A stretch of 64,000 nt of DNA from Rhodococcus sp. B7740. GTDB taxonomy: Bacteria > Actinomycetota > Actinomycetes > Mycobacteriales > Mycobacteriaceae. Shown here one piece after another: positions 1 to 64,000 of the stretch. The notes below the pieces were generated by a model. The model saw only the letters and a program-made list of their open reading frames with translations, searched no databases and was not told the DNA's origin. Position numbers and translations under genes: made by a program. Position 1 is the stretch's first letter; every line of letters starts with the position of its first letter. The DNA is taken from contig NZ_CP010797.1 in the NCBI RefSeq assembly GCF_000954115.1, positions 2,170,001 to 2,234,000 of the forward strand, given 5' to 3'.

Positions 1-63
1 TACTTCGTCGGTAACCTGCTGACCGACAAGACCGATACCGACCGGAGGAGTGCAGTCTCATGA
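1..63 (+). CDS. C-terminal end of an upstream gene (partial)
   Basis: An open frame enters from the left edge and ends at TGA 61-63, giving about 20 residues ending RRSAVS. Its stop overlaps the next ATG in an ATGA junction, the usual arrangement for translationally coupled genes here. Too little is visible to assign a function. The short length leaves real doubt that it is coding. Confidence 0.45.
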   Translation, partial: YFVGNLLTDKTDTDRRSAVS

Positions 64-1652
64 CCACCACCGAGGTCGACGCGATCGTGATCGGCAGTGG
101 CCACAACGGCTTGGTTGCGGCGGCAGCGATGGCCGACGCCGGCTGGGACGTCGTGGTCCTCGAGGCTGCCGAACATGCAGGCGGCGCTGTGCGCAGCGCC
201 GAGCTCGTTCCCGGTTTCACCAGCGACCTCTTCAGCGCCTTCTATCCGCTGGCGCTCGCCTCGCCTGCCATGACTGCACTCGACTTGGAAAGCCACGGGC
301 TGCAGTGGTCGCACTCCCCCGCGGTGTACGGCCATGCGCGGTCACCGCAGGACACCGACGCTCCGGTCGTTCACCACGACGTCGAGACCACCGCTGCGCT
401 GCTGTCGGAACACGACGCGCGAGACGGCCGAACCTGGCTGCGGCTCTTCGAGCAGTGGGAGCGCATTCGCGAGCCCTTCATGAATTCGCTGTTCGGACCG
501 TTTCCACCCGTCGTCCCAGCGGCTCGACTCGTCCACACCTTGGGGGTGCCCGAGACACTGCGCTTCGCGCGATTCGCGGCCCTTCCCGCCCGGGTGATGG
601 CTCACGAGCTCTTCTACAGCGAGGCTGCTCGCTGCCTGCTGCTGGGCAACGCCATGCACGGTGACGTCCCGACCGATGCCCCGGTGAGCGGCATGATGGG
701 CTGGCTGCTCACGATGCTGGCTCAGGACGTCGGGTTTCCGGCCCCTGTGGGCGGATCGTCTGCGCTGACGACCGCATTGATTCGTCGTGGTGCCGCGTCG
801 GGTGCGGCGCTCGAGTGCGGTCAGGCGGTCGAGCACATCGAGGTGCGCGGCGGCCGCGCTCGCGGGGTGCACACCGCTGCCGGAGACACGTTTCGAGCGC
901 GTCGGGCGATAGTGGCCGACGTGTCCGCACCGGCTCTGTACGGTTCACTGCTTCCGTTCGACGCCGTGCCGCGCCGAGTGCACGACGACTTGCGCACCTT
1001 CGAGTGGGACACCCCGGTGGTCAAGGTGAACTACGCACTCGATCGTCGAATACCCTGGAACTCACCGTCTTTGGCCGACGCCGGCACCGTCCATCTCGGT
1101 GCGGACGACAACGGCCTCGTGCACTGGGCGGCAGATCTCACCACCGGAGTTCTTCCCCAGAGCCCGTTCATGCTGTTCGGCCAGATGACCACTGCCGATC
1201 GGAGCAGGTCACCGGAGGGCACCGAAAGCGCTTGGGCCTACACACATCTGCCGAGGGGCGTCGTCGACGACGCGGCCGCCGACACCGTGGCGGATCGGGT
1301 CGACGAAGTCCTCGACGCCCATGCACCGGGATTTGCCGATTCGGTCGTCGGGCGGGTCGTCCAACGACCGAGCGATCTGTACGGTGCCGATGCCAATCTG
1401 CACGGTGGTGCGGTGAACGGCGGAACCGCGCAGCTGCAGCAGCAGTTGATATTTCGACCGACGCCGGGGCTGGGGCGGGCGGAAACGCCGGTGGAAGGAC
1501 TGTTTCTCGGGTCGGCATCGGCGCACCCCGGTGGAGGAGTGCACGGAGCCGCCGGCCTCAACGCTGCCCGGGCAGCGCTGGGCCAGCGAGGTGTACACGG
1601 CTGGATGAAGAAGAAAATCACCGGTTCGCTCATCGACGTGTTGACCCGGTGA
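60..1652 (+). CDS. Phytoene desaturase-like FAD/NAD(P)-binding oxidoreductase
   Basis: The 530-residue protein starts with a Rossmann dinucleotide-binding segment (GSGHNG at residues 12-17). It ends with the family's FAD-contacting segment, GSASAHPGGGVHGAAGLNAA around residues 485-505. This is the layout of the CrtI/phytoene desaturase superfamily, which also includes retinol saturase-like and amine-oxidase-like enzymes. There are no carotenoid neighbours, so the substrate is unknown and carotenoid desaturation should not be assumed. The start is secure: GGAGGAG at 44-50 lies 9 bases before the ATG, which overlaps the preceding stop. Confidence 0.85.
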   Translation: MTTTEVDAIVIGSGHNGLVAAAAMADAGWDVVVLEAAEHAGGAVRSAELVPGFTSDLFSAFYPLALASPAMTALDLESHGLQWSHSPAVYGHARSPQDTDAPVVHHDVETTAALLSEHDARDGRTWLRLFEQWERIREPFMNSLFGPFPPVVPAARLVHTLGVPETLRFARFAALPARVMAHELFYSEAARCLLLGNAMHGDVPTDAPVSGMMGWLLTMLAQDVGFPAPVGGSSALTTALIRRGAASGAALECGQAVEHIEVRGGRARGVHTAAGDTFRARRAIVADVSAPALYGSLLPFDAVPRRVHDDLRTFEWDTPVVKVNYALDRRIPWNSPSLADAGTVHLGADDNGLVHWAADLTTGVLPQSPFMLFGQMTTADRSRSPEGTESAWAYTHLPRGVVDDAAADTVADRVDEVLDAHAPGFADSVVGRVVQRPSDLYGADANLHGGAVNGGTAQLQQQLIFRPTPGLGRAETPVEGLFLGSASAHPGGGVHGAAGLNAARAALGQRGVHGWMKKKITGSLIDVLTR

Positions 1653-1736
1653 CTGCGTTAGCGAAACGAGATCTTTCGTTACTCGTTCGAGATGTGCGGC
1701 GGAGTCTCCTGCAATCAGGCACTGGCATCGTTGAAA

Positions 1737-1758
1737 GCACAACAACTCAGCGTTGTGC
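1737..1758. repeat. Inverted repeat upstream of the STAS gene
   Basis: GCACAAC and GTTGTGC form perfect 7-base arms around an 8-base loop, between the oxidoreductase stop (1652) and the STAS start (1810). There is no T-run, so a regulator site in the STAS promoter region fits at least as well as a terminator. Confidence 0.4.
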
Positions 1759-1809
1759 ACCGCGCGGGCAGACCGACCGGGACGAACGCTTCGGGGAAGA
1801 GGTAAAGAT

Positions 1810-2166
1810 ATGTTGACCAGCACTGCAACGATGGAACGCTCCATTCGCGACGACGAGGGCGTGTTTCGGGTCGAGACCGTCGTTCGACCGGACGGACACA
1901 ACATTCTGCGAGCGTCGGGCGAACTCGACATGTCGACCAGAGCCGAGTTCGTGCACAGCCTGGACCGCCTGGCCGCCGCCTCCGATCGGGTCTGTGTCGA
2001 TCTGTCGGCGGTGTCGTTCATGTACTCCGGCGTTGCCAACGCAATAATCGATGCCACCTACGTACATCCGGGCAAGATCGCCGTGCTCGCGCCTGCACGA
2101 TCGGTGCGTATGGTCCTGGAGGTACTGGGCGCAGGCGACCTGTTCGTCGACGCGTTTCGGTCGTGA
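1810..2166 (+). CDS. STAS-domain anti-sigma factor antagonist
   Basis: A 118-residue single STAS domain of the SpoIIAA/RsbV type. Residues near 72-84 (LSAVSFMYSGVANA) occupy the phosphorylation loop and keep one serine, although the usual DSSG is changed to YSG. Such proteins bind an HATPase anti-sigma kinase when unphosphorylated and release the sigma factor. ATG 1810 is chosen because GGGAAGAGG at 1794-1802 precedes it at good spacing. The kinase and phosphatase encoded downstream make a partner-switching role likely. The target sigma factor is not in the window. Confidence 0.8.
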   Translation: MLTSTATMERSIRDDEGVFRVETVVRPDGHNILRASGELDMSTRAEFVHSLDRLAAASDRVCVDLSAVSFMYSGVANAIIDATYVHPGKIAVLAPARSVRMVLEVLGAGDLFVDAFRS

Positions 2167-2184
2167 GTTCGACTCGACAACAGG

Positions 2185-2190
2185 TAACGT
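2185..2190 (+). promoter_or_regulatory. -10 box for a leaderless STAS transcript
   Basis: TAACGT fits the actinobacterial TANNNT -10 consensus and ends 7 bases before ATG 2198, which has no Shine-Dalgarno sequence. Transcription would start at or next to the A of the ATG. Confidence 0.4.
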
Positions 2191-2197
2191 CGAACCC

Positions 2198-2587
2198 ATG
2201 CCAGACGAGCCGACCGGAGCAGCCTTCGAGATCGTGGCAGCGGACCACGACGCGACGACCGTGCTCACCGTTCGAGGCGAACTCGATCTCGACACCATAC
2301 CGGAGCTGTCGGCTGCTGCGTTCCCGGCGGCAGACACAGCCCGGGCCGGACTCGTGGTGGATCTGACGGATGTGAGCTTCCTGTCGTCGAGCGCCATCAC
2401 CGTACTGGTGCGAGTCTGCGATCGACTGCCCGATGCCTCGCTCATGGCGCTCGTGGCAGTCGATGGTGTCGTGGTTCGGCCCGTGCAGCTCAGCGGAATC
2501 GATCGGGTGATGGCCACTTTCACGACCGTCCCCGACGCGGTGGCTCACGTGCGGTCGGCAGCTCTCGACTCGGAAGTCGACCGATGA
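2198..2587 (+). CDS. Second STAS-domain anti-sigma factor antagonist
   Basis: A 129-residue STAS protein. The segment DLTDVSFLSSSAITVL matches the antagonist phospho-loop, with a run of three serines where SpoIIAA/RsbV carry the phosphorylated serine. It is only distantly similar to the STAS protein just upstream, so the two probably respond to different partners or compete for one kinase. The start follows a TANNNT box rather than a ribosome site, which suggests an independent leaderless promoter. The HATPase gene follows 28 bases later. Confidence 0.82.
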   Translation: MPDEPTGAAFEIVAADHDATTVLTVRGELDLDTIPELSAAAFPAADTARAGLVVDLTDVSFLSSSAITVLVRVCDRLPDASLMALVAVDGVVVRPVQLSGIDRVMATFTTVPDAVAHVRSAALDSEVDR

Positions 2588-2615
2588 CCGGCCGGTACCG
2601 GTTCGGACAGCGACG

Positions 2616-3065
2616 ATGACCGAGAGCAGTCCCGGACCCACTCCACAGCGTTGGAGCCACACCGCACCGGCCGAATCGGCCGTGGCGACCGCGCTTCGAC
2701 GCCGGCTGCATCACTGGGTTCTCGAACTGGGAGTGAGCAACTCGTTGGTGGACGACATCGTCCTCGGGGTCTACGAAGCGCTCGCGAACGTGGTCGAGCA
2801 TGCCTACCACGCAGTGCCCGAGCCCGGAACGATGACGGTCACCGCCGCGTACGAACATCGAACCCTGACTGTCACGATTTCCGACACCGGAACGTGGCGG
2901 CCACCGACGCCGACGACCAATCGCAGCCATGGGTTGCAACTCGCTGCCGCAGTGTCGGACGACCTCCTCGTCGATCACCGGCCGGGGTTCGGGACCATCG
3001 TGACTGCGGTGTGGACCGATCCGGTCTCGGCGAGCCGCTCCAGTTCTGCCACCCGCTCGTCGTGA
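2616..3065 (+). CDS. Anti-sigma factor serine kinase (RsbW/SpoIIAB-like HATPase)
   Basis: A 149-residue GHKL ATPase. The N box is E54xxxN58 followed by EHAY, the G1 box is DTG at 90-92, and a G2-like HGLQL lies at 105-109. In this family the protein binds a sigma factor or phosphorylates the STAS antagonist, using ATP. Gene order antagonist-antagonist-kinase-phosphatase is the classic partner-switching set. A serine-rich tail after residue 135 is probably disordered. There is no sigma gene beside it, so it acts on a distant sigma factor or another target. Confidence 0.82.
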   Translation: MTESSPGPTPQRWSHTAPAESAVATALRRRLHHWVLELGVSNSLVDDIVLGVYEALANVVEHAYHAVPEPGTMTVTAAYEHRTLTVTISDTGTWRPPTPTTNRSHGLQLAAAVSDDLLVDHRPGFGTIVTAVWTDPVSASRSSSATRSS

Positions 3066-3080
3066 ACGAAGGGAGTGCCC

Positions 3081-4340
3081 ATGTCTGCCACCGCTGCTGA
3101 ATTGCTCGACAGTGCACCGTGCGGGGTGTTCTCCGTCGATGTGGCCACGGCACGGATCCTCTACGCCAATGCTGCCGCCGCCCGCATCACCGCACGCAGT
3201 CGTGACGCCCTCGTGGGAACGTCGGTCACCGACCTGTTCACGATCGAGTTCGAGCCCGTACTGACGGCGCTGATCGACGTCGCGTCGAATTCACGGGCCG
3301 ACTCCCCGATCGGAGCCTCCGCGAAGCTGACCGTCGCACCCGACAGGAGCGATGCAATCGCCGTGTCGATACTCGCCAACGCCCTGCGCACGCCCACAGG
3401 TCCCATGACGGTGACGATGACGCTGCACAACGAGACCGAGCGGAACGTCCGCGAAAGAGATCTGATCGACGCTCGCGACAACGCCGAGGCGGCGCAGGAC
3501 AGCGCCGAAGCCGCTCTGGACAGATCACAGGATGCACTGGGCGCCTCGGAGGAAGCGCGCAAGCAGGCCGAGGCAGAGAGAACGCAAGTGCAGATTCTGG
3601 CGTCGACCCTGCAACGCACCCTGCTCCCCCCGATCCTGTCCGCTCCGACGGGTATGAATGTGGCGGCTCACTATCACCCCGCATCCATCGACGAGGTCGG
3701 TGGCGATTTCTACGATGTGTTCCCCCTCGACAATCGGACATGGGGATTCTTCCTCGGTGACGTCAGCGGGAAGGGTGCCGGAGCCGCCGCCGTCACCTCG
3801 CTGACCCGGTACACCCTGCGCGCCGCGGCGGTGTTCGACCGCGACCCGATCTCTGTGCTCGCGAACCTCAATACCGTTCTGCACCACGACTTCCACGGCG
3901 ACGACCCCCGTTTCTGCACAGTGGTTTTCGGCACCATCACTCCGGGACCCGACGGCGCGGTGGTCGACCTAGCCAGCGGCGGACATCCCCCGGCACTGCG
4001 TATCGGTCACGACGCCGTCGTGGACTTCGTCGACACCACCGGTGGTCAGTTGGTCGGAGCATTGGCCGAGCCGCACTTCGCGTCGGCATCGGTGACACTG
4101 CGACCCGGCGACGTCATGGCCTTTTACACCGATGGGTTGACCGAGGCGATCGTCGGACCGGGGCGAACACGCTTCGACGACGACGGTGGCCTCGAATCTT
4201 TTGCTACCGAAAAAGGTCCGACGACTGCGCCGAAGATCGTCGACGATCTCACGTCACTTCTGGCTTCCTTCGGAGACGGTCTGCAGGACGACGTTGCACT
4301 GCTCGCCTTCGAGGTACCCCGGGTCGACGCCGACGCGTAG
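3081..4340 (+). CDS. PAS sensor / PP2C-type (SpoIIE-family) phosphatase
   Basis: A 419-residue protein: N-terminal PAS fold (about 1-120), an Ala/Glu-rich coiled coil (about 125-175), and a SpoIIE/RsbU phosphatase domain (about 195-415). Metal-binding aspartates are visible in EVGGDFYD (D209) and GDVSGKG (D227). It would dephosphorylate a STAS antagonist when the PAS domain senses its signal. ATG 3081 is preferred over GTG 3075 because GAAGGGAG lies at proper spacing before it. It closes the four-gene signalling cassette and converges on the TetR gene. Confidence 0.88.
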   Translation: MSATAAELLDSAPCGVFSVDVATARILYANAAAARITARSRDALVGTSVTDLFTIEFEPVLTALIDVASNSRADSPIGASAKLTVAPDRSDAIAVSILANALRTPTGPMTVTMTLHNETERNVRERDLIDARDNAEAAQDSAEAALDRSQDALGASEEARKQAEAERTQVQILASTLQRTLLPPILSAPTGMNVAAHYHPASIDEVGGDFYDVFPLDNRTWGFFLGDVSGKGAGAAAVTSLTRYTLRAAAVFDRDPISVLANLNTVLHHDFHGDDPRFCTVVFGTITPGPDGAVVDLASGGHPPALRIGHDAVVDFVDTTGGQLVGALAEPHFASASVTLRPGDVMAFYTDGLTEAIVGPGRTRFDDDGGLESFATEKGPTTAPKIVDDLTSLLASFGDGLQDDVALLAFEVPRVDADA

Positions 4341-4362
4341 CAGTTCGGGCCCGCAGGCTCGC

Positions 4363-5604
4363 TCAACGTGCGCGTATTCCCGACAGGAACACCCGCAGGA
4401 CGTAGTCGGAGACTTGTTCCGGACCTTCCTCGGACCGTGAGACGGACCTGATCACCACGTTGTTGGCGAGTATCGTCGCAACTTCGCTTGCCGACGCCTC
4501 GGTACCGAAGTCGCCTCGACGCTGGCCACGTTCGAGGATTGGGGTGAGCGCCGAGGGCAGTGGGAGTTGCTCCCGAATGGTGGTGACAGTGCTCGGCTCG
4601 TGAAACTGCTCGAAGCTCAGTGCCAGCAGCATCCCCGAGCTCATCGAGCGGTTGCGCGCCACGAATTCCGCAAGCCGACCGACCGAACGTTCCAGAGCCG
4701 CAATGGGTTCCACCTCCAGTCGGGCGTCCGCACGACCCAGCCGGAGGACGCGCTCGAACTCGGGCGTCAGTGCGGCAACGATGATGTCGACCTTGCTCGG
4801 GAACAGGCGCTTGAGATCGGCAACGGTGAGCGAGGAAGCAGTGGCGATGTCGGCGAGGGTGACCGAGAAATATCCGTGTGCCGCGAACAACCTCTCGGTC
4901 GCCGCGATGACGTCGGATTCGATGTCGGCCCTCGAATGATCGAAACCGTCGAGAGAAGCGGGCACGTCCACGGGTCCCGCTGTGCGTTCACGACGATCCG
5001 AGTGAACTGGGTCCACCGCCCATTCCAGCAGCGATTCGACAGCCGTGGACGCACGAGACGTGGGCACCGTTCCCGGGCTCAGGGTCTCACGGAAAGCAAG
5101 ACCGTCGAGCAGGGCGACGAGGACATGGGACAGTCCGGTCACCGTCAGCGGCGTTCTCACCGAACCCCCGAGTGCACGGAGCTTGTGCCGGACGGCATCC
5201 TCGACTGCGGCGTCCATGGCATCGAATTCGGGTGCCAACGACGATCTCGCTCCGGCGTGGTCGGAGGCGATCATCGCGCCGATCATTCTCCTGCGCAGCA
5301 GACCGGAGGTCAGTTGCTCGAAGTAGGACGCGAGATCCGACGAGGCATGCTCTGCATCGCCGGGCTTCGTGTACTGCAGAGTCACGTGCGCGAGCAAGTC
5401 CTCGACGAACGCTTCCTTGCCACCACGCTCCCCGGCACGGGAGGACCCGGGGTACGCATTGTGGAAAGTCTGGTGCGACAACCCGGCTTCTTCCACGACC
5501 GAGGCGATAGACAGCGATCGTGCGAGCACCGACATATCGAGATCGGTCAACAATCGTGAGCCCGCCCGCAGCAGTTGTTCGCGGGGTGTGGATTTCGGGC
5601 TCAA
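4363..5604 (-). CDS. TetR-family regulator with two tandem TetR units
   Basis: About 413 residues from the proposed TTG start. A TetR helix-turn-helix lies at about residues 8-55 (ending SHQTFHNAYPG) with its ligand domain. A second one begins near 225 (ATERLFAAHGYFSVTLADIA, then FPSK) with its own C-terminal domain. Ordinary TetR proteins are about 200 residues, so this is a fused or duplicated regulator. No ATG or GTG lies before the first helix. TTG 5604 is the best start, preceded by a possible -10 TATAGT (5642-5647, minus strand). The open frame continues upstream, so the exact start is uncertain. Target genes are unknown. Confidence 0.75.
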   Translation of the reverse strand: MSPKSTPREQLLRAGSRLLTDLDMSVLARSLSIASVVEEAGLSHQTFHNAYPGSSRAGERGGKEAFVEDLLAHVTLQYTKPGDAEHASSDLASYFEQLTSGLLRRRMIGAMIASDHAGARSSLAPEFDAMDAAVEDAVRHKLRALGGSVRTPLTVTGLSHVLVALLDGLAFRETLSPGTVPTSRASTAVESLLEWAVDPVHSDRRERTAGPVDVPASLDGFDHSRADIESDVIAATERLFAAHGYFSVTLADIATASSLTVADLKRLFPSKVDIIVAALTPEFERVLRLGRADARLEVEPIAALERSVGRLAEFVARNRSMSSGMLLALSFEQFHEPSTVTTIREQLPLPSALTPILERGQRRGDFGTEASASEVATILANNVVIRSVSRSEEGPEQVSDYVLRVFLSGIRAR

Positions 5605-5807
5605 CGACGACCGCCTACGGTTTCGATCCGGTGGACAGTGAACTATAACAATGACCCCGTGAAGACCCGACTTTACAAACCGATAAACCTGGATCGACAG
5701 AAGCCTCCAATGCCGCGTTCTGCCTCGAACCCGTTGGTGTTGTTTCATATTTGCCGGCGTGGTCGGATGTCCGAAACACCCAAGTCGGACAGCAGGGGTC
5801 GGATGCA

Positions 5808-6209
5808 ATGCGAGTGACGAGTACAGGTCTGTCGACCACGACGATTCAGGTCGCGTCCGGTACCGCGATCCATCCGGCGCAGCGATTCGCGCCGCGCCGC
5901 AGTGCATCGACCGTGCGCGCCAGGACCGTCGCAAATCCCGGTACCGAGACTCCCAGGTCACAGCAGGAAGCGACGAGGTTCGCCGATCCCGGACTCACCG
6001 CCCGCGAGATCGCGGTCCTGGGTGCGTGGTTGCGCTGCGACTCCAAACAAGAAGTGTGTGCGGTTCTGCACATCGCACTCGGCACGGTCAATACCCACCT
6101 GTCTCGAATTCGCGCGAAGTACGCCGCCGTCGGTCGTGCGGCACCGACCAAAGCGTCGCTCGTGGCCCGGGCGCTGCAGGACGGCTTGGTCACCCTCGAC
6201 GATCTGTGA
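5808..6209 (+). CDS. Small LuxR-type HTH protein without receiver domain
   Basis: The 133-residue protein carries a C-terminal LuxR helix-turn-helix (LTAREIAVLGAWLRCDSKQE through GTVNTHLSRIRAKY, about residues 66-107). It follows a low-complexity basic N-terminus with no receiver or ligand domain. It may be a constitutive DNA-binding protein or depend on another partner. ATG 5808 is supported weakly by AGGGG about 10 bases upstream. It is transcribed divergently from the double TetR gene and converges with the metallo-hydrolase gene. Confidence 0.7.
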   Translation: MRVTSTGLSTTTIQVASGTAIHPAQRFAPRRSASTVRARTVANPGTETPRSQQEATRFADPGLTAREIAVLGAWLRCDSKQEVCAVLHIALGTVNTHLSRIRAKYAAVGRAAPTKASLVARALQDGLVTLDDL

Positions 6210-6235
6210 TCGTCAGCCCGCGTGCAGGCTCGGTG

Positions 6236-7171
6236 TCAGGCTCGTTCCGCCCACGGGTCCGCGCGTCGCCACAGGATCGGCAATTCGAGGTCGATGTCGT
6301 CTCTCCGCGCGCAGGCGTTCAGCACATCGACGGAGGCAGACATGTCGTCGAAGACGTACGCGAGCGCTTGCAGTGGTTCGTCCAGGGACCGAAAGAAGTT
6401 GTCCCAGTGCGTCAACACCACGCGTCGGGCACCGACCGCCACGACCGTCTCCTGCCAGTACTGCTCGATGAACGCGCGCGGCCGTCGACCGAGCTGCCCT
6501 ATCGAGAGGTAGACCACGTCGGCACGGCGGCCTTCGAGCATGCCGGAACGAAAACCGGCGCTGCTGTGCACCAGTGCCGTACGGCCGCTGGGAACGTGTT
6601 CGATGTGCATCGACCATGCCTCCCCGCATCGGTACTCACGCACCCGAGCCGGCTGGGTCAGTGGCCGCTCGATCCTGCCGTGCGCCCGATCCGGATACGA
6701 GTGAACCGATTCGACAAAGGAGACGGCGAAGTTGCCCTGCACCGTTGTCTCACCGTTCGCGACCACGACGATCCGGTCGTCCGAGAGCCCGGAACCCTGC
6801 CCGATGAACCCGGTCGAGGAACCGCCGACCAGAACTGCACCGGTACGCAGCGCTACCGCCGCCGAGTCGAGTGCGTGATCGTAGTGCGAGTGGGCACACA
6901 GCACCGAGTCGAGCGTGGTGATCCCCGCTCTGCGCAGGGCTGCAGCGATGCGCCCCATGTCCGACCGCAGCGGTCGTACGAGGGTTTTCGGAAGCGACGG
7001 TCGCGAGAAGAAGCCGTCGGTGAGGATCGCCGATCGGCCGTCGTCGAAGAGCACGGTGCTGACACCGAGAAACGACACTGTCACCGGCGAATGGGGACCC
7101 GCCGACTCAGTGGTGGCGATCTCCGCCGGACCCGGCAGCGCGGGACGACCGATTCTGAGGGCCACCGTCAC
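6236..7171 (-). CDS. Metallo-beta-lactamase-fold hydrolase
   Basis: 311 residues. HSHYDH at 94-99 is the zinc-binding HxHxDH motif. Further histidines occur at VHSSAG and LTHWDN, as expected for the fold. The layout resembles UlaG/NAPE-PLD-like hydrolases, which cleave phosphodiesters, lactones or related bonds; the substrate cannot be read from the sequence. GTG 7171 is chosen because it overlaps the stop of the upstream flavoprotein gene in a GTGA junction, so the two genes are co-translated. An upstream in-frame ATG at 7219 would overlap more. Confidence 0.8.
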   Translation of the reverse strand: MTVALRIGRPALPGPAEIATTESAGPHSPVTVSFLGVSTVLFDDGRSAILTDGFFSRPSLPKTLVRPLRSDMGRIAAALRRAGITTLDSVLCAHSHYDHALDSAAVALRTGAVLVGGSSTGFIGQGSGLSDDRIVVVANGETTVQGNFAVSFVESVHSYPDRAHGRIERPLTQPARVREYRCGEAWSMHIEHVPSGRTALVHSSAGFRSGMLEGRRADVVYLSIGQLGRRPRAFIEQYWQETVVAVGARRVVLTHWDNFFRSLDEPLQALAYVFDDMSASVDVLNACARRDDIDLELPILWRRADPWAERA

Positions 7172-8832
7172 GCCTGCGTGGCGATCGCGCGTCCCGCCTG
7201 CCGGCCGCCGAAGATGCACCCACCGAGGAAGGTTCCCTCCAGTGAGCGGTACCCGTGCACACCGCCGCCGCCGAATCCTGCGATCTCACCGGCCGCCCAC
7301 AGCCCGTCGATCGCGTGTCCGTCGCCATCGAGAACCCGACCCTGCAGGTCGGTTTGGATGCCGCCCAACGTTTTCCGCGTGATGATGTTCAGACGCACGG
7401 CAATCAACGGACCCGACTTGGGATCGAGGATCTTGTGCGGAGAGGCGGTACGCGCGATGCGTTCTCCGCGCGAACGACGCGAGTTGTGGATTGCGGAGAT
7501 TTGCAGATCCTTGGTGAACGGGTTGTCGACCTCACGGTCGCGGGCCTCGATCTGCCGCTTCAGATCGACGAGGTCGATCAGATTTTCGCCGGAGATCTTG
7601 TTCATGCCCTGGACGAGTTCGGCGAGGGTGTCGGCGACGACGAAATCCTTTCCGTTCTTCTTGAACGCCTCGACCGGTCCGCTGGCGCCGGGCAACACTC
7701 GACCGAGGACGAGCTTGAGATTCTTGCCGGTGATGTCCGGATTCTGCTCCGATCCCGAGAGCGCGAACTCCTTCTCGATGATCTTCTGCGTCAGAACGAA
7801 CCAGGAGTAGTCGAATCCACTGTCCTGGATGGCTTTCAACGTTCCGAGGGTATCGAATCCGGGAAAATTGGGCACCGGGAACCGTCGACCACGCGCGTCG
7901 AACCACATGGACGACGGGCCGGGAATGATTCTGATTCCGTGATTCTTCCAGATCGGATTCCAGTTCTTGATGCCCTCGGTGTAATGCCACATGCGGTCCT
8001 TGTTGACCAGACGTCCACCGACTTTCTCGGTGATGCCGAGCATGCGGCCGTCGACGTGTTCGGGGACTCCGGAGATCAGAGACTTCGGAGCCGTTCCCAA
8101 CCGTGCCGGCCAGTTCTCCCGCACCATGTCGTGGTTGGCTCCGATGCCGCCCGCAGTGACGAGCACGGCTCCGGCACGCAGCTCGAACTCGCCCACCTCG
8201 ACGCGGGTACTACCCGAACCTCGTTCCGCGGCACTGGGTTCGAGAACTACGCCGCGAACTCCCTCAACTGTGCCTGCACTGACGATGAACTCGTCGACGC
8301 GGTGACGAAAACCGAAGCGCACCAATCCCTTGTCGGCGGCCTCCCGCACGCGCCGCTCGAACGGTGCGACAACCCCGGGCCCGGTACCCCAGGTCAGGTG
8401 GAACCGCGGAACCGAATTCCCGTGTCCCTCGGCGAGGTAGCCACCACGTTCGGCCCACCCGACTATGGGTACCCACCGCACGCCCTGCGCGTGCAGCCAG
8501 GAGCGCTTCTCCCCCGCCGCGAAGTCGAGGTACGCGCGCGCCCACTGGTGTCCCCAGTAGTCCTCGCCGGCCGGATCGTCGATGCCGCGATCGAAGGTAG
8601 CGGTGCCGAGCCAGTCCTGCCACGCAAGCTCCGCGGAATCCTTGATGCCCATGCGTCGCTGCTCCGGGGTGTCGACCATGAACAGACCGCCCAGGGACCA
8701 GAACGCTTGACCGCCCAGGTTCTGCTCGGGCTCCTGGTCGAGGAGGAGCACCCGTTTTCCGGCGTCGGCCAGTTCGGCGGTCGCCACCAGTCCGGCCAAG
8801 CCTGCACCCACCACGATCACGTCTGCGTCCAT
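7168..8832 (-). CDS. FAD-binding dehydrogenase (KstD-like flavoprotein)
   Basis: 554 residues from ATG 8832, which has GAAGAG upstream. The FAD-binding GAGLAG is at residues 9-14, and the C-terminus carries the second FAD segment AAGEIAGFGGGGVHGYRSLE. The family is common in mycobacteria and rhodococci and related to 3-ketosteroid delta1-dehydrogenases and fumarate reductase flavoproteins. The steroid link is only by similarity, and no steroid genes are nearby. The next gene overlaps its stop. It is divergent from the PucR-type regulator gene, which is a candidate controller. Confidence 0.85.
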   Translation of the reverse strand: MDADVIVVGAGLAGLVATAELADAGKRVLLLDQEPEQNLGGQAFWSLGGLFMVDTPEQRRMGIKDSAELAWQDWLGTATFDRGIDDPAGEDYWGHQWARAYLDFAAGEKRSWLHAQGVRWVPIVGWAERGGYLAEGHGNSVPRFHLTWGTGPGVVAPFERRVREAADKGLVRFGFRHRVDEFIVSAGTVEGVRGVVLEPSAAERGSGSTRVEVGEFELRAGAVLVTAGGIGANHDMVRENWPARLGTAPKSLISGVPEHVDGRMLGITEKVGGRLVNKDRMWHYTEGIKNWNPIWKNHGIRIIPGPSSMWFDARGRRFPVPNFPGFDTLGTLKAIQDSGFDYSWFVLTQKIIEKEFALSGSEQNPDITGKNLKLVLGRVLPGASGPVEAFKKNGKDFVVADTLAELVQGMNKISGENLIDLVDLKRQIEARDREVDNPFTKDLQISAIHNSRRSRGERIARTASPHKILDPKSGPLIAVRLNIITRKTLGGIQTDLQGRVLDGDGHAIDGLWAAGEIAGFGGGGVHGYRSLEGTFLGGCIFGGRQAGRAIATQA

Positions 8833-8960
8833 TGCCCCACTCTTCTGCTCGACCCGACTGTCTCCCTCGACTGTGCTGTCGTGGGCACCGGAACTCAAGG
8901 AAATCGGCTTCGTTGACAATACGGTTCATCAGCCACCGACAAATATGAGACGATGCCGCG

Positions 8961-10162
8961 ATGTACCGAGCCCGGGCCGCGGTGGTCGCCGAGATCGAAG
9001 CGGAACTGGTGGCTGTGGTGGCGTCGGCAGTGCAGGCCGTGCGGGATGCAATTCCGGTCTACCGCACCCTGGACGGTCCGCAGTCGGCCGATGTCGAGGC
9101 GATCGCCTACTGGTCGCTGCGTCGCCTGATGACGCTGTGGGCAGGCGGCGATCCGGCTCTCGACGGACGTGATCACAGTCGATTTCGCGCGATCGGTGCG
9201 GCTCGCGCCGCCGACGGCCGACCGTTGGCCGACGTGCTCAGAGCCTATCGAGTTGCATCGAGCGTGTTCGTTCGGCACGTGGCGACCGAGTACCTCGATG
9301 CGCTCGACCCACCGGACATCGCCGATCTCAGCCTGGGCGTGCTCGACGCCATCGACGCGATATCCGAGGAGATCATCGGCGCGTACATCGTTGCGCGCGA
9401 ACAACTCACATCCAATCGGGCGCAGGCTCACGCCCTCTTGCTCGACGACCTGCTGGCGAACAGACACAACTCGCCCGGGCGGTGGCCGATCGCGCCCGCG
9501 AACTCGACCTGGAACTGTCCGGTCACCCGAATCTACTGGTGGTGGAAATGACAAGCGCGGGCAGAGCACTGACCGATGACACCATCGAATCTCTGGTTCT
9601 CGCACTGGGACTCGCGCCGCCCGATCGCACCGCGCCGTCGACGACGCGCAGTCACCTGTGCACCCGACGCGAGCAGCGGGCGATCCTGCTGCTGCCGTCC
9701 TCGATCGGTCGAGACCGTGCCGACGGCGCGTCCCGAGCGACCGGTGTGCGTGGATGCCTCGTGGAGCTGTCGACCATTGCCGGTGTCAGCGGCGCGTGGA
9801 GGCTCGCTTCCGATGCTCTGGACACGGCACCGGATCATGCGTTCGACGACCGCGCCGTGCTCGACACCGGCGACGGGCAGCTGCTGGCACTGTTGACCGC
9901 GCGGCCCACCGCGGACACGAGCGAGGTGGTGCGCACCGTACTCGGCTCGCTCATCGAGGCCGCGAATGCGCATATCCTCGACGGGCTTTCGGCCTTCATC
10001 GCCACCGGCACCGCCACGGCCGCAGCGGCACAGTTGCATGTGCATCCGCAAACGCTGCGTTATCGACTGCGCCGAGCCCAGGAACTGACCGGCCGAGATC
10101 CGCGATCGGCGTGGCATCGGCTGGCGCTCGACACGGCGATTCAACTGCGGCAACTCGGTTGA
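8961..10162 (+). pseudogene. PucR/CdaR-type transcriptional regulator, frameshifted
   Basis: Two overlapping frames encode one regulator. From ATG 8961 the first gives about 165 residues of an N-terminal regulatory domain ending LLLDDLLA. The second supplies QTQLARAVADRARELDLELS and a C-terminal PucR helix-turn-helix (AAAAQLHVHPQTLRYRLRRA) to the stop at 10162. The frames join by a -1 shift near 9456-9461, equivalent to loss of one base. There is no X-XXY-YYZ slippery heptamer there, so a mutation or sequencing error is likelier than programmed frameshifting. Intact, it would be about 400 residues and a candidate regulator of the divergent flavoprotein operon. Confidence 0.8.
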
Positions 10163-10271
10163 TTCGGCTCGGCGGCCATCGCTGCGGTGCGCGACGGGCT
10201 ACGACGGGAAGCTGTCCGGCCGTACCTCGACAACAGTCTCTTCCATCGGAATGAGACACAGATCGAGCAAT

Positions 10272-11171
10272 TCAGTTGATGTTCCACGACTCGACAGCAT
10301 CGAGTCGCCGGCCGTCGGAATCGTACGTGTAGAAACCCTCTCCGTCCCCGAGGCCTGTCTTTCCCGCGTCGATGCCCTTCTGCAGCATATCGGCGAATTT
10401 CACTTGATCCTCGCCACCGCTTGCGCGCGCGATGTGTGCTGCGACGTTGAAGCCGACCGTGTCGTATATCTGGAACGGACCGGCGGGCGCCCCGGTGGCT
10501 ATTCGCCACACATTGTCGATGTCGGCAGGATTGGCAACACCGCCGACGTAGAGGTTGGCTCCTGCTTGCAGCAGCGGAATCAACAGACTGTTCAACACGT
10601 ATCCCGGTACTTCCTTTCGGACCGGAACGGGAACGAGACCGATCTCGGAAGCGAAGTTCAGTACGGTGTCGAAGTGAACGCGATCTGTTGCAGCAGTTGC
10701 CATCACCTCACCTGTGTTGTACCGCCACACGAGATTGGCGAAGTGCAGTGCGAGAAATTTCTCCGGCCGCCCGGTGGCCTCCGCAAAGCTGCTGGGCAGT
10801 AGCGACGACGAGTTGGTCACGAAGATAGTTCTCGGCGGGGCGGACGCGCCTATATCCGACCAGACACGTTTCTTCAGCTCGAGATCCTCCGGAACCGCTT
10901 CGATCACCAGGTCGGCGTCCGAAACGGCTTCCGCGACGCTGGTGGTGGTCGTGATGGATTCGATGGCCTCGTCGAAACGTGCCTCGTCGAAGGTCTTCAG
11001 GTCGCGCTTGTAGTATCCGCGCATCCATTCCCAGCGATCCGGCAGTTTGGCCAACAATTCGTCTGAAATATCGTATCCCACAACGGTTTTCCCATGGTAC
11101 GCCGCCTGCATCATGATCTGCGAACCGAGCACTCCAGTTCCGAATACGGTCACTTTCTCAACATCGGCCAT
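10272..11171 (-). CDS. 3-hydroxyacyl-CoA dehydrogenase (3-hydroxybutyryl-CoA type)
   Basis: 299 residues. The NAD-binding GTGVLG is at 11-16, followed by family segments TNSSSLLPSSFAEATGRPEK and LALHFANLVW, which carries the catalytic histidine. It oxidises or reduces 3-hydroxyacyl-CoA in fatty acid or short-chain metabolism and lacks the hydratase domain of multifunctional forms. ATG 11171 is preferred, with GGGAAG about 11 bases upstream; ATG 11189 is an in-frame alternative. It is monocistronic and faces a DUF1330 gene across a 342-base gap. Confidence 0.88.
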   Translation of the reverse strand: MADVEKVTVFGTGVLGSQIMMQAAYHGKTVVGYDISDELLAKLPDRWEWMRGYYKRDLKTFDEARFDEAIESITTTTSVAEAVSDADLVIEAVPEDLELKKRVWSDIGASAPPRTIFVTNSSSLLPSSFAEATGRPEKFLALHFANLVWRYNTGEVMATAATDRVHFDTVLNFASEIGLVPVPVRKEVPGYVLNSLLIPLLQAGANLYVGGVANPADIDNVWRIATGAPAGPFQIYDTVGFNVAAHIARASGGEDQVKFADMLQKGIDAGKTGLGDGEGFYTYDSDGRRLDAVESWNIN

Positions 11172-11513
11172 GGACGACACACTTCCCATTCATCGAGTCA
11201 CTGGTTTCCCGCTCCACAAGTTCTACCGCTGACCATGGAACCACCGTCTCGGCACCGAACAGCGGATCGACTCGCTGAACGAGCGGTCGACTGTCCCGAG
11301 GACCTGTCACCCGGGCAAAGAAATCGAGCGCGCTCCCATGACAACCGCCATGGCCAACTGCCCGGCGGTGTCACCGATACTGTCGGTTGCATCTGCATTC
11401 GGAGGCCCTTCGCCGCCGTCCGTGCTGGATTTTCGATGCGTGGTGCCGTCGGTGGTGCGTGCGCGGTGGCAATTTCCTCTCCATCGGATCGTCGGCTGAC
11501 GCATACTCGATCG
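11172..11513. other. 342-base divergent intergenic region
   Basis: This gap separates the 3-hydroxyacyl-CoA dehydrogenase start (minus) and the DUF1330 start (plus). It must hold both promoters, but I see no convincing -35/-10 pair, palindrome or RNA. A minus-strand open frame at 11307-11504 has no ribosome site and no recognisable domain, so I do not call it a gene. Confidence 0.5.
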
Positions 11514-11879
11514 ATGGCTGTCGATCCCCGCGGAAGAGACCTCAGGCGCTATCTGGAAGAAGACCCCGGTGGGCCTGTAGTGATGCTCAACCTGCTGCGG
11601 TTCGCCGACGGTGGCCGCGATTCGTACGCAGAGTATGCGAAAGCACTGGACGAGACGTTCCTCCCGCGCTACGGCGCGACGGTGCTGTATGCGGGCGACG
11701 GCTCGACGGCATTGGTAGCCGACGACGGTCAGGCCTGGGATGCGGTTCTGCTGGTGCAGTACCCCTCGCGCAAGGCGTTCAGCGACATGGTGGCCGATCC
11801 CGATTACCAGGCGGTGACGGCACTGCGGACCGGCGCGTTGAAGGAGGCGGTTCTACAGGCCACCGTTCCGTGGTCGTGA
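11514..11879 (+). CDS. DUF1330 family protein (dimeric alpha-beta barrel)
   Basis: 121 residues with DUF1330 hallmarks: GPVVMLNLLRF near the N-terminus, then LPRYGATVLYAGDG, and AVLLVQYPSRKAFSDMVADPDYQ near the middle. These small ferredoxin-like dimers are common near lipid and aromatic catabolic genes, but their reaction is not established. The start at ATG 11514 is set by where the domain begins, since no clear ribosome site is visible. Confidence 0.82.
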   Translation: MAVDPRGRDLRRYLEEDPGGPVVMLNLLRFADGGRDSYAEYAKALDETFLPRYGATVLYAGDGSTALVADDGQAWDAVLLVQYPSRKAFSDMVADPDYQAVTALRTGALKEAVLQATVPWS

Positions 11880-11937
11880 ATTCGGGGCTCGCTGACCGAG
11901 TTGCTCGGTACTCGGCAGGGGCGAGACAGCGATCTAC

Positions 11938-12762
11938 TCACTCTGTCGGGAGCAACCGACTACGGAACAGGTCGAGCACCTGATCCAACGCCTGCCGTGT
12001 CGGCTCCCCCGGAGCATCGATCAGTCCTTCGGTGACGACCGAATGCGGCGGTCCGAATGCTTCCGGGTTGAAGGCGGAGTCGGGCAGTTCCACCGAGACG
12101 AACGCGTCGCCGAGCTGCTCGCGCAACCATTGGAATCGCGCGGGCGGGCACATCTTGTCGCCTTCGAAACGCATCCCCAGGACCGTGAGCTCGCCTGCTG
12201 CACAACGACTCTTCACCTTGTCGAGGTCGCCGGGGGTGATGTCGATGGACCTACCGCGAGACTTCGATGCCGCGAACGGAAGTGAGGGCTGCGAGAGCAC
12301 CGGTGCGATCAGTCGATCGTCCGCCGCCATCGCAAGAGCGAATCCGCCGGTGAAGCACATTCCGATGGCACCGACGCCCGGTCCGCCGCAGCGCTCGTGC
12401 TCCTGCGCTGCCAGAGCGCGCAACCACACCACGATGCGCGACGATCTGCCGGTGGCCAGGATGGTGAATTCGCGGCTGATGCATGCCGGCACCATGGCGC
12501 GGGACATGGTGGCCACGGTGCCGAGCGGTCCCAGCGGGGCGGCCAGCGGATCCTTGCCGTCGACTCCGAACAGGTGCGGAACAACGGCCGTACAACCGAT
12601 TCCGGCAACGGTTCTCGCGAAGTCCGCGACCCTCGGGGTGATGCCCGGCATTTCCGACATCACGATCACGGCCGGTCCGGTTCCGATGCGATATACCGGC
12701 GCGGTCCGCCCGTCCGCGGTGAACTCGGTTCGCTCGAAGTCGGCCAGCGTGTCATCGGTCAT
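11938..12762 (-). CDS. Dienelactone hydrolase family protein
   Basis: 274 residues with an alpha/beta-hydrolase fold. C136 in GAIGMCFTGGF is the cysteine nucleophile in the GxCxGG elbow typical of dienelactone hydrolases. The histidine is probably near SVVTEG in the C-terminus. The family opens dienelactones in chlorocatechol breakdown, but many members act on other esters or lactones, and no ring-cleavage genes are adjacent. AGAAGGG precedes the start. It converges with the DUF1330 gene. Confidence 0.82.
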   Translation of the reverse strand: MTDDTLADFERTEFTADGRTAPVYRIGTGPAVIVMSEMPGITPRVADFARTVAGIGCTAVVPHLFGVDGKDPLAAPLGPLGTVATMSRAMVPACISREFTILATGRSSRIVVWLRALAAQEHERCGGPGVGAIGMCFTGGFALAMAADDRLIAPVLSQPSLPFAASKSRGRSIDITPGDLDKVKSRCAAGELTVLGMRFEGDKMCPPARFQWLREQLGDAFVSVELPDSAFNPEAFGPPHSVVTEGLIDAPGEPTRQALDQVLDLFRSRLLPTE

Positions 12763-12901
12763 GGGAGTTCGCCCTTCTGTCGGATATCCACCGCGCCCAG
12801 CCGACGCATGCCGTCCAAGCTAGCCGTGCTTCACGAAATACGTCACCCCGACCGAGGATGTACGACAGGCGGCGACCGATACCGACGCGCCGACCGGATG
12901 A

Positions 12902-13279
12902 TCACCAGGAATCCGAGTCCGCGATGATCGTCACGCCCAGCACGACGAACAGCGTTGCGCCGGCGGCCACTCCGGCCAGACTCGCCGCAGGCGCGCCCGC
13001 ACGACGTCCGATCACACTTGCCGCGACGTCGAGAACATCGATCGCGATCCCGGCCTCCACGGCTGCTCTGCGAACGTCTGCGGATGGGTGGTGCAGTGCC
13101 ATTCCCAGCGCGAGATCGCGAACTCCGAACAGACGCGTCGCCACCCCCGCACTTCCGGCTTGACGCATGGGTCCGAGACCGAAGGCACGCCACGAGTGCG
13201 CTGGACTCACCCACGAGACCACTCCGGCGGTCGATCGCAGAACCGACAGTGCGAGCAGTGGAGTCGAACGTGTACGCAT
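12902..13279 (-). CDS. Small membrane protein, DUF4267-like
   Basis: 125 residues with three or four hydrophobic stretches (about 8-25, 48-62, 75-90, 98-118) and the internal motif ATRLFGVRDLALGMALHH typical of DUF4267-like proteins. Function is unknown. The start has a strong GAAGGAG. The promoter region between it and the divergent TetR gene carries two TGTAGTG palindromes, so it is very probably the regulator's main target. Confidence 0.75.
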   Translation of the reverse strand: MRTRSTPLLALSVLRSTAGVVSWVSPAHSWRAFGLGPMRQAGSAGVATRLFGVRDLALGMALHHPSADVRRAAVEAGIAIDVLDVAASVIGRRAGAPAASLAGVAAGATLFVVLGVTIIADSDSW

Positions 13280-13291
13280 GACGTCTCCTTC

Positions 13292-13315
13292 GAGTTGTAG
13301 TGGTCACTACAACTC
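13292..13315. promoter_or_regulatory. TetR operator 1 (palindrome)
   Basis: Perfect 11-base arms GAGTTGTAGTG and CACTACAACTC around a GT centre, between the DUF4267-like gene and its divergent TetR gene. The core matches the second palindrome, centred 28 bases away. Confidence 0.75.
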
Positions 13316-13323
13316 AAGCTACC

Positions 13324-13339
13324 TGTAGTGGCCACTACA
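13324..13339. promoter_or_regulatory. TetR operator 2 (palindrome)
   Basis: TGTAGTGGCCACTACA is a perfect 16-base palindrome immediately before the TetR start. It shares the TGTAGTG/CACTACA arms with operator 1, so autorepression is expected. Confidence 0.75.
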
Positions 13340-13347
13340 ATCAAGGA

Positions 13348-13896
13348 GTGGTCAAGAGACATTCACGCGAGGAGATGCTGTCCGTGGCACTGGACGCCGC
13401 CCTGGAAGGCGGCCTGAGCCGCTTGACCTTCGGCAGACTCGCAGCGCGCTTGAAGATCAGCGATCGCACGGTCGTCTACTACTTCCCGACGAAGGACGAC
13501 CTCGTCACGTCTGTGCTGTCGGTAGTCGGAGATCGATTGCAAACCCTGTTGGCCGCGGCGTTCTCGACGCCGATGAGGGATCACCGCGCGCTGGTCGCGA
13601 CGGCGTGGCCGGTTGTGGCACAGCCTGAGTACGATCCGCTGTTCGGTCTGTACTTCGAGGCGATCGGACAAGCAACAGCAGGACTCGAGCCCTACAGATC
13701 TGTGGCCTCGCACTTGGTCGAGGGCTGGATCGAATGGCTCGGGGGCTTCGTGGTCGGCGACGCGCACCATCGACGAACGGAAGCGGCAGCTGCCGTGGCG
13801 ATGCTCGACGGCCTTCTGCTCATGCGTCTTCTGGGAGGCAGTGACCTCGCCGATACTGCATCGACCTCATTGCTCGATCACCGACGAATCCGCTGA
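13348..13896 (+). CDS. TetR-family transcriptional regulator
   Basis: About 182 residues from GTG 13348. The N-terminal helix-turn-helix runs from REEMLSVALDAALEGGLSRL to ISDRTVVYYFPTKDDL, and a C-terminal ligand domain follows. AAGGAG at 13343-13348 lies very close to the GTG. ATG 13375 is also possible but would cut into helix 1. Two matching palindromes in the divergent promoter region are the probable binding sites, controlling itself and the small membrane protein gene. Confidence 0.83.
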   Translation: MVKRHSREEMLSVALDAALEGGLSRLTFGRLAARLKISDRTVVYYFPTKDDLVTSVLSVVGDRLQTLLAAAFSTPMRDHRALVATAWPVVAQPEYDPLFGLYFEAIGQATAGLEPYRSVASHLVEGWIEWLGGFVVGDAHHRRTEAAAAVAMLDGLLLMRLLGGSDLADTASTSLLDHRRIR

Positions 13897-13909
13897 GGGA
13901 CAAACGGAT

Positions 13910-14704
13910 TCAGGACGCAACCGGTTCCGAGATCGGCGTCTGGAAGGACCACAGGTGACCCTCGAGATCACGAACGCCGTACTCCCTGACGCCGTAGGGC
14001 ATGTCGGTGGGCGCGTAGTCGATTGCTGCGCCGGTTGCGGACACCCGTCCATGATGGGTGTCCACGTCGTCGATCAGGACAGCGAGCGAGGCGGTGACCA
14101 TGCCGTTGGTCAGGGGCGACACCATCCGATGTTCAGGAGCCTCGCGGTGCAACCAGACAACACCGTCACCGGCGTGAACCTCGCCATGGACTGCTCGGTC
14201 GCCGTCGTATTCGATCGGTCCCGGTGAGAGTCCCAGAACGTCGACGAGGTAGGAATGGGCTGCCGCGATGTCTCGATAGACGAGCAAGGTGGTACGCCTG
14301 GTCACCGCCGGCTCGTCGGTCGACAGGCCCGACAGCAGGTCCAACAGGGCATCGTCTCCCGGCTGAGCGCCCTGCAGAAGCCGGTCCTCGACCGCCCGAA
14401 CCCGTTCGCGCACCCGGGCGAGCTGTGCCATCCGATGGTCCAGGTCGGTCAGATGCTGCCGCGTCAGGTGCTGGAGGTCCATCGCTTCCGGATCGACATC
14501 GGCAAGCGGTGTACCCAATTCTCGGAGCAACCGAATTCGGTACAGCCGATCGAGGTCTCCCCCGCCGTACCGACGCCTGCCCCCGCCGTCTCGGTCGGGG
14601 GCCAGCAAACCCAGTTCCTCGTAGTACCGCAACGTACGTTCGGTGACGCCGGTTCGACGCGCGACGTCACCGATTCCCCAGGTGATCGGACCGTTGTTGT
14701 TCAT
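13910..14704 (-). CDS. MerR regulator fused to a glyoxalase/VOC domain
   Basis: 264 residues. An N-terminal MerR helix-turn-helix (GIGDVARRTGVTERTLRYYE, about 10-70) and a coiled-coil dimer helix (about 85-115) precede a C-terminal VOC domain (about 138-258). The VOC part reads as two beta-alpha-beta repeats, with RDLEGHLWSFQT near the end. This would place a small-molecule-binding fold where other MerR proteins have GyrI-like or metal domains. Its promoter has the 19-base spacer typical of MerR control, so autoregulation is likely. Ligand unknown. Confidence 0.85.
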   Translation of the reverse strand: MNNNGPITWGIGDVARRTGVTERTLRYYEELGLLAPDRDGGGRRRYGGGDLDRLYRIRLLRELGTPLADVDPEAMDLQHLTRQHLTDLDHRMAQLARVRERVRAVEDRLLQGAQPGDDALLDLLSGLSTDEPAVTRRTTLLVYRDIAAAHSYLVDVLGLSPGPIEYDGDRAVHGEVHAGDGVVWLHREAPEHRMVSPLTNGMVTASLAVLIDDVDTHHGRVSATGAAIDYAPTDMPYGVREYGVRDLEGHLWSFQTPISEPVAS

Positions 14705-14711
14705 GAATGAG

Positions 14712-14742
14712 ACGGTAGAACCTCACGTCACGTCAGGAGCAA
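14712..14742 (-). promoter_or_regulatory. MerR-type promoter with 19-base spacer
   Basis: On the minus strand, -35 TTGCTC (14737-14742) and -10 TACCGT (14712-14717) are 19 bases apart, longer than the normal 17, as at MerR-activated promoters. The spacer contains ACGT-G-ACGT. The -10 ends 7 bases before the ATG, so the message would be nearly leaderless. Confidence 0.5.
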
Positions 14743-14759
14743 GCTCGACCGAAGTCGGT

Positions 14760-16052
14760 TCAGACATCTTCGAGTCGAATTCCCTTGGTTTCCTTCATGA
14801 AGAAGCACGCGACACCGGTCATCGCGGCCAGGAACATGATGTACACGCCGAACACCCAGCCCAGATCGAGGCCGAGGAACAGTTGGTTGAGATAGGGCGC
14901 AGTTCCGCCGAATACCGCCACCGAGAACGAATAGGCGAATCCGATTGCCTGCGTGCGGAGTCGGGTGGGAAAGCTCTCCGACAGTGTCGACGACAGGATC
15001 GAAGCCGGAACGGCGATGACGAGCAGTGCAACCGTCGACGGGAGCAGCAACGTCCACCACTGCGTCGAGATCATCATCGTCAGCGGGATCTGCAGAACGA
15101 ACATCAGCACGGCGAAGGCGGCCAGCATCGGCCGACGACCGATCGAATCCGAGAGACGACCGAAGAACGGCAGCGACACCAACGCGATCAACTGAGCGAT
15201 GACCAGCATCCAGTACGCGGTGTCGGGGTTCATCCCACGCTGTGTGATGGCGAACGTCGAGACGTAGGAGGTCCAGGTGTAGTGCGCCGCCGTGATTCCC
15301 GACGTCATTCCGATCATCAACACGATCGCCTTCACGACGGTCTTGCGTGCGATCGGGGCCTGCTTCACCTTGTTCTGTTCCGAATCGAAGACGTCGCTCT
15401 CGTCCATGTTCTTGCGCAGGTACAGAGCGAACAGCGCCAGGAGTGCACCCAGCAGGAACGGGATGCGCCAACCCCATTGACCGACAGCAGATTCGGACAG
15501 GGTCGAGGTGATGACGCCACCGACCGTGTATGCCAGTGCCGAGCCACCGAAGATCGCGACGAACGCGACGCTTCCCCACATGCCTCGACGGTTCGGTGGC
15601 GCGATCTCGCCGACGTAGGAGTAGGCCGTCGCCGACTCGCCGCCGTGCGCGAAACCCTGCATGACGCGGGCGAGCAGCAGCAGTACCGATGCCCAGGCCC
15701 CGATCGCTCCGTAAGTGGGCATGATGCCGATCAGCAGGCTTCCGGCTGCCATCATCAGCATGGTGGTGACGAGAACGAACTTGCGCCCCTTCTTGTCTGC
15801 GATCCGGCCGAACACGATGCCGCCGAGCGGCCGCATCAGGAATCCGACGGCGAACACCGCCAACGTCGACAGCAGGGCCGAGACCGGATCGCTCTGGCTG
15901 AACATCGCCGCGGCGATGAACGGCGCGAACACTGCGTAGGCGCTCCACTCGTACCATTCGAGTACGTTGCCGATCGTGCTGGCGAACAACGACTTCTTCC
16001 GCGAGGAGATGTCCGGTGTCGAGCGGGTGTCGCGGGGTGATCCGACGGTCAT
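14760..16052 (-). CDS. MFS transporter, metabolite:H+ symporter (MHS) type
   Basis: 430 residues and about 12 transmembrane helices. The TM2-TM3 loop motif GRIADKKGRK and the opening SLFASTIGNVLEWYEWSAYA are typical of the MHS group (ShiA/KgtP/ProP-like), which imports organic acids with protons. ATG 16052 overlaps the stop of the upstream acyl-CoA ligase in an ATGA junction, so the transporter and ligase are one operon. The pair probably imports and activates a carboxylic acid, under the TetR encoded just upstream. Confidence 0.87.
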   Translation of the reverse strand: MTVGSPRDTRSTPDISSRKKSLFASTIGNVLEWYEWSAYAVFAPFIAAAMFSQSDPVSALLSTLAVFAVGFLMRPLGGIVFGRIADKKGRKFVLVTTMLMMAAGSLLIGIMPTYGAIGAWASVLLLLARVMQGFAHGGESATAYSYVGEIAPPNRRGMWGSVAFVAIFGGSALAYTVGGVITSTLSESAVGQWGWRIPFLLGALLALFALYLRKNMDESDVFDSEQNKVKQAPIARKTVVKAIVLMIGMTSGITAAHYTWTSYVSTFAITQRGMNPDTAYWMLVIAQLIALVSLPFFGRLSDSIGRRPMLAAFAVLMFVLQIPLTMMISTQWWTLLLPSTVALLVIAVPASILSSTLSESFPTRLRTQAIGFAYSFSVAVFGGTAPYLNQLFLGLDLGWVFGVYIMFLAAMTGVACFFMKETKGIRLEDV

Positions 16053-17665
16053 GGGGTGCCACTTTCGCTCGAGTGAGTCTGTGCTGAAACAGGTTTGAGT
16101 GCTGCGCGACGAATCTTCCCGGTCTGCGTCTTGGGCAGCTCGTCGATGATGTGGATTTCTTTCGGACGTTTGTAGGCAGCGAGCCGATCGCGCGCGAAGG
16201 CCATCAGCTCGTCCGTGGTCACGGCCGGACCACTGCGGACCGACACGTACGCGACCACCGATTCCCCTTGATAGGTGTCGGGACGACCGACCACGGCTGC
16301 CTCGAACACCATCGGGTGTTCGTAGAGGGCGTCCTCGACTTCTCGGGGCCAGACCTTGTATCCGGAGACGTTGATCTGGTCCTTGAGTCGGTCGACGAGA
16401 TAGACCCAGCCCTGTTCGTCGATGATCGCTACGTCCCCGGTGTGCAGGCGACCTTCGGGCATCGTCGACGCCGACGCCTCCGGGTTCTGCCAGTACCCCG
16501 AGACCACCTGCGGACCGGACACTTCCAACTCGCCGGCTACTCCCGTTTCGGTGGGTAGCCCGGTGGGATCGAGTGTGCGCAACCGCACGCGAGGGAGAGG
16601 CAGTCCGACGGACAACGATCCACTCGACGCGTCCACCGGTGCCCGGAGTCCTGGCGGTACCGCGATCACGCCTGCGGTGGTCTCGGTCATTCCGTACGCG
16701 TTGTGGATGTAGCACCCGAACTTCGCCTCGAACGCCGAGACGGTGGCCGGCGGAATGGGTGCGCCGCCGGAGTACAGCGCCTTGACGGAGGCGAAATGTC
16801 TGCGGTCCGCGCCGGGGCTCTCGGAGATCGCGTTGAACACGGTGATGGATCCGATGGTGTAGGTGACTCGATGCTCGACGAAAGCGTCCAGTGTGACGCC
16901 TGCGTGGAAGCGGTGAGCGAACACGAGCACGCAGTCGCGCACCAGAGCCACAGCAGCATCGAGCATGGCCCCGGTGATGTGGAACAGCGGCGCGACGGCG
17001 AAGACGACGTCACCGTCCTCCGTACCCGCACGCTCACCGAAGTCCGAGGCCGTCGCGAACGCGTTGGCGTGCGAGATCCGAGCCCCCTTGGGCGGCCCCG
17101 TGGTTCCGGAGGTGTATGCCAACAGCGCAAGATCGTCCGGCTGCGGTGCGGTGTCGTCCAGCACTCGACCGCGGTAGGCCTCGACGAGGCCGAGCATGTC
17201 GTTCTCGGGTGTGGGCGTGACCCGCGTCGTCGCGGCGAACACTCGCGGATCGTTGCGAGTCTGCAGATCCAGTCCGCTGGTGCTCACGAAGAACCGAATC
17301 GTACTGCCTTGCAACGAAGTTTCGAGTTCGCCGAGATCGGACTCGTCGCACACGAGCGCTACGGGCTCCGCGTCGTCGAGCAGGTGTCGCAGTTCTCGAT
17401 TGCGGTACATCGGATTCAGGATCAGAGCTACGGCACCGATCTTCCATAGCGCCAAGAACGTCAGTGCGTAGTGCGGAACGTTCTGCAGGTAGATGCCGAC
17501 GCGGTCGCCGGGATTCACTCCGCGGTCCGCGAACGCGGCAGCGAGAGCGTCGGAGGCCTCGTCGACCTCGCGGGCGGTGAGAACGGCATCGAAGTACGCC
17601 AATGCAGGCCGGTCGGGCGACCGAAACACCCGGGCGCGCCAGGCATCGAGGATGGTGAGGGGCAT
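16049..17665 (-). CDS. Acyl-CoA ligase (class I adenylate-forming enzyme)
   Basis: 538 residues, full length. The phosphate loop YTSGTTGPPKG is at 184-194, followed by YGMTE, LHTGD and the C-terminal catalytic lysine in KTQTGKIRR (about K517). It forms acyl-AMP and then acyl-CoA from a free carboxylic acid. It heads a two-gene operon with an MHS transporter. The operator before it is identical to that before the acyl-CoA dehydrogenase/phosphotransferase operon. By context its substrate is the acid that those enzymes degrade. Confidence 0.88.
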   Translation of the reverse strand: MPLTILDAWRARVFRSPDRPALAYFDAVLTAREVDEASDALAAAFADRGVNPGDRVGIYLQNVPHYALTFLALWKIGAVALILNPMYRNRELRHLLDDAEPVALVCDESDLGELETSLQGSTIRFFVSTSGLDLQTRNDPRVFAATTRVTPTPENDMLGLVEAYRGRVLDDTAPQPDDLALLAYTSGTTGPPKGARISHANAFATASDFGERAGTEDGDVVFAVAPLFHITGAMLDAAVALVRDCVLVFAHRFHAGVTLDAFVEHRVTYTIGSITVFNAISESPGADRRHFASVKALYSGGAPIPPATVSAFEAKFGCYIHNAYGMTETTAGVIAVPPGLRAPVDASSGSLSVGLPLPRVRLRTLDPTGLPTETGVAGELEVSGPQVVSGYWQNPEASASTMPEGRLHTGDVAIIDEQGWVYLVDRLKDQINVSGYKVWPREVEDALYEHPMVFEAAVVGRPDTYQGESVVAYVSVRSGPAVTTDELMAFARDRLAAYKRPKEIHIIDELPKTQTGKIRRAALKPVSAQTHSSESGTP

Positions 17666-17705
17666 CGAGGACTCTTTCGATCGAACGTTGGCCTGACCGA
17701 GATCG

Positions 17706-17729
17706 ACCGACCGAACACTCGCTCGGTCG
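17706..17729. promoter_or_regulatory. TetR operator copy 1 (ligase side)
   Basis: Bases 17706-17727 are identical, in reverse complement, to 18486-18507 upstream of the acyl-CoA dehydrogenase. Within it, arms CGACCGA (17708-17714) and TCGGTCG (17723-17729) are a perfect inverted repeat with an 8-base spacer. Confidence 0.75.
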
Positions 17730-17805
17730 ATACTCGGTAGTGTTACGGATCACAACAGAAGTGTCAACCGGGTGCTTCCGGGACCACACCTGCCGCCGGG
17801 CCATC

Positions 17806-17811
17806 TACGGT
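17806..17811 (+). promoter_or_regulatory. -10 box for a leaderless TetR transcript
   Basis: TACGGT fits TANNNT and ends 6 bases before ATG 17818, which lacks a ribosome site. Confidence 0.4.
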
Positions 17812-17817
17812 GGGCGC

Positions 17818-18435
17818 ATGACCGCGACATCCACCTGGCGAACGTACGAGGGCTCGAACCTCTCCCCTGCCTTGTCGTCGGCGTTGAAGACGTTCGTGGA
17901 ACAGGGCTACCACGGAACATCGGTGCGGCAGATCGCAGCAGAAGCCGGACTGTCGGTTCCCGGGCTCTACCACCACTTTCCGTCGAAGCAGGCTCTTCTG
18001 GTGGGCATCATGGACGCGGCGATGGACGAGCTGTTGGAACGAACTCGATCGGCCGAGGCCGGTGCCGGTACGTCGCCGAGTGACCGTTTCGACGCCGTCG
18101 TCGAATCGCTACTGCTGTTCCACATTCACAGGCGCGACGCCGCATTCGTGTGCTCGACGGAAATCCGCAGCCTGGATCCCGGGAACCGCTCCGCCTACAT
18201 TGCCAAACGGGACGAGGAGCAGCGACTGCTCGACGCGATCGTCGCCGCCGGTGTCGATGCGGGCCTGTTCGACACACCGCACCCGAGGGACGCCAGTCGA
18301 GCCGTGACGACGATGTGTGTCGGCGTAGCGACGTGGTATCGACCGGACGGGCCGTCGACTCCGAGCGAGCTGGTGGCGGTCTATCTCGACATCGCCCGTC
18401 GCACGGTGGGTGCCACGACCGGCGGGCACCGATAG
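17818..18435 (+). CDS. TetR-family regulator of the flanking acyl-CoA operons
   Basis: 205 residues. The N-terminal helix-turn-helix (FVEQGYHGTSVRQIAAEAGL, then GLYHHFPSKQALL) is followed by a C-terminal ligand domain of the FadR/KstR-like style. It sits between the ligase/transporter operon and the dehydrogenase/phosphotransferase operon, each preceded by the same 22-bp site. It is therefore the obvious local repressor, probably relieved by an acyl-CoA. No operator copy lies directly on its own leaderless promoter, although copy 1 is about 80 bases upstream. Confidence 0.85.
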   Translation: MTATSTWRTYEGSNLSPALSSALKTFVEQGYHGTSVRQIAAEAGLSVPGLYHHFPSKQALLVGIMDAAMDELLERTRSAEAGAGTSPSDRFDAVVESLLLFHIHRRDAAFVCSTEIRSLDPGNRSAYIAKRDEEQRLLDAIVAAGVDAGLFDTPHPRDASRAVTTMCVGVATWYRPDGPSTPSELVAVYLDIARRTVGATTGGHR

Positions 18436-18485
18436 CTACCCGGGGATCCTTGACCCGACCGACCGATTGTGCCAATCTTCCAGTG

Positions 18486-18507
18486 ACCGAGCGAGTGTTC
18501 GGTCGGT
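18486..18507. promoter_or_regulatory. TetR operator copy 2 (dehydrogenase side)
   Basis: An exact reverse complement of 17706-17727, located 20 bases upstream of the GTG start of the acyl-CoA dehydrogenase. It would block that promoter when bound. Confidence 0.75.
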
Positions 18508-18526
18508 ATCGGAATGGGAGCGCATC

Positions 18527-19738
18527 GTGGCCATCGATCTGACGTACGACCCCGACATCGAGAAGCTGATCGATCGGACACGCACGTTCACCCGCAATCA
18601 TGTGCTTCCCATCGAAGACCGATTCCTGGGCAACGTCGCCGACGCCGGAGGTGACGATCTACGCATCGAGATGCAGGCGGCCGCCAAGGACGCAGGCGTG
18701 TTCGCGCCGCACGCGCCGGTCGAGTACGGCGGCCACGGGCTGTCGATGAGCGACCGGGCACCGGTGTTCGAGGAAGCCGGATACTCGCTGTTCGGTCCGA
18801 TCGCCCTCAACCTCGGAGCCCCCGACGAAGGCAACGTGCACATGCTCGCTCACATCGCGTCGGCAGCGCAGAAAGAGCAGTTTCTCGCTCCGCTCGCGCG
18901 CGGCGACGTGCGGTCGGCTTTCGCGATGACCGAACCCGCGCCGGGTGCCGGTTCCGATCCCGCGGCACTCACCACCGCCGCCGAGCGAGTCGAGGGTGGC
19001 TGGAAGATCAACGGGCACAAGTGGTTCATCACCGGAGCCGACGGCGCAGGCTTCTTCATCATCATGGCCCGCACCTCGGGCGCGCCCGGCGATCGCGGCG
19101 GGGCCACGATGTTCCTGGCACCCGCCGACACCGCGGGAATCAGGGTCGGCCGACACATCGGTACTTTGGACAAAGCGATGATCGGCGGTCACTGCGAGGT
19201 GTTCTTCGAGAACGCGTTCGTGCCCGACGAGAACGTGCTCGGTGCCGTCGACGAGGGATTCGCTTACGCCCAGGTTCGATTGGGCCCTGCCCGGATGACG
19301 CACGTGATGCGCTGGCTCGGAGCCTCCCGCCGTGCGCACGACATCGCCGTCGCGCAGGTTGCCCGGCGCGAGGGATTCGGCGGAAAGCTCGGAGACCTCG
19401 GCATGGTGCAGAAGATGGTCGCGGACAACGAGATCGACATCGCGGCCACCAGGGCGCTGCTGACGGTGGCGTGCTTCGAGTTGGATCGAGGTGGGCACGC
19501 GGCCAACGAGACGTCGATCGCGAAGACGTTCGCTGCCGAGGCCATCTTCCGTATCGTCGACCGCAGTATCCAGATGTGCGGCGGCCTCGGGGTTTCCGAC
19601 GATCTTCCGTTGGCCAGGCTCTCCCGCGAAGTACGCCCGTTCCGGGTCTACGACGGCCCGTCCGAGGTACACCGGTGGGCCATCGCCAAGCGGACGATCG
19701 GTGCTGCCAAGCGCGCAGCGCGGGAGGCACAGGCGTGA
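18527..19738 (+). CDS. Acyl-CoA dehydrogenase family protein
   Basis: 403 residues with family signatures: AMTEPAPGAGSDPAAL (FAD/substrate loop), KWFITGADGAGF, and the C-terminal QMCGGLGVSDDLPLARLSREVR with the YDGPSEVH loop. GTG 18527 has GGGAG 6 bases upstream. Its stop overlaps the start of an aminoglycoside-phosphotransferase-fold gene. This dehydrogenase/kinase pairing is the same as in mammalian ACAD10/ACAD11 and bacterial LvaC/LvaA, which act on 4-hydroxyacyl-CoAs. That assignment is inference from context. Confidence 0.88.
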   Translation: MAIDLTYDPDIEKLIDRTRTFTRNHVLPIEDRFLGNVADAGGDDLRIEMQAAAKDAGVFAPHAPVEYGGHGLSMSDRAPVFEEAGYSLFGPIALNLGAPDEGNVHMLAHIASAAQKEQFLAPLARGDVRSAFAMTEPAPGAGSDPAALTTAAERVEGGWKINGHKWFITGADGAGFFIIMARTSGAPGDRGGATMFLAPADTAGIRVGRHIGTLDKAMIGGHCEVFFENAFVPDENVLGAVDEGFAYAQVRLGPARMTHVMRWLGASRRAHDIAVAQVARREGFGGKLGDLGMVQKMVADNEIDIAATRALLTVACFELDRGGHAANETSIAKTFAAEAIFRIVDRSIQMCGGLGVSDDLPLARLSREVRPFRVYDGPSEVHRWAIAKRTIGAAKRAAREAQA

Positions 19739-20760
19739 GCGAACTGCCCGGTATGAATCTCGTTGCGCTGGAGAGGTTTCTTCGAGAACACGGAATCGAC
19801 GTCGACGGCGCATTGTCGGTCGAGATGATCAGCGGCGGTCGGTCCAATCTCACCTACCGGGCGTTCGACGACACCTCGACCTGGGTCGTCCGTCGACCTC
19901 CCACCAGTGGGCTGACGCCCTCCGCGCACGACATGGCCCGGGAATGGGCCGTCACCGAGGCGCTGGCGGGCACCGATGTACCGGTCGCTCGCACCGTCGC
20001 GTTCGACCGAGACGGTTCCACGTTGGGTGCGCCCATGACCGTCGTGGAGTTCGTCCCCGGCCGAGTGGTCCGCACGCGGGAAGATCTCGACGATCTGACG
20101 GACGAGCAGGTCACTGCCAACGCCGCGGAGCTGGTTCGAGTTCTCGCGCGACTGCATGCGGTGGATCCGGACGCCGTCGGCCTGGGTACCTTCGGCCGAC
20201 CCGACGGTTTCGTCGCGCGGCAGGTCGCCACGTGGGCTCGGCAGTGGGACCGAGTCAAGACTCGCGACCTGCCCGATGTCGACCGATTGCATCGCGCGCT
20301 CGAAGCGGCGGTACCGGCGGGATCTGCGTCGTCCATCGTGCACGGCGACTATCGTGTCGACAACACCATTCTCGACGCCGATGACGTCGGTTCCGTTGCT
20401 GCGGTGGTGGACTGGGAGATGTCGACGCTCGGTGATCCCCTGACCGACGTCGCACTGATGTGCATCTACCGCCAACCGGTCTTCGATGCGGTCCTCGGCG
20501 CAGACGCTGCATGGACGAGCGATCGATACCCGTCCGCGGCGGACCTCGCACAACACTACGCAGTGGAATCCGGTCGAGAACTTCATGATTGGGGCTTCTA
20601 CCTCGCCCTGGCCAATTTCAAGCTCGGAGTGATCGGTGAGGGAATCACCCACCGCGCGCTGTCGGGCTCCGACACCGGGGCCGGTGCAGGCAATGCCGCG
20701 GAGGCCACCGGGGAGTTCATCGCGGCCGGGCTACGGGCACTCGCAGGAGCCACCGACTGA
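19735..20760 (+). CDS. Aminoglycoside phosphotransferase-fold kinase (LvaA/ACAD10-like)
   Basis: 341 residues. The catalytic loop HGDYRVDN is at 203-210 and the metal-binding DWE at 226-228, both intact. An N-terminal glycine-rich ISGGRSNLTY (32-41) contacts ATP. The GTG start overlaps the acyl-CoA dehydrogenase stop (GTGA). In LvaA and ACAD10/11 systems such a kinase phosphorylates the 4-hydroxyl of a hydroxyacyl-CoA so that the dehydrogenase partner can eliminate phosphate. Antibiotic resistance is not implied. It converges with the GH43-like gene. Confidence 0.87.
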   Translation: MSELPGMNLVALERFLREHGIDVDGALSVEMISGGRSNLTYRAFDDTSTWVVRRPPTSGLTPSAHDMAREWAVTEALAGTDVPVARTVAFDRDGSTLGAPMTVVEFVPGRVVRTREDLDDLTDEQVTANAAELVRVLARLHAVDPDAVGLGTFGRPDGFVARQVATWARQWDRVKTRDLPDVDRLHRALEAAVPAGSASSIVHGDYRVDNTILDADDVGSVAAVVDWEMSTLGDPLTDVALMCIYRQPVFDAVLGADAAWTSDRYPSAADLAQHYAVESGRELHDWGFYLALANFKLGVIGEGITHRALSGSDTGAGAGNAAEATGEFIAAGLRALAGATD

Positions 20761-20774
20761 CGCGAAAACCACTG

Positions 20775-21770
20775 TCAGGCGGGCTCTCTCATCACACCGA
20801 CGTGACGGACGGTGTCCGACACACCCGGGAGTTCCCGAGGCTCGGACCAGGTGTTCAACCCGTCGGTGCTGTCGGAGTAGAAGTACTTTCTGTTGGTGTA
20901 GTCGTCGTAGTACAACCGCCATGTACCGTCGGGTAATTCGATGACGGTCGGACCTTCTTTCAGTGGCCCGAAATCGCGGCTGGGGACGAGGGTGTACGGA
21001 CCGATCGACGACGGCGCCGTCCAGTGTTCGATGACCTTGTGGGTCTCGTTCTTGGTGAACGTGTGATAGGTCGGCCCCACTTTCACCACAGTGGTGTCGA
21101 TGTGGTCGGCTCCGATGCCGACGAACGGAACCGGAAAGCTCCACATCCTCAGGCCCGGATCCAGGGCCGTCATCAGATACGGCACGAACCCACCGCCGGT
21201 GGACAGGGACACGATGACGCTGACACGGTCTCCCTCGACGAACCACTCCGGTGCCCACGCCTTCGTGGTGAACGGAGACAACGACGGTCCGTCCGAGAAG
21301 CCGGCCGATCCGCTGAACCCGGATGGGCTGGCCGAGCCGGTACCGGCTCCGGTGCCCGGGAGGAAAGCGCAGCAGAACGGAATCGGGAAGTTCTGCAGGA
21401 ACGTCCAGTTCACGCGGTCACTGCTGCGCGCGAAGCCGATGTTCGCACCGCCGCCGGTCGTGTACGTCACGTAGTACATACCGTCGGTGTGCCGGAATAT
21501 GCTCGCGTCACGCACGACTCCGGACGGGGGTCGGTACGCCGCTGTCTGCAGCGCTGTGAAATCGGTGCCGTCGCCGGATTCGTAGACATCCATGTCTCGA
21601 TCGCTGTCGTTACCGAACGCCACCATCGTGTAGCGCCACACAGAGGGTGCAGCGGCACCGGTTCCTGCAGCAGAGAACAGCAACCCGGCGACCGCCAGGA
21701 TCACCATGGGTACGACGAGAAGGAACCTGCGCGCGGTCGATATCACCGACGAAGTATGTCCGAGTCGCAC
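20775..21770 (-). CDS. Secreted five-bladed beta-propeller glycoside hydrolase (GH43-like)
   Basis: About 331 residues. An N-terminal signal peptide (STARRFLLVVPMVILAVAGL, then Ala-rich) precedes a GH43/GH32-like propeller. RDASIFRHTDGMYYVTYTTG resembles the catalytic-base blade, KAWAPEWFVEGDRVSVIVSL is the next blade, and KEGPTVIELPDGTWRLYYDD carries the glutamate expected for the general acid. It probably cleaves an arabinose- or xylose-containing glycan outside the cell; araBDA lies 6 kb away. GTG 21770 and GTG 21746 both give a complete signal peptide. The catalytic set is incomplete by eye, so activity is tentative. Confidence 0.72.
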   Translation of the reverse strand: MRLGHTSSVISTARRFLLVVPMVILAVAGLLFSAAGTGAAAPSVWRYTMVAFGNDSDRDMDVYESGDGTDFTALQTAAYRPPSGVVRDASIFRHTDGMYYVTYTTGGGANIGFARSSDRVNWTFLQNFPIPFCCAFLPGTGAGTGSASPSGFSGSAGFSDGPSLSPFTTKAWAPEWFVEGDRVSVIVSLSTGGGFVPYLMTALDPGLRMWSFPVPFVGIGADHIDTTVVKVGPTYHTFTKNETHKVIEHWTAPSSIGPYTLVPSRDFGPLKEGPTVIELPDGTWRLYYDDYTNRKYFYSDSTDGLNTWSEPRELPGVSDTVRHVGVMREPA

Positions 21771-21820
21771 GCACCATGCGTACCTTCGGTAACAGAAACA
21801 ACAGATTGCTACTGATGTTG

Positions 21821-23428
21821 TTATGAATGCGAAATATACTGCGTGATCGGCTTGGCCTGGTACATCTCGTGATCGGCATCGTCGAGTATGTCCAGGGCAC
21901 TTCGGGTGTCGTCGCGGTCGACGGTCACGCCGCCGATGCTCGCAGTCACCGTCAACACCCGCCCCGCGACCGTGATCGGTGTGGCGAGTTCGGCGCGTAC
22001 GTCGTCGGCCTCGGTCCCCACACAGTGCGAAACGACGGCCACGAACTCGTCGCCTCCGATACGCCCCACGAAGGCCTCGGCCGGAAGGGCTCGCGTCAGA
22101 CGGTCTGCGACCACACCCAGAACGGCGTCGCCGACGGTGTGACCGTACAGATCGTTGATGGTCTTGAAGTTGTCGAGGTCGATGAACAGCACGGCCATCG
22201 AGTCCTCGCGATCGGACTCCGACAACTGCTCGTCCAGACGAGCCAGGATCAACGGCCTGTTCGGCAGGCCGGTCAGGTCGTCGTGTGTGGCCGCATGCTC
22301 GAGCTTCATGCTCATCCGATAGGTGTCGGTGATGTCGACGAACGTCGCGACGACCGAGGGGGTCGGGTCGGATGCAGTGAGCATCGTCGCCGTCAAGGAC
22401 AACCAGAAGTGTCGGCCGTCCCGGCGCCGTTCGATTCCGATCACGGCCTGGCAGGGTTGTCCGGTCTTGCTGGTGACGGCGACCGGGTGCTCGTGCGGCT
22501 CGATCGGCCCCTCGTCGGTGCCGTACACGCGAAACGGAAGGACCGACGCCTGTCCTGCCGTCGCCATTCCGACCTGAATGTCGAGAATCGTCTTCGCTGC
22601 GAGGTTCGCCGATTCGATGCGGCCGGAGTGATCGAGGACCACCACCCCCGCCTCCAGCGATTCCACGACGGCGGTGAAGTGTTCCTCGACTCTGCGCACC
22701 GCGCTCTGGTCGGCACAGACCAACACGTAACCGTCGGGCATCTGGGCTGCGGAGACCATCACGGCCAGCGCCGATCCGTCCGCGTGCCGATGCGACTCGC
22801 ACAGCCGACCACCGAGACCGAGAATGGCCGCCGGATCGCACGGCACCCCCACCGCATGCGAGACGCTACGCCCGAGTACGTCCGCGGCCGGTCGTCCGTA
22901 GACCGACTCGGCGGCGGGATTCCAACTCGACACCAGACCGTCGGCGGACACCCCGATGATGGCGTCGCTGACGTGCTCGACCAGTGCAGCTTGCTTCTGC
23001 AGCGCCCTCTGCGCAGCCTTGTGCTCGGTGAGATCCCGAAGTATCACCTGGTATGCCGGCTCGCCGTTCCAGACCGTGCGAACCGACACCGCTTCCATTG
23101 TCAGGACCGTCCCGTCCAGGGCCAGTACCGTCGCCTCCGACGCTGCACTGGCGGTGCCGTGCCTGTCGAGGGCGGCGATCCGTTCGAGCATGGGCCCAAC
23201 GGACTCGGGGGCGATGAACGCCGTGATCGGGCGGCCGATGACGTCGGCGGCACTCCGGGCACGGAGATACTTCATTCCGGCGGGGTTGAGGTAGACCATC
23301 ACGCCTCGTCGGTGGACTCCGATCGCATCCGGTGAATGTTCGACGAGAACCCGATATCGATCCGCCAGTCCTGGCGACGCTGCACGTGAATCAGGGTCGC
23401 CGACGCTGTTGCGCTCCCCTGATTCCAT
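21821..23428 (-). CDS. Triple-PAS diguanylate cyclase
   Basis: 535 residues from ATG 23428, with GAGGA upstream. Three PAS folds (about 20-140, 145-265, 268-375) are followed by a GGDEF domain (about 390-530). The active-site GGDEF is intact at about 458-462, within GRIGGDEF. The RxxD inhibitory site normally just before it is absent, suggesting no product inhibition. There is no transmembrane helix or EAL domain, so it is a soluble c-di-GMP synthase responding to a cytoplasmic signal or cofactor. Monocistronic. Confidence 0.88.
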   Translation of the reverse strand: MESGERNSVGDPDSRAASPGLADRYRVLVEHSPDAIGVHRRGVMVYLNPAGMKYLRARSAADVIGRPITAFIAPESVGPMLERIAALDRHGTASAASEATVLALDGTVLTMEAVSVRTVWNGEPAYQVILRDLTEHKAAQRALQKQAALVEHVSDAIIGVSADGLVSSWNPAAESVYGRPAADVLGRSVSHAVGVPCDPAAILGLGGRLCESHRHADGSALAVMVSAAQMPDGYVLVCADQSAVRRVEEHFTAVVESLEAGVVVLDHSGRIESANLAAKTILDIQVGMATAGQASVLPFRVYGTDEGPIEPHEHPVAVTSKTGQPCQAVIGIERRRDGRHFWLSLTATMLTASDPTPSVVATFVDITDTYRMSMKLEHAATHDDLTGLPNRPLILARLDEQLSESDREDSMAVLFIDLDNFKTINDLYGHTVGDAVLGVVADRLTRALPAEAFVGRIGGDEFVAVVSHCVGTEADDVRAELATPITVAGRVLTVTASIGGVTVDRDDTRSALDILDDADHEMYQAKPITQYISHS

Positions 23429-23619
23429 GCTCGGTCCTCGCGTTCGTAGACGGACGGTCAACACCCGATTGAACCACCTGCCGAGGCACCTCTGGAGTGT
23501 ACCGCCCGATTCGGGCGCTATGCCTCTTTCTCGGCTGGACCCGATGCCGGTTTACCGGGCTAAATCGAGGAGCGAGCCGAATCCGGTTCGCGTACCTCGA
23601 AAAGAAATGGATTTCGACG

Positions 23620-24777
23620 ATGAGCTCTCATGGCATCGACATCACCGGGATCGGCGCGCTGTCCGGCTACGGCTGGGGCGCATCCGCACTGTGGGACGGC
23701 CTCTTCACCGGCAAGGCGGCGGCCACCCTGCACCACGACCAGACCAGACCCGGGCACAATCCGGTGTGGCTCGCGAAAGTTCCCGACGGCGGGGACGAGA
23801 ACGACGGATCGAGTCGATTCGGGCGTGCACTTCGCGGGGCCGCACGCGAAGCCGTCGAAGATGCGTTGGCGCGTGGCTGGCAGCCGGGTCGACGGGTGGG
23901 TCTGATCCATGCCGTCGTCCTGGGTGAAGTGGACGAGTGGCGCAACTTCTATCTGCGCGACGGCGGAGAACGCCGTGTTCGGGACTACCTGACGCTGATG
24001 CCGTCTACCCCGGTGTCGCTGTTGATGCAGGAATACGGCTTTCACGGCCCGGCGATGAACGTCTCGGCGATGTGCGCGTCGGGCAACGCCGGTCTGCTCA
24101 CCGCCAAGATGTGGCTCGATACGGCATTCGTCGACGACGTGGTGTTCGTCGCCACGGATCTGTCCCTGACTCCGGAGAACATCGACCACTTCGTCAAGCT
24201 CGGCGTCGGTGTCGTGGACGTGGAGCCGCAGGAAGGCTGCCGGCCGTTCCAAGAAGGTAGCCGCGGTTTCGGAATGGGCGAGGCCGCAACGGCATTCGTA
24301 CTGTCGACGCGCAGTTCGGCGTCGTACGCACGGGTGCTGGGCGGTTCGATGACACACGACGCGTTTCACGCCACCTCGATCGACCCTGCGCTCACCCAGG
24401 TGCGGGACTGCTTCGAGCAGGCCTTGGCCGACGCCGACGTCACTGCCGAGCAGGTGCGGTATCTCAACGCCCACGGACCCGGCACCGCGCAGTGCGATGC
24501 AGCGGAAACCACCATGTTGGAGACGGTGCTGGACTCCCACGCGCAGGTGTATTCGGTGAAGCCGTTGACCGGACATTGCCAAGGCGCGGCGTCGGCGATC
24601 GAAACCATCTCTGCGGTGATGGGATTCGAGCGTGGACTCGTGCCCGCAGCCCCGCAGGTATCCGACGCGCACCCGTTGCTGCTCGACGGTTTCACCGCTG
24701 CGGAGCCCGGCTTGACCGTCAAATCGTCCCTGGGAATGGGCGGACACAACTCGGTGGTGGTGCTGGCACCGGCATGA
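23620..24777 (+). CDS. Stand-alone beta-ketoacyl synthase (KAS fold)
   Basis: 385 residues. The thiolase-fold triad is present: C152 in SAMCASGNAG, H285 in NAHGPGT and H319 in LTGHCQGAAS. It should therefore condense acyl and malonyl units. It is somewhat short for FabF-type enzymes (about 410), and no acyl carrier protein, ketoreductase or other polyketide gene is nearby, so it may serve a distant pathway. The start is set by the conserved beginning, as ribosome-site evidence is weak. A strong hairpin follows its stop. Confidence 0.83.
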   Translation: MSSHGIDITGIGALSGYGWGASALWDGLFTGKAAATLHHDQTRPGHNPVWLAKVPDGGDENDGSSRFGRALRGAAREAVEDALARGWQPGRRVGLIHAVVLGEVDEWRNFYLRDGGERRVRDYLTLMPSTPVSLLMQEYGFHGPAMNVSAMCASGNAGLLTAKMWLDTAFVDDVVFVATDLSLTPENIDHFVKLGVGVVDVEPQEGCRPFQEGSRGFGMGEAATAFVLSTRSSASYARVLGGSMTHDAFHATSIDPALTQVRDCFEQALADADVTAEQVRYLNAHGPGTAQCDAAETTMLETVLDSHAQVYSVKPLTGHCQGAASAIETISAVMGFERGLVPAAPQVSDAHPLLLDGFTAAEPGLTVKSSLGMGGHNSVVVLAPA

Positions 24778-24790
24778 GTCGTCATCGGGG

Positions 24791-24818
24791 GCTCGGCAGC
24801 TCGCGTGGGCTGCCGAGC
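24791..24818 (+). terminator. GC-rich hairpin after the ketosynthase gene
   Basis: GCTCGGCAGC (24791-24800) and GCTGCCGAGC (24809-24818) are perfect 10-base arms around an 8-base loop, 13 bases after the ketosynthase stop. There is no T-run, as is common in high-GC actinobacteria. It could serve both the ketosynthase and the opposing small gene. Confidence 0.6.
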
Positions 24819-24846
24819 TCACGAGCGCCGCTCGGCGATCGAGCGA

Positions 24847-25075
24847 TCAGCCTGTGCTGACGGCAGTTTCGACAATGCGATAGAGGATCCGGGTGATCTG
24901 CTCGACGTCGTGACGGTCTCGAGGCGAGTACCGCAGGACGTAGGGCTCGGGAAGTCCGATCGGTGGGCGGCCGGCCAGCGGATGCAATCTTGGTGATTGC
25001 CCACCCCACCATGTTGGCGGGTAGCCCACCGGGGCCGAGTGCTTTCCATGCCGCGTAGTCCTCGGCGATGTTCAC
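24847..25075 (-). pseudogene. Small gene broken by a +1 frameshift
   Basis: From GTG 25075 one frame reads NIAEDYAAWKALGPGGLPAN and on to about 24970. The coherent sequence LPEPYVLRYSPRDRHDVEQI and ITRILYRIVETAVSTG then continues one base out of phase to TGA at 24847. The Y-x-x-W...GPGGLP...GW opening is, from memory, shared by small actinobacterial proteins of unknown function. The joined product would be about 75 residues. Either a real inactivating mutation or a sequencing error would explain it. Confidence is modest because the gene is short. Confidence 0.4.
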
Positions 25076-25097
25076 GAGCCGAGGACATTGGAGGCTT

Positions 25098-25304
25098 TCA
25101 CACCGACACTGCCTCGCCACAGATTCCGCACTGCTCGAACTGGACCCGCTTCCACCGAGCAACGGGGACGAAGAACAGCGTGAATTGCTGGTACTGCTTC
25201 ATGCGCGCCCACTGCGTGGCGTTGTGGCACCGCGGGCAGGTCCGCGTCGAGCCTGGGCCGACGTGTTTGCGCTTGCTGCCGAAACCGAAGAGTAGGAACA
25301 TCAC
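25098..25304 (-). CDS. Zinc-ribbon domain protein
   Basis: 68 residues with two Cys pairs, CPRCHN and CGIC, 35-40 residues apart, enough to bind one zinc. FTLFFVPVARW between them and the opening MFLLFGFGSKRK are typical of small actinobacterial zinc-ribbon proteins. Function is unknown; the aromatic middle may touch the membrane. It lies directly upstream of the broken small gene on the same strand. Confidence 0.7.
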   Translation of the reverse strand: MMFLLFGFGSKRKHVGPGSTRTCPRCHNATQWARMKQYQQFTLFFVPVARWKRVQFEQCGICGEAVSV

Positions 25305-25397
25305 CCCAGCATAGGTGTCACGAACATCCGCCGAACTCGGCGCAGCACGGTCACCGTCGCGTTCTTCTCGACTGTGACCGTGCCGGCAGGGTTGGTG

Positions 25398-26615
25398 TCA
25401 GCTCGCGATCATGCCGTGTGGATCGATGACGAATTTCTGAGCGACTCCGCTGTCGAATTCGCGGTAGCCCCGCGGTGCGTCGTCGAGGGTGATGACCGTC
25501 GCGTTCACCGCCTTCGCGATCGAAACACGTTCCTTCAGAATCGCATTCATCAACTCGCGGTGGTAGCTCATCACCGGGCACTGCCCGGTGGCGAACGACA
25601 GCGACTTGGCCCAACCGGTGCCGAGGCTGAGCGACAGAGCTCCGCGCTGAGCAGCCTCGTCCACGCCGCCGGGATCGCCGGTCACGTACAACCCCGGGAT
25701 GCCGATGCCGCCGCCTGCCGTGGTGATGTCCATGAGCGAGTTGAGAACCGTGGCCGGGGCCTCCCTCGACGAATCTCCACCGTGACCGCGGGCCTCGAAG
25801 CCCACCGCATCCACCGCGGCATCGACCTCTGGCACACCGAGAATCTGTTCGATCTGATCCTGCGGTGCACCCTTGCCCACGTCGACGGTCTCACAGCCGA
25901 ACGTTCGCGCCTGGGCCAACCGGTCGGCGTTCATGTCGCCCACGATCACCACCGACGCTCCCAGCAACTGCGCACCGACCGCAGCAGCGAGGCCGACCGG
26001 TCCCGCGCCCGCGATGTACACCGTCGCACCGGGTTTGACTCCTGCGGTGACCGCTCCGTGGAAGCCGGTGGGGAAGATGTCCGAGAGCATGGTCAGGTCG
26101 AGAATCTTCTCCAGAGCCTGATCACGATCGGGGAACTTCAGCAGGTTGAAGTCTGCGTACGGTGCCATGACGTACTCGGCTTGTCCGCCCACCCACCCGC
26201 CCATGTCGACGTAGCCGAAGGCCGAGCCAGGTCGATCGGGGTTGACGTTGAGACAGATTCCGGTCTTGCGCTCCTTGCAGTTTCGACACCGCCCGCAGGC
26301 GATGTTGAACGGAACCGAGCAGATGTCCCCCACCTTCAGGAACTCGACGTCGCGTCCGACCTCGACGATTTCGCCGGTGATCTCGTGGCCGAGCACCAGC
26401 CCCTCGGGCGCGGTCGTGCGCCCACGAACCATGTGCTGGTCACTGCCGCAGATGTTGGTCGAGACGACCTTCAGAATCACTCCGTGCTCGCACTTGCGTC
26501 CGACGTTGGCCGGATTCACTCCGGGGCCGTCGGTCAACTCCAGGCCCGGAAAAGCGATGTCCTGCACCTCTACCTTGCCTGGTCCTGCGTACGTCACTGC
26601 TCTGTTGTCTGCCAT
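25398..26615 (-). CDS. fdhA: Glutathione-independent formaldehyde dehydrogenase
   Basis: 405 residues of the zinc-dependent medium-chain dehydrogenase family. Catalytic zinc ligands are visible as C56 in NICGSDQHM and the GHE at 76-78. The structural zinc has four cysteines in CGRCRNCKERKTGIC (107, 110, 113, 121). The NAD-binding segment is AGAGPVGLAAA. Length and NICGSDQHMVRGR match FdhA of Pseudomonas putida, which oxidises formaldehyde to formate without glutathione; related dismutases exist. AGGAGAA precedes ATG 26615. Confidence 0.88.
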   Translation of the reverse strand: MADNRAVTYAGPGKVEVQDIAFPGLELTDGPGVNPANVGRKCEHGVILKVVSTNICGSDQHMVRGRTTAPEGLVLGHEITGEIVEVGRDVEFLKVGDICSVPFNIACGRCRNCKERKTGICLNVNPDRPGSAFGYVDMGGWVGGQAEYVMAPYADFNLLKFPDRDQALEKILDLTMLSDIFPTGFHGAVTAGVKPGATVYIAGAGPVGLAAAVGAQLLGASVVIVGDMNADRLAQARTFGCETVDVGKGAPQDQIEQILGVPEVDAAVDAVGFEARGHGGDSSREAPATVLNSLMDITTAGGGIGIPGLYVTGDPGGVDEAAQRGALSLSLGTGWAKSLSFATGQCPVMSYHRELMNAILKERVSIAKAVNATVITLDDAPRGYREFDSGVAQKFVIDPHGMIAS

Positions 26616-26814
26616 GAGTTCTCCTCTTCGGTGAGTGAGCTGCGCGACCGGCGGGCCGAGATCATCGAACTGATCGCGCATATGGCCCGCATCACACCAG
26701 TATGCACAGGCGCGCATGCGAGCGCTGCGAGTAACCCCGATCCGGACATAGGCGGCAAGGACCACCCGAGACGAACGCACCGTGTCGGATCCGCCCACTT
26801 CGCGATGCAGGCAC

Positions 26815-26844
26815 TTGACTCGACACGATGTTAGCGCTCACACT
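26815..26844 (+). promoter_or_regulatory. Putative araBDA promoter
   Basis: -35 TTGACT (26815-26820) and -10 CACACT (26839-26844) lie 18 bases apart, about 45 bases upstream of araB. The AraR-like operator overlaps the spacer and -10. Confidence 0.4.
26829..26842. promoter_or_regulatory. AraR-like operator
   Basis: TGTTAGCGCTCACA is an imperfect palindrome of form TGTnAGCGCTnACA. It resembles LacI/AraR-family arabinose operators as I recall them from Corynebacterium. It sits on the araB promoter, consistent with repression in the absence of arabinose. No araR gene is in the window. Confidence 0.5.
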
Positions 26845-26887
26845 GTGTTGCACACGTCACAGTCGGTGACCCACGAAGGAGATCTGA

Positions 26888-28561
26888 ATGCCGGTTGACC
26901 GATACACGGTTGGGGTCGACTTCGGCACCCTGTCCGGACGCGCCGTCGTCGTTCGGGTGTCCGACGGCACCGAAATCGCCTCGGCAGTACATGATTACCG
27001 ACACGCAGTGCTCGAGGAGACGCTGCCCGACGGCACGGTCCGATTGCCCGACGCATGGGCCCTGCAGGTACCGGACGACTATCGAGACGTCCTGCGTCGG
27101 GCGGTACCCGCCGCGCTGGCCGCTGCGGGCATCGAGGCCGAGCAGGTGGTCGGCATCGCCACCGACTTCACCGCGTGCACCATGGTGCCCACCTACGCCG
27201 ACGGCACTCCGCTGTGCGAAGATCCGCGCTTCGCCGATCGACCGCACTCGTACGTGAAATTGTGGAAACACCATGCGGCACAGGGGCAGGCGGACCGCAT
27301 CAACGAACTCGCCGCGCGTCGCGGTGAGAGTTGGCTGCCTCGTTACGGCGGACTGATCTCCTCGGAATGGGAGTTCGCCAAGGCACTGCAGATTCACGAG
27401 GAAGATTCCGAGATCTACGACGCGATGGACCGATGGGTCGAAGCCGCCGATTGGATCGTGTGGCAACTGTGCGGACACTACGTACGCAACGCCTGTACCG
27501 CCGGTTACAAGGGCATCTATCAGGACGGGCACTACCCGTCCGTGGACTTCCTCACCGAACTGGCACCGGGCTTCGGTTCCTTCGTCGCCGACAAGCTCGA
27601 TCAGCCTCTGGGCGAGTTGGGTTCTCGTGCAGGTACGTTGACCGCCGAGGCTGCGCGATGGACCGGACTTCCCGAGGGCATAGCCGTCGCCGTCGGCAAC
27701 GTCGATGCGCACGTGACGGCACCCGCGGCCGGAGCGGTGGAACCGGGCCGAATGGTCGCCATCATGGGGACCTCGACCTGCCACGTGATGAGCTCGACCG
27801 TCCTGAAGGAAGTTCCCGGCATGTGCGGGGTTGTGGACGGCGGAATCGTCGCCGGATCGTTCGGCTACGAGGCAGGCCAGAGCGGCGTAGGCGACATTTT
27901 CGGATGGTTCACGCGCACTTCGGTTCCCGCGGCGTACAGCGAGGCGGCTGCTGCGGCAGGTGAGTCGGTGCACGAGCACCTGACCCGCCTCGCGCAGGCG
28001 CAGGACGTGGGCGAGCACGGACTCGTCGCGCTCGATTGGCACAGCGGGAACCGGTCGGTTCTGGTCGATCACGAGCTCTCCGGCCTGGTCGTCGGGACAA
28101 CGCTGGCCACGCGTCCCGAGGACACCTACCGTGCGCTGCTCGAAGCAACGGCATTCGGAACCCGCGTCATCGTGGAAACCTTCCGCAACAGTGGCGTCCC
28201 GGTCGAGGAGTTCGTCGTCGCCGGCGGGTTGGCACGCAACGCGCTGCTCATGCAGATCTACGCCGATGTGCTGCGAATGCCGTTGTCGGTCATCGCCTCC
28301 GCACAGGGACCTGCTCTGGGATCTGCCATCCACGCGGCGGTGGCGGCCGGGTGCTACCCGGACGTGCCCGTCGCCTCGAAGTCGATGGGCAAGGTACACC
28401 GGGCCGCTTTCGTGCCCGACGAATCGCGATCGAAAGCCTACGACTCCCTGTTCGAGATCTATCTGGGATTGCACGACCGGTTCGGCCGGGACGTGCCGAC
28501 CATGCGCCGTCTGCGAGCACTGCGACGTGACGCGCTGACCCGAAGGGTGGATGCACGATGA
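26888..28561 (+). CDS. araB: Ribulokinase
   Basis: 557 residues of the FGGY kinase family. It has the N-terminal ATPase segment VGVDFGTLSGRAVVV (9-23), the ribulokinase-type ATDFTACTMVPTYADGTPL, and the C-terminal nucleotide segment VVAGGLARNALLMQIYADVL. It phosphorylates L-ribulose to L-ribulose 5-phosphate. A strong GAAGGAG precedes ATG 26888. It is the first gene of araBDA, with its stop overlapping araD. Confidence 0.95.
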   Translation: MPVDRYTVGVDFGTLSGRAVVVRVSDGTEIASAVHDYRHAVLEETLPDGTVRLPDAWALQVPDDYRDVLRRAVPAALAAAGIEAEQVVGIATDFTACTMVPTYADGTPLCEDPRFADRPHSYVKLWKHHAAQGQADRINELAARRGESWLPRYGGLISSEWEFAKALQIHEEDSEIYDAMDRWVEAADWIVWQLCGHYVRNACTAGYKGIYQDGHYPSVDFLTELAPGFGSFVADKLDQPLGELGSRAGTLTAEAARWTGLPEGIAVAVGNVDAHVTAPAAGAVEPGRMVAIMGTSTCHVMSSTVLKEVPGMCGVVDGGIVAGSFGYEAGQSGVGDIFGWFTRTSVPAAYSEAAAAAGESVHEHLTRLAQAQDVGEHGLVALDWHSGNRSVLVDHELSGLVVGTTLATRPEDTYRALLEATAFGTRVIVETFRNSGVPVEEFVVAGGLARNALLMQIYADVLRMPLSVIASAQGPALGSAIHAAVAAGCYPDVPVASKSMGKVHRAAFVPDESRSKAYDSLFEIYLGLHDRFGRDVPTMRRLRALRRDALTRRVDAR

Positions 28562-29235
28562 CCGTCGTCGACGACGTGCGCGAGGCCATCGAGCAGATCC
28601 GCCGCGACGTCTGCACCCTGCACGCCGAATTGATGCGGTACGGACTGGTCGTGTGGACGGCAGGCAACGTCTCGGCGCGGGTTCCGGGCCGGGATCTGAT
28701 GGTCATCAAACCCAGTGGCGTCTCGTACGACGATCTCACGCCCGGCAACATGGTGGTGTGCGATCTGTACGGCAAGGTGGTCGAGGGTGACCATGCGCCG
28801 TCATCGGACACCGAAGCGCAGGCCTACGTCTACAGACACCTAGATCACATCGGCGGTGTGGTGCACACACATTCGCCGTACGCGGTGGCGTGGGCGGCCC
28901 GAGGAGAACCGATTCCCGTGGTCACCACGATGTGCGCGGACGAGTTCGGCGGAGACATCCCGGTCGGACCCTTCGCCACGATCGGCGACGACTCGATCGG
29001 CCGCGGCATCGTCGACACCCTCGCGGACAGTCGATCTCCCGCCGTGCTGATGCAGAACCACGGTGTGTTCGCGGTGGGACCCACCGCTCGATCGGCGGTG
29101 AAGGCGGCTGTCATGTGCGAGGACGTCGCGCGATCGGTACATCTGTCCTACCAACTGGGACAGCCACTTCGCATTCCGAGCGCATCGGTCGACGCGCTCT
29201 ACGACCGCTATCAGAACGTCTACGGCCAGCGCTGA
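28558..29235 (+). CDS. araD: L-ribulose-5-phosphate 4-epimerase
   Basis: 225 residues of the class II aldolase/epimerase family. Zinc-binding histidines are H103 and H105 (VVHTHSPYA) and H168 (MQNHGVFA); the substrate loops are TAGNVSAR and KPSG. It converts L-ribulose 5-phosphate to D-xylulose 5-phosphate, feeding the pentose phosphate pathway. It overlaps araB by ATGA. Confidence 0.95.
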
Positions 29236-29272
29236 CCGGCGCGCCGAATCTTCTCTCCACGGAGGTACTCCC

Positions 29273-30757
29273 ATGTCCGAAGTATGGTTTCTCACCGGTA
29301 GTCAAAGCCTCTACGGGCCCGAGACCCTCGAACAAGTAGCAGCCCAGTCTCGCGAGATCGCGGACAAACTCGATGCGGCACTTCCTGTCTCGGTGGTCTG
29401 GAAGCCGGTTCTGCTCGACGCGTCGTCCATCCTCGGCACCATGCGCGAGGCCAATGCCGCCGGCGAATGCGTGGGCGTGGTGACGTGGATGCACACCTTC
29501 TCCCCCGCCAAGATGTGGATCGCCGGCCTCGATGCGTTGGACGTTCCGCTGCTGCACCTGCATACGCAGGCGGGAATGTCGTTGCCCTGGTCCACGATCG
29601 ACATGGAGTTCATGAACCTCAATCAGGCCGCCCACGGTGATCGCGAGTTCGGGCACGTCGAGTCCCGGGTGGGGGTTCTGCGCACGATCGTGGCGGGCCA
29701 CGTCGACAATCCCGCGGTTGTGGAGCGTGCGGAGCAGTGGGTGCGAGCGGCCCTCGGCCGAGCGGAGCTGAGGTCACTGCGCCTGGCACGTTTCGGCGAC
29801 AACATGCGCGACGTCGCAGTGACGGAAGGCGACAAGGTCGAAGCGCAGTTGCGATTCGGAGTCTCCGTCAACACCTACGGCGTCAACGATCTGGTCGAGG
29901 TGGTGGACGGAGTGAGCGACTCGGCGATCTCGGACCTGATCGACGAATACCGCTCGTCCTACGACATCGCACCGAGCCTCGACAAGGGCGGTGACCGTCA
30001 CGAATCCCTCCGCTACGGTGCCCGTGTCGAAGCCGGGCTGCGGCAGTTCCTCACCGAGGGGGGATTCAAGGCCTTCACCACCAACTTCGAGGATCTCGGC
30101 GGACTTCGTCAGTTGCCCGGGCTCGCAGTGCAGCGCCTCATGGCCGACGGATACGGCTTCGGCGGCGAGGGTGACTGGAAGACCTCGATGTTGTTGCGCG
30201 GCATGAAGGTGATGGCCGAGGGACTCGACGGTGGAACGTCGTTCATGGAGGACTACACCTACAACCTCGTTCCCGGTGCGGAGAAGATCCTCGGCGCACA
30301 CATGCTCGAGGTGTGCCCGTCGATCACCGCCTCGCGGCCCACCCTGGAGATCCATCCACTGTCCATCGGTGGCCGCGAAGACCCGGTGCGACTGCGATTC
30401 ACCGCCGATCCAGGACCCGGCGTAGTCGTCGGACTCTCGGATGTCGGTGAACGATTCAGATTGACAGCCAACGTGATCGACGTCGTCGAGCCCGACGAGG
30501 CGCTGCCGAAACTACCCGTGGCGTGCGCTGTGTGGGAACCGCAGCCCTCACTCGCGGTGTCGGCGGAATCCTGGCTGACGGCCGGTGCGCCCCACCACAC
30601 GGTTCTGAGCACCGCCATCGGTCTGCCTGTGCTGGAGGCATTCTCGGACATGATCGGCGTCGAACTGCTCACCATCGATGCGGGCACCACCACGCGTGGA
30701 TTCCAACAGACACTGCGATGGAACGCGGCCTACCACCGACTCGCAGCGAGGTTGTGA
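29273..30757 (+). CDS. araA: L-arabinose isomerase
   Basis: 494 residues, close to the usual 500. The sequence opens [20 protein letters not shown], with [12 protein letters not shown], the metal region [14 protein letters not shown] and a terminal [15 protein letters not shown] region, all characteristic. It isomerises L-arabinose to L-ribulose with a divalent metal. GGAGG lies before ATG 29273. It is the last gene of araBDA; no arabinose transporter or regulator is nearby. Confidence 0.95.
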
Positions 30758-30766
30758 GGTCGGCGA

Positions 30767-31714
30767 TCATCCATGTCGTCTGCGATATTCCTGTTCGGCT
30801 CCGGGGTGGAGGGGGATGCTGCCGGTCATGACCAGCGACCGCGCATCGAGAAATTGGCTGCCGATCGCCTGGCTGGGAACCAGCCCGGACGACTGATCGA
30901 GAAGCACACCCACCAGCGCAGCGACAACGCGGTCCGGCACGTCCGGATGTGCCAGGAGAAGATTCGGAATGCCCACGGAGGTCACCTCCGGATGTTCGCC
31001 GTACACGTTTGCCGGTACCAGCACAGCCTCGTACGCGGTACCGAATTCGCGTCTGAGATCAGCGACGACGGTACCCAGATCGAGTAGACGAATCGCGGCT
31101 CGAGGCTGGGCAAATGCCGGTGTCGGCAACCCGCCCGCCCACATCACGGCGTCGACTTCGTTGGCCGTCAGGGCATCTGCCGCTGAGCTCATCGAGAGCT
31201 GAACCTGTTCGACAGCACCGTCTTCCGAAACACCCGCTGCGCGGAGGACTCGCTGAGATACTTCGGTGGCACCGGATCCCGGGGCACCGATGCTCACGTT
31301 TCGTCCTCGCAGATCGTCCACGGACTCGATGGTCGAGTCTGCTCGCACGGCCACTTGGAAGTAGTTCTCGTAGACGCACCCGACTGCCGCCAGCTCTCCG
31401 CTCGGATGACTGTAAGCAGCGTCCATGAGCGTCAGTGCCAGCTCGGCCTGCCGAGAACCCAGTGCCTCGAGGTTGTCGACGGAGCCGGCCGAGGTGAGCG
31501 GAACAATCTGCGCTACAGCGGTTTTCGCGACAGATTCGGACAGCAGTCCGGCGAACTCCCAGAAGAAGCCACCGACCTCGCCTGCAGCGAGGCGCAGCTG
31601 CATCGGCGGATCCGAGGCGCAGGCACCCGCGAAAGCAGCGCTCAGTGCCAACAGACCGGCCTGCAGCGCCGTTCTACGCGAGAGCGACGCTGCATGCTCG
31701 GCCATGTCAGTCAC
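30767..31714 (-). CDS. TAXI-family solute-binding lipoprotein (orphan)
   Basis: 315 residues. A twin-arginine-type leader SRRTALQAGLLALSAA ends in the lipobox AGAC (C32), suggesting a membrane-anchored lipoprotein. The mature part has TAXI features: AGEVGGFFWEFA, LTSAGSVDNLEALGSRQAEL, and IGAPGSGATEVSQRVL. TAXI proteins normally deliver carboxylates to TRAP membrane subunits, but none is encoded here. Instead it is the fourth gene after a response regulator, histidine kinase and MHS transporter, 16 bases after the transporter. It may be a sensor subunit for the kinase. Confidence 0.83.
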   Translation of the reverse strand: MTDMAEHAASLSRRTALQAGLLALSAAFAGACASDPPMQLRLAAGEVGGFFWEFAGLLSESVAKTAVAQIVPLTSAGSVDNLEALGSRQAELALTLMDAAYSHPSGELAAVGCVYENYFQVAVRADSTIESVDDLRGRNVSIGAPGSGATEVSQRVLRAAGVSEDGAVEQVQLSMSSAADALTANEVDAVMWAGGLPTPAFAQPRAAIRLLDLGTVVADLRREFGTAYEAVLVPANVYGEHPEVTSVGIPNLLLAHPDVPDRVVAALVGVLLDQSSGLVPSQAIGSQFLDARSLVMTGSIPLHPGAEQEYRRRHG

Positions 31715-31730
31715 TGTAGGGCGTCACAGG

Positions 31731-33095
31731 TCACTGGAACGCTCGACCCTGCTCTCGGTCGAGTACGGTCTCGGACTTGTTGCGCAGTACGAAGATGTAC
31801 ACAAGCAGCGAGATGGCGATCACGACCGTCACGTAGAGGATGAACCAACCCACGTGCTCGCCGTTCTTCGCGGCTTGGTAGATCAGTGGTGCTGTGCCAC
31901 CGAAGGCCGAGTTGGCGAGTGCGTATCCCAAGCCGACGCCGAGTGCGCGGACGTGAGAGGGGAACAGCTCTGCTTTGACGATCGCATTGATCGAGGTGTA
32001 GCCGGTGAGGATGACGTAGCCGACGCACACCAGGGCGAGCGACTGCACCACCGACGTCGCCGTCGGCAGGTACGTGATGAGTACGTAGGTGTACAGCACG
32101 CCTCCGATACCGAAGAAGACGAGCAGCGGCTTGCGGCCCACCTTGTCGCTGATCATTCCGCCGATGGGCTGCAGCAGCATGAGGAAGACCAGGCCGGCGA
32201 GGTTGATCCAGGTACCGGTCATCCCCCGGTCCTCGTACGCGGTCTTGACCATCGAGGGTGCGTTGACGCTGTAGGTGTAGAACGCAATGGTGCCACCGGC
32301 CGTCACCATGAAGCAGATCAGCAACGCCCGCCAGTGGTTGGCGACCAACTCCTTCAAGGAACCGGAGGCTTTGTCCGCACCGCTGCGAACGGCGTCGAGT
32401 CGATCCTCGGTCAAGGATTCGTCCATGCTGCGGCGCAGCCAGAAGACCACCACTGCCGCGACTCCGCCGATGAAGAAGGCTATGCGCCAACCGAAGTTCT
32501 CGATCTGTTCGCGCTCGAGGAACACCTGCATCAGCAGCAGAGTCACCTGTGCGAGCACATGCCCACCGACGAGGGTGACGTATTGGAACGACGAGAAGAA
32601 TCCCCGACGCTCGCGCGTGGCGGCCTCGGACATGTACGTCGCCGACGCACCGTACTCACCACCGGTGGCGAAGCCCTGAACCAGCCGGCACAGGATCAGG
32701 ATCACGGCGGCCCATACGCCGATGCTCTCCCGTCCGGGAGTGAGCGCGATGACCAGCGAGCACGCCGCCATCATCGAGACGCTGAACGTCAGTGCAGCCC
32801 TGCGCCCGTTGCGGTCCGCGTAGCGGCCGAAGAACCACGACCCGACCGGTCGCATCAAGAACGTGACCGCAAAGATCCCGTACACGTAGATGGTGGAGTT
32901 CTTGTCGGCGGAGTCGAAGAACTGATTCTCGAAATACGTCGCGAAGACGGTGTAGACGTACACGTCGTACCACTCGACCAGATTTCCGGACGACCCCCGC
33001 AACGTGTTGAAGACGGCACGGCGGGTGGCAGCGCGAGAGGAGACGGGTGGACTCGGGAGCGTCGAACCGGTGATCGAGGTGGCCTCGTTGGCCAT
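31731..33095 (-). CDS. MFS transporter, MHS family (ketoglutarate permease-like)
   Basis: 454 residues and about 12 transmembrane helices. The sequence contains LRGSSGNLVEWYDVYVYTVFATYF and GRYADRNGRRAAL between TM2 and TM3, as in KgtP-like dicarboxylate:H+ symporters. ATG 33095 is selected over 33113 because GGAAGGACC lies just before it. It is in line with a two-component system and a TAXI binding protein, so its substrate is probably the organic acid sensed by that system. Confidence 0.87.
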   Translation of the reverse strand: MANEATSITGSTLPSPPVSSRAATRRAVFNTLRGSSGNLVEWYDVYVYTVFATYFENQFFDSADKNSTIYVYGIFAVTFLMRPVGSWFFGRYADRNGRRAALTFSVSMMAACSLVIALTPGRESIGVWAAVILILCRLVQGFATGGEYGASATYMSEAATRERRGFFSSFQYVTLVGGHVLAQVTLLLMQVFLEREQIENFGWRIAFFIGGVAAVVVFWLRRSMDESLTEDRLDAVRSGADKASGSLKELVANHWRALLICFMVTAGGTIAFYTYSVNAPSMVKTAYEDRGMTGTWINLAGLVFLMLLQPIGGMISDKVGRKPLLVFFGIGGVLYTYVLITYLPTATSVVQSLALVCVGYVILTGYTSINAIVKAELFPSHVRALGVGLGYALANSAFGGTAPLIYQAAKNGEHVGWFILYVTVVIAISLLVYIFVLRNKSETVLDREQGRAFQ

Positions 33096-33202
33096 GGTTT
33101 GGTCCTTCCACATTCAGCGGACAGTTGGGCTGCCGGTCAACGATCGGCAACCGAAGCCTCCCTACTGTGACGGCAAGCACAGCCGGAACCAAGCCGTTTC
33201 GG

Positions 33203-33227
33203 ATTTCCTAACACTCCCTTAGGAAAT
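33203..33227. promoter_or_regulatory. Inverted repeat at the kinase-transporter junction
   Basis: ATTTCCTAA (33203-33211) and TTAGGAAAT (33219-33227) are perfect 9-base arms around a 7-base spacer. One arm encodes the last residues and stop of the histidine kinase. The AT-rich arms stand out in this DNA. It could be the binding site of the adjacent response regulator, controlling the transporter, or a weak terminator. Confidence 0.5.
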
Positions 33228-34619
33228 GACTTTCGGAAGGCGCAGTTCGATCCGCAGTCCCACTGGCCGACGCTCCATGACCCGAAGGGATCCGCCGGCT
33301 CGCTCGGTCAGGGCGTGGACGATCGACAGACCCAGACCGGTACCGTCGCCGTGCGAACCGGACGCTCGATAGAACCGATCGACGACCTTGCCGAGTTCGT
33401 CGGTGGGCACGCCCGGTCCGTTGTCGGACAACCACATCGTGACGTCCGCGTCACTGCTTCGATAGTCGATCTCGATGCCGGAGCCGGAGCCGGCGTACTT
33501 GGTTGCATTGCTCAGCAGAGCGTCGAGAATTCGAGTCAGGTCGTCCTCCGACATTGCAACGCGACAATCCGCATCGGCATCCGGCTCCGAGACGTGAACG
33601 GTCATTCCCGCCACGACTATCGTGCTGGACCAGAATTCGACTCGATCTGCGACAACCGCACCGAGATCGCAGCCGGGAGACCGGGTGCTCGCCGGGGTTT
33701 CGGCAGCTGCGAGAACGAGCAGACCTTCCACCACGGAGCTCAAACGATCCACCTCGAGTGTGGTCCGCCGGTGCGCATCGGTCGCCGAATCCGGCACCCG
33801 CATTCCCAGCACGTCCATCCGAATTCGCAATGCTGCCAGTGGGTTCCGGAGAGAATGGGCGGTGTCGGCCACCAATCGACGTTGCGCAGCGGTGGCGGCC
33901 TCGACGTCGTCGGCCATGGCCTCGAAGGCACTGGACAGCTCACGCACCTCCGGTGGCCCGACGTAGGGTACCGGCTCGAGTCGGTGCGACCCCTCGACCG
34001 ACACCTGATCGTGGAACTTGTCGCCGAACGAATGGACTCGCGAGGACAATGCGCTCAGCGGACGAACGACCCAGCGCGACAACGCAACAGCGATCACCGC
34101 GACCGTCGCGAGGATCAGCATGGCACCGACAGCGATGACCACCCAGGCAATCGCGACGTCCCTGCGCGCAGAATCGGTGGACGCCTCTAGCACCACTGCG
34201 CCGTCCACTTGCGTTCCCCCACCGACCGGGGCGGCAATCAACACCGAGGAATCCGACCACGGCGTCAGACTCGACGGTAGGTCGCCGCGCTGATTGCGCA
34301 GCGCTCCTGCCACCGACTGCTGGACGTCGACACGCTGCACGTCCAGGCCTGATTCCGCCCGCACCCCTCCGGTGCGATCGACGACGACAACTCCCTCGTC
34401 GTACAGACTGTTGTAGCGCTGCACCGATTCTCGAATACGGGCTTCACCGGATTCGTCTTCTCGCGAGCTGAGTTCCGCAAAGAACGATGCTGCGGCGGCC
34501 CGATTCTCGCCGAATCGTTGGGCTCGTTCGCGACCGACCAACAGCGCGAGGGGAACCGACAGAGCAAGCACGACCACAGTGGAGTAGATCATCAACACCA
34601 AAAGGACACGCCGCCGCAC
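33219..34619 (-). CDS. Sensor histidine kinase
   Basis: 466 residues from GTG 34619. TM1 is about 5-29, an extracytoplasmic sensor region about 30-154, TM2 about 155-182, then HAMP. The phospho-acceptor is H255 in ADTAHSLRNPLAALR, and the ATPase boxes are LLSNATKYAG, DNGPGVP and GTGLGLSIV. GTG 34619 follows the response regulator stop by one base. ATG 34667 is an in-frame alternative that would overlap it by 47 bases. It phosphorylates the OmpR-type regulator encoded just upstream. Confidence 0.88.
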   Translation of the reverse strand: MRRRVLLVLMIYSTVVVLALSVPLALLVGRERAQRFGENRAAAASFFAELSSREDESGEARIRESVQRYNSLYDEGVVVVDRTGGVRAESGLDVQRVDVQQSVAGALRNQRGDLPSSLTPWSDSSVLIAAPVGGGTQVDGAVVLEASTDSARRDVAIAWVVIAVGAMLILATVAVIAVALSRWVVRPLSALSSRVHSFGDKFHDQVSVEGSHRLEPVPYVGPPEVRELSSAFEAMADDVEAATAAQRRLVADTAHSLRNPLAALRIRMDVLGMRVPDSATDAHRRTTLEVDRLSSVVEGLLVLAAAETPASTRSPGCDLGAVVADRVEFWSSTIVVAGMTVHVSEPDADADCRVAMSEDDLTRILDALLSNATKYAGSGSGIEIDYRSSDADVTMWLSDNGPGVPTDELGKVVDRFYRASGSHGDGTGLGLSIVHALTERAGGSLRVMERRPVGLRIELRLPKVIS

Positions 34620-34620
34620 G

Positions 34621-35280
34621 TCAGGTATCCCAGCGGTAGCCGAAGCCGCGGATCGTGACGATGGCACCCGGGCGAGAAAGCTTGGAACGCAACGCCGTCA
34701 TGTGTACGTCGAGCGTTCGTGAGATCGCGACGTAGGCGTCACCCCAGATGGCGTCCATCAACTGTTCCCGGCTCACTGCTTCACCGCGTCGCGTCACGAG
34801 ATGAGCCAACAGGTCGAACTCCTTGGTGGTCAGCGCAACAGCGCGTCCGCTGACTTCGACGGCACGGCCGGAGAGATCGACGACGATGTCACCGAGCGTC
34901 AGCCTGTCGGCCGTGGGTTCGGTGGCCGCGCTTCGACGATGCGCGGCCACCTCGAGTCTCGCGTGCAATTCACCCAATCGAGCCGGCTTGACGACGTAGT
35001 CGTCGGCACCGCCGCGCAGGGCCCGCACCACCGAGCGCTCGTCGTCTCGCGCCGTCAGCACCACCACCGGAACCGAACTCAGCGTCCTGAGCTTCCGGAG
35101 AACTTCCAGGCCATCCATGTCGGGCAGTCCGAGATCCAGCAGCACGACATCCATCTCGTGATAGCCGAGCAGGGCGTCGGCACCGCGGCGCATGCGGACA
35201 GGCGTGTGCCCCACCTCGGTCAACGCGTCCACCAACGCATCACCGAGTCCGTCGTCGTCCTCCACCACAGCTATTCGCAT
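34621..35280 (-). CDS. OmpR-family response regulator
   Basis: 219 residues. The receiver domain has D49 as phospho-acceptor in VVLLDLGLPDMDG, the switch threonine in VLTARD and K98 in VVKPA. A C-terminal winged helix ends IRGFGYRWDT. ATG 35280 is preferred over TTG 35289 and follows a TANNNT box, so the operon probably begins with a leaderless message. It likely activates the transporter and TAXI genes downstream, in TctD-like fashion. Confidence 0.9.
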   Translation of the reverse strand: MRIAVVEDDDGLGDALVDALTEVGHTPVRMRRGADALLGYHEMDVVLLDLGLPDMDGLEVLRKLRTLSSVPVVVLTARDDERSVVRALRGGADDYVVKPARLGELHARLEVAAHRRSAATEPTADRLTLGDIVVDLSGRAVEVSGRAVALTTKEFDLLAHLVTRRGEAVSREQLMDAIWGDAYVAISRTLDVHMTALRSKLSRPGAIVTIRGFGYRWDT

Positions 35281-35287
35281 CGAACTC

Positions 35288-35293
35288 AAGATA
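35288..35293 (-). promoter_or_regulatory. -10 box for a leaderless response-regulator transcript
   Basis: On the minus strand TATCTT fits TANNNT and ends 7 bases before ATG 35280. No Shine-Dalgarno is present. Confidence 0.4.
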
Positions 35294-35407
35294 GGCCACT
35301 GGACGCGCGCGGACGTGACTGTTCACCATCGGGTGTCATTCGCGGGATGCCGCCGTTGAGTGACGGTAGTGAACGCACGGCTGCGGCCCGTGGGAGCACC
35401 CAGTTCG

Positions 35408-36055
35408 TCAAGCAGGTGTACTTGCGCGAAGTCCGGGTGCCAGAGCGATATCGATGACTTGCTCGAGCGTCAATACACCCTTGGCGTTCACATCGATTCG
35501 GGTGCCGTCGATCGCGCTCGCAACGACGCGAGTCGTGTGCGTGCTGTCCTGGATGTCGAGCACAGTTCCGTCTGATTCCTCCGACCGCTGGTCGACGAAG
35601 CCCGCGAGGCACGGACCAGCGGGCTGAGCGGACAACCCGACGGTGACTGTCAGCGTGCCGGTCCGGTTGCCGACGGTGACGGTTCCGAGCGCATCTGCCT
35701 CGCCGTCGATCGACTGCCGTACTGCGCCCGCGTCGAAGCCGAAGGTCGGTGCGAACGGTTCGGGTTCGACGGTCGCTCCGGTGGGAAGTGCCGCGATCAG
35801 GGCATCGGTCATCGACTGTGCTTTGGAGTCGAATCTCCACGGCACTTCGGAGTTGTCGGCGTCGCCCTCGATGGCGAATGCGTAGTTCACTCGCACCGAG
35901 TCCTCGGGCTGAATGACCTCCGCGCAACCTGGAATCGTGATCGGGTCGGGCTGCGGTTCGTGCAGCAGTCCGGCAACAACCGTGCCGACAGCAACAATCC
36001 CGACGATCACTGCAACCGTCGACCATACCGAGCCCCGTGCGCCTGTCGATGTCAT
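35408..36055 (-). CDS. Membrane-anchored secreted protein of unknown function
   Basis: 215 residues. A single N-terminal membrane segment (VWSTVAVIVGIVAVGTVVAG, about 10-29) is followed by a 185-residue extracytoplasmic region. Two cysteines, in IPGCAEV and AGPCLAG, could form a disulphide. I do not recognise the domain. AAGGA lies 6 bases before ATG 36055. It has no operon partner. Confidence 0.7.
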   Translation of the reverse strand: MTSTGARGSVWSTVAVIVGIVAVGTVVAGLLHEPQPDPITIPGCAEVIQPEDSVRVNYAFAIEGDADNSEVPWRFDSKAQSMTDALIAALPTGATVEPEPFAPTFGFDAGAVRQSIDGEADALGTVTVGNRTGTLTVTVGLSAQPAGPCLAGFVDQRSEESDGTVLDIQDSTHTTRVVASAIDGTRIDVNAKGVLTLEQVIDIALAPGLRASTPA

Positions 36056-36172
36056 ACGGTCCTTGTCATTTTCGGAACGTTGCGTGTCGCGGGGTGTAGT
36101 TCTGTGCTCACTGGGGCACACCCACAGTGTCCAACCTATGGCGACTCCTCGCCCCGACCCTGTGGAGACTTC

Positions 36173-36328
36173 ATGACAATGCCGACCGACGCAAGCGATG
36201 CAGTTCCGTCCGAAGGCAGCAACGACGGCCCACGCGAGCACACCGCCGAAACGGACGCGGTCGAGGGCGCACACGTGGACGACGAGAACGTGCCACACCC
36301 TCCCGAGAACGGAAACGTGCAGAACTGA
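36173..36328 (+). CDS. Small acidic hypothetical protein
   Basis: 51 residues, rich in Asp and Glu, with no hydrophobic segment; likely disordered. GGAG lies 5 bases before ATG 36173, and a second in-frame ATG is at 36179. No family is recognised. Support is the ribosome site and the composition only. Confidence 0.45.
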   Translation: MTMPTDASDAVPSEGSNDGPREHTAETDAVEGAHVDDENVPHPPENGNVQN

Positions 36329-36390
36329 ACCGCGAGTCGACGGCATGATCGGTACGTGATCACGAACCGTCCGTCGAACAGTTCCGCAGG

Positions 36391-37113
36391 TTGGCGCAGT
36401 CGTCACCGTGGCGGTGGAAGACCGTCGAGTTCGAGCTCCTACCTTCTCCCCACACACTGCCGGTTCACGCATGGATTCGTCGTCCTGGAAATATGCGCGT
36501 GGAGGACGCCAAGGGCAAGGTTGTCGAAAGAGTGTGCGCTGGTGTGCCGTTCGCCGACACGGTCGTGCAGTACTCGAACGGTGCATGTAGTCCGGCGGAG
36601 GGGCGTTGGCCGTCGGACACTTCACCGACGTTCGACTCCGACTGCCTCGTGTCTGCTCTACCGTCCATCACCGATTCATGGCTCGTGGATTACGACGATC
36701 CGTTCTACGAGAACTACCAGTGGATCGCCATGCTCAACCCGATCGAACTCACCCGCTCTGCTCACGATCATTCGTCCACCGAGACGGTCACGGAACTGTC
36801 CGAGGTGAGGGCCGTCGAGCATCACGGCCGACCGGCCTGGCAGGCGACTGTCGTCACGACGAACCGATACGAAGCCCGATGCGAGTGCTGTGCTCTGCTG
36901 AGCGGGCACTACGACTTCGAGGCGGACCACTGGGTCCCGGGACCACCGGAAACCGTGCGACTGGACGTCCAAACCGGCATCTGCGTCTACGTCGGCTCTC
37001 CTGGCGACGGATCGACCACAGCACCGGACCTCGACCTGACGATCATCGCCGTCGACGCTCGGATGGACGACCATCTGTTCACGGGCGGTGCCCACGCGGG
37101 AGAAACAACCTGA
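36391..37113 (+). CDS. Hypothetical protein with CxCC cluster
   Basis: About 240 residues from TTG 36391. The preceding in-frame codons read EPSVEQFRRLAQSSPWRWKT, which looks coding. No ATG or GTG lies between them and the stop at 36346-36348, so the true start is unclear, or a small frameshift separates it from GTG 36356. SSPWRWKTVEFEL near the start and RCECCALLSGHYDFEAD in the middle are the notable segments; the CxCC could bind metal. No signal peptide or known domain. Confidence 0.6.
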   Translation: MAQSSPWRWKTVEFELLPSPHTLPVHAWIRRPGNMRVEDAKGKVVERVCAGVPFADTVVQYSNGACSPAEGRWPSDTSPTFDSDCLVSALPSITDSWLVDYDDPFYENYQWIAMLNPIELTRSAHDHSSTETVTELSEVRAVEHHGRPAWQATVVTTNRYEARCECCALLSGHYDFEADHWVPGPPETVRLDVQTGICVYVGSPGDGSTTAPDLDLTIIAVDARMDDHLFTGGAHAGETT

Positions 37114-37182
37114 CCGGTGGCCGGATTCGAGCTCGAATTGCACGGCCGGCTTGCCCGAGTTCGACTCGTGGACAACGAAGTC

Positions 37183-37316
37183 GCGGCAAACGCGCGCGCA
37201 TTCGCCAGGCGCGCGCGAGTTCGTCGACGATTCCGCGAGCATTCGGCGAACGCGCGCGCGTTTGCGGTGAACAGGGAGAAGCTCGGCCACCCGAGCGAAC
37301 GCGCGCGCGTTTGCGG
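37183..37316. repeat. GCGCGCG palindromic repeat cluster
   Basis: Two identical 22-base copies lie at 37246-37267 and 37295-37316, with core GAACGCGCGCGCGTTTGC. An inverted near-copy is at 37183-37206, and a partial GGCGCGCGCGAGTTCG at about 37208-37223. They fill the convergent gap between the hypothetical gene and the DoxX gene. The alternating CG tract is self-complementary and could form hairpins or left-handed DNA. It looks like an interspersed intergenic repeat family. Confidence 0.65.
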
Positions 37317-37322
37317 CGATCT

Positions 37323-37730
37323 CTATGTTCGGCGCAACGGAATGATGCTGCGAACTCGTTCGTCCCGCAGCCACAGCGCTCCCCACGCGACGATTCCCAC
37401 GTAGATCGCGAAGAACACTGTGCTCAGCAGCGGCTTCTCGACGCGCCAATTGGTCAGCACCGCACCGCCGAGATAGCCGGTGAGCACGATGGCACCCAGA
37501 ATCGACGTCACGGGAACTGCGTAGAGAACCAAGATGACGAGCATGACGATGCCGGTGATCGGCGCCATCTCGTCGCGCAGACCGAGGTCGACCGACGCGT
37601 CCTTCACCACCTGCAGATTCAGAATGTGGCTGATCGCGTCGAACAGAAGAAACACGATCACGAGGATCTGTAGAACGAGGCCGATCCGCGGGGCGATCTT
37701 GCCCGGCGTTGTGGTGTGGGTGGTGGTCAT
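37323..37730 (-). CDS. DoxX-like membrane protein
   Basis: 135 residues with four hydrophobic helices (about 15-33, 50-72, 78-92, 104-120), the compact arrangement of DoxX-like proteins. GAGGAGG precedes ATG 37730. Related proteins have been linked to redox or thiol stress, but this one lacks specific motifs. It is transcribed divergently from cinA. Confidence 0.72.
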   Translation of the reverse strand: MTTTHTTTPGKIAPRIGLVLQILVIVFLLFDAISHILNLQVVKDASVDLGLRDEMAPITGIVMLVILVLYAVPVTSILGAIVLTGYLGGAVLTNWRVEKPLLSTVFFAIYVGIVAWGALWLRDERVRSIIPLRRT

Positions 37731-37809
37731 GGCTGCCTCCTCGGTAGCGGTCGAGGTCACTTCTTGGACCCGGGCCAACCGCAAAAGTCACCGCCCGCGC
37801 CCCGATCAG

Positions 37810-37815
37810 TAAGGT
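37810..37815 (+). promoter_or_regulatory. -10 box for a leaderless cinA transcript
   Basis: TAAGGT fits TANNNT and ends 6 bases before ATG 37822. The intervening CGAGGG could alternatively act as a close ribosome site. Confidence 0.35.
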
Positions 37816-37821
37816 CGAGGG

Positions 37822-39114
37822 ATGACTGTGCGAGCAGGTGTGGTGGTCACGGGAACCGAGGTTCTGGCCGGTCGCGTCACGGACCGGAACGGCCCGTGGG
37901 TGGCTCAGCGACTTCTGGAGATGGGGGTCGACGTCGCACACATCACCGTCTGCGGTGATCGGCCGGACGATCTGACGGCGCAGGTTCGGTTCCTGGCCGA
38001 TCAACGCGTCGACTTGATCGTCACCACCGGCGGTTTGGGTCCGACTGCCGATGACCTCACCGTCCCGACCGTCGCCGCACTGTACGGCCGCGAATTGACA
38101 CTGGACCCCGAACTCGAAGATCGCATCCACGCGATCGTCCAACGGTGGCGAAGCCGGATGAGTTCTGCAGCCGACTCCGAGCCGCTGCGCGCCGGTATCC
38201 GAAAGCAGGCGATGGTTCCCCTCGGCGCGCAGTCGATTTCACCGACCGGAACCGCACCCGGGGTAGCGATACCCGCCGACGACTCCAGATCACTGCCCGC
38301 CGTCCTCATCCTGCCCGGCCCACCTCGCGAACTGCAGGCGATGTGGCCGGAGGCCCTCGACAGCGCACCCGTCGCCGAGGTTCTCGCACGCCGCACGCAC
38401 ATGCGTCAGGACACCATTCGCGGCTATCGATTGTCCGAGGCCGACCTTGCCGCAACGCTGCGGACAGCCGAAAGCGAGATCACGGGATTCGGCGATCTCG
38501 AGATCACCACCTGTCTGAGCCTCGGCGAGCTCGAAATGGTGACCCGCTATACCGAGTCGGCGAGAACTGCCTACGCCGATCTCGAACGTCTCATCGAAAA
38601 AATCCATGGCACACAGGTCTTTTCGACCGATGGTTCCACGATCGACGACATCGTGGCACACCGTCTGTCCGGGCATCGCATCGCCACGGCAGAATCGTGC
38701 ACCGGAGGGATGATCGCCGCACGTCTCACCGATCGCGCAGGATCGTCGGCGTACGTCATCGGCGCGGTGGTGTCCTACGCCAACGAGGCCAAGACCGGCC
38801 TGCTCGACGTCCCCGCAGAGGTCATCGAGCAACACGGAGCCGTGAGCGAGCCGGTGGCCGCGCTGATGGCCGAGGGAGCGCTGAACCGACTGAACGTCGA
38901 CATCGCGGTATCGACCAGTGGAGTCGCAGGCCCGGGCGGGGGCACCGAGGCAAAACCGGTCGGCACCGTCTGTTTTGCCATCGCCTCCACCGGCCGGCCG
39001 ACCGTCACCCGCACCCTTCATCTCCCCGGCGACCGGGCAAGTGTGCGTGCACTGTCCACCACCGCGGCAATGCACATGCTCGCCGACACGTTGGAGCCGG
39101 CGACCGACGCCTGA
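37822..39114 (+). CDS. cinA: CinA: competence/damage-inducible protein, nicotinamide-nucleotide amidase
   Basis: 430 residues with both CinA domains. The N-terminal MoCF/COG1058 domain (about 1-170) carries [15 protein letters not shown]. The C-terminal amidase domain (about 270-425) carries [16 protein letters not shown] with its catalytic serine, [13 protein letters not shown] and [17 protein letters not shown]. It deamidates nicotinamide mononucleotide, and the N-terminal domain is an ADP-ribose-type pyrophosphatase in related proteins. Monocistronic. Confidence 0.92.
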
Positions 39115-39138
39115 AGCTTGCTGCGCACTGCCGTCTAG

Positions 39139-39157
39139 TTAGGTTCGGCATTCCTTA
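39139..39157. promoter_or_regulatory. Iron-box-like site (IdeR/DtxR)
   Basis: TTAGGTTCGGCATTCCTTA matches 14 of 19 positions of the IdeR consensus TTAGGTTAGGCTAACCTAA. It lies directly upstream of the -10 box of the fusion gene, where a repressor would block RNA polymerase. Weak as a single site, since the right half is degenerate. Confidence 0.35.
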
Positions 39158-39159
39158 TA

Positions 39160-39165
39160 TAGACT
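39160..39165 (+). promoter_or_regulatory. -10 box for a leaderless fusion-gene transcript
   Basis: TAGACT fits TANNNT and ends 6 bases before GTG 39172; no ribosome site is present. Confidence 0.45.
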
Positions 39166-39171
39166 CCGTCG

Positions 39172-41766
39172 GTGCTCAGCGAGATGACCTACCTCGACCG
39201 CCCCGGCGTGCGCTTCGCGCGCGACCTCGGCCGCTTCGGTGACGACCCTGCTCTGATCACGACCGACGAGACGCTCACCTACCGTGACCTCGACGAACGC
39301 GTCGAGCATCGGGCATCGGAACTCGGAACGACGCGTCGTCTCGTGCTGATCGCCGGTTCCAACGACGTCGACGTGATCGTCACGTATCTGGCGGCGTTGC
39401 GGGCCGGGCATCCGGTGCTGATGGCTCCGGGCGAGAATCCTGGCCACTTCGACGGCCTGATCGACGCCTACCGGCCCGATGTAGTGGTGCGCACCGTCGA
39501 CGGCCGCAGTGTCGTCGACAAGGACGACCGACGGCCCGCGCACCACTTGCACCCCGACCTCGCGTTGCTTCTGAGCACGTCCGGCTCCACCGGTTCGCCC
39601 AAACTCGTCCGACTCTCACACCGAAACGTGCAGTCCAACGCCGAGTCGATCGCCGAATATCTCGGCATCCGGGCCACCGACCGAGCAGCGACGACCCTGC
39701 CCATGCACTACTGCTACGGATTGTCGGTCGTGCACAGCCACCTCCTGCGCGGTGCCGCACTGATTCTGACCGATTCGTCCGTCGCCGATCCGGACTTCTG
39801 GACCCTCGTGCGGACCCAGCGCGGAACGACGTTCGCCGGCGTGCCGTACACCTTCGATCTGCTCGACCGGATGGGGTTCGAGGAGCTGGATCTGCCCGAT
39901 CTGCGCTACATCACGCAGGCCGGTGGCAAGATGCCGCCGGACCGCGTCCGGAAGTACGCCGAGCTCGGTCGACGACGGGGATGGGACCTGTTCGTCATGT
40001 ACGGGCAGACCGAGGCAACCGCCCGAATGGCCTATCTGCCATCCGATCTGGCCGCCACTCACCCACACACCATCGGCCGTCCGATCCCCGGGGGAGCCTT
40101 CCGACTGGAGACGGTCGACGACTGTCCCAGTGGGACAGGCGAACTCGTCTACTCGGGGCCGAACGTCATGCTCGGCTACGCCGAGAGTCCCGACGACCTT
40201 CGCCTCGGTGACACCCTCGCAGGCGAACTGCACACCGGCGATCTCGCGCGACTCACGGACGACGGATTCTACGAGGTGGTGGGCCGCCGAAGTCGATTCG
40301 CGAAGGCCTTCGGCCTGCGTATCGACCTGCAGCGCGTCGAGTCCGCGCTCGCGCAGCACGGTTTCACGGCATGCTGCACCGGTGGTGTCGACGAGCTGGT
40401 CGTCGTCATGGAGGGCGGAGACATCGACGCCGTCCGCCGCACTGCCGCGCAAACCAGTGGCCTTCCCGCTGCAGCGGTTCGGGTGTGTCTCGTCGACCGA
40501 GTGCCGCGAACGCCCACCGGTAAACCCGATCTGCGAGCGGTGGCGGACATCGCTGCCCGGCAGGATCTCGTCACGTCGGACACCGTCCCACCTACCGCCG
40601 ATGTGAAGGCTCTGTTCGCCGAGATCCTGCACTGCTCACAGGTGGAGGACGACAGTACGTTCGTGAGTTTGGGCGGTGACTCGCTGTCGTACGTCCGTAT
40701 GTCCCTGCGGCTGGAGGCCATGCTCGGCCATCTGCCCGAAAACTGGCACACCACACCGGTGCGAGACTTCGATCGAGGTCCGCGCTCACGCCGCGGCTGG
40801 CACCGAGTGGAGACGAACGTTCTGCTGCGCGCCCTCGCGATCCTGCTGATCGTCGGCTCGCACATTCACCTGTTCGCGGTACTCGGCGGGGCTCACGTGC
40901 TTCTCGGGATAGCTGGCTACAACTTCGCCCGCTTTCACCTCGGGGCCGCAGATCGCACCGAACGAACACGACGTGTGCTCCGAAGCGTCGCGCGGATAGC
41001 GATCCCCAGCATGGTGTGGATCGGACTCGTCATTGCCCTCACCGGGGACTATCGAATCACCAGTGCATTTCTGCTCAACGGGATCCTCGGCCCGGACGGG
41101 TGGTCCGCGGAATGGCGATACTGGTTCGTCGAGGCGATCGTGTACATCGTGCTCGCGGCTGCCGCGACACTGTCCGTTCCGTGGCTCGATCGGCTCGAAC
41201 GTCGTCACGCGTTCTGGTTCCCGATGGGCCTCGTGGGCCTCGGACTCCTCACCCGGTACGGGCTGGTCGACATCGACGACAGCCCCAACCGCATCCTGAC
41301 CGCGTCGGTGGTGTTCTGGTTGTTCGCGTTGGGTTGGGCTGCGGCGCAGGCAAATACGATCCGGCAACGCCTGTGTGTCACGGTAGCCATCGTGGCCACC
41401 GTTCCCGGGTTCTTCTTCGGCGACACGCAACGAGAAATCATCGTCACCATCGGCCTGTGCATGGTGGTATGGCTGTCGTCGGTTCCGTTCCCCGCGTTGC
41501 TGGGGCGGGTGGCAGGAGTTCTGGCGAGCGCCTCCCTCTTCATCTACCTCACCCATTTCCAGGTCTATCTGCCGCTGCGCGACGACCATCCCTGGCTGGC
41601 ATTCGCCCTGTCGATCGTCGTCGGGATTCTCTACTGGCAGGCGGTCGAATTCGCACTTTCCCTCCGAAGTCGAATCGTCGACGTATTCGCGGGCCTCCCG
41701 AGACAACGCGCGTCCGACTTGTCAGACTCCCGACCACGAGCGCACAATTTGGCACCATGGCATTGA
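39172..41766 (+). CDS. Adenylating ligase - carrier - membrane acyltransferase fusion
   Basis: 864 residues in three parts. The ligase (about 1-465) has phosphate loop STSGSTGSPK (135-144), YGQTE (277-281), HTGD (354-357) and catalytic K451 in TPTGKPDLR. A phosphopantetheine carrier (about 472-535) has S504 in LGGDSLSYV. A C-terminal acyltransferase-3 (OafA-like) domain (about 545-830) has some 10 helices; VLLRALAILLIVGSHIHLF holds the probable catalytic histidine. The order suggests acid activation, loading on the carrier, then transfer across or within the membrane to a glycan or lipid, like DltA-DltC-DltB in one chain. Substrates unknown. ATG 39184 is an alternative start. Confidence 0.85.
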   Translation: MLSEMTYLDRPGVRFARDLGRFGDDPALITTDETLTYRDLDERVEHRASELGTTRRLVLIAGSNDVDVIVTYLAALRAGHPVLMAPGENPGHFDGLIDAYRPDVVVRTVDGRSVVDKDDRRPAHHLHPDLALLLSTSGSTGSPKLVRLSHRNVQSNAESIAEYLGIRATDRAATTLPMHYCYGLSVVHSHLLRGAALILTDSSVADPDFWTLVRTQRGTTFAGVPYTFDLLDRMGFEELDLPDLRYITQAGGKMPPDRVRKYAELGRRRGWDLFVMYGQTEATARMAYLPSDLAATHPHTIGRPIPGGAFRLETVDDCPSGTGELVYSGPNVMLGYAESPDDLRLGDTLAGELHTGDLARLTDDGFYEVVGRRSRFAKAFGLRIDLQRVESALAQHGFTACCTGGVDELVVVMEGGDIDAVRRTAAQTSGLPAAAVRVCLVDRVPRTPTGKPDLRAVADIAARQDLVTSDTVPPTADVKALFAEILHCSQVEDDSTFVSLGGDSLSYVRMSLRLEAMLGHLPENWHTTPVRDFDRGPRSRRGWHRVETNVLLRALAILLIVGSHIHLFAVLGGAHVLLGIAGYNFARFHLGAADRTERTRRVLRSVARIAIPSMVWIGLVIALTGDYRITSAFLLNGILGPDGWSAEWRYWFVEAIVYIVLAAAATLSVPWLDRLERRHAFWFPMGLVGLGLLTRYGLVDIDDSPNRILTASVVFWLFALGWAAAQANTIRQRLCVTVAIVATVPGFFFGDTQREIIVTIGLCMVVWLSSVPFPALLGRVAGVLASASLFIYLTHFQVYLPLRDDHPWLAFALSIVVGILYWQAVEFALSLRSRIVDVFAGLPRQRASDLSDSRPRAHNLAPWH

Positions 41767-42356
41767 TCTCGAAGGGCTTCGTGGGCCGACGACGCGGCGA
41801 CGACGGGCGCACTCCCCCCGGTCAGTACCTGACCAAGGACTTTCCCGTCCTCGCGATCGGGCCCGCGCCGGTGGTCGCGACCGACACGTGGTCCTTCTCG
41901 ATCGCCACCGAACGCGGCGACACTCGAAGCTGGACCTGGGACGAATTCGCGGCACTTCCGCACGAGAGCCCGACCGTCGACATCCACTGCGTCACCAAAT
42001 GGTCGAAGCTCGACACCACGTGGAAGGGTGTGAGCCTCGACGTTCTGCTGGACGGACTCGACACCGATGCCGGCTTCGTCGTGGTGCACGGGTTCGACGG
42101 CTACACCACCAACCTCCCCCTGGAGGACCTCAGGGACGGGAAGGCCTGGCTGGTCACCGAGTTCGACGGCGCTCCCCTGGCTCGCGAACACGGCGGTCCC
42201 GCACGGCTTCTCGTTCCGCATCTGTACTTCTGGAAATCCGCGAAATGGATCTCACGCATCGAGCTCACGGTGGAGAACGAGCAAGGCTTCTGGGAGCGTG
42301 GTGGATACCACGACTACGGGGATCCGTGGCGCGAGCAGCGATACCAGGGCGACTGA
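41757..42356 (+). CDS. Sulfite oxidase-like molybdopterin oxidoreductase
   Basis: 199 residues of the sulfite oxidase/MsrP (YedY) Mo-binding fold. C78 in VDIHCVTKWSKLDTTWKGV is the molybdenum-ligating cysteine, and VHGFDGYTTNLPLEDL and GGPARLLVPHLYFWKSAKW are the usual pterin-binding segments. There is no signal peptide, so it is cytoplasmic, unlike MsrP. It overlaps the fusion gene's end by 10 bases and is followed one base later by a flavin reductase that probably supplies electrons. Substrate unknown. Confidence 0.88.
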   Translation: MALISKGFVGRRRGDDGRTPPGQYLTKDFPVLAIGPAPVVATDTWSFSIATERGDTRSWTWDEFAALPHESPTVDIHCVTKWSKLDTTWKGVSLDVLLDGLDTDAGFVVVHGFDGYTTNLPLEDLRDGKAWLVTEFDGAPLAREHGGPARLLVPHLYFWKSAKWISRIELTVENEQGFWERGGYHDYGDPWREQRYQGD

Positions 42357-42357
42357 C

Positions 42358-43110
42358 GTGACATCGGCGGCCGGGGCGAAACCCTGGCTCGTTGCCACGG
42401 TGGCGGCCATGCGGCGTGAGACACCCACTGCGTCCACCCTCGTTCTCGACGTCGACGGTTGGCCCGGCCACCTTGCCGGGCAGCATGTGGACGTCAAGCT
42501 CACCGCCGAGGACGGCTACAGCGCACAGCGAAGCTACTCCGTGGCGTCGGCACCCGACGGCACGTCGCGTATCGAGATCACGGTGCAGAACGTCGCGGAC
42601 GGCGAGGTGTCGCCCTACCTGGTCGACGTCGTCGAAGCCGGTGATCGCATCGAAATCCGCGGTCCGGTGGGTCGATGGTTCGTCTGGCGGCCGTCCCAGC
42701 CCTCCGAGAGACCGTCCCCGCCGATCCTGTTGGTGGGTGGCGGTTCCGGCATCGTCCCGCTCCGCGCGATGGTCCGCGCTCAGGCGTCCGCAACGGGTGG
42801 ACGGGTGCCGTTCCGGGTGCTGTATTCGGTGCGCGAGCCCGCGGAGGTCTACTTCGCGGACGAGTGGGCTCGCCCTCCGGCGGGCGTGGACATCACCATG
42901 ATCCACACGCGGCGTGCTCCTGCCGGCAACGCACGGCCGCTCGGCCGCATCACGATCGAAGACCTCGACGCCCACGGATGGCCGGCGGAGTTCGAACCAC
43001 GCTGCTACATCTGCGGTCCCACGAGCTTCGTCGACACCGTGGCCGACATGCTGGTGGAGCGGGGCCACTCGGCAGCGAACATCCGAACGGAACGTTTCGG
43101 ACCGAGCTGA
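42358..43110 (+). CDS. FAD/NAD(P)-binding ferredoxin reductase-type protein
   Basis: 250 residues. The FAD-binding RSYSVASAPDG is at 58-68, the NAD(P)-binding ILLVGGGSGIVPLRAM is at about 120-135, and the terminal CYICGPTSFVDTVADML loop is present. No 2Fe-2S domain is present. GTG 42358 begins one base after the molybdoenzyme stop, so the two are co-translated. It is the natural electron partner of that enzyme, replacing the membrane haem protein MsrQ (YedZ) of other systems. Confidence 0.88.
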   Translation: MTSAAGAKPWLVATVAAMRRETPTASTLVLDVDGWPGHLAGQHVDVKLTAEDGYSAQRSYSVASAPDGTSRIEITVQNVADGEVSPYLVDVVEAGDRIEIRGPVGRWFVWRPSQPSERPSPPILLVGGGSGIVPLRAMVRAQASATGGRVPFRVLYSVREPAEVYFADEWARPPAGVDITMIHTRRAPAGNARPLGRITIEDLDAHGWPAEFEPRCYICGPTSFVDTVADMLVERGHSAANIRTERFGPS

Positions 43111-43121
43111 AGGGCGATGAA

Positions 43122-44501
43122 TCAGACGATGCCGCGGAGAAACTCGATCTTCAGGCGGCTGTAGTCGTCGGTCCACTGTGAATCAACCGACATGAACGAG
43201 TGGTCGAGTCTCGCCTGATTCTTGCTGTACAGGTTCAGGCGATTGGCGACGCCCATTCTGTCCAGCTGGGCGCTCAGTTCGGCTGCCTGGTCGGGAAAAG
43301 TCCCGGTGTTGCCGTCGGAGATGAAACTCGGTGGAAAGTCGGCGGTGACATTGTCGATGATGTTCGCCTGCGCAAGCAAAGCGGTGTCGGTGGTGTCGAG
43401 ATAGCTTCGGGCGGCGATGTCGAAGAAGAAACCGTTCGACGGGCTCGGTGATTGCGGTGCGCCCGCTCTACCGACGTCGAGGGCTGCACTCTCGAACACG
43501 ATCGCCTTCAGAGCACTTCGGTCCATGGTGGGTTCGATACCCAGTGCTCGCGCGTACTCGGAGTTGGTCTGCACGGCGGCGTAATTGCCCACGATGTGAC
43601 CACCCGCGCTGGTTCCGGCGAGCACGACGCGACTCATGTCGAGTCCGTAACGGTCGGCGTTCGTTTCCAGGAACTGCATGGCCTGGCCCAGTTGTATTGT
43701 CTGCGTGGGGAATCGGTAACTCGGTGCGAACGCGTAGTTCACCGACACCACGTTGTAGCCGGCGTCGAGCATGGGGCCGGCCCACGACGCACCGGCGGAA
43801 TCTGCGCTAGGAGCACCGTCCGTTTTGTCGCCGACGATCCAGCCACCACCGTGAATCGTGACGTATGTGGGCCGGCTGACCGATGGATCGTCGTCGGCGA
43901 TGTAGATGTCGAGGAACGAATTCGGAAGCGTCGAGCCGTATTCGACGTCGTTGGTGAGGCGCGCACCGTCGACCACTGTCGTCGCAGTCCGGGCGTCGGC
44001 CTCGAAGGAATTGCTCTGCCCCACTGCATGCAGGGATCGAATCAGCGGAGCCGGACTGGCCGCCGTGCCGACGACCACCGCCGAGACCAGCAATGCAACA
44101 GCTGCAGCGACGCCGACCGGGATTGCGGTGGCCACCCTCCGCGTGGAGGCCCTCGAACGGCCTGCCCATGCCGACGCGAGCATGAAGAAGCCGAGCGCCG
44201 TTGCCGCGGTCAAGGTCGTGACCCACAGTGCGTGAAGGCCCGTCACCAACCATGCCGCCTGAGCGACCACGACGACACCGCCGAGCGCGGTTCCCAGCGC
44301 GGCGGGCTTACCGGCGCGGGACACGCGCACCAGAGCGATCGACACGACAGCCACGGCGATGACCCACAATCCCACCGCGAGCTGCTGCCGGATGAGGACG
44401 AACTCGAGCCACGCGAGTACGACGCCGACGCCGCCGGTGGCCGCGAGCGCAGTCGTCATCGCTCTAGTAGGACGCGCTGATCCGCCCTCGATGCCGTAAG
44501 G
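43122..44501 (-). CDS. Membrane-anchored alpha/beta hydrolase (HSL-type esterase)
   Basis: 459 residues from GTG 44501. About five N-terminal transmembrane helices (about 19-147) precede a hormone-sensitive-lipase-type catalytic domain. HGGGW (217-221) forms the oxyanion hole and GTSAGG (296-301) holds the nucleophile S298. With an odd number of helices the catalytic part should face outside. GTG 44501 is chosen because GAGGGG lies 6 bases upstream; ATG 44459 has a poorer site. Probably a secreted-face esterase acting on acylated envelope or imported esters. Confidence 0.82.
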   Translation of the reverse strand, partial: PYGIEGGSARPTRAMTTALAATGGVGVVLAWLEFVLIRQQLAVGLWVIAVAVVSIALVRVSRAGKPAALGTALGGVVVVAQAAWLVTGLHALWVTTLTAATALGFFMLASAWAGRSRASTRRVATAIPVGVAAAVALLVSAVVVGTAASPAPLIRSLHAVGQSNSFEADARTATTVVDGARLTNDVEYGSTLPNSFLDIYIADDDPSVSRPTYVTIHGGGWIVGDKTDGAPSADSAGASWAGPMLDAGYNVVSVNYAFAPSYRFPTQTIQLGQAMQFLETNADRYGLDMSRVVLAGTSAGGHIVGNYAAVQTNSEYARALGIEPTMDRSALKAIVFESAALDVGRAGAPQSPSPSNGFFFDIAARSYLDTTDTALLAQANIIDNVTADFPPSFISDGNTGTFPDQAAELSAQLDRMGVANRLNLYSKNQARLDHSFMSVDSQWTDDYSRLKIEFLRGIV

Positions 44502-44532
44502 CACAGTCTTCCCCTCTTCGTTCGCGAGTGCG

Positions 44533-45021
44533 CTACCGAGCAGAGGCGTGACGTTGTCTGTGCAGTTCGCGAACGGTGTCGCCGAACTCGGCCACCGGAC
44601 CGTCCACAACTATGCCCGGCACGATTTGTTCGATGGGCGACGCCGTGATTGCCAGTGGTGCAGCACCGAATTCTTCGAGCCACGTGAGCAATTGAGCCGT
44701 CGATGTGGCGTAGACGATGCGACCGAGTCCGACGATTCCGTGGCTCGCAGCACACATCACGCAATGCTCACCGGAGGTGTAGACCGTCGAGGATCGACGC
44801 TGATCGGCGTCCAGGTTGGTCGCAGCCCACCGCGACAGTGCGATCTCGGGGTGCTGGGTGGGATCGTTCAGGTCGCCGACCCTGTTCCTGTCCTCGGCCA
44901 ACACTTCGCCGCTGTCCGACACCAACAGCGAGCCGAACGGATCGTTGCCCGTTCGCACTGCGTCCGTTGCCAGATCCACGGCCCGGGCCAGGAATGCACG
45001 GTCGCTCGCGGAGATGTTCAC
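44533..45021 (-). CDS. Nucleoside/CMP deaminase-family protein
   Basis: 162 residues of the cytidine-deaminase-like fold. HPEIALSRW replaces the usual HAE zinc/catalytic motif with HPE, and SGEHCVMCAAS gives the two zinc cysteines. The proton-shuttle glutamate is kept. Members deaminate guanine, cytosine nucleosides or tRNA adenosine; this one is not the housekeeping TadA by motif. GTG 45021 is a compromise, as no good ribosome site is visible. The esterase gene starts 31 bases downstream on the same strand. Confidence 0.8.
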   Translation of the reverse strand: MNISASDRAFLARAVDLATDAVRTGNDPFGSLLVSDSGEVLAEDRNRVGDLNDPTQHPEIALSRWAATNLDADQRRSSTVYTSGEHCVMCAASHGIVGLGRIVYATSTAQLLTWLEEFGAAPLAITASPIEQIVPGIVVDGPVAEFGDTVRELHRQRHASAR

Positions 45022-45118
45022 ACGGCACCGGTGCCGACGATCGAAGTTTTCACGCCCTCGACCGTACCGTCTCGAAACACACCGCCTGCTGGACCAGTCG
45101 TACAGCACCGCCGCTGGG

Positions 45119-45124
45119 TATGGT
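45119..45124 (+). promoter_or_regulatory. -10 box for a leaderless GNAT transcript
   Basis: TATGGT fits TANNNT and ends 6 bases before GTG 45131; no Shine-Dalgarno is seen. Confidence 0.4.
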
Positions 45125-45130
45125 CGGCGG

Positions 45131-45706
45131 GTGAGCTTCTCGGTACGGCCTGCGACGTCGTTCGCGGACGTGCGTGCGATTCTCGGCCCGAAGAATCCGA
45201 CCTCGTCGGTGTGTTGGTGCCTGAGTCACCGCATCGATTCCGCGACCAACAGGTCACTCGTCGGCCCGGAACGCGCCGCGTACGTCGAGAAGCTGACGCG
45301 ACGAAAAGTCGCGCCGGGTGTGTTGGCCTACGACGGAGACGAGGTGGTCGGCTGGGCTGCGGTCGCGCCGCGCGCGGAGTTACCGTTCGCGCGGTCCAAC
45401 AAGATTCCGCACGTCGACGATCTACCGGTCTGGACGGTCTGGTGCTTCCGAGTCAAGGCCGGACATCGCCGACGCGGGATTGCGCATGCGTTGCTGGACG
45501 GCGCGGTTCGGTTCGCAGCCGATCACGGCGCTCCCGCGATCGAGGGTTATCCGGTGGACAACAAGGGTGCGAAGGTCGACCTCACGATGGCCTACGTCGG
45601 CACCCGCGGGTTGTTCGAGTCGGCGGGCTTCGAGTTCGCAGCCGAGACGACGTCGGTATCCGGCGGTATCCCACGGGTGATCATGCGAAAAGATCTTCGC
45701 CGCTGA
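45131..45706 (+). CDS. GNAT-family N-acetyltransferase
   Basis: 191 residues. Acetyl-CoA binding is indicated by VKAGHRRRGIAHALLDGAVR (RxxGIA pyrophosphate loop), with conserved GWAAVAPRAEL before it and a C-terminal FESAGFEFAAETT. A Cys-Trp-rich SSVCWCLSHR near residue 25 is typical of a GNAT subgroup of unknown substrate. It converges with the alpha-hydroxy-acid oxidase gene, ending 3 bases from its stop. Confidence 0.83.
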   Translation: MSFSVRPATSFADVRAILGPKNPTSSVCWCLSHRIDSATNRSLVGPERAAYVEKLTRRKVAPGVLAYDGDEVVGWAAVAPRAELPFARSNKIPHVDDLPVWTVWCFRVKAGHRRRGIAHALLDGAVRFAADHGAPAIEGYPVDNKGAKVDLTMAYVGTRGLFESAGFEFAAETTSVSGGIPRVIMRKDLRR

Positions 45707-45709
45707 GGC

Positions 45710-46951
45710 CTACCTCCGCAGTGTCACCCGCCCCCGAAGGTCCGTCAGCGTCTGTGCACCCATCAACTGCATCGTCCGGGTTGCCTCCGATCGGAAGATG
45801 TCGAGGGCGGATGTCACACCTCTCTGTCCGCCGGCCATGAGCCCGTACAGATACGCGCGCCCCACCATCCCAGCCGTGGCTCCCAACCCCACCGCGGCTA
45901 TCAGATCGGATCCGGTCGTTATTCCGGTGTCGACGTACACCTCGACGCCGGACCCGACCGCATCGACCACCTCGGGGAGAAGTTCGAGAGGCGTCGGTGC
46001 GCGGTCCAACTGGCGACCTCCGTGATTGGACACCACCAGCGCATCGGCGCCTGCGTCGACGACGTCACGCGCGTCGGCGACGTCCTGAATTCCCTTCACC
46101 ACAAGCTTTCCCGGCCATTCGGAGCGCAACCATTCGAGATCGGCCAGCGTGAGCGCGGGGTCGAACATACTCTTGACCAGCTCACCGACGGTACCCTCGA
46201 AGGACGTCAGGTTTGCGAACTCGAGCGGTTGGGTGGTCAGCAGATTCAGCCACCAGCTGGGGTGCCGTGTCATGTCGGCCAGGGTTCGCACGTTCAGAGT
46301 CGGCGGGATCGTCATACCGTTGCGCACGTCGCGCAGACGGTTGCCGGGAACGGGTGTGTCCACGGTGAGAACGAGTACGTCGACCCCCGCCTGCGCCGCC
46401 CGTTCGACGAGGTCCCGGCTGGCCGCCCTGTCCTTCCACAGGTACAGCTGAAACCAGTTGGCACCGGTCGGTGCCGTACTCGTCACATCCTCGATCGTTG
46501 CGGTACCCATCGTCGAGAGCGCGTACGGCACACCGGCCGCCGCTGCCGCGCGTGCCACCGCAGTTTCGCCCTCGTGCTGCATCATTCTGGTGAAACCGGT
46601 GGGGGCAAGGATCAACGGTAGCGTCGCTGTCCGACCCAGAATCGACGTCGAGGTATCGACTGCGCTCACGTCTCGAAACACGTGCGGTCTGAACTCGATT
46701 CGTTCGTACGCCGCCCGAGCGCGCTCGATGCCGACCTCGCCCTCGGCACCGCCGGAGACGTACTCGAAGACCGAACGCGGGGTGCGCCGACGAGCGATCT
46801 CGGCGAGGTCACCGATGGTGTGCGCTCGAGAAAGACGTCTGTCGACGGGATCGCCTCTCGTCGCACGCATTTCGAGAAACGGTGCCACCTCTCGCCAACG
46901 AGGAAGCCTCCGATGTGTCCGCGGTCCGTTCGTGTCGGCAGAGTCCGTCAT
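45710..46951 (-). CDS. FMN-dependent alpha-hydroxy-acid oxidase/dehydrogenase (LldD-like)
   Basis: 413 residues of the FMN alpha-hydroxy-acid oxidase family. It has LILAPTGFTRMMQHEGE, WFQLYLWKDRA, LTVDTPVPGNRLRDVRNG, LVVKGIQDVADA and the active-site SNHGGRQLD with its catalytic histidine. It oxidises L-lactate, glycolate, mandelate or a similar acid; LldD and the mycofactocin-linked MftD are the closest functional types. ATG 46951 has AAAGGCGA upstream and lies 25 bases after the ABC ATPase stop. It therefore probably belongs to the ABC importer operon and may act on the imported compound. Confidence 0.87.
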   Translation of the reverse strand: MTDSADTNGPRTHRRLPRWREVAPFLEMRATRGDPVDRRLSRAHTIGDLAEIARRRTPRSVFEYVSGGAEGEVGIERARAAYERIEFRPHVFRDVSAVDTSTSILGRTATLPLILAPTGFTRMMQHEGETAVARAAAAAGVPYALSTMGTATIEDVTSTAPTGANWFQLYLWKDRAASRDLVERAAQAGVDVLVLTVDTPVPGNRLRDVRNGMTIPPTLNVRTLADMTRHPSWWLNLLTTQPLEFANLTSFEGTVGELVKSMFDPALTLADLEWLRSEWPGKLVVKGIQDVADARDVVDAGADALVVSNHGGRQLDRAPTPLELLPEVVDAVGSGVEVYVDTGITTGSDLIAAVGLGATAGMVGRAYLYGLMAGGQRGVTSALDIFRSEATRTMQLMGAQTLTDLRGRVTLRR

Positions 46952-46976
46952 CGATTCGCCTTTCGTTCGGTTCTGG

Positions 46977-47807
46977 TCAGGCCACCGAGATCGCCGGACC
47001 GGCAAGGTCGGGACGAATGCGCCGAAGTACGTCCATGCGCAGAGCACCGAAGAGTTCCGAACTCTTGGTGCTCAACTGATCTCGCGCATCCGGCAGTGGC
47101 ACTGGAACGGTAGCCGTCACCGATGCCGGGGCTCCGCCGAGAACGATCACCTTGTTGGACATGTAGACCGCTTCGTCGACGTCATGGGTCACGATGATGA
47201 CCGTCATCCCGAACTCGCGTTGCACTTTCATCGTCAGGTCTTCGAGATCGGCACGGGTCTGAGCGTCGACGGACGCGAACGGCTCGTCCATCAGCAGGAC
47301 CCGGGGCTCGAATGCGAGCGCCCTCGCGATGGCCGCGCGCTGCTGCATTCCGCCCGACATCTCCCACGGGTACAGGTCACCGCGGCCTTCGAGTCCGACC
47401 GATTCGAGGGCGGATTCGGCGCGTCGACGCCGCTCCGACTTTCCCGTGGTCCGACGCAACGGAAGTTCCACGTTCTCTCTGACACGCATCCACGGCAACA
47501 ACGAGCGACCGTAGTCCTGGAAGACGACCGCCAGATCAGTCGGTGGGCCGTCGACCTTCGTGCCGTTGATCGACACCTCACCCGTTGCGGATGTCAGTCC
47601 GGCCACGGCGCGAAGCAACGTCGACTTGCCTGTGCCCGAATGGCCGACGATGCAGACCAATTCACGTTCGTCGACCGTGAACTCGACGTCTTCCAGCACG
47701 GGCCTGGTTGCACCGGCGTAGGTCTTGCACAGCTTCCGAACGGCCACCGCGGGCGCGGGTCGGTCGTTCACTGCGCTGTGTTCGTTCACCGCGCTGTGTT
47801 CGTTCAC
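46977..47807 (-). CDS. ABC transporter ATP-binding protein (SsuB/TauB-like)
   Basis: 276 residues. Walker A GHSGTGKST, Q-loop VVFQDYGRSLLPW, signature EMSGGMQQR, Walker B VLLMDEPFASVD and the H-loop VTHD are all present, as in nitrate/sulfonate/taurine importers. The N-terminus carries a six-residue tandem repeat (VNEHSA) encoded by an 18-base DNA repeat. GTG 47807 overlaps the permease stop (GTGA); GTG 47789 and 47771 in the repeat are alternative starts. Confidence 0.9.
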   Translation of the reverse strand: MNEHSAVNEHSAVNDRPAPAVAVRKLCKTYAGATRPVLEDVEFTVDERELVCIVGHSGTGKSTLLRAVAGLTSATGEVSINGTKVDGPPTDLAVVFQDYGRSLLPWMRVRENVELPLRRTTGKSERRRRAESALESVGLEGRGDLYPWEMSGGMQQRAAIARALAFEPRVLLMDEPFASVDAQTRADLEDLTMKVQREFGMTVIIVTHDVDEAVYMSNKVIVLGGAPASVTATVPVPLPDARDQLSTKSSELFGALRMDVLRRIRPDLAGPAISVA

Positions 47808-47818
47808 TGCGCTGCGGT
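47765..47818. repeat. 18-base tandem repeat, three units
   Basis: Three near-identical 18-base units (about CGTTCACTGCGCTGTGTT on the plus strand; one change in unit 2, three in unit 3). They span the permease stop and the start of the ATPase gene. Each unit contributes one in-frame GTG codon, so the repeat multiplies possible starts. Confidence 0.75.
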
Positions 47819-48577
47819 CGTTTCGAGTCGTAGACGATGCCACCGAAGGGTCCTTCTCTCCAATAGAGCGAACAGTAGATTGAGTCCGTAACCCAGCAGT
47901 CCGAGCATGATGAGTCCTGCCCACATGTCCGTCATGGCGTAGGTGCGCTGAGATTGCAGTACGAAGTAGCCGATCCCCTCGGACGAGGCGAACAGCTCGC
48001 TGCCCACCATCGCCACCACTGCAACGGCAACGCTGGTTCGCATTCCCGCGATGATCTGAGGTGTGGCGGAACGCAGGAACACGCGCATGCTCGAATCCCA
48101 CCGGCCGAGACGGTAACTCCTCGCGACATCGCGTACCAAAGGATCGACCGCGCGAACTCCGTCGACGGTGTTGAGCAACGTCGGCCACATGCAGGCGAAG
48201 GCGATGATGGCGACCTTCTGCACGACGTCCGTGCCGAGTAACACGATCGTCAGCGGAACCAGGGCGATAACCGGTGTGGCTCGGATGAATTCGAGTGTCG
48301 GGGACAGCGCACGATGCGTCTGCGGCATCGAACCCAGCGCCAGCCCGCACAGAATTCCGATTGTCACGCCGAGGAGGAACCCGATGCCGAAGTTTCGGAG
48401 GCTCGGCACCACGTGGACGGCGAACTGATCGGAGAACCACAGGTCTGCGAACCGCGTCATGATCTCGCGCAGCGGTGGAAAGTAGAACGAGGAACTACTG
48501 CTCGACACGAACCACCACAGTCCGACGAGAAGAACCGGAAGCCAGGCCTCGACGGCGATAGAACGAATACGGGTCAC
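47804..48577 (-). CDS. ABC transporter permease (SsuC/TauC-like)
   Basis: 257 residues and about six transmembrane helices. The EAA loop lies near RSYRLGRWDSSMRVFLRSATPQII, and PTLEFIRATPVIALVPL is the typical preceding helix. GTG 48577 overlaps the stop of the neighbouring permease and has AGGA 8 bases upstream. It pairs with that permease as a heterodimeric importer channel. Confidence 0.88.
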   Translation of the reverse strand: MTRIRSIAVEAWLPVLLVGLWWFVSSSSSSFYFPPLREIMTRFADLWFSDQFAVHVVPSLRNFGIGFLLGVTIGILCGLALGSMPQTHRALSPTLEFIRATPVIALVPLTIVLLGTDVVQKVAIIAFACMWPTLLNTVDGVRAVDPLVRDVARSYRLGRWDSSMRVFLRSATPQIIAGMRTSVAVAVVAMVGSELFASSEGIGYFVLQSQRTYAMTDMWAGLIMLGLLGYGLNLLFALLERRTLRWHRLRLETTAAQ

Positions 48578-49386
48578 GACGGAATCCTCTGCGATGGGTG
48601 CCAGCGGCACAGCCGGCGCTCGGCCGCGGCGAACAGATACAGCACGGCGACACCCATGAGGGCGGTCACCAGAGTCAGGGCAAAGACATCGACCATCTGC
48701 GCGTTCATCTGAGCCTGCGCGAGCGTCTTTCCGATTCCCGGTACTGCGGCCAACAGCTCGATTCCTATCGCGAGGAGCATCGCCATCACTGCAGCGATAC
48801 GAAAGCCGGTGGCCACGAACGGAGTAGCGGACGGCACGATGACGAAGCGGATGATCTGGAATCTGCTCAGGCGATACGACCGAGCCGCTTCGAGTGCTGC
48901 ACCGTCGACGTCCCGGACCCCGTACATCGTCTGGAGCAGGATCGGCCACACGCAGGCTGCCACCACCACCGTCAGCTCGGTCTGACGGGTGGTTCCGTAG
49001 ATGAGCGCGACGAGAGGGATGATCCCCAACGTCGGAATCGATCGAAGGAACTCGATGACGAATCGGCAACTGCGGTAGGCGAAGTCACTCGTCCCGAGCA
49101 GAATTCCCAACGGCACCGCGATGATGGTCGAGTACAGCAGGCCCAAGGCCCAGCCGGTCATGGTCGACGCGATATCGGTCCAGAACGTCGCCGTCGTCGC
49201 CATGTCCAGCACTCTCGCGGCCACCGGAACGGGCCCTGGAATCGTGTCCGCGGCGAACAGGCCGGACGACGACAGGGCGGCCCAGCCGAGTATGAGCAGC
49301 ACCGGAGCGATGGCCGTCTGCGCCGCGGAGGGTATCGCCGGTCGTACTCGGAGCACTGGCGCGGTGCGCAGCGCCGCACTGGTCAT
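48574..49386 (-). CDS. ABC transporter permease (second subunit)
   Basis: 270 residues and about six transmembrane helices. The EAA-type loop EAARSYRLSRFQIIRFVIVPSATP and FVIEFLRSIPTLGIIPLVAL match the taurine/sulfonate/nitrate permease family. ATG 49386 overlaps the stop of the binding-protein gene (ATGA). Two different permeases in one operon suggest a heterodimer. Confidence 0.88.
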   Translation of the reverse strand: MTSAALRTAPVLRVRPAIPSAAQTAIAPVLLILGWAALSSSGLFAADTIPGPVPVAARVLDMATTATFWTDIASTMTGWALGLLYSTIIAVPLGILLGTSDFAYRSCRFVIEFLRSIPTLGIIPLVALIYGTTRQTELTVVVAACVWPILLQTMYGVRDVDGAALEAARSYRLSRFQIIRFVIVPSATPFVATGFRIAAVMAMLLAIGIELLAAVPGIGKTLAQAQMNAQMVDVFALTLVTALMGVAVLYLFAAAERRLCRWHPSQRIPS

Positions 49387-50375
49387 CGGGTGAGCCCACT
49401 GATGTCGGCCGAAGAATCGAGCGCCCCGTTCTCCCGGAGAATCGTGGCGATGTCGTCCAGTCCCGCTGCATCGACGCGACTTTCGAGTGCCGGGTACCCC
49501 GTGTCCCCGACGGTGTCGGCCGGGGTGCCGAAATGTTCGACCATGGCGGCCCGCATGTCGTCGGGGTGCGAGTCGGCGTACTCCACGGACTCGTCGAGTG
49601 CGGTCTGGAATTTGTCGACCACCTCGGGGTTGGTCTCGACGTAGTCGCGGGTGCCGGTGACGACGACCCGGGGCGCGGGGCCGAAGACCTGCTCGATCGG
49701 GTCGCCCATCGGTGCCTCGAACTGTCCGGTCTTCAACAGCAGGCTGGCGTAGGGATCGCCGACCAGCGCCGCGTCGATCCGATCGGCGGTGAGTGACTCG
49801 CCCATGGCGGAGAACGGAACCTCGATGACCGACACGTCGCTGCCGTCGCCGCCCGCTTGGTCGACGACACCTCGGACCCCGTACTCGGATGCCGATGCCA
49901 GCAGGTTCACTCCGACCGTCTTGCCTTCGAGGTCGGCAGCGGTGCGAATCGGACTCCCCGCCTCGACCAGCAGGGTCGATCCGGTGCGTCCGTCCGGGCC
50001 TGCTTCGAAGGTGGAGACGCCGCCGACGACAGCCAGGGGTATCCCCTTTCCGGCCGCCATCACGGTGCCGGGACCGGTATTGGGATTCATGTCGACCTGA
50101 CCGCTGAGGAGACCACCGACCAGGTCCGCCGGCGTGATGTCGACGAGTTCGATGTTCAATCCGTTGCGCTCGAAGATGCCCTGGTCCACGCCCAGCAACA
50201 CCGCGGCGTAGTCGGACAACTGCACGTTGCCGAGACGGACGGTGGTCAGTCCGTTCTCCGACGCCGTAGGCGCGGCTTGTGTTCCACCGCATGCGGTCGC
50301 GGTCAGCGCCAGGAGGACCCCCGCGGTCGCGGCAATCGATCGCGTTCGGACATGTCGGCGCAGTGGAGTCATCAT
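49383..50375 (-). CDS. ABC transporter substrate-binding lipoprotein (SsuA/THI5-like)
   Basis: 330 residues. A lipoprotein signal ends in LTATAC (C29). The mature protein reads VRLGNVQLSDYAAVLLGVDQGIFERNGLNIELV and VDMNPNTGPGTVMAAGKGIPLAVVGG, typical of NMT1/SsuA-type binding proteins for small anionic or aromatic solutes. It is the first gene of the operon binding protein-permease-permease-ATPase-hydroxyacid oxidase. GAAGG lies 6 bases before the ATG. Ligand unknown. Confidence 0.87.
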   Translation of the reverse strand: MMTPLRRHVRTRSIAATAGVLLALTATACGGTQAAPTASENGLTTVRLGNVQLSDYAAVLLGVDQGIFERNGLNIELVDITPADLVGGLLSGQVDMNPNTGPGTVMAAGKGIPLAVVGGVSTFEAGPDGRTGSTLLVEAGSPIRTAADLEGKTVGVNLLASASEYGVRGVVDQAGGDGSDVSVIEVPFSAMGESLTADRIDAALVGDPYASLLLKTGQFEAPMGDPIEQVFGPAPRVVVTGTRDYVETNPEVVDKFQTALDESVEYADSHPDDMRAAMVEHFGTPADTVGDTGYPALESRVDAAGLDDIATILRENGALDSSADISGLTR

Positions 50376-50526
50376 CGATCACCTTCGGTTGGCTCGGTCC
50401 CGCTGCCTGCTGCAGCGTCGAAAGGTGACGATAGTGACGGAGACCACACTGCGATACAGATGATCCATCCACATTTCGACGTGCACAGTGGGGATCCAAT
50501 CCATCCCGTCCGAAGCCGGCTTCCCA

Positions 50527-50532
50527 TACTGT
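50527..50532 (+). promoter_or_regulatory. -10 box for a leaderless hydrolase transcript
   Basis: TACTGT fits TANNNT and ends 7 bases before ATG 50540; no ribosome site is present. Confidence 0.45.
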
Positions 50533-50539
50533 CGGCACC

Positions 50540-51376
50540 ATGACCATCGATCGAGTACCGGTATCCGGCGGGCACCTCGCCGTCGAAACACACACCGGCA
50601 CCAGCGAGCCCATCCTCGTGGTGCACGGTGTTTCCAGCCAGCGCATGCTCTGGAGCTGGCTGCGCGCGGAGTCGCCGCACCTGACACTCGTCGCCCCGGA
50701 CCTTCGCGGCAGAGGTGACAGCGTCGAGGTCACGGGACCGTCCTCGTTGGCTCAGCACGCAGACGACCTCGACGTCGTCCTGGACGCATTGGGGCTCGAC
50801 GCGGTGCACGTCTGCGGAATGTCGATGGGCGGATTCGTGGCGGTCGAGTTCGCGGCCCGGTACCCGTCCAGGGTGAAGAGTCTCGTCCTCGTCGACGGGG
50901 GCGTGCCGGTGGCACCGCCCGCCGGCCTCACGCAGGAGAACGTTGCCGCGGTCTTCGCGGACAGAATCGCTCGAACTCAGCAGCACTGGAACGACATCGG
51001 CGACTACATCGAATTCCTGGTCTCGACGTCGTTGCCGCTACTCGACCCCGCCGATCCGTTCTTGCGGACGTACGCCGAACACGATCTGGTCGACGGATCG
51101 GTCCGGCTGTCGTCCGATGCGGTCGTCGCGGACGCCACGGACGTCTTCTTCGGTGCCTCGCGGTTCCGGGAACTGACGATGCCGATTCGATTCCTGCACG
51201 CGCAGTGGAGCGTTGGCGCCGATTCCGCGCCGATGTACTCGAGCCAGATCGTCGACGCGCTCGACCTGACGTCCATCACCGCGATGCCGGGACTCGATCA
51301 CGCCGGAACGATCATGACCTCGGTGGGTGCCGCGGCCGTCGGAGCGACCGTCGATCAGGCTCTACGAGGCGAATGA
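50540..51376 (+). CDS. Alpha/beta hydrolase
   Basis: 278 residues with a canonical fold. The oxyanion segment LVVHGVSSQRMLW is at about 26-38, PDLRGRGDS follows, and the nucleophile serine is in GMSMGGF (about 93-99). The C-terminal histidine is in PGLDHAGTIM. Esterase, lactonase or C-C hydrolase activity cannot be told apart. It is divergent from the ABC importer operon, so it may act in the same pathway. Confidence 0.83.
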   Translation: MTIDRVPVSGGHLAVETHTGTSEPILVVHGVSSQRMLWSWLRAESPHLTLVAPDLRGRGDSVEVTGPSSLAQHADDLDVVLDALGLDAVHVCGMSMGGFVAVEFAARYPSRVKSLVLVDGGVPVAPPAGLTQENVAAVFADRIARTQQHWNDIGDYIEFLVSTSLPLLDPADPFLRTYAEHDLVDGSVRLSSDAVVADATDVFFGASRFRELTMPIRFLHAQWSVGADSAPMYSSQIVDALDLTSITAMPGLDHAGTIMTSVGAAAVGATVDQALRGE

Positions 51377-51419
51377 CTGCCCGATTCGAGCCGTCGACAC
51401 GAAACAGCCCCCTCACGCT

Positions 51420-52139
51420 CTACTGGGTTCGATCCCGAGCCAGGATGCGTTCGAGGTAGTCGAGATCCTCGCGGAGCATCGAGATGGCCCGCTCGGGCCC
51501 CTCCGGTACGACGGGCTTGCCGCTGTCCTGAGCAACGGTGCGCAGTGCCATGTCGGCGAGTTGAGTGGCCACGCTCCGATCGGCGTCGGGGTCACCGCTC
51601 TGGTGCCACCACGCGACCCAGTTGAGCATGCCGATGATGCCGAGTGCCGCAGTGCGCGGATCGACCGGCCGGAATTCCCCTGCCTTGACACCACTTTCGA
51701 CGACCGTCACGAACTCCTTGAGCACGTGCCGGCGACTCTGCTGGTAGGTGTGCGACATCTCCTCGGGGAGATCGGCTTCCGATCTGATGATGAGCTTGAA
51801 GCGATCGGCGCTCTGGGCCTGATTCAACGCGATCGCGGTCGCCATCTTCCGTAGCTTCTCCGTGGGCCCGAGGTCGGATCGCTCGTTGATCTCGTGCAGA
51901 ACAGCGGCCGGCGTCTCGGTGCTCTCGCTGATGAGTCGCGAGAGCAACTCGTCCTTGTTCGCTACGTAGTGGTACAGCGCCGGCCGAGTGAGACCGGTGG
52001 CATCGGCGATGTCCTGCAGGGTGGTACTGGCAAATCCCTTCTCGGCGAACAACCGCGTGGCCTGGTCGAGAATCTGCTTCTCGACCAGCTCCCGACGCGG
52101 GTTGCGCGCCGATCCCCGTGGTGAGTCCTCGCGTGTCAT
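51420..52139 (-). CDS. TetR-family regulator of the aromatic/lactam operon
   Basis: 239 residues. The helix-turn-helix is at about 20-68 (ATRLFAEKGFASTTLQDIAD, RPALYHYVANKDEL), with a C-terminal ligand domain of the TetR_C_33/KstR2-like style. It lies at the downstream end of the HyuA-HyuB-ligase-hydroxylase operon, 25 bases after the hydroxylase stop, but has its own TANNNT box. It is the only regulator in this segment and so the best candidate to bind the operators at 59891-59906 and 60021-60035, 8 kb upstream. Confidence 0.82.
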   Translation of the reverse strand: MTREDSPRGSARNPRRELVEKQILDQATRLFAEKGFASTTLQDIADATGLTRPALYHYVANKDELLSRLISESTETPAAVLHEINERSDLGPTEKLRKMATAIALNQAQSADRFKLIIRSEADLPEEMSHTYQQSRRHVLKEFVTVVESGVKAGEFRPVDPRTAALGIIGMLNWVAWWHQSGDPDADRSVATQLADMALRTVAQDSGKPVVPEGPERAISMLREDLDYLERILARDRTQ

Positions 52140-52145
52140 GACCGA

Positions 52146-52151
52146 AGAATA
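52146..52151 (-). promoter_or_regulatory. -10 box for a leaderless TetR transcript
   Basis: On the minus strand TATTCT fits TANNNT and ends 6 bases before ATG 52139. A TTGACG further upstream is too close to serve as its -35. Confidence 0.35.
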
Positions 52152-52164
52152 ACCGTCGCTCCCG

Positions 52165-53694
52165 TCAAGGACCGACAGACACCAGGTGGGTGCGCGCACC
52201 GACGAGACCTGCCACCGCGTCGGGCATGCACTCCTTCGGCACATCGACGACGACGAGTGCGCTGGTGCTACGCATCATTCGCTCCGCGACATCGAGACGA
52301 GTGAGGACGTGATCACGCTCCTCGGACCCGGTCAACCACACCGTTGAGCTCGCCTTGGCCTCGTCGACGACGGCCGTCGCCTTCTCGTTCCACGCTGACT
52401 CGACGTCCACGGAGACCACCGTCGTCGTCGGATCGTCGCGAAGATCGGACGGGGCGAATCGGTCGGGGAACGACCGCCCACCGTGGTCGATGGGCCGCGA
52501 GAGGATCCACCGAGATACGTCGACGGGAACCTCCGAGTCGGCCGGGACCTGTGCGTAGCCGGCAATTCCCTTCCACGCCACCTCGGGGGCGGAGTCGAGA
52601 AACCGCTCGAGACCGACCTTCCCGGCTCGCGTCATGTACGCAACCATGAGCTGGTCCACGGGTAGATCCATCCGCTGCGGGAAGGACTCCCACCACTGTT
52701 CACTGCGCACCGCGATCTGCTGGAGGTGGTCCACCGCAGGGCGACGCACCCGTTCGTACTCGGTGAGGGCTTCGTCGACCGTCGCAGCCGACGCCAGTGC
52801 GGCATCGAGGGCGATGGCGTCCTCCATGGCGAGCTTCGTTCCCGATCCGATCGAGTAGTGGGCTGTATGGGCGGCGTCCCCGAGAAGAACTGTGTTGTCC
52901 ACCGCCCACTTTCGGCACTTGACGGTTCGGAACTGCATCCACCTGGTCCGGTTGCCGATGAGGCTGTGATCCTGGAGTGTCTCGGAGAATGCCTTCTCGA
53001 GGTAGCGCAACGACGCCTCGTCGCTGTCGGCCGGATCCGTGGCAGCTGTCGTGACGTCGAAGCCCGCCCGGTGCCACGTGTCGAGATCGGTCTCGATCAG
53101 AAACGTACTGCGATCTGCCGCATAGGGATACGCGTGAGCGACGAATGTGCCGTGCTCGGTGGTGACGGGCACGAAGATGGCACTCGGCAGTGCGAAATCC
53201 GTTCCGCACCAGAGGTAGAGGCCGGTTCCGGTAGTGATGTCCGCACCGAATCGGTCGTCGGCCGTGCGTGTCGCGCTGTTGATCCCGTCCGATGCGATCA
53301 CGAGGTCGGCATCGAATTCGTGCGCTCGGTGACGTTCGCCGAACACGAGCCGAACCCCGGCGTCGCGTGCTTGCTGCTGCAGCACGGACAGCAGTCGGGC
53401 GCGGCCGATCGCGAGAAGATCGCCGTGGGCCAAGCGGGCCGTGCTGTCGCCGACCTGCATGGACATCTCGTGCGAATAGGATTCGGCCACAATCGCATCG
53501 AGGGATCTGGCGTCGGCCTGCCGAAGGTTGCGTTGCGTCCGTGACGCCAGCCCCACTCCGAAGCCGAACGTGGTATCCGGTGAACTCTGTTCGTAGACCG
53601 TGATCTCCGCGTCGGGATTGGACAGTTTCAACAGCCTTGCGGCGTAGAGCCCGCCCGGGCCTCCGCCGATGACTACGACGCGGTCGAGTTTCAT
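52165..53694 (-). CDS. FAD-dependent monooxygenase, aryl-CoA hydroxylase type (SdgC-like)
   Basis: 509 residues of the PHBH flavin monooxygenase family. GGGPGG is at 10-15 and the second FAD motif is GDAAHTAHYSIGSGTKLAMED. FGFGVGLASRTQRNLRQAD and the fixed KLAMEDA segment resemble salicylyl-CoA 5-hydroxylase (SdgC) and the N-terminal part of anthraniloyl-CoA monooxygenase rather than free-acid hydroxylases. It would use NAD(P)H and O2 on an aromatic thioester. ATG 53694 overlaps the aryl-AMP ligase stop, which supports a ligase-then-hydroxylase sequence. About 100 extra C-terminal residues have no clear domain. Confidence 0.83.
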   Translation of the reverse strand: MKLDRVVVIGGGPGGLYAARLLKLSNPDAEITVYEQSSPDTTFGFGVGLASRTQRNLRQADARSLDAIVAESYSHEMSMQVGDSTARLAHGDLLAIGRARLLSVLQQQARDAGVRLVFGERHRAHEFDADLVIASDGINSATRTADDRFGADITTGTGLYLWCGTDFALPSAIFVPVTTEHGTFVAHAYPYAADRSTFLIETDLDTWHRAGFDVTTAATDPADSDEASLRYLEKAFSETLQDHSLIGNRTRWMQFRTVKCRKWAVDNTVLLGDAAHTAHYSIGSGTKLAMEDAIALDAALASAATVDEALTEYERVRRPAVDHLQQIAVRSEQWWESFPQRMDLPVDQLMVAYMTRAGKVGLERFLDSAPEVAWKGIAGYAQVPADSEVPVDVSRWILSRPIDHGGRSFPDRFAPSDLRDDPTTTVVSVDVESAWNEKATAVVDEAKASSTVWLTGSEERDHVLTRLDVAERMMRSTSALVVVDVPKECMPDAVAGLVGARTHLVSVGP

Positions 53695-55370
53695 CGTTGC
53701 CTCTCGAGCTTCGCGGCGATGTCGAGCCGCAGACGCTTCTTGTCGATCTTGTTGACGTTGGTTCGGGGAAGCTCGTCCACCCATTCGAGACGTTCGGGCC
53801 ACTTGAACTTGGCCACGCCGAGCCCCGTGAGGTGTTCCTGTACGTCGGCCATCGTCAATGGCACCCCGTCGGTGACGAGATACGCGCACGTCTTCTCGCC
53901 GAGTCGAGGGTCGGGCATCGCGACCACGGCCGCGGAACGAACGGCTGGGTGATCGAGCAGCAGCAGCTCCACCTCCTCGGCGTTGATCTTCTCGCCGCCG
54001 CGGTTGATGAGGTCCTTGATCCGCCCCTCGATCGTGACGTACCGCTCGCCTGCGACGACGGAGATCGACGCCAGATCGCCGGTCCGGTAGAAACCGTCGG
54101 AGGTGAAGGCAGTTCGATTGTGCTCGGGGGCACCGAAATACCCGGTGATCGTGTACGGACCACGGCAGCACAGTTCCCCGACTTCCCCGTCGGGCAGCTC
54201 GATCTCCGTACCGGGATCGAGGATGCGCACCTCGTCCTCCGCGCAGACCGGGGTGCCGACGGTGGCGATCCGGGCGTCGCGGGGAGCGGCGACCGGGGTG
54301 ACGGTGAGCAACCCCTCGGACATTCCGAACAACTGACCCGCCCAATGATCTCGACCGTCGTCGACGCGGTCCATCAGTGCCGGTGACACTTTGGCACCGG
54401 ACAGGATCACGTGCCGCAGACGCTCACGCACGCGATCGAACTCGGGACTCGACACGGCCTGGTAGTGACCGTGGCCGATCAACACCTCGGTGGCTTCCGC
54501 GCGTTCCATGAGGTCGAACGCCGATCGGACGTCGGCGGTCGCGAGTACGAGACACGCGCCGACCGAGTGCGAGGCGTGCAGACCGCAGGCAATCCCTGCG
54601 TTGTGGACGATGGGAATCAGATGGGCGACGCGGCTGTCCGATGTCCACTCGAGCCGCTGCGCGTACATGAGTGCGTTGTTCCAGTACTCGGCATGGATCC
54701 GCGGAATGACCTTCGGTACTCCCGTTGTCCCGCCTGACAATTGGAAGGCAACGACGTCCTCGGGATCGGTCTCGGCCTCGATGGCTTCGACGACTGCTCG
54801 GGCCTCGGTGGGGTCGATGCCCTGCCCGAGGTCCTCGAGGCGCAGCTCGCCACCCTCTGCTGCTCCGACGGTCACAACATGGCGAACGGTCTGGCTGCCC
54901 GCGGCGTGCTCGTGGGCGAACGAGACCAGATCGAACGACGGCAGACCGGCCTCCACCACGTGCGCGACCGCACCCACCGCGGCACCGATGTGCGCGATCT
55001 CGTGCATCCGGTGCGCGGCCAGTGTGGCGACCGGAACGAGCCCGGCCTTGAGACAGCCGTACCACGCCAGCACCGTCTCCAGCCGGTTCGTCAGTTGGAA
55101 CAGCACCGGATCGAGGCGCAGCAGACCCAGTCGAACCAATCCGGCGGCGATGGCGTCGGTACGACGGTCGAGTTCGGCGAAGGTCATCGACCCCTCTGCG
55201 CTGATGACGGCGGGCCGGTCGGGATACCGGACAGCGATGTCGCGGAACCGTCGGCTGGTCGGTAGCGAACTCCACGAACCGCTCTGCAGATAGTGCTGTG
55301 CTCGGTCCTGCGGGTATCGCACCAGCCTGCCGTCCCAGTCCGAGTGGGTCGCCTCGGTGGTCACCGTCAT
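53691..55370 (-). CDS. Aryl-AMP ligase (EntE/DhbE/SdgA-like)
   Basis: 559 residues. The phosphate loop is QLSGGTTGVPKVIPRIHAEY, then FGMSEGLL, FYRTGDLA and the C-terminal lysine in NVNKIDKKRLR. SGGTTG followed by PRIHAEYWNN is characteristic of 2,3-dihydroxybenzoate/salicylate-AMP ligases. It overlaps HyuB upstream and the flavin hydroxylase downstream by ATGA junctions. With no siderophore synthetase nearby, a catabolic role like SdgA in salicylate breakdown is more likely than siderophore synthesis. Confidence 0.86.
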   Translation of the reverse strand: MTVTTEATHSDWDGRLVRYPQDRAQHYLQSGSWSSLPTSRRFRDIAVRYPDRPAVISAEGSMTFAELDRRTDAIAAGLVRLGLLRLDPVLFQLTNRLETVLAWYGCLKAGLVPVATLAAHRMHEIAHIGAAVGAVAHVVEAGLPSFDLVSFAHEHAAGSQTVRHVVTVGAAEGGELRLEDLGQGIDPTEARAVVEAIEAETDPEDVVAFQLSGGTTGVPKVIPRIHAEYWNNALMYAQRLEWTSDSRVAHLIPIVHNAGIACGLHASHSVGACLVLATADVRSAFDLMERAEATEVLIGHGHYQAVSSPEFDRVRERLRHVILSGAKVSPALMDRVDDGRDHWAGQLFGMSEGLLTVTPVAAPRDARIATVGTPVCAEDEVRILDPGTEIELPDGEVGELCCRGPYTITGYFGAPEHNRTAFTSDGFYRTGDLASISVVAGERYVTIEGRIKDLINRGGEKINAEEVELLLLDHPAVRSAAVVAMPDPRLGEKTCAYLVTDGVPLTMADVQEHLTGLGVAKFKWPERLEWVDELPRTNVNKIDKKRLRLDIAAKLERQR

Positions 55371-57688
55371 CGCTGAGCCACCGCGGGAAGCAATCGAGAG
55401 ATCTCCAACGAATGATCGGGGTGGTCGGCCGGGACGATTCCCGAGTAGACGGCCGTCCAGCATCCGGGGCAGCACAGTTGGCGAAAGACGATGGGAGTGT
55501 CGACGTACTCGGCCGGATCCGAGGTCACCTGCGGTCCGGCCGCCGAGGACGGGCCCTCGTAGCGAGCCAGATCCAGTACACCGCTGTTCTTCTCGTCACC
55601 GAGCAGTCGCCCGCACTGTGCGCAGGCGATGACCCGAACGTCCCCGACGGTCACCTCGGACAGGTTGTCGTCGAGCCGCCTGGCCAGCGAAAGATCCATG
55701 ATGGGGGCGTCGGAATGCTGGGTGGAACGCGTGCGCCGTTCGTCGATCATGTCCCGACGTCGTCGCGTAGTTGCTGCCTCGTCCACCTTTCCCCCGTCGA
55801 TCACCACGCCGTAGACGATGTTCGCGCCCTCCGCGGTGACCTTGCCTTCGCGTAGGTCCACCACGACGGCCTCCGGATCGCGATGCAACGGATCTCCGTA
55901 ACCGCCGCCGCCCTGCCAGTGCATGTACAGCACTTCACCCGGAGCGACGTAGCTTTCGGCGTAGCACGCGCCGAATTCCTTTCCGCCGCCCAGCTCTTCG
56001 AGGGCCCCGGGAATCTTTCCCGCTGCGAACTGCTCGATGACGTCGGTACTGCGTGCCAGGATTTCGAGTCCGGTGTTACCCGGGTATCCGCCGGCGAGAC
56101 CGTTGTTCTGCGCCACGGCTTTACCCGCAGACGCAAGCACGAGGCCCATCGGGAGCGAGGTGCCGTACGGCGTGACAGCGAGCGATGCACTGACGCCACC
56201 TCGTTGACGACCGGGTCCACCGGAGTCCGGCTCTTCACGACGCCACAGCGTGAGCAGCGGGTAGAGGAACTCGGTCATTTCCGTATCGGGGATGCGCCCC
56301 ATCGGAATACAGAAGAGTCCGCCGGTATCCATGCCGTCTGCGGTCGGGCGTGCGCCGTAACCGCCTGCCATCGGTTCCATCATGATGTTGAGGAACGGAA
56401 CGGGTTGTTCTCCGCGTTCGTCGAGGCCTGCGATCACGGCGGTGTCCCAGGTGCCGCAACATGCAGCCTGCACGCTCTTGCCGAGGTCGACCGATCGGTC
56501 GAGCATCTGCGACAGACATTCGGCGATGAGGGTTCCGGTCAGCCACGCCGGTCCGATGGGACCACGGCTGACCGCCGCCGGGAAGCTCGCGTTGTTGATG
56601 GTGCCCTCTTCGGAGACCAGGTCGAAGCATCGCATCAATCCGCCTGCGGACCAGGGAATGTCACCCGCGAGGATCGGAAGCAAGGCGAGCATGACGCCGC
56701 CGCGCATTCCTGCGTAGGTGCAGTTGATGACGCCCGTCTGCTTGTCGGTGCCGGTGAAGTCGAACGTGAGATGGTCGGCGGTCTTGCTCATCGCGACGGT
56801 GATCTTGTGCACGTCGCGATCACCGGTGTGCGACTGGTCCTGGTAGCCGGTGGCCTTCCAGGTCCCGTCGGGCAGCGACGAGAGTTTGCTGCGCAGTCGG
56901 CCTTCGGCGTCGGTCATCATGCGCTTCATGACGGCCTTGACGGTGTCGGCCCCGTACTGCTCGATGACGGCGAGCATGCGATTGCGTCCGACGGTGTTCG
57001 CACCGATCTTCGCCCGCAGGTCGAGCCCGACCAGCATCGGAACTCGGGAGCGTCGCACCCAGAGATCGGCGATGTCGCGCTGGAGTTCGTAGTCGCGGAC
57101 GACCTTGACCGGTGGAGTCGGAAGTGATTCGGAGAACACATCTTTCGCGGACGGGTCGAACGACCCGAGTCCGGAACCGCCGAGGTCGGGTTCGTGGCAG
57201 ATCGCGCTGGTCCAGGCGAACAACTTGCCCTCGTGGAAGATGGGTTGGTAGACGATGACGTCGCTCTGGTGCAGTCCCCCGCCGACCCACGGGTCGTTGC
57301 ACAGGAACATGTCACCCGGCGCGATTCCGGGGTTGGCGGCGCGATGTTGCAGCGTCCAGTAGATCGCCAGGTCCACGGCTCCGACGAGCATGGTGTTGTA
57401 CAGGCCGACCTGAACCTCTTGTCCCAGTTCGTCACTGATTGCGAAGTCGAAATCGTTCGCGTCGGTGACGATGGGTGAGCCCGACATTCGTTTGAGCGCC
57501 TCGCCCATCTCGTCGGTGACCGACCAGAGTCGGTGCCGGATGACCTCGTAGGTCAACGGATCGAGGTCGTCGATCTGCTGCTGCGTGACGGTGTGCACCG
57601 GCAGGGTCGGCGGGAGGGTGCGCGCGAGAGCGTCGGGATCGACGGGGCGGGACGAGAAGATCTCGGACCCGGGAATTGCTGATGTCAT
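55367..57688 (-). CDS. HyuB-type subunit fused to a carboxylase gamma-like zinc domain
   Basis: 773 residues. About 1-600 is a hydantoinase B/oxoprolinase domain (YEVIRHRLWSVTDEMGEALK, FLCNDPWVGGGLHQSDV, GGGGYGDPLHRDPE). About 655-773 is a small domain with CAQCG and CCPGC pairs, like the gamma subunit of acetone/acetophenone carboxylases. With HyuA it should form an ATP-dependent enzyme that either opens a lactam/hydantoin ring or carboxylates a ketone. AGGAGA precedes ATG 57688. The fusion resembles joined ApcD and ApcC, and I favour the carboxylase-like group, without proof of substrate. Confidence 0.85.
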   Translation of the reverse strand: MTSAIPGSEIFSSRPVDPDALARTLPPTLPVHTVTQQQIDDLDPLTYEVIRHRLWSVTDEMGEALKRMSGSPIVTDANDFDFAISDELGQEVQVGLYNTMLVGAVDLAIYWTLQHRAANPGIAPGDMFLCNDPWVGGGLHQSDVIVYQPIFHEGKLFAWTSAICHEPDLGGSGLGSFDPSAKDVFSESLPTPPVKVVRDYELQRDIADLWVRRSRVPMLVGLDLRAKIGANTVGRNRMLAVIEQYGADTVKAVMKRMMTDAEGRLRSKLSSLPDGTWKATGYQDQSHTGDRDVHKITVAMSKTADHLTFDFTGTDKQTGVINCTYAGMRGGVMLALLPILAGDIPWSAGGLMRCFDLVSEEGTINNASFPAAVSRGPIGPAWLTGTLIAECLSQMLDRSVDLGKSVQAACCGTWDTAVIAGLDERGEQPVPFLNIMMEPMAGGYGARPTADGMDTGGLFCIPMGRIPDTEMTEFLYPLLTLWRREEPDSGGPGRQRGGVSASLAVTPYGTSLPMGLVLASAGKAVAQNNGLAGGYPGNTGLEILARSTDVIEQFAAGKIPGALEELGGGKEFGACYAESYVAPGEVLYMHWQGGGGYGDPLHRDPEAVVVDLREGKVTAEGANIVYGVVIDGGKVDEAATTRRRRDMIDERRTRSTQHSDAPIMDLSLARRLDDNLSEVTVGDVRVIACAQCGRLLGDEKNSGVLDLARYEGPSSAAGPQVTSDPAEYVDTPIVFRQLCCPGCWTAVYSGIVPADHPDHSLEISRLLPAVAQR

Positions 57689-57708
57689 GGTGCGGTTCTC
57701 CTGTGGTC

Positions 57709-59811
57709 TCAGCCGGCGACGATGTTGAGGTTGCCGAGGCGGTCGACAGTTCCGGTGGTGCCGTGCGGGACGACGACGGTCGTCGTAGGGACTTCGACGA
57801 TGGCGGGGCCGGCCAGGACGTGCCCGGCAGCGAGCTTGCTGTAGTCGTAGATATCAGTGTCGACGTAGCCGATTCGACCGTCCAGGTTGACTTTTCGGGA
57901 GCCGATGCGGGCCGCCGATGCGTCGGCGGAGTCGGCCGACTTCAATTCGGGCAGAGTCGGCGAGAACGGCAGCACGCCCGTCGCGCGAACGCGATAGGTG
58001 ATCGCCTGAATGCCGGCTTCGCGGAATCCACTGTCCTTGCCGTACAGATCTGCGTACCGCTGCTCGAAGAGGTCCGAGGCATGGGCGACACTCGCCGAGT
58101 CCAGCGAGCCTCCTGGAACGGTCGTGGCCACCTCGGCCAGCTGCATCGTGTACCGCATGTCGATTTCACGTTCGACCTCGACGGATGTGAAATTGAGACC
58201 CTGCCGACCGAGGGCGTCGCGCACCCGCTTCTCGAGGCTCTCGAAATTGGCCTCGGCGCGGGCCGGATCGAGGGGCATCGCGGCCGGGTCGGACAGCTCG
58301 GCCGCGAGCACGATGTTCGACGACGCAAGACCGTAGGCCGAGAACGCCGACGCCACCTGCCCGAGCGGAACGATGACCTCCTTGACGCCGACCTCGGCGG
58401 CATACGCGGCGCAGTGCGACGGTCCGGCTCCACCGAATGCGTAGAGGACGAAGTTGCGCGGATCGTGTCCGGCTTCGACGACGGTCTTGCGCAGGAGATC
58501 GCCGGTCTGCGCGTTCTGCACGGCGTAGATCGCAGCCGCCGCATCCTCGATCGACAGACCGAGCGGTTCCGCGATTCGGCGTCGAATGGCCTCGCGCGCA
58601 AGCTCTTTGTCGAGTGGTTTGCGACCGCCGAGCAACCCGCGTTCGGGGAGGATGCCGAGGACGAGGTTGGCATCGGCATTGGTGGGTTCGGTTCCGCCCT
58701 GCCCGTAACAGGCGGGACCGGGTACGGCTTGCGCGCTGTGCGGTCCGATCTGAAGATTGCCGCCTGCATCCACCCAGGCGATGGCGCCGCCGCCGGAGCC
58801 GATGGCGTGTACCTGGAGGGTGGGCACGTTGATCGGGTGGTGATTGATGATGGTGCTCGACGCGCGTACCGGTTCACCGTCGACGACCAAGCCGACCAGG
58901 AACGTGGTTCCGCCGACGTCGGTGGCGATGATGTTCTCGTGTCCCAGCTGCTTTCCGAGCGACACGGCACCGACCACGCCGCCGGTCAACACGGAACCGA
59001 CTGTGCTGATGGCGTTCTTCGGGGCCTCGGCTGCGGCAACGGCACCGCCGTTGCTCTGCATCACCAGCAGTGGGCCGGCGAGGTCGAGGGCACGCAGCTC
59101 CTTCTCCAACGAACCGAGGTAGTCGCGCAGTCCCGGACCGATCTGAGTGCTCATGATCGTGGTCGCGTTGCGGGCGAACTCACGGATGCGCGGGCTCACC
59201 TCGGAGGACAGCGAGACGAACATGTCGGGCGCGATCTCGTGCACCAGTTCACGAATACGCTGCTCGTGCACCGGGTTACGGAACGACCAGAGCAGCGAGA
59301 CCGCAATGCCGGAGACGCCGTCGTCGACGAGGCTTCGGATGGCGACGCGCGCGGACTCCTCGTCGAGGGCAACGACGACATTGCCGTCTCGATCGAGCCG
59401 TTCGGTGACCTCGAGTGCATGCCGCTTGGGAACCAGACCGTGGGACTTGCTCTGCCCCAACACGTTCTGCAGTTGCTCGGGCGAACCACCGAGGTAACGG
59501 CCCTCGACGTTCATGATGTAGATCGAATCCCGATGCCCCTTGGTGGTCAGGAACCCGACCGGCGGGACATTGCCCATCACCAGAGCATTGAGCGAGGACG
59601 TGGTGCCGTGCGCGATGTGGTGGGTGTTCGCGAGCATCTCCTGCACCGGGCATCCGAGCTGCTCGGCCAACGCTTCGAGAACGTCGATGACGCCCTGGGA
59701 ATAGTCGGGTGGAGTCGAGGGCGCCTTGGCCGCGACCACGGTGCCGGAACTGTCGTCGAGTACTGCATCCGTGAACGTTCCGCCGACGTCCACTCCGATC
59801 ACATAGGTCAT
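57709..59811 (-). CDS. HyuA-type ATP-dependent subunit (hydantoinase A/carboxylase)
   Basis: 700 residues. The N-terminal actin-like ATPase segment GVDVGGTFTDAVLDD is at 6-20, IATDVGGTTFLVGLV is the second phosphate loop, and LYAFGGAGPSHCAAYA is the adenosine-binding part. It matches 5-oxoprolinase/N-methylhydantoinase and the acetone or acetophenone carboxylase ATPase subunit. ATG 59811 has GGAG 9 bases upstream. It is the first gene of the leftward operon and ends 20 bases before HyuB, its obligate partner. Confidence 0.9.
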   Translation of the reverse strand: MTYVIGVDVGGTFTDAVLDDSSGTVVAAKAPSTPPDYSQGVIDVLEALAEQLGCPVQEMLANTHHIAHGTTSSLNALVMGNVPPVGFLTTKGHRDSIYIMNVEGRYLGGSPEQLQNVLGQSKSHGLVPKRHALEVTERLDRDGNVVVALDEESARVAIRSLVDDGVSGIAVSLLWSFRNPVHEQRIRELVHEIAPDMFVSLSSEVSPRIREFARNATTIMSTQIGPGLRDYLGSLEKELRALDLAGPLLVMQSNGGAVAAAEAPKNAISTVGSVLTGGVVGAVSLGKQLGHENIIATDVGGTTFLVGLVVDGEPVRASSTIINHHPINVPTLQVHAIGSGGGAIAWVDAGGNLQIGPHSAQAVPGPACYGQGGTEPTNADANLVLGILPERGLLGGRKPLDKELAREAIRRRIAEPLGLSIEDAAAAIYAVQNAQTGDLLRKTVVEAGHDPRNFVLYAFGGAGPSHCAAYAAEVGVKEVIVPLGQVASAFSAYGLASSNIVLAAELSDPAAMPLDPARAEANFESLEKRVRDALGRQGLNFTSVEVEREIDMRYTMQLAEVATTVPGGSLDSASVAHASDLFEQRYADLYGKDSGFREAGIQAITYRVRATGVLPFSPTLPELKSADSADASAARIGSRKVNLDGRIGYVDTDIYDYSKLAAGHVLAGPAIVEVPTTTVVVPHGTTGTVDRLGNLNIVAG

Positions 59812-59890
59812 GCCGGTGTGCTCCTTAGGTCCGAGTCGAAGACGTTCTGGCATGTGAGAGCGAGGCACCCTCGAACACTGCTTACGTCTG

Positions 59891-59906
59891 CGTCGAGTAT
59901 TCGACG
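59891..59906. promoter_or_regulatory. Operator on the leftward (hyuA) promoter
   Basis: CGTCGAGTATTCGACG: arms CGTCGA/TCGACG around GTAT. Its 13 bases 59894-59906 recur inverted at 60021-60033. It overlaps the -10 box of the hyuA promoter. Confidence 0.65.
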
Positions 59907-59924
59907 TGACCGACGACATGTCAA
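59896..59924 (-). promoter_or_regulatory. Promoter of the leftward HyuA operon
   Basis: On the minus strand, -35 TTGACA (59919-59924) and -10 AATACT (59896-59901) are 17 bases apart. The message would have an untranslated leader of about 75-80 bases before ATG 59811. Confidence 0.65.
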
Positions 59925-60002
59925 GCACGAATGTGAGTGCTGTCACCTCCCTCGATTCCGTCCGACTCGATACTGCCGTTCACTTCCGCTGGTGGACGCC
60001 AC

Positions 60003-60031
60003 TTGACGAATCATCGCAAACGTCGAATACT
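60003..60031 (+). promoter_or_regulatory. Promoter of the rightward operon
   Basis: -35 TTGACG (60003-60008) and -10 AATACT (60026-60031) are 17 bases apart, the mirror of the hyuA promoter, and within 35 bases of ATG 60064. Confidence 0.65.
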
Positions 60032-60035
60032 CGTC
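60021..60035. promoter_or_regulatory. Operator on the rightward promoter
   Basis: CGTCGAATACTCGTC overlaps the rightward -10. Its first 13 bases are the exact reverse complement of 59894-59906. A related half-site CGTCAAATAC follows at 60041-60050. Confidence 0.65.
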
Positions 60036-60063
60036 ACCAACGTCAAATACCGGAAGGCAGTGC

Positions 60064-60816
60064 ATGAATATTCACCGTGTGGGCTTGGTCGTTCCGAGCT
60101 CCAACGTCACCGTGGAAACGGAGATGCCGGCCCTGTTGGCGCGACATCGACAGGCGCGGTTCTCGTTCCACTCCTCGCGGATGCGCATGCAGGCCGTGTC
60201 ACCGGAGCAACTGCGAGCGATGAACGCCCAGCGAGAGCGGTGCATCCTCGAATTGGGTGATGCCGGGATCGACGCCGTTCTCTACGCCTGCCTCGTCGCC
60301 CTGATGGTCGCCGGGCCCGGGGAACACCAACGCGTCGAGGGGTTGGTGGCCGAGCAACTCGCCGCGGGCGGATCCGATGCAGCCGTCCGGTCGAGCGCGG
60401 GAGCCCTCGTGGAAGGTCTGCGCGCTCTGGACGCGAGCAACATCGTTCTCGTGACGCCGTACATGCGACCACTCGCGGAGAAGGTGGTCGAGTACATCGA
60501 GGCCGAAGGTATTCGCGTACTCGATTGGCGTGCCCTCGAAGTCTCCGACAACGCCGAAGTCGGCTGTATCCCTGGCGAACGAGTCATGGACGCGGCCAGA
60601 TCGTTGGATCTCACCGGTGCCGACGCACTGGTGATCTCCGCGTGCGTACAGATGCCGTCCCTGCCTCTCGTCCAGGCTGCCGAGGACGAGTTCGGGATTC
60701 CCGTGCTCTCGGCCGCCACGGCAGGTGCCTACAGCCTGCTCCGTGCGCTCGACCTGTCCGTCGATCTACCGGATGCCGGCTCGTTGCTCCGCGCGGACGC
60801 CGTCGTCGCGTCGTAG
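60064..60816 (+). CDS. Maleate isomerase / Asp-Glu racemase-fold enzyme
   Basis: 250 residues. The opening RVGLVVPSSNVTVETEMPAL and the two active-site cysteines in LYACLVALM and ISACVQMPSLP match the maleate cis-trans isomerase/arylmalonate decarboxylase branch of the Asp/Glu racemase superfamily. It could isomerise a maleate-type ring-cleavage product to fumarate, or act as a racemase partner for HyuAB. GGAAGG precedes ATG 60064. It is the first gene of the rightward operon. Confidence 0.82.
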   Translation: MNIHRVGLVVPSSNVTVETEMPALLARHRQARFSFHSSRMRMQAVSPEQLRAMNAQRERCILELGDAGIDAVLYACLVALMVAGPGEHQRVEGLVAEQLAAGGSDAAVRSSAGALVEGLRALDASNIVLVTPYMRPLAEKVVEYIEAEGIRVLDWRALEVSDNAEVGCIPGERVMDAARSLDLTGADALVISACVQMPSLPLVQAAEDEFGIPVLSAATAGAYSLLRALDLSVDLPDAGSLLRADAVVAS

Positions 60817-60844
60817 ATCGTCACTTCGTAGAGAGGAAATCTCC

Positions 60845-61480
60845 ATGTCCGACTTGCCACACAAGGTTCGGGGCGTCGACCACGTCGCCTATCCCACGTT
60901 CGATCCGGCAGCAACGGTCGAGTTCTACCGCGACGTGCTCGGGTTCCCCGTCGTCCATTCCATCTGCGCAGCGGGGTGGGGACCGGAGAAGCATCCGGAC
61001 TTCATCCACTTCTTCTTCGACATCGGCAACGATGATCGCCTCGCATTCTTCTACTATTTCGGTCTCGAGCCGTTCGACGGTGGACCACAGGGTGACGCGT
61101 ATTCACGCTTCGCCGAGGACGTACCGATCTTCTTCATCCGCTCGCGTCACCTGGCGATTCACGTCGACAGCGAAGAAGACCTGATGGAGTATCGACGACG
61201 GCTCGACGGCAGCGACTGGCCCGTGGAGATGCAGATTCAGCACGAGACGATCGAGTCCATCTACACCCACGATCCCAACGGCTACATGATCGAGCTCACC
61301 CGCGCGATGCGTCCGGTCACGCCACAGGAAGATCTCGACGCGAATCTGACGATCGACGCCCTGATCGACGTCGTTCGCGGACCCGACCCGAGTATGGCGA
61401 ACCTGTTGACCCGCAAGGCCGAGTTGATCGTCGAGCGTGCGGCCGACTGGTCGGCCGAGAACGAGGTGGGGGTGTCGTGA
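60845..61480 (+). CDS. VOC-family (glyoxalase/extradiol dioxygenase-like) enzyme
   Basis: 211 residues. VRGVDHVAYPTFDPAATVEF gives the first metal histidine, SRHLAIHVDSEEDL the second, and DPNGYMIELTRAM the C-terminal glutamate, so a 2-His-1-Glu metal site is present. Family members are ring-cleaving dioxygenases, lyases or isomerases. In this operon ring cleavage of a hydroxylated aromatic is plausible but unproven. GAGG lies before ATG 60845. Its stop overlaps the next gene. Confidence 0.82.
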   Translation: MSDLPHKVRGVDHVAYPTFDPAATVEFYRDVLGFPVVHSICAAGWGPEKHPDFIHFFFDIGNDDRLAFFYYFGLEPFDGGPQGDAYSRFAEDVPIFFIRSRHLAIHVDSEEDLMEYRRRLDGSDWPVEMQIQHETIESIYTHDPNGYMIELTRAMRPVTPQEDLDANLTIDALIDVVRGPDPSMANLLTRKAELIVERAADWSAENEVGVS

Positions 61481-61722
61481 CCACGCTGTACGTCCTCGAC
61501 ATTCCGGAGAACACGACGATCGCGTCGGTTGCGGACATCGATCCGGCCGTGCGCGTGGACCATGTCGGCCCGTACTTCCGCATAGTCTCGGACGGGGACA
61601 TCGTGATCGATCGTCGGGCGACCGGATGCAGGCACGCAGTCTGGTACAGCAGTGTCTCGGGCCTGTCCGACTCTCGAATCACACAGTGGGACAAAGACGC
61701 TCTGCGCGTCGAGGGATCATGA
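61477..61722 (+). CDS. Small conserved-context protein of unknown function
   Basis: 81 residues, GTG start overlapping the VOC gene stop, and its own stop overlapping the hydrolase ATG. The tight coupling shows it belongs to the operon. I recognise no domain. The sequence has alternating short beta-like segments (TTLYVLDIPE, YFRIVSDGDIVID) and one Cys (ATGCRHAVW), and no membrane segment. It could be an accessory subunit. Confidence 0.7.
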   Translation: MTTLYVLDIPENTTIASVADIDPAVRVDHVGPYFRIVSDGDIVIDRRATGCRHAVWYSSVSGLSDSRITQWDKDALRVEGS

Positions 61723-62948
61723 CTGCGGCCCGTCTCGGGGCCGGTCGCTACATCGACGCCGCCGAGGCACCGAGCAACACCGTCACCTCGACGCACGAGC
61801 TGACCACCGCAGATGGCGCCAAGGTCAGCGGAGTGCTGAGAACGGTTCCCGGTGCCGACGTCGTCGTGGCGTTGATGCACCCGAGACAGGATCTGACGCA
61901 CCACGTACTGGTGCCCGAACTCCTCGCCCGCGGATACGCGGTGTGGACCCAGGGCACGCGTTCGGTGAACAACGACATCTCCCTGGTACACGAGCAGGCA
62001 TTGCTCGACGCAGCCGCCGGGCAGGTATTCCTGCGTTCACGGTCGTTCGATCACGTTGTGACGCTGGGACACTCCGGCGGCGGCACCCTGTTCTCGTTCT
62101 ACCACGAGCAGGCCGGTCTCGCGCCGGAGCATCGACTGACGGCCACCCCGTCCGGCCGGCCGATCGATCTCGCATCGGCGGAGATGCCGGTGCCGGACGG
62201 AGCGATCTTCATGGCCCCGCACCCCGGACAGGGTGCGCTGCTGCTGCGACTGATCGATCCGTCCGTCGTCGACGAATCCGACCCCATGTCCATCGACCCG
62301 TCGCTCGATCCCTTCGATGCAGCCAACGGATTCGTCGACGCACCGGAAAGTTCGTCGTATCCGGAGGACTTCGTTCATCGGTATCGCGCCGCGCAGCACG
62401 AGCGCGTCGCTCGGCTGGACGCGCTCGCGCGGGCACGGGTCGCCGAAGCATCCGAGGCCCGGCGGCGATTCAAGACAAGCGGTGATCCTGCCGACCGTCG
62501 AGATGCGTTGGCACCGCGCATATTGACCGTTTATCGTACCGACGCGGACCTGAGATTCACCGACCTCTCGCTCAGTCCGAACGCTCGACCGTACGGTTCG
62601 TTGTTCGGCCGACGGCCGGATCTGACGAACTACGGGCTCGTGGGTTTCGCGCGCCTGTCCACGCCCGATGCCTGGTTGTCGACGTGGTCCGGTCTGAGCT
62701 CCAACGCCGACTTCGTTCGGTGCGCACCGTCGGTGACGGTCCCGTCGCTGTTCGTCGAACTGACCGGCGATCAGGCGTGTTTCCCGGAGGACGCGTCGAG
62801 GATGGTCGAGGCTCTCGGCTCGATCGACAAGACCCGCGTGGCGATCGAGGGCACCCACTTCGGCGGACCCATTCGTACGGGCGCACGCACCGGCGCTTCT
62901 CTGGCCGCCGCCGATATCGGTGCCTGGTTGTCCGACCACTTCATCTGA
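61719..62948 (+). CDS. Large alpha/beta hydrolase
   Basis: 409 residues. The nucleophile S119 is in TLGHSGGGTLFSFYHEQAG, an acidic residue in ELTGDQACF and the histidine in IEGTHFGG. A long insertion between about 130 and 330 forms a large cap. No signal peptide. It overlaps the small gene upstream by ATGA. Hydrolysis of an ester, thioester or C-C bond in the same pathway is expected. Confidence 0.82.
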   Translation: MTAARLGAGRYIDAAEAPSNTVTSTHELTTADGAKVSGVLRTVPGADVVVALMHPRQDLTHHVLVPELLARGYAVWTQGTRSVNNDISLVHEQALLDAAAGQVFLRSRSFDHVVTLGHSGGGTLFSFYHEQAGLAPEHRLTATPSGRPIDLASAEMPVPDGAIFMAPHPGQGALLLRLIDPSVVDESDPMSIDPSLDPFDAANGFVDAPESSSYPEDFVHRYRAAQHERVARLDALARARVAEASEARRRFKTSGDPADRRDALAPRILTVYRTDADLRFTDLSLSPNARPYGSLFGRRPDLTNYGLVGFARLSTPDAWLSTWSGLSSNADFVRCAPSVTVPSLFVELTGDQACFPEDASRMVEALGSIDKTRVAIEGTHFGGPIRTGARTGASLAAADIGAWLSDHFI

Positions 62949-62969
62949 CCCTCTTGCGAGCGGAAACAC

Positions 62970-64000
62970 ATGTCACGTAACACTTTTTCTCCCGTGGTCG
63001 CACTTTGTCTGGCGGCGCTGACGCTGGAAGGGTACGACCTTCTGATGTACGGAACGGTGGTTCCGTCGCTCCTGGCGTACGAGCCGTGGGATTTGGATCC
63101 GGCGACCGTCGGGGTACTCGGATCCGTGGTGGGAGTCGGCATGCTCGCCGGGGCACTCGCCGCGGGCAGCATCGCGGATCGCTGGGGTAGGCGACGCGCC
63201 TTGATCGCCGCGGTCGCGTTGTTCTCGGCCGCAATGGGATGCTGTGCGATTGCACCCTCACCCGAGATCTTCGGAGCAGCGCGATTCGTCGTCGGCGTCG
63301 GAGCAGGAGTGCTGATGCCGACCGCTGCATCGATGCTGATCGAATTCTCCCGACTGGACACGAGAGCACGAACGGTCGCACTGGGATTCGTGGGCACCAG
63401 CGTCGGCGGTATCGCGGCGGGGATCCTGTCGCTCTGGCTCGTCCCGGCGTTCGGCTTCCGAGCGATGTTCGCAGCAGGGATGATCCCAGCGTTGTTGATT
63501 CTGCCGGCAATGCTCAGACATCTTCCCGAATCACCCGCGTTCCTCAACTCGCGGGGCAGGACGGATGCAGCACAGAGGATCTCGACCCATTACGGACTCG
63601 AGGAAGCATCGGAGAGTGCCGGTGGCGACCCGACATCGACGGATCGCGGAATCGGCGCGCTGTTCACCGCGAACCGTGCGCGAGTGACGTTGTCCTTCTG
63701 GGTGATGACCCTGCTGTGCCTTCTCGTGTTGTTCGGTGTCGCGACCTGGCTGCCCGCTGTCATGAGGTCGGCCGGATACCCACTCGGCGCCGCGCTGTCC
63801 TTCTTGCTGGTGCTCAATGTGGGCGGTGCAGTAGGTGCTCTCGGCGGTGCTCACCTGGCCGATCGCTACGGAATCAAACCGGTGACCACCCTTGGATTCC
63901 TTTGTGCAGCAGTATCGTTGGCCCTGATCGCGACCACTCCCCCGATCGGCATCGTGTACGTTCTGGTGCTGATCGCAGGAATGGGTACGACGGGGACGCA
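62970..64000 (+). CDS. MFS transporter, aromatic acid:H+ symporter type (partial)
   Basis: The frame from ATG 62970 stays open to the window edge, giving 343 residues and about nine transmembrane helices; the end is missing. LTLEGYDLLMYGTVVPSLLAY and the TM2-TM3 loop IADRWGRRRALI match the AAHS family (PcaK, BenK, GenK), which imports aromatic acids. It begins 21 bases after the hydrolase stop, so it is in the same operon and points to an aromatic acid as the growth substrate. Confidence 0.85.
   Translation, partial: MSRNTFSPVVALCLAALTLEGYDLLMYGTVVPSLLAYEPWDLDPATVGVLGSVVGVGMLAGALAAGSIADRWGRRRALIAAVALFSAAMGCCAIAPSPEIFGAARFVVGVGAGVLMPTAASMLIEFSRLDTRARTVALGFVGTSVGGIAAGILSLWLVPAFGFRAMFAAGMIPALLILPAMLRHLPESPAFLNSRGRTDAAQRISTHYGLEEASESAGGDPTSTDRGIGALFTANRARVTLSFWVMTLLCLLVLFGVATWLPAVMRSAGYPLGAALSFLLVLNVGGAVGALGGAHLADRYGIKPVTTLGFLCAAVSLALIATTPPIGIVYVLVLIAGMGTTGT

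Follow-up and report, generated by a model that had tools for sequence, protein, structure and literature searches.

What would a Rhodococcus use two divergent operons for, when one is headed by an ATP-dependent HyuA/HyuB pair and the other by a maleate isomerase gene? The operons lie at the right-hand end of the 64,000-nucleotide stretch of Rhodococcus sp. B7740 DNA that was analyzed (the window). The original prediction described them as a catabolic regulon for an imported aromatic acid or N-heterocycle. Open reading frames and Pfam/NCBIfam matches confirmed both back-to-back operons and the position and strand of the genes named in it.

51420..52148, minus strand: TetR-family regulator (TetR_N 58.3 bits, TetR_C_24 84 bits), last gene of the left operon
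52165..53697, minus strand: FAD hydroxylase, 510 aa (NF006101, FAD_binding_3)
53691..55370, minus strand: aryl-AMP/CoA ligase, salicylate-AMP-ligase-like (top PDB match 5wm2)
55367..57688, minus strand: HyuB (beta) with fused gamma domain, 773 aa (Hydantoinase_B 430 bits)
57709..59811, minus strand: HyuA (alpha), ATP-dependent activating subunit, 700 aa (Hydantoinase_A, Hydant_A_N, Hydant_A_C)
59891..59906, no strand: palindromic operator-like site 1, CGTCGAGTATTCGACG, 81 bp upstream of hyuA
60021..60036, no strand: operator-like site 2, the motif of site 1 inverted, with 2 mismatches; isomerase gene 42 bp downstream
60064..60816, plus strand: maleate isomerase (2xec_A 395 bits)
60845..61480, plus strand: candidate VOC-family ring-cleavage dioxygenase (Glyoxalase 57.5 bits)
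61477..61722, plus strand: 81-aa accessory domain of the VOC enzyme (profile match to the VOC C-terminal part)
61719..62948, plus strand: serine alpha/beta hydrolase (Ser/Asp/His conserved; no Pfam match)
62970..64286, plus strand: aromatic acid:H+ symport-type MFS transporter (TIGR00895); the window ends at 64000

The genes had been described as mostly overlapping. Hydroxylase and ligase overlap by 7 bp, and ligase/HyuB, VOC/81-aa frame and 81-aa frame/hydrolase by 4 bp each, whereas the tetR-hydroxylase, HyuB-HyuA and hydrolase-MFS junctions are spaced by 16-21 bp and the isomerase-VOC junction by 28 bp. The proposed search beyond the transporter was also carried out. The MFS gene continues to 64286, the next likely gene is an Hsp20 at 65661, and no continuation of the right operon was seen within 15 kb beyond the window. 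Neither an Rfam scan of positions 46000-64000 nor a tRNA scan of the whole window gave a match. An ABC transporter, an FMN dehydrogenase and an alpha/beta hydrolase at 45.7-51.4 kb were considered as parts of the pathway and set aside; this hydrolase is present in 5 of 13 related loci (L034-L046).

The conservation of the two operons was then examined in other genomes. A search with the hydroxylase at a loose cut-off found matches in 71 of 101 near genomes, and the stretches around 19 of the best hits were fetched. The nine genes from tetR to the hydrolase occur in identical order in all 14 of the best stretches (L034-L047; hydroxylase identity 64-97%), nine of which also contain an orthologue of the MFS transporter (66-94%). 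Two further stretches (L049, L050) keep the cluster genes in a changed arrangement, and one (L048) stops inside the isomerase gene. The remaining two (L051, L052) have the isomerase-VOC-81aa-hydrolase genes together with a hydroxylase and a ligase of about 40% identity, and are devoid of hyuAB. Both also carry an aldehyde dehydrogenase and an SDR, and L052 a P450 and a reductase; the aldehyde dehydrogenase of L051 was identified by Pfam and the other extra genes by eye. In a draw of 397 Mycobacteriales genomes the hydrolase, counted at E<=1e-70, was found in 16, and 15 of these encode HyuB-gamma (67-100% identity) on the hydrolase's contig, 2.6-12 kb from it. In the sixteenth genome (G247) no relative of HyuB reaches E<=1e-20. 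Nine additional HyuB rows in the draw show 55-57% identity. At most two HyuB and four hydrolase candidates were scored per genome among the rows seen, so weaker copies may be overlooked. Scripted gene calls followed a simple GC-frame rule, by which 5 of 79 scan loci have no hydrolase call despite a scan match in each; many neighbors (SDR, P450, reductase, FadL-like, Rieske-like and MFS proteins) were named by visual inspection of their sequence, and some were scanned with Pfam. The joint conservation on which the original prediction had been made to depend was thus found in 14 of 14 loci and 15 of 16 genomes, and judged from sequence the catabolic cluster is real and conserved.

Both operator-like sites lie in the 252-bp gap between the operons. 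They could be aligned in the window and all 14 same-order relatives, and both, site 1 as GTCGARTAYTCG, are intact here and in 13 of these relatives (L034-L046, not L047). Single sites adjoin cluster genes in 4 of the 14 stretches L146-L159 (L149, L155, L156, L157). Genome-wide, a 12-letter pattern gave 16 rows, three of them at this locus, and its reversed control gave one. Within the window the 16-letter site with up to 3 mismatches has 6 matches against 2.2 expected, a number reached in 4 of 100 shuffles. The TetR protein, whose gene is present in 14 of 14 loci L034-L047, presumably binds this motif and probably represses both operons until it binds the substrate. The common motif and the conserved synteny agree with the earlier view of one unit that looks co-regulated.

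What HyuAB does is central to any pathway. HyuA has the motifs DVGGT (at 8 and 298) and ERLDRDG (at 137), and no exact match to the adenosine motif GxxPGP. An alpha subunit with ASKHA ATP motifs plus a beta subunit places the pair in the hydantoinase/ketone carboxylase family. HyuB H140, D143 and H165 align with His99, Asp102 and His124 of CapB, the residues named in PMC8453981. The beta part of HyuB covers about 650 aa and is followed by a gamma part of about 120 aa (residues ~650-773), whose predicted fold resembles the gamma subunit of acetone/acetophenone carboxylase. Its cysteines 689, 692, 740 and 743 are invariant in the HyuB-gamma alignment (A2), and in relatives gamma is a separate ORF after hyuB. 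Such a four-cysteine gamma encoded after beta is the mark of the ketone carboxylase branch and sets the protein apart from the two-gene hydantoinases/lactamases. Other HyuA/HyuB pairs served as controls, and gamma was absent from all 12 of their stretches; these are the longer stretches, since L070 and L103 stop inside hyuB and L002 covers only 5 kb. Because two-gene lactamases come without gamma (PMC5214803), the fused gamma-like tail makes a ketone carboxylase more likely than a lactamase. Hence, from the two activities originally offered for HyuAB, ketone carboxylation is favored and the opening of lactams or N-heterocycles has become less likely. The enzyme does not fit the known ketone carboxylases exactly. 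Apc has a second alpha' and usually an epsilon subunit, whereas a single HyuA gene was called per cluster and the genome's other HyuA match is 2.1 Mb distant. Acetone carboxylase has a beta subunit of about 720 aa and a gamma that is longer by about 50 residues at its N terminus, an approximate criterion taken from PMC5214803, and both parts are shorter here. HyuA scores 380 bits with Apc and 288 bits with acetone carboxylase. A kinship with biotin carboxylases (HpeCBA) was considered and set aside.

The activation and hydroxylation by SdgA/SdgC-like enzymes, which had been proposed at the outset, were supported. The top PDB match of the ligase is a salicylate-AMP ligase (5wm2, 346 bits). At the positions that we take to line the salicylate-AMP ligase pocket, the ligase keeps the HN Asn and the Cys that occur in two pockets of the salicylate type, and other positions differ. 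It also carries the motif GHGHY. Among 28 Mycobacteriales loci of the HyuAB type, 27 have the general form, GH-x-(H/M)-(Y/F), and 25 have GHGHY or GHGHF; the motif varies in L150 and L152 and is absent from L149. It may reflect ancestry, since a Streptomyces plasmid that lacks any relative of HyuB carries it too, and it is absent from both Burkholderiaceae with HyuAB. The hydroxylase matches the model of salicylyl-CoA 5-hydroxylase (NF006101) with 322 bits over residues 6-364, below the cut-off of 1078. It resembles the N-terminal half of that enzyme; the match to longer homologues stops near residue 384, and a reductase half was not recognizable in the protein. A degenerate ene-reductase half at its end was rejected (hhalign probability 9%).

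The enzymes of the right operon point to a maleate-type end of the pathway, as originally proposed. The gene listed as having an isomerase fold is maleate isomerase-like: its product is 76% identical over 249 aa to the solved maleate isomerase 2xec_A (395 bits). The two cysteines that we take to be the catalytic pair of maleate isomerase are conserved: C76 is present in all 78 aligned sequences and C194 in 77 of them, with some genes counted twice. A hydantoin racemase or arylmalonate decarboxylase was dismissed, given the second cysteine and a decarboxylase score of 25 against 395 bits. The nearest solved relative of the VOC protein is PDB 9u42, titled homogentisate 1,2-dioxygenase. Of 89 sequences drawn from 81 loci, 88-89 retain each of the residues H13, H102, H133, Y140 and E150, and H13, H102 and E150 form a His-His-Glu metal-site pattern, which makes the protein a candidate ring-cleavage dioxygenase. 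The gene once listed as unknown encodes the 81-aa protein (61477-61722). In 31 of 81 loci its profile hits the VOC protein itself, in the C-terminal part (i-E 2e-32 to 5e-23), and these fusions identify it as an accessory domain of the VOC enzyme. The hydrolase has no match in Pfam; its S119, D351 and H380 are conserved in each of 113 aligned sequences, among which some genes occur twice, and its family comprises 2909 proteins when near and far relatives are counted together at E<=0.001. It likely cleaves the ring-fission product. The MFS protein scores 227 bits with TIGR00895 on the part inside the window (cut-off 418.55).

The ligase-hydroxylase-VOC-hydrolase-isomerase core also occurs in Proteobacterial stretches without HyuAB, and G047 and G247 hold it without a HyuB relative. 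As other bacteria possess the core alone, HyuAB looks like a feeder to it. In Paraburkholderia oxyphila (L103, L164) the order is hydrolase-ligase-VOC-hydroxylase-isomerase-thiolase-hyuA-hyuB-gamma-SDR, and the order in G702 is the same, with a VOC gene not called by the script. Of 299 Burkholderiaceae genomes, these are the 2 in which a HyuB match reaches E<=1e-200. One motif type of thiolase is found in 7 of the 79 scan loci, the same ones that have a FadL-like ORF, and the stretches of six of these lack hyuAB; other thiolase-family ORFs are present in 4 further loci. The linkage to thiolase is best explained by conversion of a ketone to a beta-keto acid and its CoA ester, followed by thiolysis. 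The main weakness of this route is that no thiolase was seen in the Rhodococcus-type clusters.

Our main reading, to which we assign a probability of about 45%, is that the motif-sharing, jointly conserved operons encode one pathway in which HyuA-HyuB-gamma uses ATP and bicarbonate to carboxylate an ortho-hydroxyaryl methyl ketone. HyuA would phosphorylate the enol of the ketone and HyuB would join it to CO2, giving a beta-keto acid that the ligase would convert to the AMP/CoA ester. A thiolase, unlinked here and linked in the two Burkholderiaceae, would release salicylyl-CoA; imported acids, or acids from alcohol/aldehyde dehydrogenases, could enter at the same point. The SdgC-like flavoenzyme would then hydroxylate para to the OH, and the VOC protein with its 81-aa partner would cleave the para-diol ring adjacent to the acyl carbon. 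Hydrolysis of the product by the serine hydrolase would give maleate plus a three-carbon keto fragment, and maleate isomerase would yield fumarate. The genes, motifs, synteny, gamma tail, isomerase cysteines, VOC metal-site pattern and VOC/81-aa fusions come from sequence or predicted fold, and from these we infer the order of steps. The frame of the pathway is probable; an o-hydroxyaryl ketone or acid is our best guess for the substrate.

Several other roles for HyuA-HyuB-gamma were weighed. As a lactam or cyclic-imide hydrolase it would open an N-heterocycle to the acid used by the ligase, with gamma as a passive structural part. Caprolactamase indeed gives the top family-model scores and N-methylhydantoinase is the top PDB chain of HyuA, but this option is weakened by the gamma fold, by a gamma that is fused or adjacent throughout this clade and missing from the controls and the two-gene lactamases, and by the thiolase adjoining hyuAB in both Burkholderiaceae loci; we consider it unlikely. 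Only slightly less credit goes to a place at the bottom of the pathway, where the hydrolase would release a small methyl ketone (acetone-like, or derived from acetoacetate) for the enzyme to act on, and a thiolase would finish the route. Ring fission and C-C hydrolysis would yield CH3-CO-R, and thiolase and SDR flank hyuAB in Burkholderiaceae; however, Rhodococcus-type hyuAB leads the ligase-hydroxylase operon, not the lower one, and HyuA is closer to Apc than to acetone carboxylase.

It is improbable that the operons are separate pathways which have only regulator and locus in common. G047 and G247, which have the core but no relative of HyuB, would fit this, but HyuB-gamma stays within 12 kb of the hydrolase in 15 of 16 Mycobacteriales genomes despite varying gene order. 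Least probable is the carboxylation of a phenol ortho to the OH, via the keto tautomer, to salicylate for the ligase. This would need no thiolase, in line with the Rhodococcus-type clusters, and would suit the salicylate-type Asn and Cys of the ligase; yet we know of no precedent in the HyuA/HyuB family, and the thiolase next to hyuAB in Burkholderiaceae speaks against it.

No description of this gene set appeared among the papers listed by literature searches. The lower pathway of nicotinate, with a pyridine-diol dioxygenase, a deformylase and a maleamate amidase, likewise converts maleate to fumarate by the enzyme family found here; those three enzymes were not recognized in the cluster. The VOC-type homogentisate 1,2-dioxygenase of Acinetobacter (9u42, by its title) is 27% identical (Foldseek) to a Proteobacterial orthologue of the VOC protein. 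The route from salicylate to gentisate via CoA (sdgA-C; see a passage of PMC13215587) shares the aryl-AMP ligase and the salicylyl-CoA 5-hydroxylase-like enzyme, but the cluster has a VOC protein, a serine hydrolase and maleate isomerase in place of a cupin gentisate dioxygenase and maleylpyruvate isomerase. Acetophenone carboxylase and benzoylacetate-CoA ligase of Aromatoleum aromaticum (apcABCDE, bal), as presented in PMC5214803, likewise combine ATP-dependent HyuA/HyuB-type subunits and gamma with an adjacent CoA ligase gene. The present cluster differs in its single HyuA, a gamma fused to HyuB, no epsilon seen, a salicylate-type ligase and the linkage to oxygenase-type ring-cleavage genes. 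Acetone carboxylase (acxABC) has the alpha-beta-gamma set and gene order in common, whereas here beta part and gamma are shorter, the HyuA/HyuB scores are lower and the gene context is aromatic. In the Hpe pathway of Rhodococcus rhodochrous GD02 an aryl methyl ketone is carboxylated aerobically and a CoA ligase follows, as we propose here, but HpeCBA is biotin-dependent, acts on a phosphorylated substrate and is not HyuAB (PMC9618137). The authors of that paper state that they knew no other aerobic aromatic pathway with carboxylation; the abstract of PMC4729919 reports that the Aromatoleum acetophenone carboxylase serves aerobic degradation too. If our reading is true, Rhodococcus and related bacteria have a biotin-free enzyme for the carboxylation of aromatic ketones, a hydrolase family without a matching Pfam model and the VOC/81-aa pair gain a role, and the gentisate pathway gains an alternative ending in maleate. 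The cluster looks like a ketone-carboxylase feeder attached to a salicylate-type, CoA-dependent pathway that ends in maleate; since it departs from the full Apc, Acx and curated SdgC definitions, we set it apart as a variant. It is conceivable, although doubtful, that HyuA-HyuB-gamma forms a third branch of ATP-dependent ketone carboxylases, with one alpha and a beta-gamma fusion, which in aerobic bacteria would add CO2 to o-hydroxyaryl ketones and supply a VOC-type cleavage of para-diols that depends on CoA, has a detachable accessory domain and leads to maleate.

On the tetR side, the divergent operons are flanked by the first gene set listed below, and a second catabolic-looking cluster (second set) was observed downstream of them, past the window end (L033 numbering; 73.1-78.6 kb on the window scale).

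Window 45710-50375, minus strand: FMN-dependent dehydrogenase, then an ABC importer whose binding protein is NMT1/THI5-like
L033 13135-18566: MBL hydrolase, EthD-like protein, TetR, AMP ligase, alcohol dehydrogenase and SDR (named by eye)

Some components of this importer adjoin the divergent operons in two of the 14 related stretches L034-L047 (L034 and L039).

The core of isomerase, VOC enzyme, its 81-aa accessory domain, hydrolase and ligase is also present on a Streptomyces chartreusis plasmid (L054 3236-13033), where transposase genes directly precede the isomerase gene and a cupin/FAH/maleylpyruvate isomerase set adjoins the core. No hydroxylase was called within this stretch.

The source genome encodes a second HyuA elsewhere (G000:C1:79850-81901, L170; 36-37% identity), and no gamma was found in the 13 kb around it. 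HyuA-HyuB-gamma homologues in five other stretches (L165-L169) are adjoined by an aldehyde dehydrogenase gene (Pfam for L165), and in L167 a Dioxygenase_C (PF00775) gene lies close by. Genes resembling Rieske-type oxygenases, or P450 genes, were also recognized by eye near these homologues, together with ferredoxin reductases.

HyuA/HyuB-gamma paralogues occur in L146, L147 and L148 (61% identity for HyuA, 56-57% for HyuB). Their operon-like run includes an aromatic-ring FAD hydroxylase (Pfam, L146); an alpha/beta hydrolase and an MFS transporter were named by eye in the same run. This run possibly represents another ketone-carboxylase pathway.
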